From Gordonibacter sp. An230 (GTDB lineage: Bacteria; Actinomycetota; Coriobacteriia; Coriobacteriales; Eggerthellaceae), in NCBI RefSeq assembly GCF_002159915.1, contig NZ_NFJP01000008.1, positions 62,001-126,000 on the forward strand: a stretch of 64,000 bases of DNA. Reading direction: 5' to 3'. A model generated the notes under the pieces. That model worked only from the letters and a program-made list of their open reading frames with translations, was not told the origin of the DNA and ran no database searches. The position numbers were made by a program, and so were the translations under genes. Positions 1-64,000 of this stretch are shown one piece after another (positions within the stretch are counted from its first letter, which is position 1; each line of letters begins with the position of its first letter).

Positions 1-1379
1 GTGTCATCACCTCGCAAATTTTGCGCGGCCTGTGCGAGGGCAGCGTCGGGCACGAGCTCGACGCCGTCGGAATCGACGCGGCGTTCTCCTCGGCCGTCGA
101 AGTGGCGTTCCAGGCCGTGCGCAAGCCGGTGGAGGGCACCATCCTCACCGTTCTGCGTGACAGCGCCGCCGCCGCGAAGCGCGCGCGCAAGAAGAAGCTC
201 TCCACCGACGAGGCGCTCTCCTCCGTGGTCGAGGAGGCCTACGCCTCGGTGCAGCGCACGCCCGACCTTCTGCCCGTGCTGAAGGAGAACGGCGTGGTGG
301 ACGCGGGAGGTTTTGGCCTCGCCATCTTCTTCGACGCGTTCGCTGCGGCCCTCACGGGAAGGGAGGGCCCGCTCGGCGACGAGCTCGCGTTCGCGCGCAG
401 CGCCGCTCCTAAAGTCGAGATCGAGCAGATCAACGATTGGGAGGGGTCGGCGTACCGCTACTGCACCGAATTCCTCGTGCATTCCGAGGACGTCGAGGTG
501 GACGCGGCGAAGGCGTTCCTGCCCACGATGGGCGACTGCGACCTCATGGTGGGCATGCACCCCAACTTCAAAGTGCATGTGCACTCGAACCGCCCCGACG
601 AGGTGCTCGGGTGGTTTCTGGATCGCGGCGCGCAGGTCTCCGAGGTGCACATCCACAACATGCAGCTGCAAAGCGCCGCGCGCTCGGATGCGCTCGCGGC
701 CGAGCAGGCCGTCGAGCGCAAGCCCCTTGGCTTCGTGGCCGTGGCCGCAGGCGAGGGCAACGCGAAGATACTCGAGAGCCTGGGGGTTGACGTGGTTGTG
801 TCCGGCGGGCAGACCATGAACCCCTCCACGAAGGATCTGCTCGACGCGATCGGCGCGGTCAACGCTGAGTCCGTCATCGTCCTGCCGAACAACAAGAACA
901 TCGTCATGGCGGCCCAGAGCGCCTGCGATCTGGCCGATATACCGTGTGCCGTCGTGCCAACGAGAAGCGTTCCCGAGGCGTTCGCAGCGCTGTTCGGTTT
1001 CGACGAGGATGCGAGCCTCGAGGAGAACGTCGAGTCGATGACCGAGGCGTATGCGGAGGTGAGGACCGGCGAGGTGACCTGCGCCATCAAGGACTCGAAG
1101 GACGCCCATGACAATCCCATAAAGAAAGGCGACGTTATCGGCATTGCGGACGGATCCATCGAAGCCGTGGGCTCTTCCGTCGAAGACGTTGTGCTCTCGC
1201 TGCTGACTGCGATGGGCGCCGCGGAGGCGGACACGCTCACCATCCTTGCGGGCGAGGACCTCTCCGACGAGGCTTTCGATGAGCTTGTCGAGCGCATCGA
1301 AGTCGCCTTCGACGAGCTGGAGGTGGATGCCCATCGCGGCGGCCAGCCCCTGTATCCTGTTGTGATGTCGGTTGAGTAA
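1..1379 (+). CDS. fakA: Fatty acid kinase catalytic subunit FakA, 5'-truncated
   Basis: The coding frame is already open at base 3 and runs 458 codons to a TAA at 1377-1379, so the start lies before the window. FakA phosphorylates FakB-bound exogenous fatty acid to acyl-phosphate. The first ~100 visible residues are the end of a DhaL-type kinase domain, including the VDAGGFGL stretch near residue 99. A middle domain follows, then a C-terminal DegV-like domain with the typical LPNNKNIV motif near residue 293. Family members are about 550 residues, so roughly the first 90 are missing, including the metal-binding aspartates of the DhaL domain. It precedes recG, a common order in Gram-positive bacteria. 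PlsX, which handles the acyl-phosphate product, lies 7 kb downstream. Confidence 0.9.
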   Translation, partial: VITSQILRGLCEGSVGHELDAVGIDAAFSSAVEVAFQAVRKPVEGTILTVLRDSAAAAKRARKKKLSTDEALSSVVEEAYASVQRTPDLLPVLKENGVVDAGGFGLAIFFDAFAAALTGREGPLGDELAFARSAAPKVEIEQINDWEGSAYRYCTEFLVHSEDVEVDAAKAFLPTMGDCDLMVGMHPNFKVHVHSNRPDEVLGWFLDRGAQVSEVHIHNMQLQSAARSDALAAEQAVERKPLGFVAVAAGEGNAKILESLGVDVVVSGGQTMNPSTKDLLDAIGAVNAESVIVLPNNKNIVMAAQSACDLADIPCAVVPTRSVPEAFAALFGFDEDASLEENVESMTEAYAEVRTGEVTCAIKDSKDAHDNPIKKGDVIGIADGSIEAVGSSVEDVVLSLLTAMGAAEADTLTILAGEDLSDEAFDELVERIEVAFDELEVDAHRGGQPLYPVVMSVE

Positions 1380-1556
1380 AACCGTTGCGTCGCTCTCCGA
1401 ACGGCGCACCTGCTCGACGCTGCGGGGCGCTCCGGCGCCGAATCTCGACCCTAGTGCGCTGCGCGGCGCGTGCCGAAGTACGCTTGGCGGCGCGGCGGGT
1501 CGATCTTCGGCGCGAGAGCGCCCCTCGTTGGCCTTACGAACGACCTGGAGAAGTGC

Positions 1557-3743
1557 ATGGACGCGCCTGACCGTTTAGCAGCAACGCTCGCGCTCGACGA
1601 ACCCGTCGAGCGCGTTCGTCTGGTGAGCCCGTCGCGCGCTCGCGCGCTCGCGGGGCTCGGCATCAAGACGGTGCGCGACCTCGTCACCCATTTCCCGCGT
1701 CGTTACATCGATCTGTCCGCGAAGGAGACGGTGGCATCGAGCGTCATAGGAGAGTCCTGCACTATCGAGGGCGTTGCCCACGAGGTGAAGCTCAAGCGGC
1801 CGAAGCCGCGGCTTCCGCTCGTCGAGATCGCGCTCGTCGACGGTACGGGCGTGCTCGTGGTGACGTGCTTTCGCCAGCCGTGGCTTGCCGAACAAGTGAA
1901 GCCTGGCATGCGCATCGCCGTGGCGGGCAAGCTGGAGTTCAACTACGGGTTCAAGCGCATGACGAACCCCTATCTCGAAGTTCTCGGCGACGAAGGGGCG
2001 GCGGAGGGCATGGTCATCCCCGTGCATCCTGCGTGCGAGAAGGTGTCGGCTGCGTGGATGCGCCGCCTCGTGGGCAACGCGCTTTCCGCGTGCACGGGTC
2101 TGCTCGATCCGCTGCCGCTTGAGCTGCGGGCGAGATACCGGCTCATGAGTCGCGGAACTGCGCTGACGTGCATCCATTTCCCCCAGACGATGGCCGAGGC
2201 GGCGGAAGCGCGTCGGCGTCTTGCGTACGAGGAGCTGCTATTGCTCGAGCTCATGCTCATGATGCAGGCGCGCGAGCGCGAGCGGGGATGCGAGCCCGTG
2301 CGCCACGTCGTGGACGGCCCCCGCATGGCGGCGCTGGCCGCGGCGCTGCCTTTCGAGCTGACCGACGAGCAGCAAAGGGCCAAAGAAGACATCCTCTCCG
2401 CGCTGTCCGCCCCTCGCCCCGCGAACCACCTGCTTTTGGGGGACGTGGGCACGGGTAAGACGGCCGTGGCCTCCTTCGCGCTGGCTGCAGCGGCGGACAC
2501 GGGGGTGCAGGCGTTGCTCATGGCTCCCACAGAGGTGCTCGCGCGCCAGCACGGCAAGAGCTTGGGGCCCCTGTTCGACGCGGCGGGCATGGGATGGGCC
2601 GTGCTCGTCGGCTCCACGCCAGCTGCTGAGAGGGACGACATCCTCGCGCGCCTCTCGTCGGGGGATCTCGACGTGCTCATCGGCACGCATGCTCTTTTGG
2701 AGGACGATGTGGCCCCTCGCCGTCTCGGCCTCGTCGTGATCGATGAACAGCAGCGGTTCGGCGTTGATCAGCGCGTTCGGCTCCTTTCGAAGGGGGAGGC
2801 GCCCGATGCGCTCTACCTCACGGCCACTCCTATCCCGCGCACGCTCGCGCTCGCGCTCTACGGGGGCCTTACGCTGTCCTACCTTAAGCGCCGTCCGCAT
2901 GGCGCGGCGAGCCGTTCGACGAAGGTCCATCGAAAGGAAGACCGCGGGCGCGCCTACGATGCTGCGCGCGCGGCGCTCGCTCGCGGTGAGCAGGTCTACG
3001 TTGTGTGCCCGCTTATCGGCCAGGACACTGGAGAGCGTGATGCGAAGGCGGCAGGGACGCGCCGGCGCGAGGCGGACGAGGAGGCTTACGAGTACGCGGC
3101 CATCAGCATCGAAGGGGAAGGAGACTTCGAGGGCGACGACGTAGCCGCTGCTTCGAAGGAGGCCGCCTACCTGCAGTCCCACGTGTTCGCCGACTATCGC
3201 GTCGAGCTTTTGCACGGGCGTATGGGCGCCAACGAGAAGCAGGCGGTCATGGAGCGCTTTCGCCAAGGCGAGACGCAGGTGCTCGTGGCCACCACCGTCA
3301 TCGAGGTGGGCGTGGACGTGCCCAACGCCACGGTCATGATTGTGGAGGATGCCGACCGCTTCGGCCTCGCTCAGCTCCACCAGCTGCGCGGGCGCGTCGG
3401 GCGGGGCGAGAAAGACGCGGAGGTGCACCTCGTGTCCGCGTCGAAGTCCGATGCCGCGCTTTCGCGCCTCGCCGCCATGGAGCGCACTGACGACGGTTTC
3501 GAGCTGGCCTCCTTCGATCTGTCGCTGCGGCGCGAGGGAGACATCCTGGGCAACCGCCAGCATGGCGCATCGGCGCTCAAGCTCGTGAACGTCGTGCGCG
3601 ACGGGAGGATCGTCGAGGCCGCCCATGCCGACGCGCTCTCCCTTCTCGAGGAGGACCCTGGGCTCGATCTGCCCGAGCATCGCGCGCTCGCCCGCGAGGT
3701 TCGCCGGACGTTTCACGAAGACAACGCCGCCCAAGGAGGCTGA
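1557..3743 (+). CDS. recG: ATP-dependent DNA helicase RecG
   Basis: This 728-residue helicase unwinds branched DNA and drives fork regression in replication restart and recombination. The N-terminal wedge/OB region covers about residues 1-230. Helicase motifs follow: Walker A GDVGTGKT near 295-302, the RecG-type DEQQ box near 396, a TATPIPRT motif, and the GRVGRG motif VI near 611. The open frame extends upstream to 1470, but the ATG at 1557 is preferred because GGAG sits 6 bases before it and the RecG-like sequence starts there. An acidic insertion (AAGTRRREADEEAYEYAA) lies between the two helicase lobes. rsmD follows one base after the stop, which suggests a single transcript. Confidence 0.96.
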   Translation: MDAPDRLAATLALDEPVERVRLVSPSRARALAGLGIKTVRDLVTHFPRRYIDLSAKETVASSVIGESCTIEGVAHEVKLKRPKPRLPLVEIALVDGTGVLVVTCFRQPWLAEQVKPGMRIAVAGKLEFNYGFKRMTNPYLEVLGDEGAAEGMVIPVHPACEKVSAAWMRRLVGNALSACTGLLDPLPLELRARYRLMSRGTALTCIHFPQTMAEAAEARRRLAYEELLLLELMLMMQARERERGCEPVRHVVDGPRMAALAAALPFELTDEQQRAKEDILSALSAPRPANHLLLGDVGTGKTAVASFALAAAADTGVQALLMAPTEVLARQHGKSLGPLFDAAGMGWAVLVGSTPAAERDDILARLSSGDLDVLIGTHALLEDDVAPRRLGLVVIDEQQRFGVDQRVRLLSKGEAPDALYLTATPIPRTLALALYGGLTLSYLKRRPHGAASRSTKVHRKEDRGRAYDAARAALARGEQVYVVCPLIGQDTGERDAKAAGTRRREADEEAYEYAAISIEGEGDFEGDDVAAASKEAAYLQSHVFADYRVELLHGRMGANEKQAVMERFRQGETQVLVATTVIEVGVDVPNATVMIVEDADRFGLAQLHQLRGRVGRGEKDAEVHLVSASKSDAALSRLAAMERTDDGFELASFDLSLRREGDILGNRQHGASALKLVNVVRDGRIVEAAHADALSLLEEDPGLDLPEHRALAREVRRTFHEDNAAQGG

Positions 3744-3744
3744 C

Positions 3745-4365
3745 ATGAGGATTGTCTCGGGCCAGTTCAAAGGCCGCCCGCTTAAGGCTCCAAGGGGTGA
3801 TCGCACCCGTCCCACCACCGATCGCGTGCGCGAATCGACGATGAGCGCAGTGGCGAGCGCGCGGGGAGGCTTCGAGGGCGCTGTCGTGCTCGATGCCTTT
3901 GCCGGATCGGGAGCGCTTGGGCTCGAGGCGCTCTCGCGCGGGGCGCGCTGCGCTCATTTCTACGAGCGCTCGGGCGAGGCTCTGCGCGCGCTGCTCGGCA
4001 ACGTGCGAACGCTCGGCCTCGACGAGGTTCGCGCCCGCGTCCATCGCGCCGACGTGCTCAAAGAGCCGCCCGTCTGGGCAGCCGAGCCGTTCGATCTCGT
4101 GTTCCTCGATCCCCCCTACGCGCTCGGCGCGTCGGAGGCGCTCGGCGTGCCGGCCGCCCTCGCGGCGCGTGGCGCGCTTGCGAAAGGGGCGTTCGTTGTG
4201 TACGAGCATGCGGTCTCGACGTGCGCCGATGCGGACGCAGCGGCCGATGCGGGCGGTTTGACCCTTGCGCGTCGCAAGAGGTACGGCGATACTGTCGTGG
4301 ATGTCCTGCGCTTCGGTGCGCAGGACGGCGCCGAAGAGCGAGAGAAGGACGGGAACCTCCTATGA
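3745..4365 (+). CDS. rsmD: 16S rRNA (guanine966-N2)-methyltransferase RsmD
   Basis: A 206-residue SAM-dependent methyltransferase that modifies G966 of 16S rRNA. The SAM-binding motif DAFAGSGALG lies near residues 49-58 and the catalytic DPPY motif near 121-124. The ATG at 3745 follows an AAGGAGG ribosome binding site and begins one base after the recG stop. The longer open frame back to 3625 is only recG in another frame. The stop overlaps the coaD start as ATGA, so rsmD and coaD should be translationally coupled. This pairing is common across Gram-positive genomes. Confidence 0.95.
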   Translation: MRIVSGQFKGRPLKAPRGDRTRPTTDRVRESTMSAVASARGGFEGAVVLDAFAGSGALGLEALSRGARCAHFYERSGEALRALLGNVRTLGLDEVRARVHRADVLKEPPVWAAEPFDLVFLDPPYALGASEALGVPAALAARGALAKGAFVVYEHAVSTCADADAAADAGGLTLARRKRYGDTVVDVLRFGAQDGAEEREKDGNLL

Positions 4366-4847
4366 AACGAGCACTCACGCCCGGAACGTTCGATCCCATC
4401 ACGAGCGGGCACCTCGACGTCATCACCCGCGCCGCCCAGCTGGTCGACGAGGTGGTGGTGGCGGTGGCGGTCTCTCGGAAGAAAGGGCCGCTGTTCAGCC
4501 TCGAGGAGCGCGTCGATCTCGTGTGCGCGGCCACGAGCCATCTTCCCAACGTGCGCGTCGAGCCGTTCGACGGCCTGCTCGTCGACTTCGCACGCAAGAT
4601 GGACGCAACCGTGGTGGTGAAGGGCCTGCGCGCCATCACCGACTTCGAGTACGAATTCCAGATGACGGCGCTCAACTACCAGCTGAGCCAAGAGCTCGAG
4701 ACCTTGTTCATCATGTCGCCGCCTCAGTACATGTACCTTTCGTCGTCCATCGTGCGCGAGATTGCGAGCCTTGGGGGCGACGTGGCGCGCTTCGTGCCCC
4801 CGTGCGTGGTCGGGGCTCTGGAGGGCAAATTCGCCTCGGCCCGTTGA
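4362..4847 (+). CDS. coaD: Pantetheine-phosphate adenylyltransferase CoaD
   Basis: CoaD transfers AMP from ATP to 4'-phosphopantetheine, the penultimate step of coenzyme A synthesis. The protein is 161 residues, normal for the family. The nucleotidyltransferase signature TPGTFDPITSGH is at residues 6-17 and the second ATP-binding motif SSSIVRE is near 126-132. Translation starts at the ATG overlapping the rsmD stop by four bases (ATGA). The 176 bp after it contain a candidate promoter for the next gene, so the recG-rsmD-coaD unit probably ends here. Confidence 0.96.
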   Translation: MKRALTPGTFDPITSGHLDVITRAAQLVDEVVVAVAVSRKKGPLFSLEERVDLVCAATSHLPNVRVEPFDGLLVDFARKMDATVVVKGLRAITDFEYEFQMTALNYQLSQELETLFIMSPPQYMYLSSSIVREIASLGGDVARFVPPCVVGALEGKFASAR

Positions 4848-4894
4848 CGGCGCGGAAGCAAGTCGGCGACAGGTGGCGCTCCGACCGGGAGAAA

Positions 4895-4946
4895 TGTGCA
4901 TGCTTTGTGCATTGGAGGGCGGCGTGGGCGGCTTTAATGCTAGAAT
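4895..4946 (+). promoter_or_regulatory. Candidate promoter with an upstream direct repeat
   Basis: An extended -10 (TG-C-TAGAAT) sits at 4938-4946, 78 bases before the coiled-coil gene. No convincing -35 is seen. Upstream, TGTGCAT occurs at 4895-4901 and again at 4906-4912, exactly one helical turn apart, as expected for a tandem regulator site. The promoter is plausible; the regulator site is inference only. Confidence 0.4.
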
Positions 4947-5023
4947 GATGCGACGCATGCGCGCTCGATACCTGCGCGCGCTCACGCAGATAAAACGCAG
5001 CACGCCAAGGTGGAAGGACGATC

Positions 5024-5497
5024 ATGGACGAAACAGGAGTCTTGGGGCTTTTGGAAGAGCTCTCGATTCTGCTTGAGGACTCTAAGCCGGTGTTCGGCAA
5101 GAGCAACATGCGCCAGGTTGATATCGCCGCGGCGTTCGAGATCATGGATGAGATCCGCGACACGTTCCCGAGCGAGTTCGCCCAGGCCCGTCAGATCGTG
5201 CGCGAGCGCCAGAGCCTGCTCGACGACGCCGAGGCCGAGGCGAACCGCATGATCGAGGACGCGCGCAGCCAAGCGATGACTATCGCGAGCGAGCAAGAGA
5301 TCGTGCGCATCTCGCAGCAGCAGGCCGATCAGGTGCTCGCCGACGCGCGCGAACTCGAGCGTCAGACGAGGGCCGGCGCCGAGGATTACGCCGACGAGGT
5401 GTTCGGCCATGTGGAGCAGAGCCTCGACACGTTGCTCGGCAACGTGCGACGCTGCCGCGACCGCCTCAACGCCAACTCGATGGCCGCAGGCCGCTGA
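5024..5497 (+). CDS. DivIVA/ATP-synthase-b-like coiled-coil protein
   Basis: A 157-residue soluble, acidic, Glu/Gln/Ala-rich protein. Residues ~55-135 look like a continuous coiled coil (heptad-like DDAEAEANRMIEDARSQA pattern), resembling ATP synthase b subunits or short DivIVA-like proteins. No membrane segment or catalytic motif is visible. The start ATG at 5024 follows GGAAGGACG. The stop overlaps the start of yceD (TGATG), so the two are co-translated. Homologues at this locus are usually annotated only as ATPase or hypothetical. A structural role in the envelope or cell division is possible but unproven. Confidence 0.75.
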   Translation: MDETGVLGLLEELSILLEDSKPVFGKSNMRQVDIAAAFEIMDEIRDTFPSEFAQARQIVRERQSLLDDAEAEANRMIEDARSQAMTIASEQEIVRISQQQADQVLADARELERQTRAGAEDYADEVFGHVEQSLDTLLGNVRRCRDRLNANSMAAGR

Positions 5498-6051
5498 TGT
5501 CCGACGCGCGCGTGTTCATCCCCGCCGAGCTCTTTGCGCCGGCGGAGACTTCCCGTTTCGAAGGGGCTCTTCGGCTCCCCTGCTTGGAAGCCGGTTTTGA
5601 TCGTTACCGGTTCCGGGAGCCTTTGGCTTGGCAGGTTGATGTGACCAACACGGGCGAAGCGCTGCTCGTGTCCGGCACGGTGGCCGGAGAGGCCGAAACG
5701 GAGTGCGCGCGCTGCCTCGACGGGTTCGTGCTTCCGCTCGAAGGCGAGGTGGAGGGCTATTTTCTGCTCGACGCCCGCGACGAAGCGCCCGAGGGCATGG
5801 ATGACGACGAATTCGACGTTCTGCCCGAGGACCACGTGATCGACCTCGAGCCGCTTCTGAAGGCCGCTCTTCTGCTCGAGCTTCCTCTTGTGCCGCTGTG
5901 CGGTGACGACTGTCGCGGGCTGTGCCCTTTGTGCGGGGCGGACCTCAATGAAGGACTGTGCACCTGCGAGCGCAACGGCGAAGACGGCGAGGGCGATGCG
6001 CCTGCCGGACCGTTCTCCGTGCTCAAGGATTTTCCCTTTGAGAAGGAATGA
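5497..6051 (+). CDS. yceD: YceD/DUF177 family, 23S rRNA accumulation protein
   Basis: A 184-residue protein of the YceD (DUF177) family, linked to 23S rRNA accumulation and normally encoded directly before rpmF. A CARC motif lies near residue 70. The C-terminus has a cysteine cluster (CGDDCRGLCPLCG near 135-147, then CTC near 156) that probably binds zinc. The start ATG overlaps the previous stop. Unusually, an ABC exporter gene separates it from rpmF, while bL32 itself is intact downstream. Confidence 0.85.
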   Translation: MSDARVFIPAELFAPAETSRFEGALRLPCLEAGFDRYRFREPLAWQVDVTNTGEALLVSGTVAGEAETECARCLDGFVLPLEGEVEGYFLLDARDEAPEGMDDDEFDVLPEDHVIDLEPLLKAALLLELPLVPLCGDDCRGLCPLCGADLNEGLCTCERNGEDGEGDAPAGPFSVLKDFPFEKE

Positions 6052-7855
6052 CGCCGCTGCGCGCGTTTGCGCGCGAGAGGTGGCTGCGCGTTTCGCGAGC
6101 TACTATCGTCCTTACAAGGGGTTGCTCTTCTTCGATCTCGTCTGCGCAACGGCGCTCGCAGGGGTCGACTTGGCGTTTCCGCAGCTGCTCAATTTCTTCA
6201 CAAAGGAGTTCTTCCAAAGGCCTTCCGGGGAGGTCTTGGCTTCGCTTGGCGGAATCGCGCTGCTGTTCCTTGCCTTGTACGCGCTGCGGACCGGTTGCCA
6301 GTACTTCATCACGAGCTGGGGGCACATCATGGGAGCGCGCATGGAGGCCGACATGCGTCGCGACTTGTTCGCCCAGTACCAGCGCCTCTCCTTCAGCTAC
6401 TACGACCGCAACAACACCGGCGAGATGATGAGCAGGTTGCTCACCGACCTGTTCGACATCTCGGAGTTGGCACACCACGGTCCTGAGAACTTGTTCGTGT
6501 GCGCGCTCAAGATAGCGGGATCGTTCGCGCTGCTGTTCCTTGTCAACGTGCCGCTCACGGCCGTCATGCTGGCGGCAACGGCGCTCATGGCGGCCTACGC
6601 GCTGTGGCGCAATTACCGAAAGCGCGTCGTGTTCACCGAGAACCGCAAGAAGATGGCCGACGTCAACGCGCGCTTGCAGGATTCGCTCGGCGGCATCCGC
6701 GTGGTGAAGTCCTTCGGCAACGAAGATGTCGAGATGGGCAAGTTCGCACGCGCAAACGAGCGGTTCGTGTCCACGAAGGAGAGCTCGTACCGGTTCATGG
6801 GGTCGTTCCATGCGGTGAGCTCGGCGTTCACGGGAGTCCTGTACGCGATCACCGTGGTGGGAGGGGGCTACTTCGTCGCCATGGGCGAACTCGACGCGAC
6901 GGATCTGGCGATCTACGCCCTCTACATCGGGATATTCCTCTCGCCAATCGAGGTGCTCATCAACTTCACCGAGCAGTTCCAGAAAGGATACGCTGGTTTC
7001 CGCCGCTTCGTTGAGGTGCTCGCCCTGCATCCAGACATCGTCGACGCACCGGGGGCGTCGGATCTCGCCGAGCTCGAGCGCGCCCGAAACGGCGGTCGCG
7101 CTCCCTCGTCGGTGCGCTATCGGGGGGTGAGCTTCAGCTACGATGGCGAGCACGAGGTTTTGCGCGGGCTCGACCTCGACGTGCCCGCGGGCGCGACCGT
7201 TGCGCTCGTGGGGCCTTCGGGCGGCGGTAAGACCACCACGTGCTCGCTTCTGCCGCGCTTCTATGATCCGACGGCAGGATCGGTGGAGATCGACGGCATC
7301 GATGTGCGCTCGCTCACCGTATCGTCCTTGCGCGACGCCGTCGGCATCGTGCAGCAGGACGTGTACTTGTTCGGAGGCACCATTCGCGACAACATCGCCT
7401 ATGGGCGTCCGGGCGCTTCGGACGAGGAGGTCGAGCGGGCGGCGCGGTTCGCGAACGTCCACGATTTCGTCATGGGCCTGCCAGACGGCTACGGCACCTT
7501 CGTCGGTGAGCGCGGCGCGCGTCTGTCCGGTGGCCAGAAGCAGCGCATCGCCATCGCGCGCGTGTTCCTGAAGGATCCGCGCATCCTCATCTTGGACGAG
7601 GCCACGAGCGCGCTCGACAACGAGAGCGAGCGGGCCATTCAGCGTTCGCTCGCCGAGCTGTCTGCCGGTCGAACGACGATCGTCATCGCGCACCGGCTGT
7701 CCACGATCCGCAACGCCGACCTCATCGCCGTCATCGAGGGCGGCCGCGTGGCGGAGGTGGGCACCCACGTGGAACTGCTCGGCCTCGGCGGAATATATGC
7801 GCGCTATTGCGAAATGCAGTTCGGGCCCATGGGGGAGCGTCGGTCCGCTCTGTGA
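6038..7855 (+). CDS. ABC exporter, fused membrane and ATPase domains
   Basis: A half-size ABC exporter of about 605 residues, MsbA/MdlB-like, expected to work as a homodimer. The N-terminal half has several membrane segments (first around 27-50) and contains the family motif YYDRNNTGEMMSRL. The ATPase has Walker A GPSGGGKT near 391, signature LSGGQ near 497, Walker B ILILDEATS near 516 and the H-loop histidine near 551. The start is uncertain. TTG 6038 has AAGGA 8 bases upstream and overlaps yceD by 14 bp; GTG 6080 is the alternative. The substrate cannot be read from sequence; lipid or drug are both possible. It interrupts the usual yceD-rpmF pair. Confidence 0.88.
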   Translation: MRRNDAAARVCAREVAARFASYYRPYKGLLFFDLVCATALAGVDLAFPQLLNFFTKEFFQRPSGEVLASLGGIALLFLALYALRTGCQYFITSWGHIMGARMEADMRRDLFAQYQRLSFSYYDRNNTGEMMSRLLTDLFDISELAHHGPENLFVCALKIAGSFALLFLVNVPLTAVMLAATALMAAYALWRNYRKRVVFTENRKKMADVNARLQDSLGGIRVVKSFGNEDVEMGKFARANERFVSTKESSYRFMGSFHAVSSAFTGVLYAITVVGGGYFVAMGELDATDLAIYALYIGIFLSPIEVLINFTEQFQKGYAGFRRFVEVLALHPDIVDAPGASDLAELERARNGGRAPSSVRYRGVSFSYDGEHEVLRGLDLDVPAGATVALVGPSGGGKTTTCSLLPRFYDPTAGSVEIDGIDVRSLTVSSLRDAVGIVQQDVYLFGGTIRDNIAYGRPGASDEEVERAARFANVHDFVMGLPDGYGTFVGERGARLSGGQKQRIAIARVFLKDPRILILDEATSALDNESERAIQRSLAELSAGRTTIVIAHRLSTIRNADLIAVIEGGRVAEVGTHVELLGLGGIYARYCEMQFGPMGERRSAL

Positions 7856-7893
7856 GCTCTGTGCTCGTTTGGGAAAATGTGTCCGTAGACCCC

Positions 7894-7922
7894 TTGCGAT
7901 AGGGTGATGCCTTTGGTATCAT
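7894..7922 (+). promoter_or_regulatory. Sigma70-type promoter for rpmF
   Basis: TTGCGA (7894-7899), a 17-base spacer and TATCAT (7917-7922) lie in the gap between the ABC exporter and rpmF. This fits a housekeeping promoter driving rpmF separately from yceD. Confidence 0.65.
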
Positions 7923-7997
7923 ACTTTTTCGCGTGTTTACCGAGTGAAAACGAGCGAGCGTTCGCGCGCCCGACGTACCTGAAGGAGATAGAGAGCC

Positions 7998-8177
7998 ATG
8001 GCTGTACCTAAGCGCAAAATGGGCCGTGCCCGCACCCACGCCCGTCGCAGCATCAACGATAGGATCGCTGCGCCTTCGCGTTCGGTGTGCCCGCAGTGCG
8101 GCGAGGCGAAGCTTCCGCATCGCGTGTGCCCGAACTGCGGCTTTTACAAGAACCGTGAGGTCATCGAGACCGAGTAG
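7998..8177 (+). CDS. rpmF: Large ribosomal subunit protein bL32
   Basis: A 59-residue bL32 protein beginning MAVPKRKMGRARTHARR, with two CxxC pairs (CPQC and CPNC) for a structural zinc, so it is the zinc-binding form. It starts at ATG 7998 after a GAAGGAG site and ends at TAG 8175-8177. It has its own promoter upstream and a strong hairpin terminator downstream, so it can be transcribed alone. Confidence 0.95.
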   Translation: MAVPKRKMGRARTHARRSINDRIAAPSRSVCPQCGEAKLPHRVCPNCGFYKNREVIETE

Positions 8178-8219
8178 CCCGGTTCACGTCCGCGCGTCGG
8201 CGTTGTTCGGCGCGCATGG

Positions 8220-8269
8220 AAAGCCTCCCCGCACATCGCGCGACCGCGCGACGCGCCGGGAGGCTTTTT
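8220..8269 (+). terminator. Rho-independent terminator after rpmF
   Basis: AAAGCCTCCC at 8220-8229 pairs with GGGAGGCTTT at 8258-8267, followed by further T residues. The loop is long and GC-rich and can itself pair (CGCGCGACCGCGCG). It ends the rpmF transcript. Confidence 0.85.
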
Positions 8270-8411
8270 GCTAGGGTCCGCCGCCGCAAGGCGCGGGCGG
8301 GCCGATGCCGCGAGGCTTCGATGCACCTGATCATGCTCACCCCTCTTCGCGGGAGAAGGGCCGACGCGCTTGCGGCGCTCGGCGGGGAAGACGCCATCAG
8401 GCACTTCGAAG

Positions 8412-8437
8412 CCTCTCGCCGAACGTGTTGCGAGAGG
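8412..8437 (+). promoter_or_regulatory. Inverted repeat abutting the plsX ribosome binding site
   Basis: CCTCTCGC (8412-8419) and GCGAGAGG (8430-8437) form an 8-bp perfect inverted repeat with a 10-base loop, directly before the plsX ribosome binding site GGGAGG and the ATG at 8448. It could be a repressor operator or an RNA hairpin that limits ribosome access. No known operator sequence is recognised. Confidence 0.4.
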
Positions 8438-8447
8438 GAGGTTTGGA

Positions 8448-9488
8448 ATGCCCGACACAGTGACCATCGCCGTGGACGCCATGGGAGGAGACGACGCACC
8501 CGGCGTCGTGCTCGAGGGCGTCGAGGGCGCGCTGTCATCCGATCCGGCCCTGCGCGTCGTGCTGTGCGGCCCTGGCGAGGTGGTGGAGCCGTTCGCTGCA
8601 GTGCACGAACGCTGCGTGGCCCGGGTCGCCTCCGAAGTCATCGGCATGGCCGAACATCCGGCGGGCGCGGTGCGCGCGAAGAAAGACTCCTCCATCGTGG
8701 TGGGCTGCCGGCTCGTGAAAGAGGGGGCGGCCGACGGCTTCTTCTCCGCAGGCTCCACGGGGGCATGCTTGGCGGCCGGGACGCTTGTCATGGGGCGCGT
8801 TCGCGGCATCGCTCGGCCGGCGCTCGCTACGGTCATCCCGTCGCCGGTGAGGCCTGTCGTCATGAGCGACATCGGAGCGAACGCCGATTGCAAGCCGGAG
8901 TACCTCGTGCAGTTCGGCCAGATGGCGTCTGTCTACGCCGAGAAGGTTGTAGGCATCGACCGCCCCCGGGCGGCGTTGCTCAACATCGGCGAGGAGGACA
9001 CGAAAGGCTCTCAGTTCGCTCAGGAGGCCCACCGTCTCATGAAGGAGCGCTTGGAAAACTTCGCCGGCAACGCGGAAGGCGGCGACATCCTGTCCGCGAC
9101 GTTCGATGTGATCGTCACCGACGGCTTCACGGGCAACGTGTGCCTCAAGACCATCGAGGGAACGTCGAAAACCCTGTTCAAGGCGCTGAAGGACGTCATG
9201 CTGGGAACCCTTGCCACAAAGCTCGGCGCGCTCGCCCTCAAAGGAGGCCTCAAGGAGCTCATGACCCAGGTGAGCCCCGACACCTACGGAGGCGCTCCGC
9301 TTCTGGGCGTGAGGGGCGCGCTTCTCGTGGGCCATGGATCGTCGAGCGCGCTCGCCATCAGAAACGGCGTGCTGACCACAGCTCGCATTGCGCGCGCCGA
9401 CGTGGCGGGCGTCATCGCCCGAACGGCGGGGGGAGGATTCTCCTCCGCGAGCGGGCCGGGATCTGGTTTGATCGGGGGGACGGCATGA
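8448..9488 (+). CDS. plsX: Phosphate acyltransferase PlsX
   Basis: A 346-residue PlsX that interconverts acyl-ACP and acyl-phosphate for PlsY-dependent phospholipid synthesis. The N-terminal IAVDAMGGDDAPG motif and SDIGANADCKPEYLVQFG near residue 142 are diagnostic. The ATG at 8448 follows GGGAGG. The open frame continues to 8370, but that part is not PlsX-like. The stop overlaps the rnc start as ATGA. The acyl-phosphate made by FakA at the start of the window feeds this same step. Confidence 0.96.
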   Translation: MPDTVTIAVDAMGGDDAPGVVLEGVEGALSSDPALRVVLCGPGEVVEPFAAVHERCVARVASEVIGMAEHPAGAVRAKKDSSIVVGCRLVKEGAADGFFSAGSTGACLAAGTLVMGRVRGIARPALATVIPSPVRPVVMSDIGANADCKPEYLVQFGQMASVYAEKVVGIDRPRAALLNIGEEDTKGSQFAQEAHRLMKERLENFAGNAEGGDILSATFDVIVTDGFTGNVCLKTIEGTSKTLFKALKDVMLGTLATKLGALALKGGLKELMTQVSPDTYGGAPLLGVRGALLVGHGSSSALAIRNGVLTTARIARADVAGVIARTAGGGFSSASGPGSGLIGGTA

Positions 9489-10429
9489 TGGGCAGGAGCT
9501 CGAGGGCCAAAGAGGCGGCTGGGGGACGGCGGATCGATCCCGCGTTCGACGGGGCGCTCACTGACGAACAGCGGCGCAAGCTCGACCGTGCGCAGGAGGT
9601 CCTCGGCTACCGTTTCGGCAATGAGCAGCTTCTCCTGTCGGCCATCACGCATCCGTCCGCAACGGAGGGCAAATCGGTCAAGTTCTCCTATGAGCGTCTC
9701 GAGTTCCTCGGTGACAGCATCCTCGGGGCCATCGTCTCGTCCATCGCTTTCGACCGGTTCCACGACCTCGACGAGGGCGGCCTCACGCGGATCAAGGTTG
9801 CTCTCGTGTCGGGTGCGAGCCTTTCCGACGTGGCAAAGCGTCTCGGCTTCGCCGACGTCATCGTGTTCGGGTCATCCGAGACGGGCACGGGCAAGCGCGG
9901 CTTGCACTCGGCGCTCGAAAACGTCTACGAGGCCGTGGTGGCGGCGCTCTTCCTCGACGGCGGCATCGACGCGGCCTGCGACTTCGTACGCGCGACGCTC
10001 ATACCGCGCATGTCGCTCGACATGGCGCGCGAGCCGGAGAACCCCAAAAGCGCGCTGCAGGAGAAGCTGCAGGAGGGCGGCATCACGCCCACCTACAAGC
10101 TCGTTGAGACGCAGGGGCCGCCCCATGACCGCACGTTCGTGGCGCAGGTGTTCGCCGGAAGCCAAGGCCTTGCGCGCGGCACGGGCCGCACGAAGAAGGA
10201 GGCCGAGAGCCAAGCCGCCAAGAGCACGCTCGCGCGCCTCGGGGAGTTCTTCGGGCTCGGTGCCACCGACGAGGAGCGCGCGGAGAAGGCCGAAGCCGCC
10301 AAAGTCGCGAAGGCCGAGAGGGCCGAGGCCGCCAAGCAGGCCAAGGCCGAGAAGGCGGCGGCCCGCGCCGAGGAGAGGGCCCGCAAGAAGTCGGAACGCG
10401 AGCGCGCCCGCCAGCGCAGGCAGGGGTAG
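9485..10429 (+). CDS. rnc: Ribonuclease III with a long charged C-terminal tail
   Basis: RNase III cleaves double-stranded RNA in rRNA and mRNA processing. The catalytic signature ERLEFLGDS lies near residues 70-78 and a double-stranded RNA-binding domain near 175-250. At 314 residues it is longer than the usual 220-250. The extra ~58 residues after position 256 are almost only Ala, Lys, Glu and Arg, repeating EKAEAAKVAKAER-like units, so a charged helix or coiled coil is likely. The start is ATG 9485 (overlapping the plsX stop) or the adjacent ATG 9488. smc begins three bases after the stop. Confidence 0.94.
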   Translation: MMGRSSRAKEAAGGRRIDPAFDGALTDEQRRKLDRAQEVLGYRFGNEQLLLSAITHPSATEGKSVKFSYERLEFLGDSILGAIVSSIAFDRFHDLDEGGLTRIKVALVSGASLSDVAKRLGFADVIVFGSSETGTGKRGLHSALENVYEAVVAALFLDGGIDAACDFVRATLIPRMSLDMAREPENPKSALQEKLQEGGITPTYKLVETQGPPHDRTFVAQVFAGSQGLARGTGRTKKEAESQAAKSTLARLGEFFGLGATDEERAEKAEAAKVAKAERAEAAKQAKAEKAAARAEERARKKSERERARQRRQG

Positions 10430-10432
10430 GGC

Positions 10433-13400
10433 ATGTACCTGAAGTCACTTGTGCTCAAAGGCTTCAAGTCCTTCGCCGATCGAAGCGCTCTATCGCTCGA
10501 ACCGGGCATCACGGCGGTGGTGGGACCGAACGGTTCGGGCAAGTCGAACATCTCCGATGCGGTTCTGTGGGTGCTCGGCGAGCGCAATGCGAAGCATTTG
10601 CGCGGTCAGGCCATGGAAGACGTCATCTTCGCAGGGTCGTCCGCGCGCAAAAGCGTGGGTGTCGCCGAGGTGGATCTCGTGTTGGACAACTCGGACGGCA
10701 CGTTGCCGGTGGAGTACTCCGAAGTTGCCATCACGCGCCGCATGTACCGTTCGGGAGAGAGCGAGTACCTCATCAACGGAGTGCTTGCGCGCCGCATGGA
10801 CGTGCTCGACATCCTGCATGACTCGGGCCTGGGCACGGGCACGCATTCCATCATCTCGCAAGGTTCGCTCGACTCGATCCTGCAATCGAGGCCGGAGGAC
10901 CGTCGCGCGCTCATCGAGGAGGCCGCTGGCGTGCTCAAGCACAAGCAGCGCAAGGCGAAAAGCGAGCGCAAGCTCGCCGCCATGGACGCGCATCTCGCCC
11001 GTGTGAGGGATGTGGCCGCCGAGGTCGAGCGCCAGCTGGGGCCGCTTGAGCGCAAGGCCAAGCGAGCGCGTGCCTACCAGGAGCTGGCTGCCGAGCTCGC
11101 CGAGATGAGCCTCGCCTTGGCCGTGGACGACCTGCGCACGCTGCGAGGCGGCTGGGACGAGGCGTCTGCGCGCGAGAAAGCGCTCTCGGCCGAGCTTGAG
11201 GAGAAGCGCGCCGCGATCGCGAAGGCCGAGGAGCTGTCCGAGGAGTTGCAGGAGCGCATCAGGCGCGAGAGCGCCGATGCGGGCGAGCTGTCGCGCCGCC
11301 ATCGCAGAGCGTCGTCGGCAGTTGAGCGGTTCGATGGGGCGACGCTGCTTTTGCACGAGAAGCGCCGCGCTGCGCAGGGCTACGAGGCCGAGCTTCGCGT
11401 GACGCTCGAGGCGAACAAGGGCAGGCGCGCCCAGGCCGAGGGCGACCGCGCGCAGGCCGAGGAGCAGTTGGCCGAGGTGCGCCGCGAGCGGGCTCGCGCC
11501 GACGCTGATGTGGAGCGCCTCGCATCCGACCAAGCGCGCAACGCCGAGAGCCGGCGCGCCCTCGAGCGCGAGGCCGACGAGCTTGAGCGCGCCAAGCGGG
11601 ACGCCGAGCGCGAGCGCGAGCGCGTCCGTCGCGAGTTGGCCGAGACGCAGGAGTCGCTCGCAAGCGGTCTGGCGCACGTGCGGCTCATCGAGGGGCACGG
11701 CAAGGAGCTCGAGCTGCAGCTCGAGCGCGCGCAGACCGAGGCCTCGTCGTTGTCGAAGGCGGCCGAGAATGCCGAGGCCTCCCGCGAGGAGGTCGCCAAA
11801 GAGGAAGGAGCCGCCCGCGAACGGGTAGGCGCGGCGCTGTCCGCTCGCGAGGCCGCTCGCCGCGCGTTGGACGAAGCCCGCGATGCGGCGTCGTCGCTGT
11901 CGTCGGAGATACGCGGTCTCGAGGAGCTCGAGCGCGCGAGCGCCGTGTCTGGGCCGGCCCGCGCATGGGTGCTCGACCATGCTGACGATCTTGGAGATCG
12001 CATCGAGCCGGTCGCGCATGCCGTGCGAGCCTCGGAGGGCTTCGAGGCGCTTGTCGAGCGCCTGCTCGGATCGGATGTGTCCGCCCTGCTCGTGGATGAT
12101 GCGTCCCGCGCGCGGGCGGTGGCGTCCGCATTGTCCGCCTGCGAGGAGGAGGGCGAAGTGGTGCTCATGCCGCGCGCGGGGGAGGCGCGGGCCGCATGTC
12201 CCGCGCGCGAAGCCGCGGCTGCCGGCTTGGGCCTCGCGCTCGTGGACGAACTGTCGTACGCCGACGCCGACGCCGACGCTGTGGAGGCGCTGCTCGGCGA
12301 CGTGGCGGTGTGCGACGGCGTTGAAGAGGCGTTCGCGGCGCACGCATGCGGAGCGAACGGCGTGCGCTTCGTGACGCGCGACGGTTGCGTCGTGTGGCCG
12401 AACGGCAAGGTGAGCCTTGGGGCGGCGGTCGTCGACGACGAGGAGGGGGCGCTTGCTCGCGCCAGACGGTTGGAGGAGCTGCGTTCGCGGCGCGCCGCCG
12501 CCGAGGAGGCGCGCGCCGCCGCCGAGGAGGCCGCCGAGGCGGCCGAAGAGGAGCTGCGTCGCGCGCAGGCCGACAGCCTCAAGCTTTCGCAGAGGCTCGC
12601 CGAGCTGCGGGGGACGGCCGATGCTGCCCGCGCTGACGCCCGACGGGCCGAGGAGAAGCTCGCGAGCGTGCGCCGCGAGTTCGAGGACATCGAGCGCCAG
12701 CGCGCCCAGGCCGAGCGCACGGTGGCCGAGGCGCGTCCCTCGGCCGAGGCGCTCGAGTCGCGGCTCGGCGAGCTGGGTCGGAAGCTCGAGGAGGGCGCTG
12801 CGCGTTTCGACGAGGCGCAGGAGGCGGTCGTGCCGTTGCGCAAGGAGGCGGCACGCGTGCGCGACGCTCTGGCTGAAGCCAAGCTCAAGGCCGCCACGCT
12901 CGCCGAGCGCGAGACGTACACGGCCCGCGTCGTCGACGCCCGTGCGCGCGACCTCGAGGCCGTCGCCCGAAGCGACGCCGAGGCGAGGGAGGCTTTGGCG
13001 AGAAAAGTAGCGGCGCAGGAGCGCGTCGAGCCTCTGCTCGCGCTCTTCGAGGAGCTTGAGGCGAGCGCACGGAGGTGGACTCGCGAGCTCGAGGATGCCG
13101 CGTCCGCGGCGCAGGACTCCTCGGCGGGGCTGCATGCCCAGGCGAACGACGCCCGGGCCGCCGCCCGGGCGGCCCATGATGCCTTCGACGATGCGAACGC
13201 GCGGCTTTCGGCGGCGCGCGTGGAGAAAGGGCGTCTCGAAGTGCAGGTCGATGCGGCGGTGAACGCCATCGTCTGCGATTGCGGCGTGCCGCTCGACCGC
13301 GCGCTCGAGGTGCCCGCGCTCGAAGATCGTGGCGCTGCGGAGGAAGCGGCATTCAAACTGCGCCGCCGCATCGCGAACATGGGCACCATCAATCCCGATG

Positions 13401-13993
13401 CGGCCGAGGAGTACGAGCAGATCAAAACTCGCTACGACTACCTGTCGGCCCAGCTGGCCGACCTCGACGGCGCGCGACGCGCGCTCGCCAAGATCGTGCG
13501 GGTGATCGACGCGCGCATGAAGGACGACTTCGTCCGAACCTACGAAGCGGTGGACGCGAACTTTCGCGAGATATTCGCCGTGCTGTTCCCCGGCGGATCT
13601 GCGAGCCTCTCGCTCGTCGATCCCGACGACCTGGAGAACACGGGCGTGGAGGTGACGGCGCAGCCGAGGGGCAAGCGCATCACGAAGATGATGCTCATGT
13701 CCGGCGGCGAGAAGTCCTTGACGGCGCTTGCGCTCCTGTTCGCGGTGTACCGCATTCGCGCAACGCCGTTCTACATCTTGGACGAGGTCGAGGCCGCGCT
13801 CGACGACTCGAACCTGCGCCGCCTGACGGCCTACCTCGACAGTCTGCGCGACTCCACGCAGCTCATCATGATCACGCACCAGCGCCGCACGATGGAAATG
13901 GCCGACGTGCTGTTCGGCGTGTCCATGCAGTCTGATGGCGTGACGAAGGTGGTCAGCCAGAAGCTCGAGAACGCCCTGCGCCACGCGGAGTAG
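10433..13993 (+). CDS. smc: Chromosome segregation protein SMC
   Basis: A full-length SMC of 1186 residues for chromosome compaction and segregation. Walker A GPNGSGKS is at 31-38. Long coiled coils rich in Ala, Glu and Arg flank a hinge at roughly 510-660. The ABC signature LMSGGEKSL is near 1088 and Walker B FYILDEVEAALD near 1112. The ATG at 10433 directly follows the rnc stop, and plsX-rnc-smc is a typical operon. The coiled coil is extremely GC-rich, which creates very long open frames on the opposite strand. ftsY, often the next gene, lies 2 kb further on. Confidence 0.97.
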   Translation: MYLKSLVLKGFKSFADRSALSLEPGITAVVGPNGSGKSNISDAVLWVLGERNAKHLRGQAMEDVIFAGSSARKSVGVAEVDLVLDNSDGTLPVEYSEVAITRRMYRSGESEYLINGVLARRMDVLDILHDSGLGTGTHSIISQGSLDSILQSRPEDRRALIEEAAGVLKHKQRKAKSERKLAAMDAHLARVRDVAAEVERQLGPLERKAKRARAYQELAAELAEMSLALAVDDLRTLRGGWDEASAREKALSAELEEKRAAIAKAEELSEELQERIRRESADAGELSRRHRRASSAVERFDGATLLLHEKRRAAQGYEAELRVTLEANKGRRAQAEGDRAQAEEQLAEVRRERARADADVERLASDQARNAESRRALEREADELERAKRDAERERERVRRELAETQESLASGLAHVRLIEGHGKELELQLERAQTEASSLSKAAENAEASREEVAKEEGAARERVGAALSAREAARRALDEARDAASSLSSEIRGLEELERASAVSGPARAWVLDHADDLGDRIEPVAHAVRASEGFEALVERLLGSDVSALLVDDASRARAVASALSACEEEGEVVLMPRAGEARAACPAREAAAAGLGLALVDELSYADADADAVEALLGDVAVCDGVEEAFAAHACGANGVRFVTRDGCVVWPNGKVSLGAAVVDDEEGALARARRLEELRSRRAAAEEARAAAEEAAEAAEEELRRAQADSLKLSQRLAELRGTADAARADARRAEEKLASVRREFEDIERQRAQAERTVAEARPSAEALESRLGELGRKLEEGAARFDEAQEAVVPLRKEAARVRDALAEAKLKAATLAERETYTARVVDARARDLEAVARSDAEAREALARKVAAQERVEPLLALFEELEASARRWTRELEDAASAAQDSSAGLHAQANDARAAARAAHDAFDDANARLSAARVEKGRLEVQVDAAVNAIVCDCGVPLDRALEVPALEDRGAAEEAAFKLRRRIANMGTINPDAAEEYEQIKTRYDYLSAQLADLDGARRALAKIVRVIDARMKDDFVRTYEAVDANFREIFAVLFPGGSASLSLVDPDDLENTGVEVTAQPRGKRITKMMLMSGGEKSLTALALLFAVYRIRATPFYILDEVEAALDDSNLRRLTAYLDSLRDSTQLIMITHQRRTMEMADVLFGVSMQSDGVTKVVSQKLENALRHAE

Positions 13994-14088
13994 GGCGCGC
14001 CTTGTGCCGCACGGGGCGGAGCGCACATGACGGGATTCCTGCACGGCGGGCCTCGGGCTTTCGATGCGCAGGAATCCTTCGCTTCAGG

Positions 14089-14131
14089 TTCGCGTCGGCC
14101 TTCGCACATCGCGCGCGAAGGCCGACGCGAA
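14089..14131. terminator. 17-bp perfect hairpin between convergent genes
   Basis: TTCGCGTCGGCCTTCGC (14089-14105) and its exact reverse complement (14115-14131) flank a 9-base loop. It lies between the smc stop and the end of the - strand gene at 14135. It probably acts as a bidirectional terminator, although neither side has a clear T-run. Confidence 0.6.
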
Positions 14132-14134
14132 AGG

Positions 14135-14455
14135 TTAGCCGAGCAGGATCGGGACGATCACGGTGAGTGCGAACACGGCCATGAGCGCCCAGTTCGCCTT
14201 TGTCAGGGCGTGCACGGCGGGGCTCGTCGTGCGCCGTGCCTGATCGAAGCCCACGGAGCCGAAGAACACAATGGCTACGGGCAGCTCGAGCTTTTCGGCG
14301 CCGTTCGCGTCCCCGAGGGCGAGTTTCGCGAAATACCAGATGAACAGTGCCATGGATGCGACGAGCAGGATCAACGCGACCACGGTGTCCCGCTTCTCGC
14401 CCGCCGTCTTCTCGGTCATCCTCGGGCGCGCCTCGTCGCTGCATATCTCGGTCAT
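14135..14455 (-). CDS. Small three-helix membrane protein, unknown function
   Basis: A 106-residue protein with three predicted membrane helices (about residues 23-42, 55-70 and 86-105) after a short charged N-terminus. No catalytic motif or known family is recognised. The ATG complementary to 14453-14455 follows AAGAAGGAA at good spacing, so the longer frame to 14599 is rejected. It is transcribed divergently from the PadR-family gene, about 180 bp away, so it could belong to the same regulatory unit. Transport, sensing and envelope roles are all possible. Confidence 0.7.
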   Translation of the reverse strand: MTEICSDEARPRMTEKTAGEKRDTVVALILLVASMALFIWYFAKLALGDANGAEKLELPVAIVFFGSVGFDQARRTTSPAVHALTKANWALMAVFALTVIVPILLG

Positions 14456-14575
14456 GGTTCCTTCTTTCCTTTCGGGCAGGGGTCGTCTTCCCGTTTTCGG
14501 CGGGAGCGTTTGTCCATCGATGAATTCGCCCATGGTTTCGCGCGCGGTCCTTCGATGGGGTATAGTGTGATCCGC

Positions 14576-14621
14576 TTGCAAGCAGCGAGAGTATAGCATA
14601 CTATATCCATTATGGATATAG
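14576..14621 (+). promoter_or_regulatory. padR promoter with overlapping palindromic operator
   Basis: TTGCAA (14576-14581), a 17-base spacer and TACTAT (14599-14604) form a good promoter. CTATATCCAT (14601-14610) and ATGGATATAG (14612-14621) form a perfect 10-bp inverted repeat around one base, overlapping the -10. A second short palindrome, AGTAT-AGC-ATACT, lies at 14590-14602. PadR proteins often bind long AT-rich palindromes at their own promoter, so autorepression is the natural reading. Confidence 0.75.
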
Positions 14622-14633
14622 GGAAGGAGCGCG

Positions 14634-14975
14634 ATGGCGAAGCGCAGCCCCTACGAGACGGGGGAGCTTTCCGACAGCATCTTCCTCATCCTGTTGGCGA
14701 CTTTCGAGCCGGTGCATGGATATCGCATCATGCACGACATCGAGTCGTCCACGCGCGGCGCGGTCAAGGTGGGCCCCGCCACCATGTACACGACGCTCAA
14801 AAAGCTCAAGGCGGCGGGGTGGATCGTCGAGATCGCCGAGGAAGGGGGGCGCATCCTCTACGCGGCGACCGACGAGGGCCGAAAGGTGCTGCGGCGCGAC
14901 TTCGCGCGGCGAAAGAGGCTCGTCTCCGTCGCGGAGGAGCGGTTGGGGACGGCGAGCGAGGAGGACGATGGCTAA
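14634..14975 (+). CDS. PadR family transcriptional regulator
   Basis: A 113-residue PadR-like winged-helix repressor. The N-terminal half carries the family pattern (LATFEPVHGYRIMHDIE, then VGPATMYTTLKKL as recognition helix) and a short C-terminal dimerisation helix follows. The ATG at 14634 follows GGAAGGAGC. Its promoter overlaps a perfect palindrome, which suggests autoregulation. The stop overlaps the next gene by 8 bp, so both are co-translated. PadR genes are often paired with DUF2812 membrane proteins, as here. The ligand is unknown. Confidence 0.9.
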   Translation: MAKRSPYETGELSDSIFLILLATFEPVHGYRIMHDIESSTRGAVKVGPATMYTTLKKLKAAGWIVEIAEEGGRILYAATDEGRKVLRRDFARRKRLVSVAEERLGTASEEDDG

Positions 14976-15501
14976 GTACCGGGTGTGCGGCGGCTTGGCG
15001 ATGGCGGTCGAGCGCGACATGGAGCTGCTCAAGGACATGAGCGCGAAGGGATGGCACGTGTGCGGCCTGTCCGGCGGCCTTCTCTACCGTTTCGAGCAGG
15101 GCGCGCCGCGCGATTTCGACTACGCGGTGAGCTTCGTGCTCGATTTCACGCCGGATGTGCAGGAGCTGTTCCGCGCAGGCGGCTGGCATCCCGTTGTCAC
15201 AGGGTCCGGTTGGCAAGTGCTACGCGCCGAAGCGGGCGCGACGCCGCTGTTCACCGATGAGGAATCGAAGGAGGAGTCGCTGCGCGCGATCCGTGCGAGA
15301 ACGGGTCGATGGGCGCTTGTCTGGACGATCCTTTCGGCTGCGTTGCTCGCGGCCGAGGCTTTCCTCGACGCACAGGGCGCCGAAGTGGTCGCTGCGGCCT
15401 GTCTTGTGGGAGCGGTCGCATCGGGTGCGGGACTCGTTTGCACCGCGCTGCCGTTCCTTGGCTACTCGTTCTCGCTGCGCAGGCTCCGTTCCGGCCGGTA
15501 G
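14968..15501 (+). CDS. DUF2812 domain membrane protein
   Basis: A 177-residue DUF2812 family protein. The soluble N-terminal part (about 1-105) contains the family-like region with MSAKGWHV near residue 24 and FDYAVSFVLDF near 52. Two hydrophobic segments follow (about 116-134 and 138-162), then a basic tail LRRLRSGR. The ATG at 14968 follows GAGGAGG and overlaps the padR stop. DUF2812 proteins have no settled function. Coupling to PadR suggests that its dose is controlled by the same signal. Confidence 0.8.
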   Translation: MAKYRVCGGLAMAVERDMELLKDMSAKGWHVCGLSGGLLYRFEQGAPRDFDYAVSFVLDFTPDVQELFRAGGWHPVVTGSGWQVLRAEAGATPLFTDEESKEESLRAIRARTGRWALVWTILSAALLAAEAFLDAQGAEVVAAACLVGAVASGAGLVCTALPFLGYSFSLRRLRSGR

Positions 15502-15980
15502 CGTCGGAGCGCTTTGCGCGTCCGGATGCCGCGCCGCATCCCGAAGCCTTGCGGTCGCTGGCACCTTTGGCCTCTGCGGCCGATGCGTCCTTTAGCCGGC
15601 TCGATCCTTAGAATCGCATGCTGGTCGAAGCGACGAGGGATCCCGTGCGCTCTCCAAGCGTTTTGCCGCGGTGCGCCCATGGTGCGATTCGCATGCCCCG
15701 TGCGGCGATGCGCCAGGAGGTTTTCCGGGGCGGCGTGTCGTTTTTCAGCCTCGAGGAAACGTGAAAGGGCCACCGCCGCTTTTCATGCGATCAGTTGGGG
15801 TGCGCTATCTAAATCCTCCCAGATTGGTCGTCGTTTGCTTTGCAAAGAGGCCGATGGGTATCGGCTCTCGGGCCTCGAGCGCTCTGCCGTTGGCGGCTTC
15901 GATCACGTGTCGGGGCTTGGGCGCTGACGGACGGTGGCGTTTGAGCTACACTAAGCAGATTACGGCGAAAGGAGCCCAAC
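15502..15980. other. 479-bp gap before ftsY, no gene seen
   Basis: No credible gene is visible; short open frames lack ribosome binding sites and protein-like composition. Near the end, CTGACG (15924-15929), a 17-base spacer and TACACT (15947-15952) form a plausible ftsY promoter. Confidence 0.5.
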
Positions 15981-16901
15981 ATGGGATTGTTCGACAGGAT
16001 CAGCGAGGGGCTGGCGCGTTCGCGTGATCGGTTCAAGGAGCAGATGAACGTTCTTCTCGATCGCGGGCCGGACCTCGATGAGGAGTTTTGGGAGGATCTC
16101 GAGGAGACGCTCGTCTTGTCCGACATCGGTGGCGGAGCGGCCAGCGAGATCGTGGAGGGTCTGCGCGACACGGCCGTGCGCAAGGCGCTGCCGGACGCCT
16201 ATGCCGTGCTCGATCTGCTGAACGACCGGATAGCCGATGCGTTCGCGACAGGAGGCGGGGAGGTGCTCTCGGGCGGACCGGCCGTGGTGCTGTTCGTGGG
16301 CATCAACGGCACGGGCAAGACCACCACGGTGGGCAAGCTCGCCAAGGAGGCTGCGGATAAGGGCCGCACGGTGCTGCTCGGCAGCGCGGATACGTTTCGC
16401 GCAGCGGCCATCGAGCAGCTCGAGGAGTGGGCGAGGCGCGCGGGCGTGGAGGTGGTCACGCGCGAGCGCGGCAGCGATCCGGCCAGCGTGTGCTACGACA
16501 CCCTCGATCGCGCCGAGCGGAAAGGCGCCGAGCTCGTGCTCATCGACACGGCGGGACGTCTGCACACCTCGTCCGACCTCATGCGCGAGCTCGAGAAGGT
16601 GGTGGGCGTGGTGCGCAAGCGCTCAAAGCTTCCCGTGTTCACCGTGCTCGTCATCGACGCCACCACCGGCCAGAACGGCCTGCAGCAGGCCCGCGAGTTC
16701 GACCGCGCCCTCGATCTGGACGGGGTGATCGTCACGAAGCTCGACGGCACCGCGAAGGGCGGCATCGCGCTCGCGGTCTCTCACGAATTGGAACTGCCGG
16801 TGCTCAAAATCGGCGTGGGAGAGGGCCTCGACGATCTCAAGGACTTCGACGCGCACGACTTCGCCCGCGCCCTCGTCGGCGATTTCGACGAGCGGGGGTA
16901 G
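15981..16901 (+). CDS. ftsY: Signal recognition particle receptor FtsY
   Basis: FtsY is the membrane-associated GTPase that receives SRP-ribosome complexes. The protein is 306 residues, an NG-domain form without the long acidic A domain of E. coli FtsY. The N domain is at ~1-95. Walker A GINGTGKTTT lies near 107-116, DTAGR near 188-192 and TKLDG near 252. The ATG follows AAAGGAG at good spacing. It is separated from smc by the padR group and from its partner ffh by an MBL-fold gene and the XRE/ImmA/PIN cassette. Confidence 0.96.
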   Translation: MGLFDRISEGLARSRDRFKEQMNVLLDRGPDLDEEFWEDLEETLVLSDIGGGAASEIVEGLRDTAVRKALPDAYAVLDLLNDRIADAFATGGGEVLSGGPAVVLFVGINGTGKTTTVGKLAKEAADKGRTVLLGSADTFRAAAIEQLEEWARRAGVEVVTRERGSDPASVCYDTLDRAERKGAELVLIDTAGRLHTSSDLMRELEKVVGVVRKRSKLPVFTVLVIDATTGQNGLQQAREFDRALDLDGVIVTKLDGTAKGGIALAVSHELELPVLKIGVGEGLDDLKDFDAHDFARALVGDFDERG

Positions 16902-16907
16902 GGCCAC

Positions 16908-17891
16908 ATGTCGTGGAGCAAGGTTCATTCCGATCCCGATGTGTACGAGGTGAGGGTGCCCTTCCAAAACGTGTCCACGAGCGCGACGAACTGCTTCGTC
17001 GTGATGGACGGCGGCGAGGCCCTTGTGGTGGACACGGGCGCTCCCACCGAAGAGGGCGCGGCTGTGCTCGACGCGGCGCTCGACGAGATCGGGGTCGAGC
17101 GTTCGCGGGCGACGTTCTTCCTCACGCACCTGCACTTGGACCACGCAGGGCTTGTGGACCGCGTGGCGCCCGAGGGCGCGACGGTTCTCGTGGGCTCGGC
17201 CGATTTCGACGCGATGCGGGCCTCGGGCGCGTCAGCCTACGAGCGGATGCGCCGTCTGCTCGCATCGGAGGGGGTGTCCCTGTCCGATGCGTCTGGGTAC
17301 GCGCGCCATTCGGTCGAGATGCCGCTGTTCGATCCTGCGCGCGTGGACGTGCGTTTCGCGGTCGAGGGGGACGAGGTGCCCGTCGGGGGGCGGCGCTTGC
17401 GAGTGGTGGAGGTGCCGGGCCACACGCCTGGCAGCCTTGCTTTGTTCGATCCTGCCTCGCGTATTTTGTTCGGCGGCGATCATGTGCTGTTCGTCATCTC
17501 GCCGGGTATCGCCCTGTTCCCCGACGGCCGCGACGGCCTTCAGGCTTACCTCGACAGCTTGGAGAAGGTGCGCTCTCTCGGTTGCTCGCGCCTGTTCGTG
17601 GCCCATGGGGACGAGCGCGCCGATTTCGAGGCGCGCATCGACTGGTTGCGCGCTCACCATCTGGGACGTCTTGAGGAGGCGCAGGGCATCGTGCGGTCCT
17701 GCCCGGGCTTGTCCGGCGAGGAGGTCGTCCGTTCCATCAAATGGAACGTGCCCTTCGAGCGATGGGAGGACATCTCCTTCATGCAGCGATGGTGCATCGT
17801 CATGGAGGGACTCGTCTTTTTGAACCACCTCGTTGACCGGGGCCTCGTCCGCAGGGACGAGGACGAGGCGGGCGTGCGCCGGTACTTCTGA
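16908..17891 (+). CDS. Metallo-beta-lactamase-fold hydrolase
   Basis: A 327-residue MBL-fold hydrolase. The metal-binding motif H74-x-H76-x-D78-H79 (THLHLDHAG) is intact, GHTPGS supplies another histidine and GGDHV a later aspartate. The C-terminal 90 residues (RSIKWNVPFERWEDISF and after) look like the helical extension of glyoxalase-II/LACTB2-like enzymes. The substrate is unknown; a thioester, phosphoester or RNA are all possible. It starts 6 bp after ftsY and probably shares its transcript. It ends against a - strand cassette. Confidence 0.88.
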   Translation: MSWSKVHSDPDVYEVRVPFQNVSTSATNCFVVMDGGEALVVDTGAPTEEGAAVLDAALDEIGVERSRATFFLTHLHLDHAGLVDRVAPEGATVLVGSADFDAMRASGASAYERMRRLLASEGVSLSDASGYARHSVEMPLFDPARVDVRFAVEGDEVPVGGRRLRVVEVPGHTPGSLALFDPASRILFGGDHVLFVISPGIALFPDGRDGLQAYLDSLEKVRSLGCSRLFVAHGDERADFEARIDWLRAHHLGRLEEAQGIVRSCPGLSGEEVVRSIKWNVPFERWEDISFMQRWCIVMEGLVFLNHLVDRGLVRRDEDEAGVRRYF

Positions 17892-17896
17892 GGATC

Positions 17897-17918
17897 GGCG
17901 GGTCCTTACCGACCCGCC
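17897..17918. terminator. Hairpin between convergent genes
   Basis: GGCGGGTC (17897-17904) and GACCCGCC (17911-17918) form a perfect 8-bp stem around six bases. It covers the end of the PIN-domain gene (its stop is 17906-17908) and lies just after the MBL-fold gene. No T-run follows, so shared termination is only likely. Confidence 0.5.
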
Positions 17919-18457
17919 AACGGGTCGACGGGCTTGGCGAGGAACTCCGTGAAGCTGCGCGCGCCGATGCAACGTCCCTTTGCCAGCATGTCGGCCCAGA
18001 TCGCGTTCGCCTCAGCTTCCGATACGAGTCCGTTCTCGTATGCTTCCACGAGGATGCTGCCCGTCGTCTTGTACTTCAATCCGAAGGCGCGGATGTAGGC
18101 GGCGGTGTCGCGGAAGTTGTTGCTGGCCACGATGCCCCCATGGGCGATGGCGAACGCCATGGCCGCCGCCTCGCCGCGGCCGATCACCTTGAATCCCGGC
18201 TTCGGACGGCTCGTCATCTCACGGTACAGGGGGAGAGCCGGCGAGGCGAGGTCGATGTCGCAGACCTCCACGGCGGCGTCTGCGGCCAGCGACGCCACGC
18301 GCTCCTCGAATGCGGGCGCGCAGACGCGCGAGAGCTCGTCGAGCACCGATTGGGGGATGACGACGCGCCCGGGGTAGAGCTGCGTGACGATGCTTTCCCG
18401 ACCGGTCCAGAGGAAGGCCGAGAGGCAATCCGTGTCGAAGAACAGCGGATCAGTCAA
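17906..18457 (-). CDS. PIN-domain-like protein, probable toxin ribonuclease
   Basis: A 183-residue PIN-domain-like protein. Acidic residues fit the PIN active site: D8 and D10 in LFFDTDCLS, a Glu in VLDELSRV, a Glu in GRGEAAAMAFAI and a late NNFRD motif. PIN toxins are metal-dependent ribonucleases that cleave tRNA, rRNA or mRNA. Its start overlaps the end of the ImmA-like gene by 8 bp, placing it last in a three-gene operon behind an XRE regulator. I infer a toxin or effector role. An antiphage function is possible. Confidence 0.78.
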   Translation of the reverse strand: MTDPLFFDTDCLSAFLWTGRESIVTQLYPGRVVIPQSVLDELSRVCAPAFEERVASLAADAAVEVCDIDLASPALPLYREMTSRPKPGFKVIGRGEAAAMAFAIAHGGIVASNNFRDTAAYIRAFGLKYKTTGSILVEAYENGLVSEAEANAIWADMLAKGRCIGARSFTEFLAKPVDPLAGR

Positions 18458-19214
18458 CGAGCTCGCCGTCCTCGAAGGTCTCGATGAGGATGTCGTCGCG
18501 GAACCCGTCCGCTAGCAGTTCCTCTGCCTTGCCTTGCGACAGAGCGCCCTGGCCGAAGAGATCCGCGATGCGGTCGACGTAGTCGCCGTCGGCCATACGC
18601 GTCTTGCTCCCGCGCAGCGGCTCGTACAAGGCCGTCGGGTAGCCGAGCTTGCGGGCGCCCGCCTTCACGTTGCGGCCGAGCGCTTCCTTCTGCGCGGCGT
18701 TCACAACCCCTTCGTCCTGCAGACGCACGAGCAGGGCTAGGCGCGAGATGCCGAACCTCTGCTCGATGGCCACCACGGACGCGAGCAGTCGTTCGTCGTC
18801 GGCCGCCTCGCCTTCCGTGAGCCCGTGCGTTCGCAGCTCGTTTCGGAGGGCGTGGTAAGGGAGCAGGAAGTGCGAGGCGAACGCATCCGCCGCCCACTCG
18901 GTTTCGTCGTAGCGCTTCGTGCTCTTCGGGCAGATGGTCGTTGAGGACGCATCGTCGTAGAACAGGTGGTACAGCTCGTGGGCGACGGTGAAGCGCTGCC
19001 GCCCGAGCGTCTGCGCCGAGTTGTACGCTATGAGCGAGAAATCGTCGTGCTTGACGCACATGCCGCTTATGGAGTCGCCCAGCGGGTAGGCAACCGTAGT
19101 GAGCCGTGGGACATCGCGGACGCAGGCGAGCACGTCGACAGGGGAGAGATTGTCCTTGCCGAAATCGGCGCGCAGCTCCTCGGCCAGGCGCGCCGCCTCG
19201 TCCCTACGCTTCAT
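18450..19214 (-). CDS. ImmA/IrrE-family metallopeptidase
   Basis: A 254-residue protein of the ImmA/IrrE (COG2856) family. The zinc motif HELYH is at residues 79-83, and a downstream EWAADAFASHFLLP helix near 105-118 supplies the usual third ligand region. Relatives cleave XRE-type repressors; ImmA of ICEBs1 and IrrE of Deinococcus are the known cases. It overlaps the upstream XRE gene by 11 bp and the downstream PIN gene by 8 bp, so all three are translationally coupled. The likely role is to degrade the XRE protein under stress and release the operon. Confidence 0.88.
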   Translation of the reverse strand: MKRRDEAARLAEELRADFGKDNLSPVDVLACVRDVPRLTTVAYPLGDSISGMCVKHDDFSLIAYNSAQTLGRQRFTVAHELYHLFYDDASSTTICPKSTKRYDETEWAADAFASHFLLPYHALRNELRTHGLTEGEAADDERLLASVVAIEQRFGISRLALLVRLQDEGVVNAAQKEALGRNVKAGARKLGYPTALYEPLRGSKTRMADGDYVDRIADLFGQGALSQGKAEELLADGFRDDILIETFEDGELVD

Positions 19215-19560
19215 GGCCCGTCGCCTTCTCGAGCGCGGCCAGATCCTCGAGGTTGCGCACGATGCGCCCGATGGCGGCGAGGGCCTGGAGATCGTCGACG
19301 CCGAACCCGTCCGCGCGGAACGCCACCGCCTTTGCTTCCGACGTCTGGGGGCCGTCGTCGAGCAGGTCGTCGAGCGTGCAGAAGAACAGGTCGCAGAGCC
19401 GCTCGAGCGAGGCTACCCCGAGGGAGCGTTGACCGGCCTCCACCTTGCTCACAAGCGTCTGATCGATCCCAAGGTACTGTGCCACGTGCTCCTGCGTGAG
19501 CCCGCCGCGCTTGCGCAGACGCTTGACGTTCGCCCCAACGGTCGCGTTGATGTTCGCCAT
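19204..19560 (-). CDS. XRE-family helix-turn-helix regulator
   Basis: A 118-residue DNA-binding protein. Residues ~8-60 form a standard XRE helix-turn-helix (KRLRKRGGLTQEHVAQYLGI, then DQTLVSKVEAGQRSL). The C-terminal ~55 residues probably mediate dimerisation or contact ImmA. The ATG at 19560-19558 follows AAAGGAGG, so the 11 extra codons upstream are rejected. An imperfect 23-bp palindrome lies ~20 bp upstream and is the probable operator. It heads the XRE/ImmA/PIN cassette and would act as antitoxin or repressor. Confidence 0.88.
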   Translation of the reverse strand: MANINATVGANVKRLRKRGGLTQEHVAQYLGIDQTLVSKVEAGQRSLGVASLERLCDLFFCTLDDLLDDGPQTSEAKAVAFRADGFGVDDLQALAAIGRIVRNLEDLAALEKATGHEA

Positions 19561-19579
19561 ACGGCCGCCTCCTTTCCCT

Positions 19580-19602
19580 TGACAGGATACCATGTCTTGT
19601 CA
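19580..19602 (-). promoter_or_regulatory. Probable operator of the XRE/ImmA/PIN operon
   Basis: TGACAGGATA-N3-TGTCTTGTCA at 19580-19602 is an imperfect palindrome (TGACA at both ends, most inner positions symmetric), placed between the XRE start and its upstream region. Position and symmetry fit autorepression by the XRE protein. Confidence 0.6.
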
Positions 19603-19740
19603 TATTTGGGGCAAGAATAGTTTCAGGAAATATGACGGATCGTTGGCGACGAGGCGGGCGGAGATGCGGGAGTCTGATCTCTGGAGGCATCCTCCCAGCC
19701 GTTGAAAAGGTGAAGTTCATCTCCGGCGGAGGTCGTCGGG

Positions 19741-19746
19741 TATAAT
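19741..19746 (+). promoter_or_regulatory. -10 element for ffh
   Basis: A perfect TATAAT lies 45 bases before the ffh start. The best -35 candidate, TTCATC at 19716-19721, is weak and 19 bases away. Confidence 0.55.
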
Positions 19747-19790
19747 CTTGCCCTAACGAACGACATGACCGACGACGGGAGCGCACCTTC

Positions 19791-21209
19791 ATGCTCGAGA
19801 ACCTCTCCGAACGCCTTCAAGGCATATTCAGCGGCCTGCGCGGCAAGGGCCGCCTGACCGAGGACGACATCAACGGCGCGATGCGCGAGATCCGCATGGC
19901 GCTTTTGGAAGCTGACGTGAACTTCAAGGTGGTGAAAGGTTTCATCGCCCGCACGAAGGAGCGCTGTCTGGGCGCGGAGGTGCTCGACTCGCTCACGCCG
20001 GCGCAGAACGTCATCAAGATCGTGCTCGACGAGCTCACCGAGCTTCTCGGCCGCACGGACAGCAAGCTGGTTCTCTCCAGCCGCATCCCCAACGTCATCA
20101 TGCTCGTGGGCCTGCAGGGCTCCGGCAAGACGACCGCGGCCGCGAAGCTGGCCTGGCGCCTCAAGCAGGAAGGCCATTCGCCCCTGCTCGTGGCGTGCGA
20201 CGTGTACCGCCCCGCCGCCGCCGATCAGCTGCAGACGCTTGGCGGCGAGATCGGTGTGCGCGTGTACCGCGGAGACGGGCGGGATCCGGTGGAGATCGCG
20301 CGAGAAGGCGTTCAGGACGCCATCGACAACCTGCGGGACGTGGTGATCGTCGACACGGCGGGCCGCCTGCATGTGGACGAGGCGATGATGGACGAGGCCG
20401 AGGCCATCAAAGCGGCCGTAAAGCCCGATCAGATCCTCATGGTGGTCGATGCGATGACTGGCCAGGACGTGGTGAACGTTGCTGCGGCCTTCGCTGAGCG
20501 CGTGGACTTCGACGGCGTGATCATGTCGAAGATGGACGGCGATGCTCGGGGAGGCGGTGCGCTTTCCATCAGGGAGGTCACGGGCAAGCCCATCAAGTTC
20601 GTCTCGTCAGGCGAAAAGCCCGATTCGCTCGAGGAGTTCCACCCCGACCGCATGGCGAAACGCATCCTCGGCATGGGCGACGTGGTCAGCCTCATCGAGA
20701 GCGCCGTCAAGGTGCAGCAGGAGGAGATCGAGCAGGAGCAGGCAGAGCGCATGATGCGCGCGAACCTGAATCTGAACGATTTCATCGAGATGAACCGTCA
20801 GATCCGCAAAATGGGCGGCATCGCGAAGCTCGTCTCTGCGCTGCCGGGCGGCGACAAGGCCATGGCGGCAGGCCAGGTGGATGAAGGCGCGCTCGACCAT
20901 ATGGAGGTCATCATCAACTCTATGACCAAGGCTGAACGCGAGAAGCCCGATCTGTTGAACGGATCTCGACGCGCCCGCATCGCGGCCGGCGCCGGCGTGA
21001 CCGTCTCGGATGTGAACCAACTGATCAGGAAGTTCAACGAAGCCAAGAAGATGATGAAGAAGATGATGCCCGCCGTGGAGGACATGCAGGGCGGCAAGAA
21101 GGGCAGAAAGGGCAAGAAGGGTCGACGGCGCCGCATGGGTTTGCCCGGCATGGGAGGCATGAGCATGGCCGACTTGAAAAAGCTCCAGGACATGATGGAG
21201 GACAAATAA
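19791..21209 (+). CDS. ffh: Signal recognition particle protein Ffh
   Basis: Ffh is the SRP54 GTPase that binds signal sequences and 4.5S RNA for co-translational targeting. At 472 residues it is full length. The N domain covers ~1-90. Walker A GLQGSGKTT is near 107-115, DTAGR near 187, and a methionine-rich M domain spans ~300-450, ending in a basic GKKGRKGKKGRRRR stretch and a Met/Gly tail. The last four codons and stop (21200-21209) coincide with the outer end of the inverted repeat flanking the downstream transposase gene. In related genomes ffh is usually followed by rpsP; here 6.9 kb intervenes. Confidence 0.97.
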   Translation: MLENLSERLQGIFSGLRGKGRLTEDDINGAMREIRMALLEADVNFKVVKGFIARTKERCLGAEVLDSLTPAQNVIKIVLDELTELLGRTDSKLVLSSRIPNVIMLVGLQGSGKTTAAAKLAWRLKQEGHSPLLVACDVYRPAAADQLQTLGGEIGVRVYRGDGRDPVEIAREGVQDAIDNLRDVVIVDTAGRLHVDEAMMDEAEAIKAAVKPDQILMVVDAMTGQDVVNVAAAFAERVDFDGVIMSKMDGDARGGGALSIREVTGKPIKFVSSGEKPDSLEEFHPDRMAKRILGMGDVVSLIESAVKVQQEEIEQEQAERMMRANLNLNDFIEMNRQIRKMGGIAKLVSALPGGDKAMAAGQVDEGALDHMEVIINSMTKAEREKPDLLNGSRRARIAAGAGVTVSDVNQLIRKFNEAKKMMKKMMPAVEDMQGGKKGRKGKKGRRRRMGLPGMGGMSMADLKKLQDMMEDK

Positions 21210-21234
21210 GGGACGGTTCCTTTTTGTCATCTTG
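21200..21234 (+). repeat. Left inverted repeat of the RAYT unit
   Basis: The repeat starts GGACAAATAAGGGACGGTTC and continues C-TTTTTGTC-ATCTTG. The first 20 bases match the right copy exactly in reverse complement, and 28 of the first 29 match. It includes the ffh stop codon, so it may also help terminate ffh transcription. Confidence 0.85.
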
Positions 21235-21276
21235 CTGCCCCCGTCAGAGCAGGAGAATGGCCATGAGGAGGCGAAC

Positions 21277-22050
21277 GTGCCTAGGGCTGCGAGGAAGAAA
21301 AGCGCGAGCGGCATTTACCACGTGCTTGCAAGAGGGATCAACCAGCAGCGAATTTTCGAAGACGACGCTGATTTTGCCCTTTACTTGAAGATACTTGCGC
21401 GCGTGAAGCGGGAAAGCCCATTCGTTTTGTATGCCTATTGCCTGATGAGCAATCATGTTCATCTCCTTCTCGGCGAGCAAGACGTCTCTCTGTCGCGGGT
21501 CATCCAGCGCATAGGGGTCTCGTATGCGTATCGATTCAATCAGAGGCACGATCGAAGCGGGCATCTCTTTCAGGATCGTTTCAAAAGCGAGCCAGTAGAG
21601 GATGATGGATATTTCATAACCGTCTTGCGCTACATTCATGACAATCCTGTCAAAGCGGGGCTATGCTCCAGCGCCGAGCAGTACAAATGGAGCAGTTGCG
21701 GGCGGTTAGGCTGCGCGGACAGTCTCGTGGACGAATCGAATTTGTTCGATATCGTGCCGCGTGAGGAGATCGCGGAGGCTGAGCATGCGGGAAAGGAGCG
21801 CCTCGAGCCTTTTCCTGCGACGCGGAAGGGACGTAAGCCGCGTCTGAGCGATGAAGAGGCGATGGAGGTTCTGAAGGAGGCGAGCGGGGTTTCCTCGTCC
21901 GGTGCGTTCCAGAGGCTGCCGAAAGAGGAGCAGCGCAGAGCTGTCTGCGGGCTTCTCGAACAGGGCTCGTCCATTCGGCAAGTCGCTCGAATAACCGGCT
22001 TGGGCAAAGGAGTTGTCGAAGCATGGCGCAAGCAGCTTCTCCGGTTGTGA
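21277..22050 (+). CDS. REP-associated tyrosine transposase (RAYT, IS200-like)
   Basis: A 257-residue Y1 transposase of the HUH family. The metal-binding HVH motif is at 60-62 (NHVHLLLGE) and the likely nucleophile is Y119 in YIHDNP. The N-terminus PRAARKKSASGIYHVLARG is typical of RAYTs. The C-terminal ~80 residues include a predicted helix-turn-helix (SIRQVARITGLGKGVVEAW). I prefer GTG 21277, with GAGGAG upstream, over TTG 21232. These proteins mobilise or maintain REP-like palindromes, which fits the flanking repeats. Lower GC than its neighbours points to transfer. No frameshift is seen, so it may be active. Confidence 0.9.
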   Translation: MPRAARKKSASGIYHVLARGINQQRIFEDDADFALYLKILARVKRESPFVLYAYCLMSNHVHLLLGEQDVSLSRVIQRIGVSYAYRFNQRHDRSGHLFQDRFKSEPVEDDGYFITVLRYIHDNPVKAGLCSSAEQYKWSSCGRLGCADSLVDESNLFDIVPREEIAEAEHAGKERLEPFPATRKGRKPRLSDEEAMEVLKEASGVSSSGAFQRLPKEEQRRAVCGLLEQGSSIRQVARITGLGKGVVEAWRKQLLRL

Positions 22051-22060
22051 TGCTGTTTCG

Positions 22061-22102
22061 CAAGACAAAAAAGAACCGTCCCTTATTTGTCCTTATTTGT
22101 CC
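22061..22102 (-). repeat. Right inverted repeat with an extra 10-bp direct repeat
   Basis: 22061-22092 is the reverse complement of the left repeat with one mismatch and a 3-base deletion. TTATTTGTCC then occurs twice in tandem (22083-22092 and 22093-22102). The extra copy may mark a former insertion junction. Confidence 0.85.
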
Positions 22103-22126
22103 GACCGGGAAGGGGAAGGGAGTGCG

Positions 22127-22828
22127 ATGCCGAGCATACTCATAGTCGACGACGATGCGGACCTGTCCGCCATCGTGGCACGCTACCTGGAGAGCGAGGG
22201 GTTCGCGGTCGAGCGCGCGGCGAGCGCGGAGGAGGCTTACGACGTCCTTGCCGCTCGTGCGTTCGACCTGGTGCTGCTCGACATCAACCTGCCGGGCGAC
22301 GACGGGTTCGCGGCGTGCGCGGCGCTGCGGCGCGCAAGCGACGTGCCCATCGTGTTCGCCTCGGCGCGCACGAGCGAGACCGACCGCATCGTCGGGCTCG
22401 ACACGGGCGGGGACGACTACCTGCCGAAGCCCTACTCGTTGCGCGAGCTCTTGGCCCACGTGAACGCGCTGCTCAGGCGGTCATGTGGGCGAGCGGGCGG
22501 GGGAGCGGCGGGCGCTGCGCTTTCGGCCGGGCCCTTCGTCCTCGACGAGGGGGCGGGCGCGGTGCTGAAGGACGGCGAGTCCGTTGCGCTCTCGCCCAAG
22601 GAGTTCGCGCTCGTGCGGTTCCTCATGGCGCACGAGGGCGAGGCCGTGTCGAAGGAGCGCCTGCTGGCCGAGGTGTGGGGCGCGTTCTCGGAGGTGGAGC
22701 CGCAGACGGTCTCGGTGCACATGAGCTGGCTGCGGGCGAAGCTCGAGGACGATCCGGCGCATCCCGCCTATTTCAAGACCGTGCGCGGGCGGGGCTACCG
22801 CTTCGACGCCGAGGGCGGCGCGTCGTGA
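22127..22828 (+). CDS. OmpR-family response regulator
   Basis: A 233-residue two-domain regulator. The receiver domain has the acidic pocket D8-D10, phospho-acceptor D52 (VLLDINLPG) and conserved K101 (LPKPYS). A C-terminal winged helix covers ~135-230, with SVHMSWLRAKLEDD and the final TVRGRGYRF typical of OmpR/PhoB proteins. The ATG at 22127 follows GAAGGGAG. Its stop overlaps the kinase start. It probably controls the ABC transporter genes just downstream, where two CCTTAA repeats stand one turn apart. Confidence 0.93.
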   Translation: MPSILIVDDDADLSAIVARYLESEGFAVERAASAEEAYDVLAARAFDLVLLDINLPGDDGFAACAALRRASDVPIVFASARTSETDRIVGLDTGGDDYLPKPYSLRELLAHVNALLRRSCGRAGGGAAGAALSAGPFVLDEGAGAVLKDGESVALSPKEFALVRFLMAHEGEAVSKERLLAEVWGAFSEVEPQTVSVHMSWLRAKLEDDPAHPAYFKTVRGRGYRFDAEGGAS

Positions 22829-24003
22829 CGGCGGCCTCCCGCGAGGGCGCGCGCATCGCGCGACGGCTCGTCGGCATCGCCGTCGCTGCGACGCTCGTCC
22901 TCGTCCTGGCGGCGCTCGCGGCCACGGCCCTGCTCGCGGGCGACGGGCCGGCCGCCGAGATGCGGGCGCAGACCGTGGAGCTGAACGCGGCCCGCGCCGA
23001 GCTGCCCGAAGGCGCGGACGCGGAGGCCGCCGACGCCGCGCTCTCTCGCGCGCAGGAGGCGCTGCGCACGGCTACCGACGTGAGGGGCGGCCTCCCCATC
23101 GCTCTGGTCTGGGCGCTCGCCGCGCTCGGGGCGGCGGTCGTGTGGGGCGTCGTCGTCTACCTTCACGTCAGCGTCGTGCGTCCGTTCATGCGGTTGGAGG
23201 CGTTCGCGCAGGACGTGGCGGCGGGCAACCTCGACGCTCCGCTCGCCTACGAGCGCAGCAACCCGTTCGGACGCTTCACCTGGGCGTTCGACAACATGCG
23301 CGCCGAGATCAAGCGTGCCCGCGCCGCCGAGGCCGAGGCCGTGGAGCAGGGCAAGACGGCGATGGCGGCGCTCTCGCACGATATCAAGACGCCCATCGCG
23401 TCCATCCGCGCCTACTCAGAGGCGCTCGAGCTGGGCCTCGCGCGCGACGACGAGGAGCGCGAGGGCTACGCGCGCACGATCGCGCGCAAGTGCGACGAGG
23501 TCACCTCGCTCACCGACGACCTGTTCCTCCACGCGCTCGCCGACCTCGACCGCATCCAAGTGCGCTGCGAGGACGCGCCCATCGCCCGCACCGTGCGCCA
23601 GGCGGTCGCGGATTTCGGCGTGACGGGCAACGTGGCGCTCGGCCGGGTCGACGAGGCGCGGGTGTCCCACGATCCGAAGCGCCTCGAGCAGGCGCTGGAG
23701 AACCTGCTGGCGAACGCCGCCAAGTACGCGCCCGGCGCAGGCGTGGAGGTGGAGGGCGTCTTCGACACCGCCGCGCGCGCCTACTGCGTGCGCGTGCGAG
23801 ACCACGGTCCCGGCATCCCGCCGGAGGACCTGCCTTTCGTCGCCGACCGCTTCTACCGCGGCTCCAACGCGCACGACGCCCCTGGAGCGGGCCTCGGCCT
23901 GTTCATCGTGCGCCACCTGGTAGGGCAGATGGGCGGCAGCTTAAGCCTCGAGGACGCAGAGCCGGGTCTGCGCGTTCGGGTCGAATTCCCCCTCGAACCT
24001 TAA
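22825..24003 (+). CDS. Sensor histidine kinase
   Basis: A 392-residue membrane sensor kinase. Two membrane helices (about 14-38 and 92-114) enclose a short ~53-residue extracytoplasmic segment, followed by a HAMP-like region. The phospho-acceptor is H185 (ALSHDIKTP). The N box LENLLANAAKYA and G boxes GPGIP and GAGLGLFIVRHL are intact. It starts at GTG 22825, overlapping the response regulator stop by four bases. The small sensor loop and the linked FtsX-type transporter resemble peptide- or antibiotic-responsive modules, but the signal is not known. Confidence 0.92.
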   Translation: MTAASREGARIARRLVGIAVAATLVLVLAALAATALLAGDGPAAEMRAQTVELNAARAELPEGADAEAADAALSRAQEALRTATDVRGGLPIALVWALAALGAAVVWGVVVYLHVSVVRPFMRLEAFAQDVAAGNLDAPLAYERSNPFGRFTWAFDNMRAEIKRARAAEAEAVEQGKTAMAALSHDIKTPIASIRAYSEALELGLARDDEEREGYARTIARKCDEVTSLTDDLFLHALADLDRIQVRCEDAPIARTVRQAVADFGVTGNVALGRVDEARVSHDPKRLEQALENLLANAAKYAPGAGVEVEGVFDTAARAYCVRVRDHGPGIPPEDLPFVADRFYRGSNAHDAPGAGLGLFIVRHLVGQMGGSLSLEDAEPGLRVRVEFPLEP

Positions 24004-24014
24004 AGACTCCTTAA
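23998..24014 (+). promoter_or_regulatory. CCTTAA direct repeat, probable response regulator site
   Basis: CCTTAA occurs at 23998-24003 and 24009-24014, 11 bp apart and so on the same face of DNA. The first copy overlaps the kinase stop. A weak -10, TACGAT, follows at 24027-24032. Tandem repeats one turn apart are the usual OmpR-family binding layout. Confidence 0.6.
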
Positions 24015-24066
24015 TGTTGGCACGGCTACGATGCCTTCCAGAGACCAAGCGAGACGAGAGGGCATC

Positions 24067-24840
24067 ATGAAAGAACCCATCATCCAAACCGAGCGGCTGT
24101 GCAAGAGCTACGCGGCCGACGGAGTGCAATCCCACGTGCTGAGCAACGTCGACCTGACGCTCTACGAAGGCGATTTCACCGCCATCATGGGACCGTCGGG
24201 CTCGGGCAAGTCGACGCTGCTCTACTGCCTGTCGGGCATGGACGCCCCCACGGCGGGCGACGTGCTCTACCGGGGCAAGAGCATCACGAGCCTGCGCGAG
24301 CAGGACATGGCCGAGCTGCGCGCGCAGTATTTCGGCTTCGTGTTCCAGCAGGCGCATCTCGTGTCGAACCTCACGCTGTTCGAGAACGTGGCCGTGCCCG
24401 GCTACCTGAAGGACGGCCGCGCGCCAGCCGACACGCGGGCGGCCGCGAGCGCACTCATCGAGCGCATGGGCCTCGCGGAGGACGCCCACCACCTTCCCAG
24501 CCAGGCATCCGGCGGCCAGCAGCAGCGCTGCGCCGTGGCGCGCAGCGTGGTGAACGGCCCCGACATCGTGTTCGCCGACGAGCCCACCGGTGCCCTCAAC
24601 CGCGCGAACACGCCCGAGGTGCTCTCGCTGCTTTGCGAGCTGAACGGCAGCGGCCAGTCCATCTGCATGGTCACCCACGACGTGCTATGCGCTCTGCGCG
24701 CGAACCGCGTGCTGTACCTGGAGGACGGCTCGATCAAGGGCGAGCTCGACCTGCCCGCCTTCCGCACGCAAGGCGACGCCGCCTACCTCAAGGCCCGCGA
24801 CGCCCAGGTGAATGCCTGGCTGTCGTCGCTGGCCTGGTAG
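24067..24840 (+). CDS. ABC transporter ATP-binding protein, MacB/LolD-like
   Basis: A 257-residue ATPase subunit. Walker A GPSGSGKST is near 42-50 and Walker B IVFADEPTGAL near 166-176. The signature reads ASGGQQQR in place of LSGGQ, still compatible with activity. The D-loop region reads ALNRANT instead of the common ALD. The ATG at 24067 is chosen over an upstream in-frame ATG at 24031 because the conserved N-terminus begins here. The permease gene follows after the stop. With the two-component genes upstream it forms a regulated export or resistance module. Confidence 0.92.
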   Translation: MKEPIIQTERLCKSYAADGVQSHVLSNVDLTLYEGDFTAIMGPSGSGKSTLLYCLSGMDAPTAGDVLYRGKSITSLREQDMAELRAQYFGFVFQQAHLVSNLTLFENVAVPGYLKDGRAPADTRAAASALIERMGLAEDAHHLPSQASGGQQQRCAVARSVVNGPDIVFADEPTGALNRANTPEVLSLLCELNGSGQSICMVTHDVLCALRANRVLYLEDGSIKGELDLPAFRTQGDAAYLKARDAQVNAWLSSLAW

Positions 24841-24852
24841 GGGGTGGACGTC

Positions 24853-27294
24853 ATGGCGCTCATGCGAACGCTCGTCGCGGCCGGCCTCAAGCGGGGTAGG
24901 GCCTCGTTCGCCGGCATCTTCCTGCTCATGGCCTTGACGGCCGCCGCGCTCTCGTTCACCGTGAGCATGTACGCAGACCTCAACGCCCGCGAGGAAGCGG
25001 CCCTTGCCGAGATCGAAGCGGGCGACGTGTACGCCGTCGACGTGGCGGCGAATATCGATGGCGAGGTGGTCGCTGAGATCGAGGCGCTACCCGAGGTGGG
25101 CGAAATCCGTCTGAACGGCGCGCTTTCCGTTCCCGTGCGGTTCTATGGCGCGGACGGCGAGGCCGTGGGCGAGAACCCCACCTCGGGCACCGCGCTCGTG
25201 GCTTGGGGCGACGCCCTCGATTTCCGTCTGCTCTCCGACGACGGGATGCGCCTTTCCGACGATACGCCCGAGCCCGGGCCAGACGAGGTCTACGTTCCGG
25301 TGTCTCTCAAGGCATCTCCCGGCGTGCAGGAAGGCGACAAGCTAGAGGTGCTCGTGGGCGACGAGGCGCGTTGCTTCACCATCGCGGGCTTCTTCGAGGA
25401 CCCGCAGCTCGGCACGCCGTTTCTGGAGATGAAGCGCTTCGTGGTGGCGCAGAGCGCCTACGACGAGGTGGGGTCGCTTGTCGACGAGGCCGCAGCTCTG
25501 GTCGAGGCTCCGGCCGACCCCTTCGCCTCGCAGGCGAAGTTCGCCGCCTACCGTATGGCCGAGATGAATGCGCACCTGTCCGACGACGCGCGCGAAGCGG
25601 GCTTGACCGGCGCGGATCTCGTGCGTATCCTCGCCGAGGAGGTCGCATGGGCAAACACTGCGACGGGCATGTTCGCCTCCGACACGCTCGTGGGCTACGC
25701 GATGATGGTGGTGGTCATCGGGGGCGCCGTCATGGGCGTGTTCGCGCTGCTTCTGTTCGCGATAGCGCTCATCATCTGCACGCACACGGTGTCGACCTCC
25801 ATCGAGGAGGGCTACGCCGACTACGGCACGCTCAAGGCCCTCGGCCTGCCGAACCGCGCGCTGCGCGGCATGCTGGTCGTCGAGTACGCGGGCGTGAGCC
25901 TGGCGGGACTCGCCGCGGGACTTGCGCTGGGATCTGTCCTCGTGCCCTTTGCGCTTCCGTTCTTCGCCCAGCTCACCTGCGTGCTGGCGAGCAACGCCGC
26001 CCCGCCGCCGGCGGCGATAGCCCTCCTGGCCGTGCTGCTCGCGCTCGTGGCGGCGGTCGTCGCGCTCAAGACGGCCAAGCTCGCGCGCATCTCGCCGCTC
26101 GTGGCGTTTCGCGGCGGAACGTCCGACGTGCGCTTCCGCAGCCGCGGCGAGCGTCCCTTGGGCGGCAGCCATCTGAGCTTGCAGCTGGCGGTGCGCGCCA
26201 TCATGTCGGCGAAGCGGCGCTACGTGGGGCTCGCAGGGTGCGCGTGCGTCCTGTGCGCGTTCATCGTGCTCGTGTTCGGCATCGGCGGCACGCTGCGCGG
26301 CGAGAACTCGGCGCAGGACGCGTTCGGCATGTGGGAGAGCGATCTGTCGATCACCCTCGCGTCGCCCGACGTGGACATAGCCGAAGTCGAGCGCGTCATC
26401 GAGGAGACGAGCCCCATCGAGAAGTCGTGGCAGGAGGCGTTCGCCATGGTGAACTTCGGCGGGGAGGGTCGCTCGTTCGCAGGTCTGAGCGACCTAACCC
26501 TCGTGCAAGGCGTGACGGAGGGCCGTCTGCCCGAGCACGACAACGAGGCGCTCGTCGGCGTCAACCTGGCGAAGTCGATGGATCTGCGAGTGGGCGACGA
26601 GCTCGTTGTGGACGGCGCGGACGGGAAGGAGCGCCGGTTCGTGGTGTGCGGGCTGCTCTCCGCCATGTTCAACGCAGGCTACGGCACCATCCTCACCTAC
26701 GACGGAGTGCGCGACCTGGCCGGAACCGCCGAGGACGCCGCCGAGCCGTCGCGCCAGTACCAGCTGGCCGACCCCGATGCCGCCGACGATGCGCGCGCCG
26801 TCGTCGAAGCGCGGTTCGGCGATGCGGTGGACACGCGCGCGACCGGCATGTTCGCCGACACCGGCAGTATAATCGATCTCATCCAGCAGCTGTTCGCCGC
26901 CATGGGCTATGCGATGGCGGCCGTCGCGGCAACGCTCGCGTTTTTGGCCGTGTCGCTCATCATCGGGCGTATGCTCACGGCCGAGCGCCACGACCTGGGC
27001 GTCTACCGCGCGCTCGGCTTCACGTCGCGCGCCCTGCGCCTGCAGTTCGCGCTGCGCTTCTTCCTCGTGGCCTTCGTCGGCTGCGCGCTGGGCGCGACGG
27101 CGGCGGCGCTCGGCGGCAGCTGGCTCATGGGGCAGCTGTTCGGCCTGTTCGGCGTGTCGCGGTTCGCCATCGACGCAAACCCGCTCATGGTGGGCGGCCT
27201 CACCCTCGGCCTCGCGCTCGTGTTCCTGATCGCCGCTTACGCGAGCGCCCGAAAAGTGAGGCGCGTGGACGTGCGCGAGCTGGTGGCCGAGTAG
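24853..27294 (+). CDS. FtsX-type ABC transporter permease
   Basis: A permease of about 813 residues with a membrane helix at ~17-37, a large extracytoplasmic domain, and an FtsX helix bundle near 290-390. A second large outer domain and another FtsX bundle near 690-800 follow. This two-module layout is typical of DUF214/LolC-like permeases that move lipids, peptides or antibiotics by a mechanotransmission mechanism. I prefer ATG 24853, with GGGGTGG upstream, over GTG 24844. It is the last gene of the two-component/ABC group, and the export substrate is unknown. Confidence 0.9.
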
Positions 27295-27378
27295 GGCGGC
27301 TCCGCCAACCTCCCCGGGTCCTCCTCCCTCCCGCATCCGACGGTTGCCGCCGAGCCGCATGGACGGCGCGGCGCCCTC

Positions 27379-27387
27379 TGCTATACT
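27379..27387 (+). promoter_or_regulatory. Extended -10 promoter for the GNAT gene
   Basis: TG-C-TATACT at 27379-27387 is an extended -10 located 41 bases before the ATG. A weak TGGACG at 27360-27365 could serve as -35. Confidence 0.55.
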
Positions 27388-27427
27388 GGCGCCGCACATG
27401 GCGAAGCCCGCGAGAAAGGATGCGCCC

Positions 27428-27934
27428 ATGGCCCTGGAGATCCGGCCGTACCGCGAAGAGGATGTCGCGGGAATGCTCAAGGTGTGGAACGAGGTCGTGG
27501 AGGGTGGCGAGGCCTTCCCTCAGATCGAGCCGCTCACGCATGCGGAGGCTGAGGAACTCTTCGCGGCCCAGACGCTTTCCGTGGTGGCCGACCTCGATGG
27601 AAGGGTCATGGGACTGTACGTGCTCCGTCCGAACGACGTGGGACGCTGCGCGCACGTGGGCAATGCGAGCTACGCCGTGGCGTCGAGCGTGCGCGGTCTC
27701 GGTCTGGGCCGTGCCCTCGTGGAGGACTCGCTCGCGCAGGCGGCGCGCAAGGGCTTCCGAGGCCTGCAGCTCAATGCCGTGGCGGCCGGAAACGAGCCCG
27801 CCATCCGTCTTTGCGAGGGGTTGGGCTTCGCGCACGTCGGAACCATCCCCGGCGGCTTCGCGAATTTCATGGGCGACTACGAGGACGTTCGCATCTACTA
27901 CAAGAGCACGGTTCCCGCATGGCGTGCTTGTTGA
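27428..27934 (+). CDS. GNAT family N-acetyltransferase
   Basis: A 168-residue acetyltransferase. The acetyl-CoA-binding motif A reads [15 protein letters not shown] near residues 86-100 and motif B contains [13 protein letters not shown] near 120. It begins [16 protein letters not shown], typical of a GNAT strand-helix start. The ATG at 27428 has AAAGGA 8 bases upstream. Substrate is unknown; relatives act on amino acids, antibiotics or proteins. It has its own promoter and is the last gene before the ribosomal cluster. Confidence 0.85.
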
Positions 27935-28010
27935 GGTTAGCGGCTGCCGCCCGGTCGGGCGGCTCGCGCGTTTCCAAACGTGGGCTTTTCGAGGATGCGC
28001 GGCCTCGGCG

Positions 28011-28039
28011 TTGGCCGGCTTGGTTCGTTTCGCTACAAT
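28011..28039 (+). promoter_or_regulatory. Promoter for rpsP-khpA-rimM-trmD
   Basis: TTGGCC (28011-28016), a 17-base spacer and TACAAT (28034-28039) precede rpsP by 130 bases, leaving a long leader that could carry control elements. Confidence 0.6.
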
Positions 28040-28169
28040 TCTGTTCGGTAACCAGCTTGTCAAACGGCCGTTCACGTCGTATCATAAGCAATTACTGTTT
28101 TCGCTACGCTGCGGATCGCGGCGTCGAGCGTCTAATCGAAGGCAAGAAGCAAAAAAGGAGTTCAACTTC

Positions 28170-28415
28170 ATGGCAGTCAAAATCCGCCTCGCTCGTCACG
28201 GCGCGAAGAAGCGCCCCTACTACCGCATCGTCGTCGCCGACTCGCGCAGCCCGCGAGACGGGCGTTTCATTGAAGAGGTGGGCCGTTACAATCCCTGCGT
28301 CGAGCCCTCCATGGTGAAGTTCGACATGGACAAGGTCGACCAGTGGATCAAGAACGGCGCGCAGCCGACCGACACGGTTGCCGCGCTGCTCAAGCGGGCT
28401 CGCGAGAACGCCTAG
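28170..28415 (+). CDS. rpsP: Small ribosomal subunit protein bS16
   Basis: An 81-residue bS16 starting [20 protein letters not shown], with the family pattern [18 protein letters not shown] near 25-42. It is part of the 30S subunit. The ATG at 28170 follows AAAAAAGGAG. It heads the conserved rpsP-khpA-rimM-trmD operon. Because it lies inside a far longer open frame (from 25203), simple longest-frame calling would misplace its start. Confidence 0.97.
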
Positions 28416-28419
28416 CCCT

Positions 28420-28674
28420 ATGGCCGAGCAGACCGAAGACATCGTCGGCCTCGTCGAGTCGGTCGTTCGTCCCCTCGTCGATTTCCCCGACGATCTGGAT
28501 ATCTCGGCAAGCGATGCCGAAGACGGGTCGATCCTTGTCGAGATGCGCGTGAACGAAGAAGACGCCGGCAAGGTCATCGGCCGCCAGGGCCGGGTCATCA
28601 AGGCGATCCGCACGCTCGCTCGCGCAGCTGCCTCGCGCACGGGTGCCCATGTCGAAGTGGAGCTTCTCGACTAG
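28420..28674 (+). CDS. khpA: KH-domain RNA-binding protein KhpA
   Basis: An 84-residue protein that is nearly all one KH domain, with the GxxG loop in KVIGRQGRVIKAI near 50-62. In other Gram-positive bacteria KhpA pairs with KhpB/Jag and influences cell size and RNA metabolism. It begins four bases after the rpsP stop and its own stop directly abuts the rimM start. Confidence 0.95.
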   Translation: MAEQTEDIVGLVESVVRPLVDFPDDLDISASDAEDGSILVEMRVNEEDAGKVIGRQGRVIKAIRTLARAAASRTGAHVEVELLD

Positions 28675-29193
28675 ATGCGCGCGTGGGCGAACGTGGCCGA
28701 GTTGGCCAAGCCGAAAAACCTGATCGGGGGGCTCGTCGCGCGCAGCGCGCCGGGCCTTCCTTTTTTGCTGCGAGAGGGGCTCGAGGTTGCTTTCGTCCCG
28801 CCGCAGCTCGACGCGCCGCGCCGAGCGAGGGTCGTTTCAGTGCAGGAGCAGGCGAAGGGTGCCTTTCTCGTGACGTTCGAGGGGGTCGATTCCATCGAGG
28901 TCGCCGAGCGCCTCGCCGGTTGCTGCTGTCTTGTGCGGCGTGCCGACCTTCCGCAGGACGCGCTCGTCGCTCCTGGGGAGGGGCTCGAGGGCTTCGAGGT
29001 GCGTGATGCGCGCGCAGGGCGCGTGGGCCTTGTGGCCGAGATGGTGGAGGGGCCGGGCCAGACGCTGCTTTCCGTCGAACGGCCCGACGGGCGCACATCG
29101 CTCGTGCCCTTCGTCGACGCCTTCGTCGTGAGCGTCGACGAAGATGCGCGTCGAATCGACGTCGACGTGCCGGACGGCCTGCTCGACTTGTAG
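28675..29193 (+). CDS. rimM: Ribosome maturation factor RimM
   Basis: A 172-residue RimM, a 30S assembly factor that binds uS19. It has an N-terminal RimM domain (to ~85) and a C-terminal PRC-barrel domain (about 98-170, with GLVAEMVEGPGQTLL). The usual N-terminal Gly-rich signature (VGRIGKPHGLKGEV type) is much weakened here to KPKNLIGGLVARS. Operon position between khpA and trmD supports the call. It starts with no gap after khpA. Confidence 0.88.
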   Translation: MRAWANVAELAKPKNLIGGLVARSAPGLPFLLREGLEVAFVPPQLDAPRRARVVSVQEQAKGAFLVTFEGVDSIEVAERLAGCCCLVRRADLPQDALVAPGEGLEGFEVRDARAGRVGLVAEMVEGPGQTLLSVERPDGRTSLVPFVDAFVVSVDEDARRIDVDVPDGLLDL

Positions 29194-29219
29194 CTTGCGC
29201 CGACGAAAGGACCTGCCCC

Positions 29220-29954
29220 ATGATCATCGAAACGCTGTCGACGTTCCCCGGCATGTACGCCTCCGTCATGGGCTCCTCCATGATGCGCATAGCCCAGGAG
29301 AAGGGCATCCTCGAGTTCAAGGCGCACGATCTGCGCGATTGGACCCACGACCGCCATCGCACCACCGACGACGATCCCTACGGCGGCGGCGACGGCCTCG
29401 TGATGAAGTGCGAGCCCATCTTCGAGGCGCACGACGCCATCGCGAGCACGGGCCCGCGCCCGACCACCGTGTTCCTCTCGCCGTGCGGCGAGCCCTTCGA
29501 CGACGCCGTGGCGTGCGAGCTCGCGCGCGAGGAGCGCCTGCTGTTCGTGTGCGGCCACTACGAGGGCATCGACGAGCGCGCCTACGCGCTGGCCGACCGC
29601 GTGATCTCGCTCGGCGACTACGTGCTGACCAGCGGCGAGCTTGCCTCCATGGTGGTCATCGACGCCGCCGTGCGGAAGCTCCCCGGCGTGCTGGGCGCCG
29701 AGACGGGAGCGCTCGGCGAGAGCTTCGCTGACGGCCTTTTGGAATACCCCCAGTACACGCGCCCGGCGACGTTTCGCGGCATGGACGTGCCTCCGGTGCT
29801 GCTGTCGGGCGACCATGCGGCTGTTGCGCGCTGGCGTCGGGAGCGGAGCTTGGAGCGCACCGCGCGCCTGCGCCCCGACCTCTTGGAGCGTGCGGAGCTT
29901 TCGAGCGCCGACCTCGAGCTGCTCGAAGCGCTGGGGACGGCGGCCGAGGCGTAG
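29220..29954 (+). CDS. trmD: tRNA (guanine37-N1)-methyltransferase TrmD
   Basis: TrmD methylates G37 next to the anticodon and prevents +1 frameshifting. The 244-residue protein has the SPOUT signature DDPYGGGDGLVMK near 50-62 and the knot region FVCGHYEGIDERA near 108-120, with YVLTSGELA near 135. The ATG at 29220 is preceded by GAAAGGACC. It closes the rpsP operon. bL19 (rplS), which often follows trmD elsewhere, lies 26 kb away here. Confidence 0.97.
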   Translation: MIIETLSTFPGMYASVMGSSMMRIAQEKGILEFKAHDLRDWTHDRHRTTDDDPYGGGDGLVMKCEPIFEAHDAIASTGPRPTTVFLSPCGEPFDDAVACELAREERLLFVCGHYEGIDERAYALADRVISLGDYVLTSGELASMVVIDAAVRKLPGVLGAETGALGESFADGLLEYPQYTRPATFRGMDVPPVLLSGDHAAVARWRRERSLERTARLRPDLLERAELSSADLELLEALGTAAEA

Positions 29955-30388
29955 GCGTCGCGCTTCGCTAAAGCGCGCCGCGCATCGACCGCTCGAAAGA
30001 CGTCGCGAGAGTTTCAGTGCGCGGTCGGACTGCGATGGGGAATTTCATGCGGAGCGGTTGGGTAAGCGCGTGGGATGCCGCGCTGTCCGTCGACGAGGGG
30101 TGGTGAGTCTCGCCGTCCTCGCGACACAGCGGCCTGTCGGCTTTACGCGGCGTGCTTGGAGGGGATGAGCCCCTGATCTGCCGAAAAAAGCTGTCCGGCA
30201 GGGGCGGTGTCGAGCCTGTGCCGTTTGGGGAAACGGTCGAAGGGGGTCCCTCGCTTATCTCTCGGTCCGTTTTTTTGCGCATGCCCGCACCCTCGCAATT
30301 CCGCTCGATCGCATCGCGGCGGTGCGCTATCATGAGCCTTGTTTCCCGATTGGTCGCCGTGTCCGCTTCGAAAGGATGCACTCAGCTG
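29955..30388. other. 434-bp gap before the first lepB gene
   Basis: No gene is supported. A -10-like TATCAT at 30328-30333 lies 56 bases before the lepB start, in the same context (GCGCTATCAT) and at nearly the same distance as in the second lepB gene. No good -35 is visible. Confidence 0.5.
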
Positions 30389-30955
30389 ATGAACTCCGGA
30401 AAGCATGTCGCCATGCAAAGGCCCGCCCTACCGCGCCGCTTTCTCAACTCGTTCGCATGGCTGGGCTTCGTCGCCTTGCTGTCGTGGCTGACGCTTGCGT
30501 ACGTGGGGCGCGCCTACGCGGTGCCCTCCGGCTCCATGGAGGAGACCATCATGACCGGCGACATGGTGTTCGCCGAGAAGGTGAGCTACCTCTTCCGCGA
30601 CCCCGAGCCGGGCGACATCGTGACGTTCAAGGACCCCGAGATCCCGGGCCGCATCCTCATCAAGCGCTGCATCGCCGTGGGCGGGCAGACCGTCGACATC
30701 AACGACGAGGACGGGCTCGTGTACGTGGACGGCGAGCCGCTCTCGGAGCCCTACGTCGACGGGAAGCCGTCGTACCGGCTGGCCGGCGGCGTGGTCTACC
30801 CCTACACGGTGCCCGAGGGGCACGTGTGGGTGATGGGCGACAACCGCACGAACTCCCAGGACTCCCGCTTCTTCGGCGCCGTCCCCGTGTCGACGGTGGA
30901 GGCGCGCGGCTTGGTCGTACTGTGGCCGTTTGACGAGATGCGCTTGCTTTCGTGA
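30389..30955 (+). CDS. lepB: Type I signal peptidase, copy 1
   Basis: A 188-residue signal peptidase I that releases exported proteins from the membrane. One membrane helix at ~19-38 is followed by the catalytic Ser49 (PSGSME) and Lys92 (ILIKRCIAVGG); GDNRTNSQDSR is the conserved box E. The ATG at 30389 lies 12 bases after AAAGGA, as in copy 2. Residues 46-166 are encoded by DNA identical to copy 2, while the membrane anchor and the C-terminal tail differ. The anchor carries WLGFVALLSWLTLAYVG and the tail ends in WPFDEMRLLS. The two enzymes should share specificity but differ in anchoring. Confidence 0.95.
   Translation: MNSGKHVAMQRPALPRRFLNSFAWLGFVALLSWLTLAYVGRAYAVPSGSMEETIMTGDMVFAEKVSYLFRDPEPGDIVTFKDPEIPGRILIKRCIAVGGQTVDINDEDGLVYVDGEPLSEPYVDGKPSYRLAGGVVYPYTVPEGHVWVMGDNRTNSQDSRFFGAVPVSTVEARGLVVLWPFDEMRLLS
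30524..30888 (+). repeat. 365-bp perfect direct repeat, copy A (lepB core)
   Basis: Base-by-base comparison shows identity with 31460-31824, offset 936. It encodes residues 46-166 of the peptidase. Identity stops abruptly at both ends. Confidence 0.95.
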
Positions 30956-31324
30956 CGCGCAAGGTGGAACGCGCCGAATCGTTGCCAGCTTGGTGGGGCG
31001 GACGGGCTTGCCGCACTCCAAAGATCGGATGAGCGCTTTCGAAGAGCAGCCTCGGGGCTTTTTGGGTCGATTCGGAGAGGCGGCGAGATCGCGCCCTTTC
31101 CGCCCGTTGTCCGGCCTACCGCGCCGCCGAGTGCCGATGGCTTTGCTCGGCTGAGGGAAACCATGCTCGCCGCGAGCGTCGCATGCTGTTGCCTTTTCGC
31201 CGGATGATCGGGAATTTCTGCAAACTTTGTCGAACGTGGCGAACACATGGCGCGGACGCGCTATCATATGCTCTCGTGGTCTCAGCCGGGCGCTCCGCCC
31301 GCGTCGAAAGGATAGACATACCTC
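30956..31324. other. 369-bp gap between the lepB genes
   Basis: No gene is supported. A weak hairpin with T-run (AGCC-TCGG-GGCT-TTTT, 31048-31063) may end the first lepB transcript. TATCAT at 31262-31267 is a candidate -10 for copy 2. Confidence 0.45.
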
Positions 31325-31891
31325 ATGGATTCCGGTCAGCACGCCGTTCGACAGCGTCCGGGCATTCTCAGGACGCTTCTCGGGCTTCTCGTCATGGTGG
31401 CCTTCGTCTTCGTGCTGTCGTGGCTGTTGCGCACGTTCGTGTTCCAGGCCTACGAGATACCCTCCGGCTCCATGGAGGAGACCATCATGACCGGCGACAT
31501 GGTGTTCGCCGAGAAGGTGAGCTACCTCTTCCGCGACCCCGAGCCGGGCGACATCGTGACGTTCAAGGACCCCGAGATCCCGGGCCGCATCCTCATCAAG
31601 CGCTGCATCGCCGTGGGCGGGCAGACCGTCGACATCAACGACGAGGACGGGCTCGTGTACGTGGACGGCGAGCCGCTCTCGGAGCCCTACGTCGACGGGA
31701 AGCCGTCGTACCGGCTGGCCGGCGGCGTGGTCTACCCCTACACGGTGCCCGAGGGGCACGTGTGGGTGATGGGCGACAACCGCACGAACTCCCAGGACTC
31801 CCGCTTCTTCGGCGCCGTCCCCGTCTCGTCCGTGACGGGCCGGGGGGCGCTCGTGTACTGGCCGCTCAACGATTTCAAGCTCCTCGACTAG
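31325..31891 (+). CDS. lepB: Type I signal peptidase, copy 2
   Basis: A second 188-residue signal peptidase I, with Ser49 and Lys92 at the same positions as copy 1. The membrane segment (LLGLLVMVAFVFVLSWLL, ~18-35) and the last ~20 residues (ending WPLNDFKLLD) are different, whereas residues 46-166 are identical at DNA level. It has its own upstream -10 and an AAAGGA site 12 bases before the ATG. Two peptidases are common in bacteria with heavy export. Perfect core identity points to gene conversion or a very recent duplication with exchanged ends. Confidence 0.95.
   Translation: MDSGQHAVRQRPGILRTLLGLLVMVAFVFVLSWLLRTFVFQAYEIPSGSMEETIMTGDMVFAEKVSYLFRDPEPGDIVTFKDPEIPGRILIKRCIAVGGQTVDINDEDGLVYVDGEPLSEPYVDGKPSYRLAGGVVYPYTVPEGHVWVMGDNRTNSQDSRFFGAVPVSSVTGRGALVYWPLNDFKLLD
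31460..31824 (+). repeat. 365-bp perfect direct repeat, copy B (lepB core)
   Basis: Identical to 30524-30888. Recombination between the copies would delete 936 bp and leave a single chimeric lepB. Confidence 0.95.
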
Positions 31892-31936
31892 CGCGCAAGG
31901 TCGAGGGCGACGGGTTTGATCGAGACAAGGAGAACC

Positions 31937-32912
<976 letters not shown>

Positions 32913-32920
<8 letters not shown>

Positions 32921-35009
32921 CCTGCACACGCTCGCGTTCGAGATCGGCACCGAGGAGATCCCGGCCTTCGACCTGCATCGCGCGACCGCTCAGCTGGCCC
33001 GCCTCGTTCCTGACGCGCTCGACGCCGTGCGCATCCTGCATGGCGAGGTAACCGTCCATACGACGCCGCGCCGCCTCGTCGCCATCGTCGAGGACGTGGC
33101 CGAGCGCACCGAGGCCCTTACGGAGACGTTCCGCGGCCCCTCGGTCAAGATCGCCTTCGACGCCGACGGCAATCCCACGAAGGCCGCCGTCGGCTTCGCC
33201 CGCGGCAAAGGCGTTGACGTGGGTTCGCTCGAGGTGCGCGAGGAGAAGGGCGTCGAGCACGTGTTCGCTACGCGCCGCGTGGAGGCGCGCGACGCCGCCG
33301 ATCTTCTGCCGGAGGTGCTCGAGGGCGTGATCGTCGGCATCTCGTGGCCGAAGTCGTGCCGCTGGGGCTCGACGAGCGAGTATTTCTCGCGTCCGGTGCG
33401 CTGGATCGTGGCGATGCTCGACGAGCGCGTCGTCCCCGTGCGCTTCGCGGGCCTCGAGGCCGGCAACCTGACGCGCGGCCACCGCTTCCTCGCGCCCGGC
33501 CCGCACGAAGTGCCGACGGCGCGCGCGCTTTTGGACGTGCTCGAAGCGGCTCACGTGGTGACGAGCGAGGGAGCGCGCGAACGGGCCATCCGCGAGGGCG
33601 TGGCCCGCGTCGAGCAGGAGTGCGGCGCACATGCCGAGCTGCCCGAGAAGACGCTTCTGGAAGTCGTGAACCTCTGCGAGCAGCCCACCGTGCTCGCAGG
33701 AGCGTTCGATGAGGAGTTCTTGCAGGTGCCCGAGGAGATCATCGTGGACGCGATGCTCATGCACCAGCGTTACTTTCCGCTTTACGACGGGGACGGCAAG
33801 CTGACGAACCGCTTCATCGTGGTGAGCAACGGCGATCCGGCGTGCGCCTCAACCATCGTGGACGGCAACGAGCGCGTTGTCCGCGCGCGCCTGTCCGACG
33901 CGAAGTTCTTCTACGAGGAGGACCTCAAGCGTCCGCTCGAGGCCTACGTGGAGCGTTTGGACGAGGTGGTGTTCCAGGAGTCGCTCGGCACGATGCGCGC
34001 GAAGGCCGAGCGCATCACGGCGCTCGCGCGGCACCTCGCGGCCGATGCGGGGCTCTCCCCGGCCGATGCGGCCGACGCAGAGCGCGCCGCGCACCTCGCG
34101 AAAGCGGATCTCGTGACGAGCGCCGTCGTGGAGTTCACGAGCGTGCAGGGCGTCATGGGCTCTTACTACGCCGCGGCGTGCGGCGAGGGCGAGAAGGTCG
34201 CGCGCGCCATCGCCGACCATTACCGCCCTCGCTTCGCCGGCGATGAGCTGCCGGCATCCGCTGCGGGACGCGTGGTGGCCATGGCCGACAAGCTCGACAC
34301 CATCTGCGGCCTAATAGCCGTGGGCCAGGGGCCCACGGGCTCGTCAGATCCGTTCGCGCTGAGGCGCAGCGCGCTCGGCATCCTGTCCATGCTGCTCGAC
34401 GAGGCGCTGCCGCTTCGTATCGGGCTTCTGCGCGCCATCGACGAGGCGCTCTCGTCCTACGCGCGCCAAGGCGTGGCCTTCGATGCGCAGGTCGTTCGCG
34501 ATGAGGTGGCGGACTTCTTCGTCGCACGGGCGAAAGTGCTGCTGCGCGACGAGGGGCGCGCGCCCGACGCGATCGACGCGGTTCTGGCCGCGGGCGTTCG
34601 GGAGCCCGTCGAGTTCGTGTCGCGGGTGCGTGCGCTCGATGCCGCGCGCGAGGGAGACCCCGACGCGTTCGCGGATTTGGCGACGGCTTACGCCCGCGCG
34701 AACAACCTGCGCGACGCGTCGCTCGGCGCGGAGGTGGACGAGGCCCTGCTCACCGAAGTGGAGCATGCGCTGTCGTGCGCGGTCGTGCAAGCCGAGGGCC
34801 GCGTGGCGCGCGCGCTGGCCGCCGACGACTATCCGTCCGCTCTCGCCGAGCTCGCAAGCCTGCGCAAGCCCGTCGACCTGTTCTTCGAGCGCGTCATGGT
34901 CATGGACGAGGACCGGGCCCTGCGCGAGAACCGCCTGCGCCTGCTCAACCGTTTCGTGGCCGTGTTCGAGGGCGTGGCCGACTTCGGCAAGATGGCGAAG
35001 GGCAAGTAG
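32913..35009 (+). CDS. glyS: Glycine--tRNA ligase beta subunit
   Basis: The 698-residue beta subunit, responsible for tRNA binding. The N-terminus [15 protein letters not shown] and the later SVRxSA-like R-K-rich segments fit the family; a C-terminal DALR-like anticodon-binding region lies past ~570. It starts at GTG 32913 after AAGGAGG, overlapping glyQ. The alpha-beta pair works as an alpha2beta2 enzyme. The PPDK regulator begins one base after its stop. Confidence 0.96.
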
Positions 35010-35010
35010 C

Positions 35011-35898
35011 ATGTCGGAGTTCATCGCCTATGGAAGCTCCACCGAGCTGCCCACGATCCATGTGATCAGCGACTCGGTGGGGCTCACCGCCCAGGCGGTG
35101 GCCCGTGCGGCCGCCGCCCAGTTCGGCGTCACGAATCCCACTATCGAGGTGCTGCCGAAGGTGCGCACGTTCGAGGAGATCCGCCGGTTCATCGACGAGC
35201 ACGGGGCCGTCCATGCGCGCAACATCGGAGACGGGCGCATGCTCATATTCTACACGCTCGTCGACCGCGTGCTGTCGCGCCAGCTTGCCGCCTACGCCGC
35301 CGAGCGCGACGACATCGTGGCCGTCGACCTGGTCACCGACGCCATCGGGGCCATCTCGCGCATGACGGGCCGCGAGCCGTCCACGAAGCCCGGCGGCCTT
35401 CACGTGGCGGACCAATACTACTTCCAGCGCATCGAGGCCATCGAGTTCACCATCGCGCACGATGACGGGCGCAACCCGCAGGAGCTGCATCAGGCGGACA
35501 TCGTGCTTCTAGGCGTGTCTCGCTCGTCGAAGACCCCGACGTCGATCTATCTGTCCCAGCAGGGCTACAAGGTGGCGAACATCCCGCTCGATCCGTCCAC
35601 CGAGCCTCCCGCCGAATTGGAGAGCGTGGATCGGACGCGTCTGTTCGGCTTGATGACGACCGCTGAAGTGCTCATCGGCATCCGTCAGCGCCGCCTTGGG
35701 CGGGCTGTCGGGGTTGCATCGCGCTATGCCGATCCCGAGTACGTGTACGAGGATCTTGAGAAGGCTCGCTCGCTCATGCGCAGGCTCGGGTGCATCGTCG
35801 TCAACACGGAGAACCGGGCCGTGGAGGAGACTGCTCAGGAGATACTGCGCTACTACGAGCGCGTCCATCCTCCTTCGATCACCCCTGCTCTGCGTTGA
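35011..35898 (+). CDS. Bifunctional PPDK regulatory kinase/phosphorylase (DUF299)
   Basis: A 295-residue regulator that inactivates pyruvate phosphate dikinase by ADP-dependent phosphorylation of a threonine and reactivates it by phosphorolysis. The start IHVISDSVGLTAQAVARAA is typical of DUF299. The P-loop GVSRSSKTPTS lies near 168-178. The next gene is ppdK, which identifies the target as PPDK and not PEP synthase. It starts one base after glyS, so expression is probably tied to the glyQS operon. Confidence 0.95.
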   Translation: MSEFIAYGSSTELPTIHVISDSVGLTAQAVARAAAAQFGVTNPTIEVLPKVRTFEEIRRFIDEHGAVHARNIGDGRMLIFYTLVDRVLSRQLAAYAAERDDIVAVDLVTDAIGAISRMTGREPSTKPGGLHVADQYYFQRIEAIEFTIAHDDGRNPQELHQADIVLLGVSRSSKTPTSIYLSQQGYKVANIPLDPSTEPPAELESVDRTRLFGLMTTAEVLIGIRQRRLGRAVGVASRYADPEYVYEDLEKARSLMRRLGCIVVNTENRAVEETAQEILRYYERVHPPSITPALR

Positions 35899-36078
35899 TC
35901 GCGGCAAGGGGATGCGCAGAGAGCGGGGCGGAGCCAAGTTCCCGCGGATGTCGGGCGGTCGTCGGCTTTCGGGGGCGTGGCGTTGCCTCGTTTGCCTGTC
36001 GCGCTCGGTCATAAAGGGGCCGTCTGCCACAGCTTGTTTACCGCAGGGCGCGTCTATGATCCTGCGGGAAGGGTTTTG

Positions 36079-36087
36079 TGCTACGAT
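36079..36087 (+). promoter_or_regulatory. Candidate extended -10 for ppdK
   Basis: TG-C-TACGAT lies 104 bases before the ppdK start. A second candidate, TTGTTT/TATGAT at 36034-36060 with a short 15-base spacer, lies just upstream. Neither is strong. Confidence 0.35.
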
Positions 36088-36190
36088 TCGAGAGCGTCCA
36101 TCCTTCGCCGGACGCGCGGGCGGGCCGCAGCGGCCTCCGCTCGCACGAGGCGGGGCGCGTTTCTGCAACCAAGCGGTTAAGGAGAAAAAG

Positions 36191-38929
36191 GTGACCGAAG
36201 AAGTCAAGCGAGTCTATGCGTTCGGCAAGGACGCCGAGGGCAACAACGTGACCGAAGGCAACACGAGCATGAAGGCGATCCTCGGCGGCAAGGGCGCCAA
36301 CCTCGCCGAGATGGCCAATATCGGGCTGCCCGTGCCGCCCGGCTTCACCATCACGTGCCAGACCTGCATGGAGTACGCCAATGCGGGCAACACCTGGCCC
36401 GAGGGCGCGCTCGACACCATCCAGGCCTACCGCGAGGATCTCGAAGCTCGCATGGGCAAGAAGATCGGCGATGCCGAGGATCCCCTGCTCGTGTCCGTGC
36501 GCTCCGGCGCGCCGATGTCCATGCCCGGCATGATGGACACGGTGCTGAACCTGGGTCTGAACGACCAGTCCATCAACGGCCTGATCAAGCAGACCGGAAA
36601 CCCCCGGTTCGCCTGGGACTCCTATCGTCGTTTCATCCAGATGTTCTCGAACGTGGTGATGGGCCTCGACGGCGACCTGTTCGAGAACGCCATCACCGCT
36701 ATGAAGAACATGCGTGGCGCGGCTTCCGACACCGACCTCACCGCCGAGGACCTCACACAGCTCGTGTCCGAGTTCAAGAAGATCTTCTCCGAGAACGTCT
36801 CGGCCGACGAGCATCCTGCGCTCGTGGTCGACGGCGTCGTCCAGTTCCCTCAGGACCCGATGGCGCAGCTGAAGCTTGCCATCGAGGCCGTGTTCGGCAG
36901 CTGGAACAACCCGCGCGCCACGCTGTACCGCAAGCAGAACAAGATCGCCGACGATTTGGGCACCGCCGTCAACGTGCAGTCCATGGTGTTCGGCAACAAG
37001 GGCGACACCTCGGCCACGGGCGTGGCGTTCACGCGCAACCCCGCCAACGGCGAGAAGGAGTTCTACGGCGACTACCTGGTGAACGCCCAAGGCGAGGACG
37101 TCGTGGCCGGTATCCGCAACACCTCGCCGATCGCCGATCTGAAAAACGTCGCCGGTCTCGAGGAGGCCGGACGCGAGCTCGAGGAGGTGTTCGTCACCCT
37201 CGAGAACCACTTCCGCGACATGTGCGACATCGAGTTCACCATCGAACAGGGCAAGCTGTGGATGCTGCAGACCCGCGTGGGCAAGCGCACCGCGGCCGCC
37301 GCGCTGCACATCGCCATCGAGATGGAGAAGGAGGGCCTCATCTCCAAGGAGGAGGCCGTCATGCGCGTGGATCCCGAGCAGCTCGACCAGCTGTTGCACC
37401 CGCAGTTTGACAAGAACGCGAGCTACGACGTCATCGCCAAGGGCCTCAACGCCTCCCCGGGCGCCGCGGTGGGCGAGGCCGTGTTCTCGGCTGCCGATGC
37501 GGTGGCCTGCGCCGAGGCCGGTCGCAAGTGCGTGCTCGTGCGCTGGGAGACGAACCCCGACGACCTGGCCGGCATGATCGCCGCCGAGGGCATCCTCACC
37601 TCGCACGGCGGCAAGACGAGCCATGCGGCCGTCATCGCCCGCGGCATGGGCGCGCCGTGCGTCTGCGGCGTCGAGGCGCTCAAGATCGACGCGGAGCGCA
37701 AGCAGGCCGCCGTCACGGGCACCGACATCGTTATCCGCGAAGGGGATATGATCTCCATCGACGGCACCACCGGCACGGTCGTCCTGGGCGCGGTGGAGCT
37801 CGTGCTGCCGGAGATGACGGGCGATTTGGACACCATCCTCGAATGGGCCGACGAGTTCCGCGCGCTCGGCGTGCGGGCCAACGCCGACAATCCCGAGGAC
37901 GCAGAGCTCTCGAGAAACTTCGGCGCCGAGGGAATCGGGCTCTGCCGTACCGAGCACATGTTCCTAGGTGATCGCAAGCAGATCATCCAGACGTTCATTC
38001 TGAACGAGGACGAGGTCGTGCGCGAGCGCGCTGTGGGCGAGCTGCTCGAGGCGCAGACAGGCGACTTCCTCGGCATGTTCCGCGCCATGGACGGGCTGCC
38101 GGTGATCGTGCGCCTGCTCGACCCGCCGCTGCACGAGTTCTTGGAGAGTCCGCGGGCGCTTGACGTGGAGATCGCGCGCTTGGAGGCCACGGGCGGCGAC
38201 AAGGAAGAGATCGCCCGCAAACGCCTGCTCATGGAGCAGATCGACGGCATGAGCGAGGCGAACCCCATGCTGGGCTTGCGCGGCTGCCGCCTCGGCATCG
38301 TCTACCCCATTCTGCCGACGATGCAGGTGCGCGCCATCGCGACCGCCTGCGCCCAGCTCAAGAAGGAGGGCCTCGACCCCAAGCCCGAGATCATGATCCC
38401 GCTCGTGTCCGTGACGGCCGAGCTCGAGAAGCTGCGCCGTGTGGCCGAGGATGTCATCGCCCAGGTGGCCTCCGAGGAGGGAGTGGAGCTCGACATCCCG
38501 GTGGGCACGATGATCGAGCTGCCACGCGCCGCTGTGACGGCCGACGAGATCGCCACGCAGGCCGACTTCTTCAGCTTCGGCACGAACGATCTCACGCAGA
38601 CGACGTTCGGCTTCAGCCGTGACGACGTGGAGGCCGAGTTCGTTCCACAGTACTTGGCGGAGCGACTGCTGCCGTACAACCCCTTCGCCACCATCGACCC
38701 GGGCGTGGCGAAGCTCGTGAAGATGGGCGTCGAGCTGGGGCACGAGGGCAATCCCGATCTCGTGTGCGGCGTGTGCGGCGAGCACGGCGGCGATCCCGAT
38801 TCGGTGAAGACGTTCCACAAGATCGGGCTCGACTATGTCAGCTGCTCTCCGTATCGCGTGCCGCTCGCGCGCTTGGCCGCTGGCCAGGCGGCGCTCGCCG
38901 AGAAGATGGGCGACGGGCGCGACAAGTAA
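36191..38929 (+). CDS. ppdK: Pyruvate, phosphate dikinase
   Basis: A 912-residue PPDK that interconverts pyruvate, ATP and phosphate with PEP, AMP and pyrophosphate, used in glycolysis or gluconeogenesis of many anaerobes. The N-terminal ATP-grasp domain contains GGKGANLAEM near 30-40. The phosphohistidine is H478 in GGKTSHAAVIARG, next to the threonine targeted by the regulator. The C-terminal PEP/pyruvate barrel ends with CGVCGEHGG, where C862 is the likely proton donor. It starts at GTG 36191 with AAGGAG 6 bases before. A strong terminator follows. Confidence 0.97.
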   Translation: MTEEVKRVYAFGKDAEGNNVTEGNTSMKAILGGKGANLAEMANIGLPVPPGFTITCQTCMEYANAGNTWPEGALDTIQAYREDLEARMGKKIGDAEDPLLVSVRSGAPMSMPGMMDTVLNLGLNDQSINGLIKQTGNPRFAWDSYRRFIQMFSNVVMGLDGDLFENAITAMKNMRGAASDTDLTAEDLTQLVSEFKKIFSENVSADEHPALVVDGVVQFPQDPMAQLKLAIEAVFGSWNNPRATLYRKQNKIADDLGTAVNVQSMVFGNKGDTSATGVAFTRNPANGEKEFYGDYLVNAQGEDVVAGIRNTSPIADLKNVAGLEEAGRELEEVFVTLENHFRDMCDIEFTIEQGKLWMLQTRVGKRTAAAALHIAIEMEKEGLISKEEAVMRVDPEQLDQLLHPQFDKNASYDVIAKGLNASPGAAVGEAVFSAADAVACAEAGRKCVLVRWETNPDDLAGMIAAEGILTSHGGKTSHAAVIARGMGAPCVCGVEALKIDAERKQAAVTGTDIVIREGDMISIDGTTGTVVLGAVELVLPEMTGDLDTILEWADEFRALGVRANADNPEDAELSRNFGAEGIGLCRTEHMFLGDRKQIIQTFILNEDEVVRERAVGELLEAQTGDFLGMFRAMDGLPVIVRLLDPPLHEFLESPRALDVEIARLEATGGDKEEIARKRLLMEQIDGMSEANPMLGLRGCRLGIVYPILPTMQVRAIATACAQLKKEGLDPKPEIMIPLVSVTAELEKLRRVAEDVIAQVASEEGVELDIPVGTMIELPRAAVTADEIATQADFFSFGTNDLTQTTFGFSRDDVEAEFVPQYLAERLLPYNPFATIDPGVAKLVKMGVELGHEGNPDLVCGVCGEHGGDPDSVKTFHKIGLDYVSCSPYRVPLARLAAGQAALAEKMGDGRDK

Positions 38930-38953
38930 CCGCATTCCCGACCGTTTCCGACC

Positions 38954-38983
38954 AAAGGGTCCGCAACTCTGCGGACCCTTTTT
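38954..38983 (+). terminator. Strong terminator after ppdK
   Basis: AAAGGGTCCGCA (38954-38965) pairs perfectly with TGCGGACCCTTT (38970-38981) around a 4-base loop, followed by further T residues. It is a 12-bp textbook intrinsic terminator. Confidence 0.95.
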
Positions 38984-39229
38984 GCAGGCCTTCATCCTCC
39001 GTGCCGATGAAGCCGCAAGGCAAGGGCGCTTCTCGCCCGCTGGATCGGGGGATCTCGGAACGCGAGGCCGGAGGCCTTCGTTTCGCGAGCTTGGAGACCG
39101 TGGAAGGATCGGGCCTCCGGTCGCGTCGACGGAATTCGCCTGGCTTCCTCAGTTTTCGCCCTGCGGGCTCGATCCGCGCCCGGCACGGTTGATCGCAGGC
39201 CGTCAAACGCCTACCTCCCCCTGAAGACT
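38984..39229. other. Gap between the ppdK terminator and the mocA promoter
   Basis: Nothing gene-like is seen. A small GGGCG-CTTCT-CGCCC hairpin is present near 39027-39041, with no T-run. Confidence 0.45.
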
Positions 39230-39271
39230 ACCCGTTCGGGTGATGCGCGCCGATATCGAAGCCCCTATGCT
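39230..39271 (+). promoter_or_regulatory. mocA operon promoter with ACCC-N4-GGGT motif
   Basis: The palindromic ACCCGTTCGGGT is at 39230-39241, followed by GATG, and a weak -10 TATGCT at 39266-39271. The -35 position has no consensus sequence, which suits an activator-dependent promoter. The same motif and spacing recur before the molybdenum hydroxylase operon at 44196. Confidence 0.55.
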
Positions 39272-39294
39272 TGCAGCGAGGAAAGGAGGGGCCG

Positions 39295-39909
39295 ATGCAG
39301 GTGTTTCCGCGCGCGTGCGTCTGCGTGCTCGCGGCGGGGGAGTCGAAGCGCATGGGTTCGTGCAAGCTGCTCGCGCCGTTCGCAGGCTCGACGCTGCTCG
39401 AGCGGGCGCTCAAAGCGGCTGTCGGATGCGCAGCCGAGGAGGCCGTGGCGGTGACGGGCGCGTACCGGGACGATATGGCGGACGCGATTGCGCGCGCCGA
39501 CGTTCGCGAGGCCTACAACCCATCGTGGAGAAGCGGGCAGTCGACCTCGGTGCGCACGGCGGCGCGCTTCACCGCGGCGCACGGCTACGACCTGCTGCTG
39601 GTCATGGTGGCCGACCAGCCCTACGTGGAGGCGGAGCACCTCGACGCGCTGCTGCGCGCGTACGCGGCGGGCGGCGTGCATGCGTGCGTCACGCAGGATG
39701 CGCTTCGCCGCGGCAACCCCTGCCTGTTTGATCGGGCGTGCTTCCCCCTGATCGAGGAGCTGGACGGCGACGAGGGGGCGCGCTCGATGCTGCGTGCGCA
39801 TCCGGAGATTGCCGTGCGCGCCGTGCCGGCGGACGCGCGCGTGCTCGACGACGTGGACACGCCCGACGAGCTCGCCCGCATCGAGGAGGCGATCCTCGAT
39901 GGACGCTAG
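39295..39909 (+). CDS. MobA/MocA-like molybdenum cofactor nucleotidyltransferase
   Basis: A 204-residue nucleotidyltransferase of the MobA/MocA type. The N-terminal motif LAAGESKRMGSCKLL (12-26) binds the nucleotide, and MVADQPYV near 102-109 provides the metal-binding aspartate. MocA makes the cytosine dinucleotide form of the molybdenum cofactor used by xanthine-dehydrogenase-family enzymes. The nearby molybdenum hydroxylase genes and XdhC make this the best reading. The ATG follows AAAGGAGG. It overlaps the next gene by 11 bp and heads a three-gene operon. Confidence 0.85.
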   Translation: MQVFPRACVCVLAAGESKRMGSCKLLAPFAGSTLLERALKAAVGCAAEEAVAVTGAYRDDMADAIARADVREAYNPSWRSGQSTSVRTAARFTAAHGYDLLLVMVADQPYVEAEHLDALLRAYAAGGVHACVTQDALRRGNPCLFDRACFPLIEELDGDEGARSMLRAHPEIAVRAVPADARVLDDVDTPDELARIEEAILDGR

Positions 39910-41149
39910 GCCCGCGGCGGACGCGACGCCGCTCGACCGCGCGCAGTTCCCCGTGCTCGAGCGCCGCATCGGGCGCGGCGGCGACCGCCCGCTCGTCTAC
40001 CTTGACAGCGCGGCCACCTCCCTCGTGCCGCTGCGCGTGACCGAAGCCGTGACGCGCTTCCTCCATACGAGTTGCGCCAACATCCATCGCGGCGCGCACA
40101 TGCTGGCAGAGGAGGCCACCGACGCCTACGAGTGCGCCCGGGAGCACCTCGCGGCCCATCTGGGCGTGGACGATCCGGCGCGCGTCGTGTTCACGCACGG
40201 CGCCACCGAGTCGCTCAACCTGGCGGCGCTCGGCTGGGCGGAGCATGCGCTCGGCCCGGGCGACGTCGTGGCCGTGGCCGAGGACAACCATCACGCCAAC
40301 ATCGTGTGCTGGCAGATGCTGGCCGAGCGGCGCGGCGTCGAGATCGCCTGGATACCCGTCGATGCGGACGGACAGCTCGACTACGGTGAGTGGTGCCGCA
40401 TCGCCGAGCGCGGCCCCAAGCTGGCAGCGCTGGCGCAGCAGTCGAACGTCGTCGGCTGGGAGCAGCCCGACCTGGCCCGCATCTTGGACGACGCGCGCCT
40501 GGCGGGGGCCTTCACGGCGCTCGACGGCGCCCAGGCGGCTGTCCACGGGCCGGTGGACCTGGCCGCGCTGCCCGTCGATTTTTACGCGCTGTCGGCGCAC
40601 AAGATGATGGGGCTCACCGGCATCGGCGCGCTCGCATGCTCGCCCCGGGCGTTCGAGCGCATGCGGCCCGTTTTCGGAGGGGGCGGGATGGTGGCGCAGG
40701 TGGACGCGTGCGGCTACGTGCCCGCTTGCGGCCCGCAGGGCTTCGAGGCGGGCACGCCCGCCATCGCCGCGGCGGTTGCCTGGAACGAGGCGCTGCGCAT
40801 GCTGGAGGAGGCGGGCATGGAAAGGGTGCGTCGCCACGTGGCCGCATTGGCTTTACGCGCGCAACGCGGGCTGAGCGAGCTACCGGGCGTGCGCGTGCTG
40901 GGCGGGCCGACTCCCGCCAGCGCCTCGCTCGTGAGCTTCACGGTGGACGACGTGCACCCCCATGACGCGAGCGCAGCCCTCGATGCGGAGGGCGTGCTCG
41001 TGCGCGCCGGGCACCACTGCGCCAAGCCGCTCCATGCGGCCCTCGGCGCGCGGGCCAGCGTGCGCGCCAGCTTCGCGGGCTACTCGAACGATGAGGACGT
41101 GGACGCGCTGCTGAGCGCCGTGGCGCGTCTCGTCGAGCGGAGGGCGTGA
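39899..41149 (+). CDS. SufS-type cysteine desulfurase-like protein
   Basis: A 416-residue class V PLP-dependent enzyme. The PLP lysine is K235 (LSAHKMMG) and the catalytic cysteine is C374 (RAGHHCAKPLH), so desulfurase activity should be retained. Other family landmarks are VYLDSAATS near 33-41 and HGATESLNL near 101. SufS enzymes pass sulfur to SufU or to sulfur-requiring cofactors. Lying between a MocA-like gene and a SufU-like gene, it may supply the terminal sulfido ligand of the molybdenum cofactor or Fe-S clusters of the oxidoreductase encoded 4 kb away. No wider suf operon is present here. Confidence 0.88.
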   Translation: MDARPAADATPLDRAQFPVLERRIGRGGDRPLVYLDSAATSLVPLRVTEAVTRFLHTSCANIHRGAHMLAEEATDAYECAREHLAAHLGVDDPARVVFTHGATESLNLAALGWAEHALGPGDVVAVAEDNHHANIVCWQMLAERRGVEIAWIPVDADGQLDYGEWCRIAERGPKLAALAQQSNVVGWEQPDLARILDDARLAGAFTALDGAQAAVHGPVDLAALPVDFYALSAHKMMGLTGIGALACSPRAFERMRPVFGGGGMVAQVDACGYVPACGPQGFEAGTPAIAAAVAWNEALRMLEEAGMERVRRHVAALALRAQRGLSELPGVRVLGGPTPASASLVSFTVDDVHPHDASAALDAEGVLVRAGHHCAKPLHAALGARASVRASFAGYSNDEDVDALLSAVARLVERRA

Positions 41150-41535
41150 GGGCCGTGCGCATCGACGACGGGAGGATAGTGGAACGCGCCGCGCATCCGA
41201 CGCGCAAGGGCTTCTCGGGAGCCTACGACGCGAAGGGGGAGGGCGACAACCCGTTCTGCGGCGACGCCCTCGAAGTGCGCGTGGCCCTCGAGCGCCGCGA
41301 CGGCGGCATGGCGGTCGCCCGCGCGGCGTTCGACGGCTACGCCTGCACGCTGTGCACGGCGTGCGCCGATGCGCTCATGGAGCGCGTGGAGGGGATGCGC
41401 GTCAGCGAAGCCGAGGCACTTGCCTTCGAAGACGTGCTGGGGCTGTGGGAGGGGCTCGAGGTCGGACGCACCCGGCGGGGATGCGTCGAGCTGCCCCTCA
41501 TCGTGCTGAAGCGGGCGCTCGCTTTGCTACAATAG
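41146..41535 (+). CDS. SufU-like sulfur acceptor/scaffold protein
   Basis: A 129-residue IscU/SufU-fold protein. C38 and D40 in NPFCGD, cysteines 67, 70 and 73 in YACTLCTAC, and C113 in RRGCVELP correspond to the zinc/sulfur acceptor residues of SufU. The two additional cysteines (70 and 73) are unusual. The start is the GTG overlapping the sufS-like stop by four bases; GTG 41155 is an alternative. With the gene before it, it forms a desulfurase-acceptor pair. It ends inside the promoter of the LuxR-type gene. Confidence 0.82.
   Translation: MRAVRIDDGRIVERAAHPTRKGFSGAYDAKGEGDNPFCGDALEVRVALERRDGGMAVARAAFDGYACTLCTACADALMERVEGMRVSEAEALAFEDVLGLWEGLEVGRTRRGCVELPLIVLKRALALLQ
41525..41533 (+). promoter_or_regulatory. 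Extended -10 promoter for the LuxR-type gene
   Basis: TG-C-TACAAT at 41525-41533 overlaps the end of the sufU-like gene, 43 bases before the GTG start. A weak CTGAAG lies 16 bases upstream. Confidence 0.6.
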
Positions 41536-41575
41536 GGGCGCAAGCGTCAGGGCGCGAGACGACGGGGGAATCAGC

Positions 41576-44173
41576 GTGCGCGAGGGGAAAGCTGAAAGAG
41601 GCAAAGGCGGGGTCGTCCTGCCTTCGAAGGTGGGCGTTCCGACGGTGCCGTCGACCATCGTCGATCGGCCCGCGTTGCGCGAGAAGCTGTCGCAGACCCT
41701 GACGCGGCCGGTGACGTCGGTGGTGTCGGCGGCGGGCTACGGGAAGACCACCGCGATCGCCTCATGGGTCGTCTCGCTTTCCGATCTGCCGGCTGCTTGG
41801 TATCGCATCGAGGCCGAGGATGCGCCGCTCGAGCGCTTCTGGCTGCATCTCACGACTGCCCTGCGTGCGGCAGACGAGCGCATCTGCCTGGCCCTCGACG
41901 ACGTGAGGCTGGAAGACGGCTTCGCCGACATGCGGCCTATCGTCGACTCCCTCCTGCTCCAGATGGAAGAGTTCGCGGATGCGTTCGTCTGCGTTTTGGA
42001 CGACTTCCATGAAGTCCAGGAGGACGATGAGGTGCGCGAGAGCGTGCGCTACCTGCTTCGCCACCTGCCTGGCAACGCCCACTTCGTCATCGCTTCCCGA
42101 CGACCCCTCCTGTTCCCGACGGCCAAGATGAAAGTGGTTGGCGAGCTGGGGGAGTTGACCGAGGCCGACCTGCGGTTCTCGTTCGAGGAAACGCGGGCCC
42201 TGTTCGCGCAAAAAGGCGTTCATCCGACGAACGACGAAGTGGAGACGATCCGCAAGACGACGCAAGGGTGGGCGACCGGCGACAAGCTCGTAGCCCTTTT
42301 GTGCGGCGGTGGATCGCAGGCGGGTCTGGACCAGGCGCTCGAGCAAGCCCAGCGCGGCATGAGCGAGTACCTGTTCGAGGAGGTGTTCTCGGTGCTCGAC
42401 GAGGACACTCGGCGCTTCCTGGTGCGCACGTCGGCGGTGGAGTCGTTCTGCTTGCCGCTGGCTGAGCGCATCACGGGCCTCCCGCGCGCCGAGGTTGCCG
42501 AGCATACGGCCTATCTCGTTGCGAACGATCTGTTTATCGAGCGGTTCGAGCGTCAGCAGGGCGAAGATTGGTTCCGCTACCATCGCCTCCTGAACGACAT
42601 GCTGCATGATCGCTTGCGCGCGCTGGAGCCTGAGGAGCTCGCGCGCGTGAAGCGCGCGGCGGGCGATTGGTACGAGGAGAACGGTTTTCTCGACGCCGCG
42701 GTCGAGGTATCGGCCGAACTGGGCGACGTCGAGCGTGTGAGCCGGATCATCATGGAGAACTGGCTGGCATTGTACATGGACGACAGTCATCACGTGCTCG
42801 TGCGCTGGGCGGCGTGTCTTCCCGAGGGGGAGATCGAAAAGCGTCCTGGCTTGTGCGCGGTTCTCAGCATGCCGTATGCGCTCAGAGGGTGGTTCGAAAG
42901 AGCTGAGCAGCTTTTGAGCCGGGCTGTCGGGCTTCTGCGCGACGAAGAGGATCCCTTGTCCTCGCTCTGCCTCGTCCAGAAGGCCTACCTCGCTTCGTTC
43001 AAGGGCCGTCGCGACGAGATGCGGTCGTGCGCGGAAGAGGCTCTCGCCCACCTTCCGGAGCGGGAGTTCTATCTGAGGGGGATGATGCTTCAAATACGGG
43101 CATCGTCGTTCGATGCCGAGCCCCTTAAGGCGAAGGCCTCGTTCGAGCGGGCCGTTGAGCTCCAACGAGGCTGCAACAACGCCAACCTCTCGTGCTCGGC
43201 GTACTGCAATCTCTCCCGCGTATGCGCCAACCTGGGGTATCTGCAGGAAGCCGACTACTACGCCGATCTCGCGTTCGGGTTGTACGACGAGCGCGAGCGG
43301 CGCTACAAGCCCATGCTGGCCTACGCGTACTTGACGAAGATGATTGCGGCCTACGAGCGCGGTTCGTTCGAGGAGGCCCTCGAACTGCACGGCAAGTTCG
43401 CAGAGCTTTCTGCGGAAGGATTGGTCGAGAGCTGCGTTGCGGAGGCGGCTACCGTGAAGGCGAAAGCGCTTTTCCGGCTCGGGCGCCCTGAGGCCGATCA
43501 GGTGTTTTTCCGTGCTCTCGACCAAGACGAGCTCGGCGCGCTTTCGGGATTTCCGCCGCTCGATTTCGTTCGAGCGTATTGCACGGCTTTTCGGACCAAG
43601 GCGCTCGAACGCTGCGCGCTGCCGGCCGAGGATTCCCAGACGACGGTGTTTCATGCGATGCTCGATTTCCATCTCGCGCCCGAGCGGTACGAGGAGGCGT
43701 GCGCGGGCATCGATGCCATCGACGGTGCCGAGCGCCTTGCTCGCGTTCACGGCTTGGCGGTTGCGGCTGCGTTCTCGGACAAGACGGCCCGTCCCGCTCG
43801 CGCCCTCGTGTACCTTGAAGAGGCCGTTCGTTCGGCGCGTGAGTTCGGCCTCGGCGAGGCGCTTGCACAGAACGCAGCCTACCTGCGCCCGGCGGCCAAG
43901 CGTTTGGCGCCCGCGCTGCACGATCCGCGGCTGGCGGCCTATGTCGAGGCCCTTCTCCGCCCGAAGGAGCGAGCGGCGTCCTCGTCGCTCACCGAACGCG
44001 AGCTCGACGTCATGCGCTGCGTTGCATCGGGGGCGACGGTGGCCCAGACAGCCGAGCGCCTGTTCGTGTCGCGTGACACCGTCAAAAAGCATTTGGCGAA
44101 TGCGTACGCGAAGCTCGGCGTGCACTCGAAGATGCAGGCGGTTGCCGTGCTGCGCGACGAAGGGGTCATCTGA
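41576..44173 (+). CDS. Large MalT-like LuxR-family regulator
   Basis: An 865-residue STAND-type transcription activator. A P-loop NTPase domain begins with Walker A AAGYGKTT at 52-59, with Walker B VLDDFHE near 139. A long helical/TPR-like sensor region covers ~350-790. A LuxR-type helix-turn-helix (LTERELDVMRCVASG, then SRDTVKKHLANAYAKLGV) ends the protein at ~800-862. MalT-type proteins bind an inducer and ATP, then oligomerise on DNA. It lies exactly between the mocA operon and the molybdenum hydroxylase operon, whose promoters share a motif, so it is the prime candidate activator. The start is GTG 41576 after GGGGGAA. Confidence 0.93.
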   Translation: MREGKAERGKGGVVLPSKVGVPTVPSTIVDRPALREKLSQTLTRPVTSVVSAAGYGKTTAIASWVVSLSDLPAAWYRIEAEDAPLERFWLHLTTALRAADERICLALDDVRLEDGFADMRPIVDSLLLQMEEFADAFVCVLDDFHEVQEDDEVRESVRYLLRHLPGNAHFVIASRRPLLFPTAKMKVVGELGELTEADLRFSFEETRALFAQKGVHPTNDEVETIRKTTQGWATGDKLVALLCGGGSQAGLDQALEQAQRGMSEYLFEEVFSVLDEDTRRFLVRTSAVESFCLPLAERITGLPRAEVAEHTAYLVANDLFIERFERQQGEDWFRYHRLLNDMLHDRLRALEPEELARVKRAAGDWYEENGFLDAAVEVSAELGDVERVSRIIMENWLALYMDDSHHVLVRWAACLPEGEIEKRPGLCAVLSMPYALRGWFERAEQLLSRAVGLLRDEEDPLSSLCLVQKAYLASFKGRRDEMRSCAEEALAHLPEREFYLRGMMLQIRASSFDAEPLKAKASFERAVELQRGCNNANLSCSAYCNLSRVCANLGYLQEADYYADLAFGLYDERERRYKPMLAYAYLTKMIAAYERGSFEEALELHGKFAELSAEGLVESCVAEAATVKAKALFRLGRPEADQVFFRALDQDELGALSGFPPLDFVRAYCTAFRTKALERCALPAEDSQTTVFHAMLDFHLAPERYEEACAGIDAIDGAERLARVHGLAVAAAFSDKTARPARALVYLEEAVRSAREFGLGEALAQNAAYLRPAAKRLAPALHDPRLAAYVEALLRPKERAASSSLTERELDVMRCVASGATVAQTAERLFVSRDTVKKHLANAYAKLGVHSKMQAVAVLRDEGVI

Positions 44174-44195
44174 CCTTCGTTTCACCCTTCTTCTC

Positions 44196-44238
44196 ACCCA
44201 TGCGGGTAATGTTCTGCGTTCGAAGCGCCGGGTATCGT
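44196..44238 (+). promoter_or_regulatory. Mo-hydroxylase operon promoter with ACCC-N4-GGGT motif
   Basis: ACCCATGCGGGT is at 44196-44207, followed by AATG, and a weak -10 TATCGT at 44233-44238. The motif-to-minus-10 distance is 25 bases, against 24 at the mocA promoter. The -35 position again lacks consensus. Confidence 0.55.
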
Positions 44239-44278
44239 TTGAGGCGTGGAAAACCGGAAACGAGAAGAAGGGACCTGT

Positions 44279-44989
44279 ATGGCGCAAAAGGTTTCACGCC
44301 GCGACTTCTTCAAAGTCGGCGGCATGGCCGGCGTCGCCGCCAGCGCGGTCGGCCTGGGGATCGGTTCGATCCTCGGCGCTCCGGCCGAAGCGCGCGCCGA
44401 GACGATCACCGTCACCGATTTCGTGTACACCTGCCCGCTATGCGGCCGGCAGACCACGGATTACGATGCGCTCGTCAAGCACTTCGAGGAGGAGCATCCC
44501 GAAGCGGCGGTGCCGGAGTGCGCGACGCTCGCCATCAACGGCACGGAGTTCAAGGTGCAGGTGGAGCCTCACTGGACGCTGCGCGAGACGCTGCTGAAAG
44601 CGGTCGGGCTCACCGGCAATGCGAAGGAGATGTGCGATCGCGGCGGTTGCGGGTCGTGCACGGTGCTCATCGACGGCGTGCCGGCGCTCTCGTGCACGAC
44701 GCTGGCCGTGGAATGCCAGGGCAAGCAGATCGAGACGTCCGAGGGCATCGCTGCCGACGAGAGATGGCGCCCGCTCGTGGAAGCCTACGCGAAGCACGAC
44801 GCCGCGCAGTGCGGCTACTGCACCCCTGGCCAGTTCACCGTGGCCAAGTACATTATCGAGAAGTACGGCCAGCCCACCGAGGAGCAGATACGCGCGGAGC
44901 TTTCCGGCAACATCTGCCGGTGTGGAACCTACTCTCGCCACGTGCAGGCCATTCAGGAGGCCGCGGCCGCGATCGAGGGAGGCAACTGA
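44279..44989 (+). CDS. Tat-exported 2Fe-2S subunit of a molybdenum hydroxylase
   Basis: A 236-residue electron-transfer subunit. It starts with a Tat signal (SRRDFFKVGG, twin Arg at 7-8, hydrophobic segment to ~35, likely cleavage after ARA at 40). Mature residues include a C2H2-like motif C52-x2-C55-x12-H68-x4-H73, which is unusual in this family. The plant-type 2Fe-2S cluster uses C119, C124, C127 and C139; the second uses C178, C181, C213 and C215. The organisation matches XdhC-small/PaoA-type subunits. The ATG at 44279 follows AGAAGGGA. The stop overlaps the large-subunit start. Confidence 0.93.
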   Translation: MAQKVSRRDFFKVGGMAGVAASAVGLGIGSILGAPAEARAETITVTDFVYTCPLCGRQTTDYDALVKHFEEEHPEAAVPECATLAINGTEFKVQVEPHWTLRETLLKAVGLTGNAKEMCDRGGCGSCTVLIDGVPALSCTTLAVECQGKQIETSEGIAADERWRPLVEAYAKHDAAQCGYCTPGQFTVAKYIIEKYGQPTEEQIRAELSGNICRCGTYSRHVQAIQEAAAAIEGGN

Positions 44990-47286
44990 TGGGCGAGACC
45001 AGCACGTGGGTTCCCGAAGGAACCAACCAGGACCGCGAGGACTTCAAGGTAGTGGGAACCTGGGGCCATCCCGGCCGCCAGTCGTGGGACATGGTGTCGG
45101 GGGCGGCCAAGTACCCCACCGACCTGTGGATGGAGGGCACGCTCACCGCGATGGCATTGCGCTGCCCCTACGGGCATGCCAAGGTCAAGAGCCTCGACGT
45201 GTCGGAGGCCGAGAAGATCGAGGGCGTGAAGCTCGTGCTCACCTATGAGGACGAAGAGCTTGCCAGCATGCCCAAGTACCGTCCGTCCTACTACGAGTTC
45301 GGCGGCAGCCCTCTTCTGGGCGACGAGGCCGAGTTCGAAGGCGACGAGGTGGGCGCCGTCGTCGTGGCCCTCAACGAGGAGATCTGCAAGAAGGCCCTTT
45401 CCGCGATCAAGGTCGAGTGGGAGGTCCTGCCATTCGTTCTCGATGCGCGCGAGGCCGCCAAGCCCGGCGCGCCCATCCTGCGCCCCGAGATGAACCCCGA
45501 CTCCAACATGACCGGCAACACGTTCGGGGCCGCGGTGCAGTGGGAGCAGGGGTGCGTCGAGGACGGCTTCAAGGAGGCCGACCATATCGAGGTGATCAAC
45601 TACGGGCGTCCCATGTGGAGCCAGTTCAGGCCCATGCCGCCCGCGTACTTCTCCTACTGGGCGAACGATCCTTGGGGCAACCCCGATGGCGAGAAGATGT
45701 GCTATGTCACGAACCATGCGCACTTCCCCTCGAACGGCCCCATCGTGTCGGCCTTCATGGGCGCTGGATCGTACGCGGACAAGTACCGCGCGCTCTCGCC
45801 GTACATGGCCGCCCGGTACTGCGACTTCGTCGAGAAGCGCGGCGCGCAGTTCGCTCCGGTGCTGTCGAAGCGCTTGGGGGGCGTTCCGGTGCGCTACGTG
45901 CAGAGCCGCCGCGAGTCGTTCGACGCGGCCGTCCCGCAAACCTACCTCACTGTGCGCATCGGCTTCAAAGACGATGGCACGCTGGTGGCCGTGCAGTCGA
46001 AGAACGTGCACCAGACGGGCGCGCGCGGCGGTTACGGCGACAAGACGCACGGGCATCTGGTGCTGCCGCCGAACGCGCAGGGTTTCAAGCAGACGGTCAG
46101 CCCCAACATCTACTCCGAGATGGCCTACTACGTGACGAACGGCGCCTGCACCACCGCTGATCCCGGGCAGCCGAACTACGAGCCGGTCAACCTGGCCTTC
46201 GCGCGCATCGCCGACAGCTTGGGGATGGACGTCTCCGAGGTCATCATGAAGAACGTCAAAGTGACCGAGCCGTCGCTGTCCGCGTGCATGGCCGCTGCCA
46301 AGGAGGCGTTCGACTGGGAGGGCAAGTGGCACCTCGCAGGGGAGCGCACGCTCGAAGACGGCCGCCTGCACGGCGTGGCATGCCGTTACGGAGCGTCGCA
46401 GACCTGGGGCATGATATCGTACAACATCAACCTGCGCATGGGTGTCGACGGCAAGATCTACCTGCCTTACGCCGAGGCGCTCATCGGCACGTACTGGCCC
46501 GACGCCGTGCAGCTGGTGGTGGCTGAGGAGATGGGCATGAAGCCTGAGGACGTCATCGTCTACTATGCGCCCAACTACAACAACTGGCAGCAGGGCGACG
46601 CGGCTGATAGAGGCGCCACCTGCACGTGGGCTGCGAAGGAGGCGGCCGTGCTGCTGAAGGCCCAGATACTCGAGACGGGCTCCTCCCTTCTGGGCGCCTC
46701 CGTTGACGAGGTCGATCTGGTCGACTCCATGATCACCCTCAAATCCGACCCTTCCAAGCAAGTCTCGCTCGTCGGCATCGGGCAGCTCGCCGTCGGCTAT
46801 TGCGGCAAGCCGAAAGTTCCGTTCCAAAACGACGTCATCCGCACGATGAACGTGGACATGTGCGAGGTTGCGGTCGATCCCGAGACAGGGCTCGTCGAGA
46901 TCATCGACTACGTCGTGGCCCACGACTTCGGCAAGGTCATCCGCCCCTCATCGGCGCTCGGCCAGATCGAGAACGCCGTCACCATGAACTCGGGCCGCGC
47001 CTTGCGCGAGGAGCTGGTCTGGGATGCGGACACCGGCGTGCTGCTGAACGGGACCATGTACGACTACAAGGTGCCCACGTCGCTTGACCAGCCGAAGTTC
47101 GAACCGGTTGCTGTGGAAACCCGTTGCGGCGGCGGCGCGTACGGCTCGACCGGCGTGGCTCATGCGCATGCGAACCCTGGCCTGGTGGGTCTGGCCATCC
47201 AGAATGCGACAGGCGGCGACTTCATCGAGATGCTGCCGTACACGCCCGACAAAGTGCTGGCCGCCTTGGGCAAGATCGGCCGGTAG
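44989..47286 (+). CDS. Molybdopterin-binding subunit, xanthine dehydrogenase family
   Basis: A 765-residue large subunit of a molybdenum hydroxylase. The a/b hammerhead region lies near 35-140 and the two molybdopterin-binding domains fill the rest. It has no signal of its own and should be exported with the Tat-bearing small subunit. The C-terminal loop that normally carries the catalytic GVGE glutamate reads CGGGAYGSTG near 710-718. The glycine-rich MGAGSYADK near 253 replaces the usual GGFGGK. These changes suggest an altered active site. The substrate cannot be named. It overlaps the upstream gene (TGATG) and is followed by the FAD subunit. Confidence 0.9.
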   Translation: MGETSTWVPEGTNQDREDFKVVGTWGHPGRQSWDMVSGAAKYPTDLWMEGTLTAMALRCPYGHAKVKSLDVSEAEKIEGVKLVLTYEDEELASMPKYRPSYYEFGGSPLLGDEAEFEGDEVGAVVVALNEEICKKALSAIKVEWEVLPFVLDAREAAKPGAPILRPEMNPDSNMTGNTFGAAVQWEQGCVEDGFKEADHIEVINYGRPMWSQFRPMPPAYFSYWANDPWGNPDGEKMCYVTNHAHFPSNGPIVSAFMGAGSYADKYRALSPYMAARYCDFVEKRGAQFAPVLSKRLGGVPVRYVQSRRESFDAAVPQTYLTVRIGFKDDGTLVAVQSKNVHQTGARGGYGDKTHGHLVLPPNAQGFKQTVSPNIYSEMAYYVTNGACTTADPGQPNYEPVNLAFARIADSLGMDVSEVIMKNVKVTEPSLSACMAAAKEAFDWEGKWHLAGERTLEDGRLHGVACRYGASQTWGMISYNINLRMGVDGKIYLPYAEALIGTYWPDAVQLVVAEEMGMKPEDVIVYYAPNYNNWQQGDAADRGATCTWAAKEAAVLLKAQILETGSSLLGASVDEVDLVDSMITLKSDPSKQVSLVGIGQLAVGYCGKPKVPFQNDVIRTMNVDMCEVAVDPETGLVEIIDYVVAHDFGKVIRPSSALGQIENAVTMNSGRALREELVWDADTGVLLNGTMYDYKVPTSLDQPKFEPVAVETRCGGGAYGSTGVAHAHANPGLVGLAIQNATGGDFIEMLPYTPDKVLAALGKIGR

Positions 47287-47296
47287 GAGGACAACC

Positions 47297-48238
47297 ATGA
47301 GGCATTTCAAGCATATGCAGGCCTCCTCGGCCAACGAGGCGGCTTCGGTGATCGGAAAAGGCAATGCGCTGGTCATGGCTGGCGGCACGGATCTCTTGGG
47401 AACGTTGAAGGACGAGATCCTTCCAACGTATCCCGAGACGGTCGTCGACCTCAAAGCGATCCCCGGCATGGACGGCATCTCGGAAGACGGCGACGACGTG
47501 GTCATCGGGGCGCTTGCGAAGCTTGCCGACGTGGCCGAGAGCGAGACGGTGCGCGCCAACTGCTCGGCATTGGCCGAAGCGTGCGCCCGCGCAGCGTCGC
47601 CCACGATCCGGCACATGGGCACCATCGGGGGCAACGTGTGCCAGATGCACCGCTGCTGGTACTTCCGCGTCCCCGACGACCGGTTCCATTGCCGACGCAA
47701 GGGCGGTGACTATTGTCCCGCGCGCATCGGAGACAACCGTTACCACTCCATCTTCGGCGACCAGGACGGCTGCTTCGCGTCCAGCTCCCACGACACCGCG
47801 CCCGCGCTCGTGGCGCTCGGCGCCGTCGTCAAGACCACGAAACGCGAGGTGCCCGCAGAAGAGTTCTTCAAGGCCAACGGCGTTCGCTCGAACGTTCTGG
47901 AAGACGGCGAGGTCGTCACGGAGATCCGCGTGCCGAAAGCGCAGAAGAGCGCGTTTCAGAAGTTCGCCTTGCGCAAGTCCATCGACTTCCCCGTGGCGAA
48001 TTGCGCGGCGGCGCGCCTGGCCGACGGCTCGGTGCGCGTGGCCCTGGGCGGCGTGTATCCGGCTCCGGTGCGCTCCGCATCCGCCGAGGCTGAGGTCGTA
48101 GGCGGCATCGGCGAGTCTTCGGCCGCGAAGGCGGGCGATGCTGCGGTGGTCGATTGCAGGCCGCTGTCGAACAACGAGTACAAGGTCGAGATAGCCCGCA
48201 CGCTCGTGAAGCGCACCTTGCTCGAGCTTGCCGACTGA
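47297..48238 (+). CDS. FAD-binding subunit with an extra cysteine cluster
   Basis: A 313-residue FAD subunit of the same oxidoreductase. FAD-binding motifs are AGGTDLLG at 28-35 and TIGGNV at 109-114. A cysteine-rich insertion follows (C115, C120, C132, C140, C159). Its pattern resembles PaoB of E. coli and 4-hydroxybenzoyl-CoA reductase beta subunits, which hold an additional 4Fe-4S cluster. That supports electron exit to a low- or mid-potential partner other than NAD. The ATG at 47297 follows AGGAGG. No signal peptide is present, so co-export with the small subunit is inferred. Confidence 0.9.
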   Translation: MRHFKHMQASSANEAASVIGKGNALVMAGGTDLLGTLKDEILPTYPETVVDLKAIPGMDGISEDGDDVVIGALAKLADVAESETVRANCSALAEACARAASPTIRHMGTIGGNVCQMHRCWYFRVPDDRFHCRRKGGDYCPARIGDNRYHSIFGDQDGCFASSSHDTAPALVALGAVVKTTKREVPAEEFFKANGVRSNVLEDGEVVTEIRVPKAQKSAFQKFALRKSIDFPVANCAAARLADGSVRVALGGVYPAPVRSASAEAEVVGGIGESSAAKAGDAAVVDCRPLSNNEYKVEIARTLVKRTLLELAD

Positions 48239-48260
48239 CGCGGAAGGAGGGAGCGCGATC

Positions 48261-49352
48261 ATGGCTGTCCGGCATGCGTGCGCAACCGCCGCCGACGAAG
48301 CGGACGGATTCCGCGGTTCGTGGCGGGAGGCGTACGTCGAGCTCGCGCGCTTCGTGGGAGGGCGCGGGGATATCAGGATCGACGAGATGGGCCTGTCGGT
48401 GCCGGGCGCGTTGCGCGGCGAGTTCTACGGACTGGTCGAGCGCGTGCAGGAGCGTCTAGCGCGCGAGGTGCTGGGCGCGCGGCTCGAGTTGGCGCGCGAG
48501 ACGGCGAAGCGCGCTGCTGCCATGCGGGGGCGGCTGGTCGAGATGAGCGGGCTGAGGGCCTATCGCGTCGCTCCCACGCTGGAGAGGTTCTTGAAGGATG
48601 CGGAGGCGACGCTCGCGAAGCCCGCGTTCGCGCTCGTGCTCGACGCGCTCCAGCGGGGCGAGGAGCCCGACGGCCTTGAAGAGCGCGCCCGTCTCGAACT
48701 CGTGCCGTTCTGCGCTTCGATGCGGCGCAACGCCTACGAGGCGTGGGTCTATTTCGGCGTGGTGGCGGCGCTCGGGCCGAGAAGGTTCTGGGCGGCCGCC
48801 TCGGTCGATGCCGAGGACGTTCGCGCCATGGAAACCGACGAAGTGGGCGCGGGCTTCCAGGTCGCCTCTCCCGAGCGGCGCATACCAGAGGCCGCCTTCG
48901 AGACGGCGGACGGGCGCGTGTTCGCCCTCAAGATGGAGGCGGCGCGCGAGCTGGACTACTACGGCGTGAAGATCGAGCGGAGGCGCGACACGTCCGCCGG
49001 CGGGAACACCGAGGGCCTCGTCGCGCATCGGGTGCTGCTGCTGTACCGGCTCGGCTCGGTGGAAGAGCTGGGCGTGGTGGTCGATCGACAGAAGCGTTGG
49101 CAGGTGCCCAACGATCTGATGGTGGAGGTGCTCGAGCCGGCCGACCTGTCTCGCCCGGCGCATACGAGCTCGTTCGTGGCCCGGATCAATGCGGCGCGCT
49201 CGCAGCGGCCCGTTCAAGCAGTCACCTTCGACGAAGAAGGAGCTTTTCCCGATGGGATGCTCGACGATCCTACGGTGGCGCCCGTCGAGCGGCGCGTCGT
49301 CGGGTTCGACGAGAACCGGTTGAGCCGGATCGCCGCCTTGCTCGGCGAATGA
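48261..49352 (+). CDS. Unknown soluble protein inside the Mo-hydroxylase operon
   Basis: A 363-residue protein that I do not recognise. It has no signal peptide, membrane segment, cofactor motif or nucleotide-binding loop. Composition is Arg/Glu/Ala-rich with a helical N-terminal half (to ~190) and a mixed C-terminal half. The ATG at 48261 follows AAGGAGG, and the gene lies 22 bp after the FAD subunit and 25 bp before the cytochrome gene, firmly inside the operon. A dedicated assembly or Tat proofreading factor is a reasonable guess from position; a regulatory role is also possible. Confidence 0.75.
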   Translation: MAVRHACATAADEADGFRGSWREAYVELARFVGGRGDIRIDEMGLSVPGALRGEFYGLVERVQERLAREVLGARLELARETAKRAAAMRGRLVEMSGLRAYRVAPTLERFLKDAEATLAKPAFALVLDALQRGEEPDGLEERARLELVPFCASMRRNAYEAWVYFGVVAALGPRRFWAAASVDAEDVRAMETDEVGAGFQVASPERRIPEAAFETADGRVFALKMEAARELDYYGVKIERRRDTSAGGNTEGLVAHRVLLLYRLGSVEELGVVVDRQKRWQVPNDLMVEVLEPADLSRPAHTSSFVARINAARSQRPVQAVTFDEEGAFPDGMLDDPTVAPVERRVVGFDENRLSRIAALLGE

Positions 49353-49377
49353 CAACATCGAACGAATGGAGGAAGGA

Positions 49378-49878
49378 ATGGACAAAGCGAAGGGAAGGCG
49401 CGCGATGCGCGCGAGCGCGCTCGCTTCCGCGATCGTGCTCGTTCTCGCGCTGGCTTCGTGCGCTCCGAACGGGGCGTCGACCGTCGACGAGGGCGCCTCG
49501 GCCGGCAACGACACGGCGGTGAAGGGGGAGTACACGCCCTACGATCCTGCAAAGGAGGCCGAGCTCACGGCCGGCAAGGCCATCGAGGGCTCCGATGAGG
49601 AGAAGCTGCAGCAGGAGCGCATCGCGGGAGGCGCGGTGGACACGACCATCAAGTCGCAGAACCTCGAGCCTCTCGAAGGCATCGTCGATGGTTCGGAAGG
49701 GTCTTACGTTCCTCGTTACGGGATGGAGGATCAGGCTCCGGCCATGGGCCACGACGGTGATCGCACCGAGTGCCTCAGCTGCCATGAAGGGGAAGGGACC
49801 TCGGTTCGCATGCCGGCGAGCCACGAGGATGCGGGCCTCGGGAACGAAGAGTGCGCCTCTTGCCATGAGGCGGAATAG
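49378..49878 (+). CDS. Dihaem cytochrome c lipoprotein
   Basis: A 166-residue exported lipoprotein. Its N-terminus has a basic start, a hydrophobic core and a lipobox ending at C28 (LALASC). Two haem c attachment sites, C132-LS-C135-H136 and C159-AS-C162-H163, lie near the C-terminus. M146, H124 and H149 are possible distal ligands. The ~100 residues before the haems are acidic and low in structure, perhaps a spacer from the membrane. Its place behind the exported oxidoreductase suggests it carries electrons to or from that enzyme at the outer membrane face. The ATG at 49378 follows GGAGGAAGGA. Confidence 0.9.
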   Translation: MDKAKGRRAMRASALASAIVLVLALASCAPNGASTVDEGASAGNDTAVKGEYTPYDPAKEAELTAGKAIEGSDEEKLQQERIAGGAVDTTIKSQNLEPLEGIVDGSEGSYVPRYGMEDQAPAMGHDGDRTECLSCHEGEGTSVRMPASHEDAGLGNEECASCHEAE

Positions 49879-49956
49879 CAGCGCGCTTTGCCCGGCGGAA
49901 GGCGCCTCGACGGGCCTCGGGCCTCGGTGAATCGGGATTCTGGAGGAGGAACGAGC

Positions 49957-51144
49957 ATGCGAGAAGTGGCTGAAGACGTGTTGCGGTGGCTTTCGGAGGG
50001 CGAAGCCGTGGCGCTTGCGCAGGTGGTGAGGACGTGGGGATCGTCTCCGAGGCTGCCGGGCTCCGTCATGGCCGTGAGCGGCAGCGGGCGGATCGCGGGG
50101 TCGGTGTCGGGTGGATGCATCGAGGCCGCGGTCGCCCGGATCGCGGTCGAGAGCCTAGAGGCCGGCCGGGGGTCGCTCGAGGAGTTCCGCGCGTCCACGG
50201 CGTCCGCCCGTCAAGCGGGGCTTTCGTGCGGCGGGAGCGTCGAAGTGCTCGTGTCCCCGCTCGATCCGGGGCTGTTCCACGTCGAGGCGGAGCTTGCCCG
50301 GACGGAGTGCGAATACGTTCGGGCGAGCGTCCTGCGGGATTGCGGCGACGCGCCGACGGGGACGTCGTTTATCGTCGCCGCGGAGACGGATGCCGAAGAG
50401 GCGCTCGATCGTTGCGGCGACGGGGGGATCGGGCTCGCCCATGTTCCGGGCGAGGGGCTCTGCGTCCTTATGCGCTCGTGCGGGGAGGCGACGTCCGCGT
50501 TGGAGGAGGCGGCCGTCGCGGTGACCCGGAAGGCGGCGGAGCGGCCACGCTTCGAGGAGTCGGGCGTGGTCGAGCATGGTGGATCGCCGTGGTTCTTCGT
50601 TCGGCGGTCCCCCCAGCCGCAGCTCGTGTGCGTCGGCGGCGTGCACATAGCCATCCACCTGTGCCGCATGGCGAAGGCCCTCGGGTACCGCACCGTCGTC
50701 GTCGACCCGCGGCGCGTGTTCGCCACCGCCGAGCGCTTCCCGTTCGTGGACGAGCTTGTGCACGCTTGGCCTCAGGAGGCGTTCGGCCGCGTACGCCTCA
50801 CCGAGCGGACGGCGCTGTGCGCGCTCACCCACGATCCGAAGATCGACGTGCCCGCGCTTGCGAGCGGGCTCGAGTCGCAGGCGTTCTACCTCGGATCGCT
50901 CGGACGGCCTTCGACCCAGCTTTCGCGAGCGCGCCAGCTCGCCGCGCTCGGATACGGGGAGTCGGCCCTTGCGCGCGTGTTCGGCCCCATCGGGCTCGAT
51001 CTGAAGGGGCGCGAGCCTGCCGAGATCGCGCTCTCCATCATGGCCGAGATCACGGCGGTGCGCCACGGCGGCCAGATTCCGATGTCCACCATGGAGGAAA
51101 CGGCGCGCAGGGAGGCAGCCTGCTCCGAAGCGGCGCTAAAATAG
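49957..51144 (+). CDS. XdhC/CoxI-family molybdenum cofactor insertion factor
   Basis: A 395-residue XdhC-family protein. The N-terminal XdhC/CoxI domain has VRTWGSSPRLPGSVMAV and SVSGGCIEAAV near 25-65; a C-terminal Rossmann domain (from ~225) carries FYLGSLGR. XdhC/PaoD proteins bind mature molybdenum cofactor, promote its sulfuration with a cysteine desulfurase, and insert it into the apo-enzyme. Its presence after the oxidoreductase genes, plus a MocA-like and a SufS-like gene upstream, gives a full maturation set. The ATG at 49957 follows GGAGGAGG. Confidence 0.9.
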   Translation: MREVAEDVLRWLSEGEAVALAQVVRTWGSSPRLPGSVMAVSGSGRIAGSVSGGCIEAAVARIAVESLEAGRGSLEEFRASTASARQAGLSCGGSVEVLVSPLDPGLFHVEAELARTECEYVRASVLRDCGDAPTGTSFIVAAETDAEEALDRCGDGGIGLAHVPGEGLCVLMRSCGEATSALEEAAVAVTRKAAERPRFEESGVVEHGGSPWFFVRRSPQPQLVCVGGVHIAIHLCRMAKALGYRTVVVDPRRVFATAERFPFVDELVHAWPQEAFGRVRLTERTALCALTHDPKIDVPALASGLESQAFYLGSLGRPSTQLSRARQLAALGYGESALARVFGPIGLDLKGREPAEIALSIMAEITAVRHGGQIPMSTMEETARREAACSEAALK

Positions 51145-51356
51145 GATCTGCGGCGATCTCGGAGCGTGGCGAGCTTGCCGGGATCGCGATATCCGTCCCG
51201 GGAACGCTGCGCGCTTGCGGTCGCCTGGGAGCGCGGAGGCCGCGCTGCGCATGCCGCCCCTTCCTTGAAGCCTCGAGAAGCCCTACAATGGAGGAGGGCG
51301 CCGATCCTTGCCGGGAGTCGCTCTTTGCAGCTGGCCATCGACGAAAGGGACTGTTC

Positions 51357-52406
51357 GTGACGTTTGCCCTCCACCTCGACAACCTGCCGCGCACCATCGA
51401 GCTCGTCCGGGCCGCCGATGGCGCGGCAGAGCTCGTCTATGTCGACCAGCGCCTGCTGCCGGGCAGGCTCGCGTTCTCGCGGACGCGCGATTGGCGCGCG
51501 GTCGTGGACGCCGTGAGGTCGCTTTCGGTGCGCGGCGCCCCCGCCATCGGCGCGGCGGGGGCTGCGGCAGTGGCGCTGTGGGCCCAGGCGCGCGCATCGT
51601 CGCGCGCAGACGGCTCCTACCTCGCTGAGCTCGAGCGCGTGTGCGCCCAAGTGGCCTCGGCGCGCCCCACGGCGGTGAACCTCTCCTGGGGCGTGAGGCG
51701 CATAGAGCGCGCGGCGCGGGAGCGCGTGCGCGCTGGAGGAGGGGCCGGGGAGGTGGCCGCGGACCTCTTCGACGCCGTAAAGGCCCTCGAGGCCGAAGAC
51801 GAGGCTGCGAACCGCTCCATCGGCGCGCACGGTGCGGCGCTGCTGCCGGAAGGCGCGCGCGTTCTCACGCACTGCAACGCCGGAAGCCTCGCCACCGTGT
51901 TCTTCGGCACGGCTCTCGGCGTCGTGTACGCCGCTGCCGCGCAGGGCAAGGTCGCTCGCGTGTACGCCGATGAGACGCGTCCGGTGGGCCAGGGTGCGCG
52001 TCTCACCGCCTGGGAGCTGGCGCGCGCGGGCGTTCCCGTCACGCTTATCTGCGACAACATGGCGGCGAGCCTCATGGCTGAAGGCGAGGTGGACGCCGTG
52101 GTGGTGGGAGCCGACCGCATCGCGGCCAACGGCGATGTGGCCAACAAGATCGGCACGTACGGTGTGGCCGTGCTCGCTCGCCATCATGGCATTCCGTTCT
52201 ACGTGGCCGCGCCCGAATCGACCATCGACCGTTCCGTTCCCGACGGCTCGCGCATCCCTATCGAGGAGCGGGATCCTGCCGAGGTGGCCGATCCCCTGCC
52301 CGGCGTGGAGGTGTGGAACCCCGCCTTCGACGTCACGCCGGCCGAACTCGTCACGCGCATCGTCACCGAGAAGGGGGCATTGCGCCCTTCGGAACTGCTA
52401 TACTGA
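51357..52406 (+). CDS. mtnA: S-methyl-5-thioribose-1-phosphate isomerase MtnA
   Basis: A 349-residue isomerase of methylthioadenosine recycling, converting methylthioribose-1-P to methylthioribulose-1-P. Motifs are VRGAPAIGAAGA, THCNAGSLAT and GADRIAANGDVANKIGTY, typical of MtnA/eIF2B-like enzymes. GTG 51357 with AAAGGGA upstream is preferred over an in-frame ATG at 51288, because that ATG overlaps a -10-like TACAAT at 51284-51289. No other salvage gene is nearby. In anaerobes MtnA homologues may also work in alternative thiol salvage routes. Confidence 0.92.
   Translation: MTFALHLDNLPRTIELVRAADGAAELVYVDQRLLPGRLAFSRTRDWRAVVDAVRSLSVRGAPAIGAAGAAAVALWAQARASSRADGSYLAELERVCAQVASARPTAVNLSWGVRRIERAARERVRAGGGAGEVAADLFDAVKALEAEDEAANRSIGAHGAALLPEGARVLTHCNAGSLATVFFGTALGVVYAAAAQGKVARVYADETRPVGQGARLTAWELARAGVPVTLICDNMAASLMAEGEVDAVVVGADRIAANGDVANKIGTYGVAVLARHHGIPFYVAAPESTIDRSVPDGSRIPIEERDPAEVADPLPGVEVWNPAFDVTPAELVTRIVTEKGALRPSELLY
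52396..52404 (+). promoter_or_regulatory. Extended -10 promoter for dgt
   Basis: TG-C-TATACT lies in the last codons of mtnA, 72 bases before the dgt start. Confidence 0.5.
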
Positions 52407-52476
52407 TTCCTGTCGTCGGTCGGGCGGTTCGCAAGCCGCTGGACGGCTTAGGGCCGAGGGTGACAGGAGGGACGCC

Positions 52477-53520
52477 ATGCTCATCGTCCAACGCGAGGAT
52501 CAGGAGCGTCGCGAGCACGCGACGCTGTCGGACGACGCTGCGTTCTCCGACGAGGGCGAGGGCCGCGACCGTTCGGTCGAGCCCGACCGTCTGCGCACGG
52601 ACTATCAGCGCGACCGCGATAAGATACTGCACACGAAATCGTTTCGCCGCCTGTCTCACAAAACGCAGGTGTTCTTGGCCGTTGAAGGAGATCATTTTCG
52701 CACGCGCCTCACGCACACGTTGGAGGTGGCGCAGATCGCGCGCACCATCGCGCGGGCGCTCGGCCTCAACGAGGATCTGACCGAGGCCGTCTCGCTCGGT
52801 CACGATCTGGGGCACACTCCGTTCGGCCACACCGGCGAGAGCGCGCTGTCCGGATGCCTGGCACGCCACAGGGGCATCGACCCGGCGAGCCCCGAAGCCG
52901 ATGCGCTGTACCGTCACAACGAGCAGAGCCTGCGCGTGGTGGAGCGCATCGAGAACGGAGGCCGGGGCCTCAACCTCACCCCCGAGGTGCGCGACGGCAT
53001 CGTGAACCATACGGGCGATCTGCGCGCCGAGACGTTGGAGGGCCGCATCGTGGCCACAGCCGACCGCATCGCGTACGTGAACCACGACATTGACGACGCC
53101 ATCCGTGCCGGCATCCTCTCCGAAGCCGACCTGCCCGCCTCCACGCACGCCGTGCTCGGCCCCGATCATTCGTCGCGCATCGAGCGGCTCGTCACCGACA
53201 TGGTGGAGACGTCGGCTGCCTGCGACGACATCCGCATGAGCGCGGGCGTGTGGGAGGCCATGATGGAGCTGAGATCGTTTCTGTTCGAGCGCGTCTACAC
53301 CTGCGACGCGGTGATGGCGGAGGTGGCGAAGGCGACGCACCTCATCGACGACCTGTTCGACCATTACGTGGCGCATGTGGAGGAGGTTCCCGAGGAGTAC
53401 AGAGGGATATCCGAAGGCGACGATCTGCGCGCTGTCACCGATTTCATTGCCGGGATGACGGACCGCTACGCCAAGAACCTCTACCAACGGCTGTTCATCC
53501 CTTCGGCTTCCCACCGATAA
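52477..53520 (+). CDS. dgt: dGTPase-like HD-domain triphosphohydrolase
   Basis: A 347-residue HD-domain dNTP triphosphohydrolase that releases tripolyphosphate from dGTP and related nucleotides. The metal-binding residues are visible as RTRLTHTLEVAQ and LGHDLGHTPFGHTGE, with a later NHDIDDAI aspartate. The N-terminal FRRLSHKTQVF is typical of the Dgt type 2 group. The ATG at 52477 follows ACAGGAGGG. Its 3' end overlaps the convergent ClC-family gene by 26 bp. Confidence 0.93.
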   Translation: MLIVQREDQERREHATLSDDAAFSDEGEGRDRSVEPDRLRTDYQRDRDKILHTKSFRRLSHKTQVFLAVEGDHFRTRLTHTLEVAQIARTIARALGLNEDLTEAVSLGHDLGHTPFGHTGESALSGCLARHRGIDPASPEADALYRHNEQSLRVVERIENGGRGLNLTPEVRDGIVNHTGDLRAETLEGRIVATADRIAYVNHDIDDAIRAGILSEADLPASTHAVLGPDHSSRIERLVTDMVETSAACDDIRMSAGVWEAMMELRSFLFERVYTCDAVMAEVAKATHLIDDLFDHYVAHVEEVPEEYRGISEGDDLRAVTDFIAGMTDRYAKNLYQRLFIPSASHR

Positions 53521-54769
53521 CGCGCGCGCGGCGGGCGGTTCTCCGCGGCGCGCCCGGCACGGGCAGCAGCGCCCCCGCGAGCGCGGCAGGCGCCATGAAG
53601 GGCAGGCTTTGCGCGGGGAAGCACAGAAGCATGACGAGCAGCGCCATCGCCGGCTTGCGGGTGAAGCCGGCGATGAGCGCCGTCGAGGTCGCGGCCGCGC
53701 AGAGCATCGCGTCCGCCCCGGTGACCGCGGCGATGCCGAACCCCGTGCTCACACCGCAGAAGATGAGCGGGAAGAAGGGGCCTCCGTTCCATCCGAGGTT
53801 GAGGCACAGCGCGACGAACACCGTTTTGACGACTCCCGTCGCCAGGAGAATCGCGGCCGGCGTGTCCGTCCACTGTCTAGCCAGATCGGCGGCCTGCTCG
53901 GTTCCCGGGAACAGCACGTAGGGCAGCGCGAGGGCGGTCGCGCCGAGCGCGAGACCGCAGAGCGTCGGCTTGAGCACGGGGTGCCCTCCGAGCGTGCGGG
54001 AGAGGCGCCCGGCAAGGCGCGTCGCGAGGGCGTAGAGCGCGGCGAGCGCCCATCCTGCCACGGCGAGCGGAACCGTCCAGGCGACCGCCTCCCAGGTGAG
54101 CGAGGCTGCGCCGAAGCGGGGCAAGGGAATGCCGCCGTCGAAGAGCGCGGAAAAGGCGGCGGCGCCGGCTGCTCCGCCGACGGCACCGAGCGCGTAGAGG
54201 GGCACCTTCTGCGCGCGGGAGAGCGGGCCGTCCAGTCCGCTCGCTTTGCGCAGCGCCACGCCCACCCATGTGCAACCTGCGGCGGCGAAGCCCGTGAGCC
54301 CCGCCTCCGGTCCCACCGAGCCTCCGAACGCGATGGGCAGGAGGAACGACACCGAGGCCGGCGCGACGCGACCGACCGAATACCCGCCCTTCGCGCGCGT
54401 ATCGGCCATCACCTTCTCAAGCGGTTTCGGCGCGCTGTCGAACCGCGCGTTCCATAGCCCGATGAGGACGCCTCCCAACGTGCACGCGAGAAGCGGGAAC
54501 GCCGGCAGGTCGAGCGCGTTGCCGATGCCGTCCCATACGAGGTCGGAGAGCAGATACGATGCGCTCAAAAGCGCCCAGATGCAAAACCCCGTGCCCGCTC
54601 CGAGCGACAGCGCGAGCGCACCGAGCGCGCATGCCCGCGCCGTTCCGAGGCGCGGCTTCCTCGCGCTTCGAGGAACGCCCTTTCCCGCGTCCGCGTTGCC
54701 TGCGTGCTCGTTCCCAGCTGCCCGCCGCGCGCGCTTCTCGCTTCCGGGTCCGCCGTTCTCCTGTTGCAT
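53495..54769 (-). CDS. ClC-family anion channel or transporter
   Basis: A 424-residue polytopic membrane protein of the ClC family with about ten hydrophobic segments. The family motifs are altered: GGSVGPEAGL stands where GREGP is usual, so the canonical external gating glutamate is not in its normal place. The later GWNGGPFFPLIFCG matches the GxFxP region. It may be a channel-like form or transport an ion other than chloride. The ATG at 54769 follows GAAAGGAGG. It runs convergently with dgt, overlapping it tail-to-tail, and divergently from azlC. Confidence 0.88.
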   Translation of the reverse strand: MQQENGGPGSEKRARRAAGNEHAGNADAGKGVPRSARKPRLGTARACALGALALSLGAGTGFCIWALLSASYLLSDLVWDGIGNALDLPAFPLLACTLGGVLIGLWNARFDSAPKPLEKVMADTRAKGGYSVGRVAPASVSFLLPIAFGGSVGPEAGLTGFAAAGCTWVGVALRKASGLDGPLSRAQKVPLYALGAVGGAAGAAAFSALFDGGIPLPRFGAASLTWEAVAWTVPLAVAGWALAALYALATRLAGRLSRTLGGHPVLKPTLCGLALGATALALPYVLFPGTEQAADLARQWTDTPAAILLATGVVKTVFVALCLNLGWNGGPFFPLIFCGVSTGFGIAAVTGADAMLCAAATSTALIAGFTRKPAMALLVMLLCFPAQSLPFMAPAALAGALLPVPGAPRRTARRARVIGGKPKG

Positions 54770-54857
54770 GGCTCCTCCTTTCGCTATCTTCCAAAAGGCG
54801 GTCTGCGCGGCAGTCTAGCTCTTGCGCCCCGCGCGCAACGCGGGTTTCGAGACGATA

Positions 54858-54885
54858 TTGCTCAGGCGCACAAAACTTGTATAAT
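54858..54885 (+). promoter_or_regulatory. azlC promoter, predicted leaderless
   Basis: TTGCTC (54858-54863), a 16-base spacer and a perfect TATAAT (54880-54885) end only 9 bases before the azlC ATG, so transcription should begin at or within a few bases of the start codon. Confidence 0.65.
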
Positions 54886-54894
54886 CGGGTGGTC

Positions 54895-55581
54895 ATGCTT
54901 CCAGGAGACCGCATCGAACAATCGCTCAAGGCGGCGCTGCCCATCATGTTGGGCTACGTCGCCATCGGCGTGCCCTGCGGCATCCTGTCGGCCTCCATAG
55001 GCCTTGACGCCCTGCAGGCGTTTCTGCTCTCGGCGCTGTTCTACTCGGGCGCGGGCCAGTTCATGATCCCGAACATGTGGATCGCAGGGGCGCCTCTGGC
55101 CTCCATCATCGCGAGCGTTTCGTTGGTTAACACGCGCCAGATGCTGTACTCGGCCGCCTTCGCCCCGGCGTGCAGGGGGGTGCGCAAGCGACTGGCGTTT
55201 CTGTTTGCGGCCACGGTGACCGACGAGAGCTACGGCGTGAACGTGGCGAAGTTCTCCGAGGGAGGGTGGTCGGTCGGTCGCGCCACGGCAGTGAACCTGC
55301 TGTCGCAAAGCTCTTGGGCGCTCTCGAACGTCGCGGGCGTGCTGGTGGGCAACGCCGTGGGCGTGCCTTTGGCCATCGCGTCGTTTGCCATGACCTCCAT
55401 CTTCATCTGCCTGCTCGTGACGCAGAAGCCCTCTGCGGCCAACCTGGTGGCGGCCGTGACGGCCGTGCTCGGCGTGGTCGCTTGCAAGGCGGCGGGCTTG
55501 TCGGGGCCGGCCATCCTCGTGGGCGCGCTCGCCGGCGTGGCGGCTGCGCTTGCGTTCAGCTGGGCGGGAAGGAGGGGTTGA
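54895..55581 (+). CDS. azlC: AzlC-family amino acid exporter, large subunit
   Basis: A 228-residue AzlC-family permease with several membrane helices. It starts KAALPIMLGYVAIGVPCGILSAS and contains FYSGAGQFM near 45-53, typical of AzlC/YgaZ. AzlCD pairs export branched-chain amino acids. The ATG at 54895 lacks a good ribosome binding site and lies right after the -10, consistent with a leaderless message; GTG 54889 is a less likely start. Its stop overlaps the azlD start. Confidence 0.9.
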   Translation: MLPGDRIEQSLKAALPIMLGYVAIGVPCGILSASIGLDALQAFLLSALFYSGAGQFMIPNMWIAGAPLASIIASVSLVNTRQMLYSAAFAPACRGVRKRLAFLFAATVTDESYGVNVAKFSEGGWSVGRATAVNLLSQSSWALSNVAGVLVGNAVGVPLAIASFAMTSIFICLLVTQKPSAANLVAAVTAVLGVVACKAAGLSGPAILVGALAGVAAALAFSWAGRRG

Positions 55582-55913
55582 TGGGCTCGATGGCCTGGGG
55601 CGACTTCCTCGTTGCGCTCGTGTGCTGCGGGGCAACGATGCTCTTATGCCGTGTGGTTCCCCTGTTCGCGCTCAAGGGCAGGAACCTGCCGGAGGGCGTC
55701 GAGCGCGCGCTCGGATTCATCCCGCCCGCCGCGTTCGCCGCGCTCGTGGCGAACGATCTGCTCTCCCCGGGAATGTTCGACGCTGGCCTGTGGCCGGCCG
55801 CCGCGCCGCTTGTCGCTGCCGGAGTGGTGGCGCTTGTGGCGTGGAGGACCAAATCGCTTCTGTGGTGCGCCGTGTCGGGAGTGGCCGCATACGCTCTGCT
55901 CACGCTCCTGTAG
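55581..55913 (+). CDS. azlD: AzlD-family amino acid exporter, small subunit
   Basis: A 110-residue AzlD-family protein with about four hydrophobic helices, starting MGSMAWGDFLVALVCCGATM and containing the family-like LPEGVERALGFIPPAAFAAL near 36-55. It works with AzlC as a two-component exporter. The ATG follows GGAAGGAGGGG and overlaps the azlC stop by one base (TGATG). Confidence 0.9.
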   Translation: MGSMAWGDFLVALVCCGATMLLCRVVPLFALKGRNLPEGVERALGFIPPAAFAALVANDLLSPGMFDAGLWPAAAPLVAAGVVALVAWRTKSLLWCAVSGVAAYALLTLL

Positions 55914-55928
55914 GGCGACCCTTCGGCT

Positions 55929-55983
55929 CGACCGCGATGCGTCGGACGCAAATGCGTCCCTACGGTGGCCGACGGCGCGGTCG
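55929..55983. repeat. Long palindromic intergenic element
   Basis: CGACCGCG (55929-55936) pairs with CGCGGTCG (55976-55983); inside it CGTCGG (55940-55945) pairs with CCGACG (55969-55974), and ACGCA (55946-55950) with TGCGT (55953-55957). The whole 55 bases fold into one bulged hairpin between azlD and the rplS promoter. It resembles dispersed intergenic palindromes of other bacteria and may also end the azlCD message. Confidence 0.65.
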
Positions 55984-56038
55984 CCCGTTGCCCGAGAGCG
56001 CTCGTCTGTGAAGATGGAGGAAAGGTTAGGTTTCTCCC

Positions 56039-56067
56039 TTGCAGTGGGCGCGGGCAGGCGTTATACT
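56039..56067 (+). promoter_or_regulatory. Sigma70-type promoter for rplS
   Basis: TTGCAG (56039-56044), a 17-base spacer and TATACT (56062-56067) precede rplS by 65 bases. Confidence 0.75.
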
Positions 56068-56132
56068 GTCCAATCGTGTCTTTACGAGACAACATGCACG
56101 AGATTCATTGAACATATAAGAAGGAACGAAAC

Positions 56133-56480
56133 ATGGATATCATTCGCGCCATCGAGCAGCAGCAGATCAAGCAGGACGTCCCCGAGTTCGACGTGGGGGA
56201 CAACGTCAAGGTGCATTACCGCATCACCGAGGGCAATCGCGAGCGTATCCAGGTGTTCCAGGGCGATGTCATTCGTCGCCAAGGCGCTTCGAGCCGCGAG
56301 ACGTTCACCGTTCGCAAGATCAGCTTCTCCATCGGCGTGGAGCGCACCTTCCCCGTGCATTCCCCGAAGATCGAAAAGATCGAGGTCGTGCGCAAGGGCG
56401 ATGTGCGCCGCGCGAAGCTCTACTACCTCCGCGACAAGGTGGGCAAGGCCGCCAAGATCAAGGAGAAGGCCTATCGTTAG
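56133..56480 (+). CDS. rplS: Large ribosomal subunit protein bL19
   Basis: A 115-residue bL19 at the 30S-50S interface. Family landmarks are [16 protein letters not shown] near 16-31, [10 protein letters not shown] near 42-51 and the end [17 protein letters not shown]. The ATG at 56133 follows AGAAGGAA. It is a single-gene unit, with its own promoter and a strong terminator, and is separate from the rpsP-trmD operon with which it is often linked. Confidence 0.97.
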
Positions 56481-56501
56481 GCTTCTGCCGCACGGGCTTT
56501 C

Positions 56502-56536
56502 AGGCCCCGCGTCCGAAACGGGCGCGGGGCCTTTTT
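56502..56536 (+). terminator. Rho-independent terminator after rplS
   Basis: AGGCCCCGCG (56502-56511) pairs with CGCGGGGCCT (56523-56532), extended by a T-run to 56536. Confidence 0.95.
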
Positions 56537-56562
56537 GGCGTTTTGACGGGATCTGGTATCAT
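56535..56562 (+). promoter_or_regulatory. Promoter for rnhB
   Basis: TTGGCG (56535-56540), a 16-base spacer and TG-G-TATCAT (ending 56562) begin within the T-run of the rplS terminator. Confidence 0.6.
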
Positions 56563-56605
56563 GGGCGTTCGAAACGGAGCGCGACGAGGACTTGGGGGCG
56601 AGAGC

Positions 56606-57394
56606 ATGGGGCCTACGGTTGCCGACATCAAACGGCGTCTGCAGGATGCGGACGCCCGCGAGTTCGCAGTGCTCGAGAGGGCGCTCGTGGCCGATTCGCG
56701 AAAGGGAGTGCGCGATGCGGTGGAGGTGGCCCGGCGCCGCCTTGAGGCCGAGGCTGCCGAGCGTGCGCGCCTCGAGGGGCTGTACGCCTGCGAGCGCGAG
56801 CTGGCCGCGGCGCGGGGAGGGGGCGTTGTCGTGGGGCTCGACGAGGTGGGGCGGGGACCCTTGGCCGGGCCCCTTGCGGTGGGGGCGGTCGTGCTGCCCG
56901 CCGCTCCGTTGGTCGAAGGCCTCAACGACTCGAAGAAGCTCTCCGCGGTCGAGCGCGAGCGCGTGGCCGAGCGGGTGAAAGAGGTCGCTGCGGCTTGGAC
57001 CGTCGAATACGTGGAGGCGTCCGACATCGATGCATGCGGTATGACGGCCTCGCTCGCGACGGCGTTTCGGCGTGCGGTGGCGCGCGTTGAGGCGGCGGGG
57101 GTCGACGTGGGCGTCGTGCTGCTCGACGGAAATCCCCTGCGTTTGGATGAACGCGAGGTGAGCGTCGTCAAGGGCGACGGCCGTTGCGCTTCCATAGCCG
57201 CGGCGTCCATCGTGGCGAAGGTCGAGCGGGATGCGCTCATGCGCCGCTATGCCGAAGAGTATCCCGAATACGGTTTCGAGTCGTGCAAGGGCTACGCGAG
57301 CCCCGCGCATATCGAGGCCATCAGGCGCCACGGCCTCACGCCCATCCATCGAGCGACGTTTTGCACCGCGTTCGTTCAGCCGACGTTGTTCTGA
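56606..57394 (+). CDS. rnhB: Ribonuclease HII
   Basis: A 262-residue RNase HII that nicks at single ribonucleotides in DNA. The catalytic core starts with VVGLDEVGRGPLAGP near 75-89. DGNPL near 177, and the KGDGRCASIAAASIVAKV stretch near 191-208, carry other active-site residues. An N-terminal extension of ~70 residues, Arg- and Ala-rich and probably helical, precedes the core. The ATG at 56606 is chosen with GGGGGCGAG upstream; earlier ATGs overlap the promoter. Confidence 0.95.
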   Translation: MGPTVADIKRRLQDADAREFAVLERALVADSRKGVRDAVEVARRRLEAEAAERARLEGLYACERELAAARGGGVVVGLDEVGRGPLAGPLAVGAVVLPAAPLVEGLNDSKKLSAVERERVAERVKEVAAAWTVEYVEASDIDACGMTASLATAFRRAVARVEAAGVDVGVVLLDGNPLRLDEREVSVVKGDGRCASIAAASIVAKVERDALMRRYAEEYPEYGFESCKGYASPAHIEAIRRHGLTPIHRATFCTAFVQPTLF

Positions 57395-57738
57395 GGCTTA
57401 AACGCCCACGGCTTTGCCCCGCCGTGCCATTGCCGATACCTGGAAGAGGCGTCTCCCGTCCGCTCGAGCGACGGGCGCCCGGCACGTTGCGGCGACCCTT
57501 TTGCTCTTCGCCCTCGTGCGAGGCGAACCTCCGGCTCTCATGCTATGCGCTTCCCGGCCCTCCGGCCTTGGCCGCTGCTTCTCCGCGGCGCGCTTGCGAC
57601 GAAGGCGCGGGGGGAGCGTGGAGGAAACGCGCATGCGGCGCGTGCTATGCGCGTTGGATTGGCGCGCGGATCGGCTGGATGCGCGCCATGGATCCGCTGG
57701 AGGGCTTCTGTACCATGGAGGCGGAGACGAAGGGAGCG
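57395..57738. other. 344-bp gap before yraN, no gene seen
   Basis: The yraN frame stays open back into rnhB, but its translation is Pro/Arg/Cys-rich and not protein-like. No clear promoter is seen. Confidence 0.5.
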
Positions 57739-58209
57739 ATGACCATGGGAAGAGGTTCTGAGGCGGGCGTGGCGGAAGTGCGGGCGGCGATGCCGAGCAG
57801 GCGGGGTCGCAAGGGCGGTGGGACGGAGGGGGCTTCTGACGCCGCGCGGCGTGCTGAGCTTGGCCGTCGCGGTGAGGACGCGGCTGCGCGGTTCCTCGAG
57901 CGTCGAGGCTACGACATTGTGGAGCGCAACTGGGAATGCGCTGCGGGAGAGGCGGACATCGTCGCGCGCGACGACGACGGCTCCCTTGTGTTCGTCGAGG
58001 TCAAAACGCGTTCGAACTGTGAGCGCGGACTGCCGTCGGAGGCGGTGGACGCCGAGAAGCGCGAGCGCTACGAACGCATAGCGGCATGCTTTCTCGCAGA
58101 TTACGACGTGGTGGACGTTCCGGTGCGATTCGACATCATCGGGATCGTCGCGGTTTCGGAGGATCGCGCCATGATACGACATCACATCAACGCGTTCTGC
58201 GCGGTCTGA
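57739..58209 (+). CDS. yraN: YraN/UPF0102 family nuclease-like protein
   Basis: A ~156-residue protein whose core is a UPF0102 domain with the restriction-endonuclease-like fold. Landmarks are ARRAELGRRGEDAAARFLER near 35-54, then GEADIVARDD and FVEVKTRS, a D-ExK active-site pattern. Its role is uncertain; relatives sit next to comM or dprA and may process DNA. An AAGGGAG lies at 57730-57736, so the start is ATG 57739 or, with better spacing, ATG 57745. An ATG at 57715 is also possible. comM follows one base after its stop. Confidence 0.88.
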   Translation: MTMGRGSEAGVAEVRAAMPSRRGRKGGGTEGASDAARRAELGRRGEDAAARFLERRGYDIVERNWECAAGEADIVARDDDGSLVFVEVKTRSNCERGLPSEAVDAEKRERYERIAACFLADYDVVDVPVRFDIIGIVAVSEDRAMIRHHINAFCAV

Positions 58210-58210
58210 C

Positions 58211-59719
58211 ATGGAGGGCCGATACAGAGTGCGTGCCGCCACGCTTCGAGGGGTCGAGGCCGTGCCGGTGGACGTGGAGGTGGCGGTGGGTTCTGGGGTT
58301 CCGGGATTCTCCGTCGTCGGCATGGCCGACGCCTCGGTGCAGGAGTCGCGCGAGCGCGTGCGGTCGGCGCTCAGGGCGTGCGGGTTCGTCATGCCGCCGA
58401 GCAAGGTGGTGGTGAACCTCGCGCCGGGATCGCTGCGAAAGACCGGATCGGGCTTCGACCTGCCAATCGCGGTGGGCATCCTCGTCGCCACAGGACAGGT
58501 CGATCCGCAATTCGCGCAGGGGAGGCTACTGGCGGGGGAGCTGTCTCTCGAAGGAGAAGTGCGCCCAGTGGCGGGGCTTTTGGCCTACGCGCTTTGCGCG
58601 CGCGATGCCGGATGCGATCTTTTGTGCGCGGAGGCGTCGGACGGGTTCGTGCGCATCGAAGGCGTGAGACGGCTCTCCATTCGCTCGCTTTCGGAGTTTC
58701 GCCGCGGGGAGTTCGCATTGGCGCCCGAAATCGCGTCGCCGCCCGCATCGCCTCCTGCGGACTTCGGCGACATCGCGGGGCACGAGATGGCCAAGCGGGC
58801 GCTCCAGATTGCGGCGGCGGGCAGACACGGTGTGATCATGGTGGGGCCGCCGGGGTCGGGCAAGACCATGCTGGCCTCGCGGATGCCCTCCATTTTGCCT
58901 CCCCTCTCGCAGGACGAGGCGCTGCAGACGGCGCTCGTGCACTCCGTGGCGGGCGAGGACCCGGCGCCTGCGTTGGCGGGTGTGCGGCCCTTTCGCAGCC
59001 CGCATCACACGGCCAGCTCGGCGGGGCTCATCGGTGGCGGGTCGCCTTTGCGACCGGGCGAAATATCCATGGCCCACAACGGGGTGCTGTTCTTGGACGA
59101 GCTGCCCGAGTTTCGCCCCTCGGTGTTGCAGGGAATGCGCCAGCCTTTGGAGTCGGGACGGGTCGTCATAACGCGGGCTGACGGAAACGTGGTGTTCCCA
59201 GCGCGCTTCACGCTTGTCGCCGCCTCGAATCCCTGTCCATGCGGATACCTCGGCGACCCCGAGCGCCAATGCGCCTGCACCATTCCCCAGATACGAAGCT
59301 ACCAGGCCCGCGTGGGAGGACCTCTCATGGATCGCATCGACCTGCGCATCGATGTCAGGCGCATTCCTCCGGGCGAGGTGCTGAATGCGGGCGGCGGCAC
59401 GTCTTCGGCGAAGTTGCGGGAAGACGTGCTGCGGGCTCGTGAGTTCGCTTCGTGGCGGCGCACGGTGGACGCGGAGGGGCGTGACGCGCTCGCGGGCGAG
59501 TCGGGTGCGGCCGAGCTCGTGCGTGCGTGCCGCCTCTCCGAAGACGACGAGTCGTTCTACGAGGATGTGGCGCGCAGCAACCACATGAGCGGCCGCGCCA
59601 TCATGCGCACGTTGGCGGTGGCTCGCACGGTAGCCGACATGGAGGAAGCGCGTTGCGTGGGACGCCGCCATCTTTGCGAGGCGCTCGCGTTCCGATTGCA
59701 CGATGGGGAGGGCTCATGA
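58211..59719 (+). CDS. comM: ComM/YifB-family AAA+ ATPase
   Basis: A 502-residue Mg-chelatase-like AAA+ protein. ComM drives branch migration during natural transformation in Gram-negative species. The N-terminal Lon-like domain starts VEVAVGSGVPGFSVVG, and the AAA+ module has Walker A GPPGSGKT near 215 and Walker B GVLFLDELPEF near 293. A cysteine-rich CPCGYLGDPERQCAC lies near 343. It is co-transcribed with yraN and dprA, a common DNA-processing trio. Confidence 0.95.
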   Translation: MEGRYRVRAATLRGVEAVPVDVEVAVGSGVPGFSVVGMADASVQESRERVRSALRACGFVMPPSKVVVNLAPGSLRKTGSGFDLPIAVGILVATGQVDPQFAQGRLLAGELSLEGEVRPVAGLLAYALCARDAGCDLLCAEASDGFVRIEGVRRLSIRSLSEFRRGEFALAPEIASPPASPPADFGDIAGHEMAKRALQIAAAGRHGVIMVGPPGSGKTMLASRMPSILPPLSQDEALQTALVHSVAGEDPAPALAGVRPFRSPHHTASSAGLIGGGSPLRPGEISMAHNGVLFLDELPEFRPSVLQGMRQPLESGRVVITRADGNVVFPARFTLVAASNPCPCGYLGDPERQCACTIPQIRSYQARVGGPLMDRIDLRIDVRRIPPGEVLNAGGGTSSAKLREDVLRAREFASWRRTVDAEGRDALAGESGAAELVRACRLSEDDESFYEDVARSNHMSGRAIMRTLAVARTVADMEEARCVGRRHLCEALAFRLHDGEGS

Positions 59720-60717
59720 CGGCGCGGAGCATGTTGGAGGGCCCGCGAAGCGTGCTCGTGCGCGGCTCCGACGCCTATCCGACGGCGTTCGAGGCGTTGG
59801 CGGATCCCCCTGCGAAACTTTACGTCATCGGCGATTTGGCGTCGCTATCCGAAGGCATGGCCATTGTGGGCGCGCGAAGGGCCACGCCGTATGGGCGCGG
59901 ATGCGCTATGCGGTTCGCGCGCCTGGCTGCCGAGCGGGGCGTGACGGTGATCTCAGGCGGCGCCCGCGGATGCGATGCTGCGGCTCACGAGGCTGCGCTT
60001 TCGGCGGGTGGGCGCACGACGGCGTTTCTCGGCGGCGGTTGCGACCGGCTCTACCCGGCGGAGCACAGGGGCCTGTTCCAGCGCATCGTGGACGGCGGCG
60101 GGGCCGTCGTCTCCGAGCACCCGTGGGACGTCGCTCCGAGGCCTTGGATGTTCAGGCTGCGCAACCGCCTCATCGCCGCGCTCGCCCGGGCGACGCTCAT
60201 CGTGGAGGCGGGTCTGCCTTCGGGCACGTTCAGCACTGCCGACGAGGCGCTCGCGGTCGGTCGCGAGGTGCTGGTGGTGCCCGGAGCCATCACGGCCGCC
60301 ACCTCTCGCGGCGCGAATCGCCTCCTCGTCCAAGGTGCGGCCCCCATCGTGGACGACGAATCGTTCGAGGACGCTCTGCTGTCGCTTTTCGGCTGCCTAC
60401 GTCAGGAGCGCTTCGCTGCGGAGGGATCGCGTCGCGCTGTTGGGGAAGGGGGAGAGGCCGTCTCCGAAAAGGCTGCCGGGGACGCGCCGTCGAAGCTCGC
60501 AGACGGGTCCTCGGTCGCCTCTTCCGCTCCCATGCCCGATCCGTTGGTGGAGGCGTTGCGCGCCGACGCGCTCGATATGGACGCCCTCTACGAGCTCGCC
60601 GTGGGGCTTTGCGAAGACGCCGATCCCCGTGCGTGGCTCATGGAGAGGCTTGTTGCGGCCGAGAGGTCCCACCTCATCGCCAAGCATCCCGATGGCCGGT
60701 GGGGGCCCGCGGGGTAG
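59716..60717 (+). CDS. dprA: DNA-processing protein DprA
   Basis: A 333-residue DprA/Smf protein that loads RecA on incoming single-stranded DNA. The Rossmann-like core has the family motifs VGARRATPYG near 51-60, ISGGARGCDAAAHEAAL near 77-93 and PSGTFSTADEAL near 170-181. The C-terminal ~65 residues look like a degenerate winged-helix domain. The start overlaps the comM stop as ATGA. No competence pilus genes are in this window, so natural transformation cannot be concluded. Confidence 0.93.
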   Translation: MTARSMLEGPRSVLVRGSDAYPTAFEALADPPAKLYVIGDLASLSEGMAIVGARRATPYGRGCAMRFARLAAERGVTVISGGARGCDAAAHEAALSAGGRTTAFLGGGCDRLYPAEHRGLFQRIVDGGGAVVSEHPWDVAPRPWMFRLRNRLIAALARATLIVEAGLPSGTFSTADEALAVGREVLVVPGAITAATSRGANRLLVQGAAPIVDDESFEDALLSLFGCLRQERFAAEGSRRAVGEGGEAVSEKAAGDAPSKLADGSSVASSAPMPDPLVEALRADALDMDALYELAVGLCEDADPRAWLMERLVAAERSHLIAKHPDGRWGPAG

Positions 60718-60804
60718 GGGCGTCGAGCGGAAGAAAGCCTTGCGCCCCCCGGGGGGGGGCGGTGCCGGAGGTTTCGTGGGGGCTTCCCGCAGACGGCGGG
60801 GTTT

Positions 60805-60813
60805 TGCTATCAT
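60805..60813 (+). promoter_or_regulatory. trmFO promoter, predicted leaderless
   Basis: TG-C-TATCAT at 60805-60813 is an extended -10 ending six bases before the trmFO ATG at 60820, so the mRNA should start at or near the start codon. Confidence 0.65.
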
Positions 60814-60819
60814 TCGCGC

Positions 60820-62220
60820 ATGCCTTCTTCAGTCACCATACTCGGCGCCGGCCTCGCGGGCAGTGAGGCGGCCTTGCAACTGGCCGCGCGCGGTATGAGC
60901 GTGCGGCTCGTGGAGATGCGCCCTGCGGTGCCCACGCCGGTGCATGCGTCGGGCGACTGCGCGGAGCTCGTGTGCTCGAACTCGCTCAAAAGCACGAAGC
61001 CCGACAGCGCGGCGGGCATGCTGAAGCGTGAGCTGGAGGCGCTGGGGTCGTTCGTGCTCGCCGCGGCCCGCCGCCATGCCGTGGCGGCGGGAGGGGCGCT
61101 GGCCGTGGATCGCGCGGCGTTCTCGGGCGCGGTGACCGCGCTCGTGGAAGGGCATCCGCTCATCGAGCTCGTGCGCATCGAAGCGCGCTCGGTGCGCGAG
61201 GCGGCTGCGGGGGCCAACGCCCTCGTCATCGCCACGGGCCCGCTCACCTCCGACGCCCTCGCGGCCGATTTGGCCGATATCGCGGGCGCGGATCACCTTG
61301 CGTTCTATGATGCGGCGGCGCCCATCGTCATGGCCGATTCCCTGGACGGGGGCAAGCTCTTCCGCCAGAGCCGCTACGAGGATGCCTCGGCGGGCGCGGG
61401 CGACTACCTGAACGCGCCTTTCACGCGCGAGGAATACGATGCGTTCATAGAGGCGCTGGTGGGGGCCGAGCGCGTGGTGCAGCGCGATTTCGAGGGCCGC
61501 GATCTGTTTCAGGCGTGCCAGCCCATCGAGGAGGTGGCGCGCAAGGGGCACGACGCGCCGCGCTTCGGCGCGCTCAAGCCCGTGGGGCTCACGGATCCGC
61601 GCACGGGGCGGCGGCCATGGGCCGCGCTGCAACTGCGCGCTGAGGACGCTCACGGCATGGGCTACAACCTCGTGGGTTTTCAGACCAACCTCACGTTTCC
61701 CGAGCAGCGCCGCGTGTTCCGCATGATCCCGGGCCTTGAGAACGCGGAGTTCGCGCGCTACGGGGTGATGCACCGCAACACGTTTCTGGACGCGCCGCGG
61801 CTGCTCGACGCCGACTTGAGGCTGCGCACACCGCTTGCGGAGGCGCTCGGCGCGCCCGTTTTCGTAGCCGGGCAGCTGGCTGGCACGGAGGGCTACTGCG
61901 AGGCCGTCCGCTCGGGATTGCACGCCGCGATCTCCGCGGCAGCCGCGCTGCGGGGCGTGGAGGCTCCCGCGTTACCTGAGGAGACGGCGTTCGGCGCGCT
62001 CATGGCCTACGCGACCGATCCCGCCACGGTCGACTATCAGCCCATGCATGTGAACTTCGGCATCATGGAGCCTCTCGCGCAGCATGTCCGCAACAAGCGC
62101 GAGCGCTATGCGGCCTACGCCAAGCGCGGCGACGAGGCGCTGGAAGCGTACGTCGAAGAGCTCGCCGAGGCGGGCCTCCTGCCGCAGGACGCGCGGCGAG
62201 GGGGAGCCGATGGCCGCTGA
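60820..62220 (+). CDS. trmFO: Folate-dependent tRNA U54 methyltransferase TrmFO
   Basis: A 466-residue flavoprotein that methylates U54 of tRNA using methylenetetrahydrofolate. The FAD-binding motif GAGLAGSEAA is at 9-18, CAELVCSNSLKS near 47-58, and the C-terminal LAGTEGYCEAVRSG near 353-366. TrmFO is typical of Firmicutes and some other lineages, replacing SAM-dependent TrmA. No ribosome binding site precedes the ATG, in line with a leaderless message. It overlaps xerC by 11 bp. Confidence 0.95.
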   Translation: MPSSVTILGAGLAGSEAALQLAARGMSVRLVEMRPAVPTPVHASGDCAELVCSNSLKSTKPDSAAGMLKRELEALGSFVLAAARRHAVAAGGALAVDRAAFSGAVTALVEGHPLIELVRIEARSVREAAAGANALVIATGPLTSDALAADLADIAGADHLAFYDAAAPIVMADSLDGGKLFRQSRYEDASAGAGDYLNAPFTREEYDAFIEALVGAERVVQRDFEGRDLFQACQPIEEVARKGHDAPRFGALKPVGLTDPRTGRRPWAALQLRAEDAHGMGYNLVGFQTNLTFPEQRRVFRMIPGLENAEFARYGVMHRNTFLDAPRLLDADLRLRTPLAEALGAPVFVAGQLAGTEGYCEAVRSGLHAAISAAAALRGVEAPALPEETAFGALMAYATDPATVDYQPMHVNFGIMEPLAQHVRNKRERYAAYAKRGDEALEAYVEELAEAGLLPQDARRGGADGR

Positions 62221-63166
62221 GCCCGCCGACGATCCTCTTGCGGTCGACGCGCGCGCCGCCGGGTTGGCCGAGTCGTTCTGCAGGACCCTGCGCGTCGAGC
62301 GCAACGCCTCCGAGCACACGGTGCGCGCCTATCGGGCCGACCTCATGGACTACCTGCGCTGGGCGCGCCGCGCTCGCGTCGAGCCGCTTGCGGCCACGCA
62401 TCGGCAGCTGCGGCTCTACTTGGCCGAGCTCGATCGCGCCCAGTACTCGCGCACCACGGTCAACCGCCGGCTCTCGACCTTGCGCGGCTTCTTTCGCTGG
62501 CTCAACGTGACGGGGGTGCTCGACGAGGATCCGGCGGGCGCGCTTTCGGGGCCTCGTTCGCGCCGGAGCCTGCCGCATGTCATCCGCGCAGCCGACATGG
62601 CGCGGCTTCTGTCGGTGTACGCCGAGCGCGATGCTGCGGGCCGCGTGCGCGCCCAAAGCCCGGCCGACTTGCGCAACCAGGCGATCCTCGAGTTCCTCTA
62701 CGCATGCGGCGCGCGCGTGTCCGAAGCGTCAGGCTTGCTGGCCGCTGACGTGGACCTCGTGACGGGCCAGGCGAAGGTGCTCGGCAAGGGGTCGAAGGAG
62801 CGCATCGTGCCCTTGCACGATCTGGCCGTCGCGTCGATGCGCGCCTACGCGTCCGAGGCGCGCCCGGCGCTTCTGCGCGATCGCTCCTGCGAGTTCTTCT
62901 TCGTGTCGACGCGCGGCGGGCGCATGGGAACCGACGCGATCCGCAAGATGTTCAAGGACGCGCTGCGCAAAGCCGGCCTCGACGAGAGCCTCTCTCCGCA
63001 CGACATGCGCCACACCTTCGCCACCGATCTGCTCGACGGCGGGGCCGACCTGCGCAGCGTGCAGGAGATGCTCGGGCATGCGAGCCTGTCTACCACCCAG
63101 ATCTACACGCACCTCGCGCCGGAGCGCCTCAAGAGGGTGCACGCACAAGCCCATCCCCGGGGTTGA
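62210..63166 (+). CDS. xerC: Tyrosine recombinase XerC-like
   Basis: A 318-residue site-specific recombinase for resolving chromosome dimers. The N-terminal SAM-like DNA-binding domain covers ~1-105. The catalytic domain has the Arg in ACGARVSEASGL, the Lys in GKGSKER, HDMRHTFAT, LGHASLSTTQIYTH with the nucleophilic Tyr. The ATG at 62210 follows GGGGAG and overlaps trmFO, an order found in many Gram-positive genomes. XerD identity cannot be excluded from sequence alone. Confidence 0.92.
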   Translation: MAAEPADDPLAVDARAAGLAESFCRTLRVERNASEHTVRAYRADLMDYLRWARRARVEPLAATHRQLRLYLAELDRAQYSRTTVNRRLSTLRGFFRWLNVTGVLDEDPAGALSGPRSRRSLPHVIRAADMARLLSVYAERDAAGRVRAQSPADLRNQAILEFLYACGARVSEASGLLAADVDLVTGQAKVLGKGSKERIVPLHDLAVASMRAYASEARPALLRDRSCEFFFVSTRGGRMGTDAIRKMFKDALRKAGLDESLSPHDMRHTFATDLLDGGADLRSVQEMLGHASLSTTQIYTHLAPERLKRVHAQAHPRG

Positions 63167-63352
63167 GCGCATTCGTCTTCCGTCCGTCGCGCCTTCCGGA
63201 ATCGTCCGCCACTGTGGCGAGGCGGTGCCGACGGCATGACCTCTGCTTGACGTTCGTTCCGCTTCTTCGCAGATGGCTTTCCTCTCGGGCACAATCGTTT
63301 TCTCGGTCAGATGCGTCGCGGGTCAGCGCGCAATACGACGAAAGGAGGCTCT

Positions 63353-63832
63353 ATGAACAAGAAGATGCGCGCCTTCGCCTGGGCTGCGGCGACGGCCCTC
63401 GCGCTTGCCCCGTTCCTTGGCGGATGCGCGGCCGACGGCGCGGACGCTCAGCGAGGGGCTGCAGTCGAAACCCAGCGTCAGGATGCGGGAGATGCGATCG
63501 GCGAGGACGGCGAAGTCGTGAGGTTCGGTCTGGTGACCTCGGTGGAAGGCGAAAACGTCGTGATCGCGATGGGCGAGCTTGGGAGCTCCTTCGAGAGTGG
63601 ACGAAAGACGTTCGGAATCGGAAAGGGCGAGGTCGCCCTCAGCACATCCGAGGTGAGGGTCGTCGACGAGTCGGGCTCCGCGGTCGAGGGGCGGGCGCTT
63701 CAGGTCGACGATGTCGTGGCCATGCGAGGAGCGTCCGAAGGCTCGTCCTTCAAGCCCCAGATGGTGGAGATCCTCGACGTCGCGTGCTCCGGCGCGAACG
63801 CCGACGACGGGCGCGTTCCCCAGGCGGGCTAG
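63353..63832 (+). CDS. Predicted lipoprotein of unknown function
   Basis: A 159-residue exported lipoprotein. The signal peptide (basic MNKKMR, hydrophobic core) ends in a lipobox FLGGC with the lipidated cysteine near residue 25. The mature part has no recognised family. From ~residue 55 it looks beta-rich (VVRFGLVTSVEGENVVIAM), with alternating short strands that suggest a small OB-like or barrel domain. The ATG follows AAAGGAGG. It stands alone after xerC, and the remaining 168 bases of the window hold no visible gene. Confidence 0.78.
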   Translation: MNKKMRAFAWAAATALALAPFLGGCAADGADAQRGAAVETQRQDAGDAIGEDGEVVRFGLVTSVEGENVVIAMGELGSSFESGRKTFGIGKGEVALSTSEVRVVDESGSAVEGRALQVDDVVAMRGASEGSSFKPQMVEILDVACSGANADDGRVPQAG

Positions 63833-64000
63833 CGTCCTTTTCCCGTCGGAGGGGAGAAAGGCGGGCATCGTCTTCCCTCCGTCGTGCTCGACTGGTCATC
63901 GTCGCAGGCGGGCTCTTCGGCAGAAGGCAACCGGCATGGCGAAGGAACGTTCGGTGGGGCTGCGCTCGAGCAGGCGCGCCTCGCGTTCTTTGGTGTCGGG

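Follow-up and report, generated by a model that had tools for sequence, protein, structure and literature searches.

A putative exported molybdenum enzyme with a replaced xanthine-oxidase-type active site in gut Eggerthellaceae and Bacillota

In the xanthine oxidase family, the glutamate adjacent to the molybdenum is regarded as essential for hydroxylation. This residue is reported to initiate catalysis in xanthine oxidase (PMC10420851). Reductive members of the family, the xanthine-oxidase-family dehydroxylases, are established in gut bacteria (PMC12771579). Dedicated sulfuration of the molybdenum cofactor (Moco) has a precedent in the desulfurase NifS4, which works with XdhC (PMC2997495).

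We analyzed a block of genes in a stretch of 64,000 nucleotides (the window) from Gordonibacter sp. An230. A first-pass annotation had described the block as a self-contained regulon for a PaoABC-like, exported, haem-linked molybdenum hydroxylase with a private sulfur-delivery pair. We find a new variant within an enzyme family that is already known, and its greatest novelty lies elsewhere than where the annotation put the emphasis: the active site of the core is unusual, and the haem link and the private sulfur pair are additions to that core.

All ten reported genes were confirmed, in the same order and all on the + strand (39295-51144; Table 1). The block had been given as 39230-51144; its gene set and order stand, but it truly starts at 39295. 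The starts listed for mocA, the Mo subunit, the lipoprotein, and xdhC are supported by Shine-Dalgarno sequences. The best NCBIfam match of the mocA product is MocA/YgfJ (1.3e-37, under the equivalog cut-off).

Table 1. Features of the block, with positions in the window.
Feature	Position	Strand	Evidence
MocA-like molybdenum cofactor cytidylyltransferase	39295..39909	+	NTP_transf_3 2.7e-36; ATG 39295, Shine-Dalgarno GGAGG
SufS-type cysteine desulfurase, 416 aa	39899..41149	+	Aminotran_5 1.8e-113; PDB SufS matches
NifU_N protein, SufU-like	41146..41535	+	NifU_N 1.2e-13; TIGR01994 46.1 bits
MalT-type STAND/TPR regulator, LuxR HTH	41576..44173	+	GerE 4.7e-17; MalT 273 bits (cut-off 537)
ACCC-N7-CACCC-N5-GGGTAAT-like box, candidate regulator site	44184..44210	+	strict pattern in 8/12 loci
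[2Fe-2S]x2 subunit (FeS), Tat signal SRRDFF	44279..44989	+	TAT_signal, zf-Di19, zf-C2H2, Fer2_2
Mo-binding catalytic subunit, 765 aa	44989..47286	+	MoCoBD_2, Ald_Xan_dh_C, MoCoBD_1; top PDB match 1rm6_A
FAD subunit	47297..48238	+	FAD_binding_5; PDB 5y6q_B, 1rm6_B, 5g5g_B
Core protein of no known family	48261..49352	+	no Pfam/NCBIfam match; without signal peptide
Exported lipoprotein, two CxxCH	49378..49878	+	alignment of 19 homologues
XdhC-family Moco insertion/sulfuration chaperone	49957..51144	+	XdhC_C 1.6e-34, XdhC_CoxI 2.9e-22; NF045664 174.6 bits (below cut-off)

The Mo subunit matches three domains of the xanthine oxidase fold family above their cut-offs (Ald_Xan_dh_C, 59.5 bits; MoCoBD_1, 39.8 bits; MoCoBD_2, 108.9 bits), but its active site is replaced. 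When it is aligned to HcrA of 4-hydroxybenzoyl-CoA reductase (1rm6), Gln214 corresponds to H245, the GGGFG loop corresponds to A274-A275-R276-Y277-C278, and Glu726 corresponds to H725. His245, the (A/S)RYC motif, and His725 are invariant in all 20 distinct members that we compared. As an outgroup, we used 34 proteins from Eggerthellaceae, a Lachnospiraceae group, Shinella, and Ensifer. All 34 keep the apical Gln, GGxFG, and the GE that holds the catalytic Glu; the glutamate that activates the molybdenum-oxygen ligand is thus found in 34/34 outgroup proteins versus 0/20 members. A stretch with TADPG stands in place of the GAxRGxG motif, so all four of the catalytic motifs that we inspected are altered. 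The Mo subunit belongs to the xanthine oxidase fold family, but judging from these alignments it does not appear to share the hydroxylase mechanism. An AlphaFold model built from 23 sequences was too poor to use (mean pLDDT of 55.9), so our spatial reading of the pocket rests on the alignment. Because further motifs of the Mo subunit have diverged as well, the cofactor could differ.

The electron-transfer branch, in contrast to the active site, is intact at the sequence level, with two [2Fe-2S] clusters, FAD, and a PaoB-type [4Fe-4S] site. The FeS subunit has a TAT_signal match with an invariant R7-R8, and all eight of the cysteines for its [2Fe-2S] clusters are invariant (20 sequences). Between the Tat signal and the ferredoxin domain lies a C2H2-type metal-binding motif (C52, C55, H68, and H73), which is also invariant in 20 sequences. 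The extra cysteines that had been noticed in the FAD subunit are four in number (C120, C132, C140, and C159); they align with the 4Fe-4S ligands of PaoB (5g5g_B) and are invariant in 21 sequences. The first-pass annotation listed Tat-bearing 2Fe-2S, Mo, and FAD subunits. Of these, only the FeS subunit carries the signal, and the Mo and FAD subunits would need to be exported together with it.

To describe the distribution of the enzyme, we searched 138 genomes of the family Eggerthellaceae with the Mo subunit as the query. It was found in 11 other genomes at 63-91% identity, and the next-best match was at 27%. Carriers include Rubneribacter badeniensis, Eggerthella sinensis, Paraeggerthella hongkongensis, and Adlercreutzia equolifaciens DFI.6.87, as well as one Gordonibacter metagenome-assembled genome (MAG) and one Eggerthellaceae MAG. 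The whole 12-kb block is conserved: nine other Eggerthellaceae genomes share the window's order (mocA-sufS-sufU-luxR followed by FeS-Mo-FAD-core protein-lipoprotein-xdhC), although in one of these the contig ends inside sufS. This implies that the arrangement is not due to chance. In another genome, mocA-sufS-sufU has relocated downstream of xdhC, and in the last one the contig covers little beyond luxR-to-lipoprotein at either end and is too short to judge the full order. Wherever the contig of an Eggerthellaceae copy is long enough to show it, mocA and xdhC accompany the Mo subunit.

The core (FeS-Mo-FAD-core protein-lipoprotein) is also found in gut Bacillota, with 76-82% identity for the Mo subunit, in MAGs labelled Hungatella, Lachnospiraceae, and Oscillospiraceae. 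Across 397 genomes from the family of one Bacillota carrier, 96 had a match to the xanthine oxidase family and two of these lie in this clade; the clade members have 77-82% Mo identity, and the next match is at 32%. In the phylogenetic tree, a branch of 2.1 changes per site separates the clade of these Mo subunits from the rest. The peptide YCDFVEK served as the query in one collection search, which biases that search toward the motif, but the whole-protein searches still gave no intermediates, and by that measure the clade is discrete. Contamination of single MAG records cannot be excluded; several independent Bacillota MAGs agree, with their own upstream box. A plasmid collection contained no match at 60% identity or above, and our literature search on this gene set found no paper for Rubneribacter with molybdopterin.

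By their co-occurrence, two further proteins are fixed partners of the enzyme: a lipoprotein that is exported and a protein of no known family that is cytoplasmic. An alignment of 19 homologues divides the lipoprotein into an exported domain that is conserved throughout, 'EE.LQQERIAGGAVG', and a tail at the C-terminus that is found only in Eggerthellaceae and holds two CxxCH motifs. The 11 tailed lipoproteins match cytochrome c7 or paired CXXCH families, while the Bacillota lipoproteins stop where the haem tail begins. The enzyme had been described as haem-linked, and in Eggerthellaceae a dihaem tail bears this out, but the haem part is not conserved: given the Bacillota lipoproteins, the haem link is a lineage-specific add-on.

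The core protein is present in all copies whose contig extends that far. Searches with 19 members found no Pfam family, and there was no NCBIfam match; the single match among PDB sequences was judged to be due to chance. The predicted structure is confident (pLDDT of 91.6). Foldseek gave nothing significant for this model (E above 0.1). Weak matches from VIA-align were enriched in restriction endonucleases, the best being SgrAI (Z of 7.2, rmsd of 7.2 over 194 residues). E160, P209, K224, and E226 are invariant, and in the model the order helix-E160, P209-E210, A222-x-K224 may resemble PD-(D/E)XK, which we offer only as a lead.

In all Eggerthellaceae copies, the MalT/LuxR gene lies directly upstream of the FeS gene. 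Under a strict pattern, 8 of the 12 Eggerthellaceae loci have a repeated ACCC box upstream of the FeS gene, against 0 occurrences in shuffled sequences; as the pattern was derived from the same sequences, the shuffle test is optimistic. The box was found upstream of mocA in 0 of 10 loci, so a self-contained regulon is not supported. LuxR regulators of E. lenta are described as a membrane-spanning type with 10-12 TM segments (PMC9734109). Profile matches for this regulator show no N-terminal domain of 10-12 TM segments; instead, its N-terminal part is a MalT-like STAND/TPR region. In Bacillota, a TAGAATTCTA-like palindrome lies upstream of the unit in 8/8 loci, and both loci that we examined for regulators have a MarR-type gene ahead of the unit. 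Among the weak family matches of these MarR-type genes is HpaR, a homoprotocatechuate regulator.

The private SufS and NifU_N proteins were expected to be a sulfur-delivery pair that belongs to the enzyme. SufS scores 402.7 bits against TIGR01979 (cut-off 475), and both the PLP-binding K235 and the active-site C374 are invariant (11 sequences). SufS of this type (at least 49% identity) is found in 11 of 12 carriers, the twelfth not being decidable, versus 0 of 126 non-carriers, in counts that ignore relatedness. These proteins form one clade with a support of 100/100. The NifU_N protein has an invariant C38-G-D40, C67-x2-C70, and C113, and at 46.1 bits it misses the equivalog cut-off of TIGR01994 (SufU; 92.5 bits). 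SufU proteins from SUF operons have GHGCAVS and a longer spacing between cysteines, whereas the NifU_N protein has CGD, CxxC, a third (extra) cysteine, and a shorter spacing; motif comparison did not find the SUF-type cysteine pattern in the block's protein. One Lachnospiraceae locus has the same SufS/NifU_N pair behind xdhC and mocA, but among seven Bacillota genomes that we queried with SufS, it was missing from the other six. Although its clade is confined to carriers, the pair is thus not indispensable to the enzyme, and from its distribution we consider it to be a dedicated but dispensable accessory. With the haem tail missing from the Bacillota lipoproteins and SufS/SufU usually missing there, both are add-ons to the core.

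How might these parts work together? We propose that the cofactor would be assembled in the cytoplasm, where MocA would make its cytosine dinucleotide form and the SufS/NifU-like proteins would pass sulfur from cysteine on to the XdhC-bound cofactor. The core protein may assist folding or assembly, and the assembled complex would then be co-exported via Tat. Outside the membrane, the dihaem lipoprotein would connect the enzyme to the menaquinone pool. There the enzyme may reduce a small extracellular compound, possibly a phenolic one, as do 4-hydroxybenzoyl-CoA reductase and the urolithin C dehydroxylase Ucdh, and the Cys/His pocket would stand in for the glutamate-dependent hydroxylation chemistry. 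As most of the Bacillota copies lack the haem and SufS/SufU, these routes for electrons and sulfur would not be universal.

We put about even weight on the enzyme being exported and reducing a compound that is small and perhaps phenolic, with both the substrate and the direction of electron flow deduced indirectly. In its favor we count the conservation of the block, the established xanthine-oxidase-family dehydroxylases of gut bacteria, the discrete clade, the replaced active site, the intact Fe-S and FAD ligands, 1rm6 as the best solved relative, the carrier-only SufS, and the weak matches of the Bacillota MarR-type genes that include HpaR. Likeness to 4-hydroxybenzoyl-CoA reductase does not itself predict reduction, as that enzyme keeps the glutamate. 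More tentatively, the lineage may represent a new catalytic class within the xanthine oxidase fold, with novel chemistry, in which C278, H245, and H725 hold and activate the molybdenum in place of the backbone amide, Gln, and Glu, and which has spread among Actinomycetota and Bacillota of animal guts along with a new partner and a lipoprotein. A PaoABC-like exported oxidase or dehydrogenase would instead oxidize an extracellular aldehyde or heteroaromatic compound and pass the electrons to the dihaem lipoprotein and the quinone pool; the role of Glu would fall to His725 or some other residue. The Tat signal on the FeS subunit, the PaoB-type 4Fe-4S ligands, and the XdhC and MocA neighbours are as in pao (PMC3958847; PMC2997495). 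Of these, the exported FeS subunit and the PaoB-type ligands are also the parts of the PaoABC comparison that stood. But the catalytic Glu, the apical Gln, and the GGxFG loop are replaced in every member, and PaoC is a much lower-scoring relative than HCR, CoxL, or quinoline oxidoreductase, so we think that an oxidase is unlikely. With four altered motifs, the Mo subunit might even have ceased to be a molybdenum catalyst and persist as a scaffold of the xanthine oxidase type that holds another metal or turns over no substrate. This seems very improbable: 63-91% identity over two phyla with a uniform set of new motifs implies strong selection, and mocA and xdhC remain constant companions in Eggerthellaceae. 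DMSO-reductase-type catechol dehydroxylases belong to the wrong Mo family and were dropped from consideration, as was a selenium-dependent hydroxylase, given that the block has neither selD nor an EF2568-type gene.

The SufS/SufU-like pair could also be the organism's general machinery for Fe-S assembly, linked to the enzyme by chance. Profile searches of the window genome (a draft, 96.7% complete) found no second SufS or NifU_N; the rest of the genome has a short SufC and SufB/D-like pair and other PLP enzymes, and the SufB/D-like protein scores 62.4 bits against NF052511 (SmsB), under the cut-off of 650. As the sole SufS/NifU_N set in this genome, the pair may have a general Fe-S role there. 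In a relative from the same genus, which lacks the enzyme, the sufCBDSU operon is complete. However, carriers from Eggerthella and Paraeggerthella have a separate SUF-type SufS-SufU pair besides the private one, so the lack of another suf set that the first-pass annotation had raised against its own proposal holds halfway for the window genome and does not hold for those two genera. The private clade occurs only beside the enzyme, even in the one Lachnospiraceae genome, and the cysteine pattern of the NifU_N protein differs from that of SUF-operon SufU. We therefore regard a general assembly machinery linked by chance as improbable, and we see the pair as a candidate for a dedicated route of sulfur delivery to the molybdenum cofactor. 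More broadly, an exported, cross-phylum gut lineage that replaced Glu and the surrounding motifs at once is a direct test of what else the fold can do, and it points to an unrecognised extracellular redox activity in gut microbes.

Each of the known systems shares part of this design. XdhC-NifS4 of Rhodobacter capsulatus differs in that no NifU-like partner is described there and NifS4 appears to be essential for other roles (PMC2997495). At selenium-dependent Mo hydroxylase loci, a PLP lyase of the desulfurase superfamily (EF2568-type) is associated with Mo hydroxylases (PMC2276186), but that lyase belongs to family TIGR01977 and is tied to selD; none is present in this block. (An EF2568-type gene does occur elsewhere in the window genome.) Ucdh from Enterocloster bolteae, likened here by description rather than by sequence, is another gut enzyme of the xanthine oxidase family and carries out reductive phenol dehydroxylation (PMC12771579), but it is cytoplasmic and was assayed with NADH. 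Among solved structures, HcrABC (1rm6) is the top match of the Mo subunit (4e-36) and the second of the FAD subunit; it also has three subunits and an extra [4Fe-4S] cluster, and its own chemistry is reductive, in an anaerobe. The equivalog cut-offs for HCR were missed (217.9 versus 994.55 bits for TIGR03194, 165.8 versus 404.55 for TIGR03195, and 133.6 versus 257.8 for TIGR03193). HcrABC differs in keeping Gln214, GGGFG, and Glu726, in using a CoA thioester inside the cell, and in having neither the lipoprotein nor the core protein. PaoABC and PaoD of E. coli share the Tat signal on the 2Fe-2S subunit, the four PaoB-aligned cysteines, MCD-type maturation, and an XdhC-family chaperone. Compared to PaoABC, this locus lacks the catalytic Glu and has an extra C2H2 motif, a fixed lipoprotein with a dihaem tail, a core protein of no known family, and a private SufS/NifU-like pair.

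In another phylum, Bacillota, the same enzyme apparently comes with a different regulator. Both of the two Bacillota loci examined carry a MarR-type gene with their copies, and a TAGAATTCTA-like palindrome lies 5' of the gene for the exported iron-sulfur (FeS) subunit in loci L086, L087, L088, L091, L093, L094, L096, and L099. At L086, two lipoprotein flavoproteins that resemble flavocytochrome c are encoded 3' of the unit; they are possible electron partners or possible chance neighbors.

The ppdK-like left flank and the mtnA/dgt-like right flank of the block are common to several genera; in other genera, the surroundings differ and these flanks are not shared. Within the block, the FeS subunit contains an invariant C2H2 zinc-finger-like motif. 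The enzyme's fixed partner protein, which matches no Pfam or NCBIfam family, has invariant residues E160, P209, K224, and E226, and its predicted fold weakly resembles restriction endonucleases.

Locations of the features discussed
Feature	Location	Coordinates
ppdK-like gene	window	about 36000-38929
FeS subunit (motif, residues 52-73)	window	44279-44989
Partner protein	window	48261-49352
mtnA/dgt-like genes	window	about 51386-53520
Flavoproteins	L086	16195-18093; 20036-22069
SufC, SufB/D-like pair	L073 (G000 C67)	6921-8719
EF2568-type lyase	G000 C17 (L074)	5243-6391
sufCBDSU	G088 C100 (L076)	

G088, a same-genus genome without the enzyme, has a full sufCBDSU operon, whereas the window genome (G000) has only a short SufC and SufB/D-like pair, on C67. 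G000 also encodes an EF2568-type cysteine desulfurase/selenocysteine lyase adjoining a SirA/YedF-like protein, an arrangement familiar from selenium metabolism.
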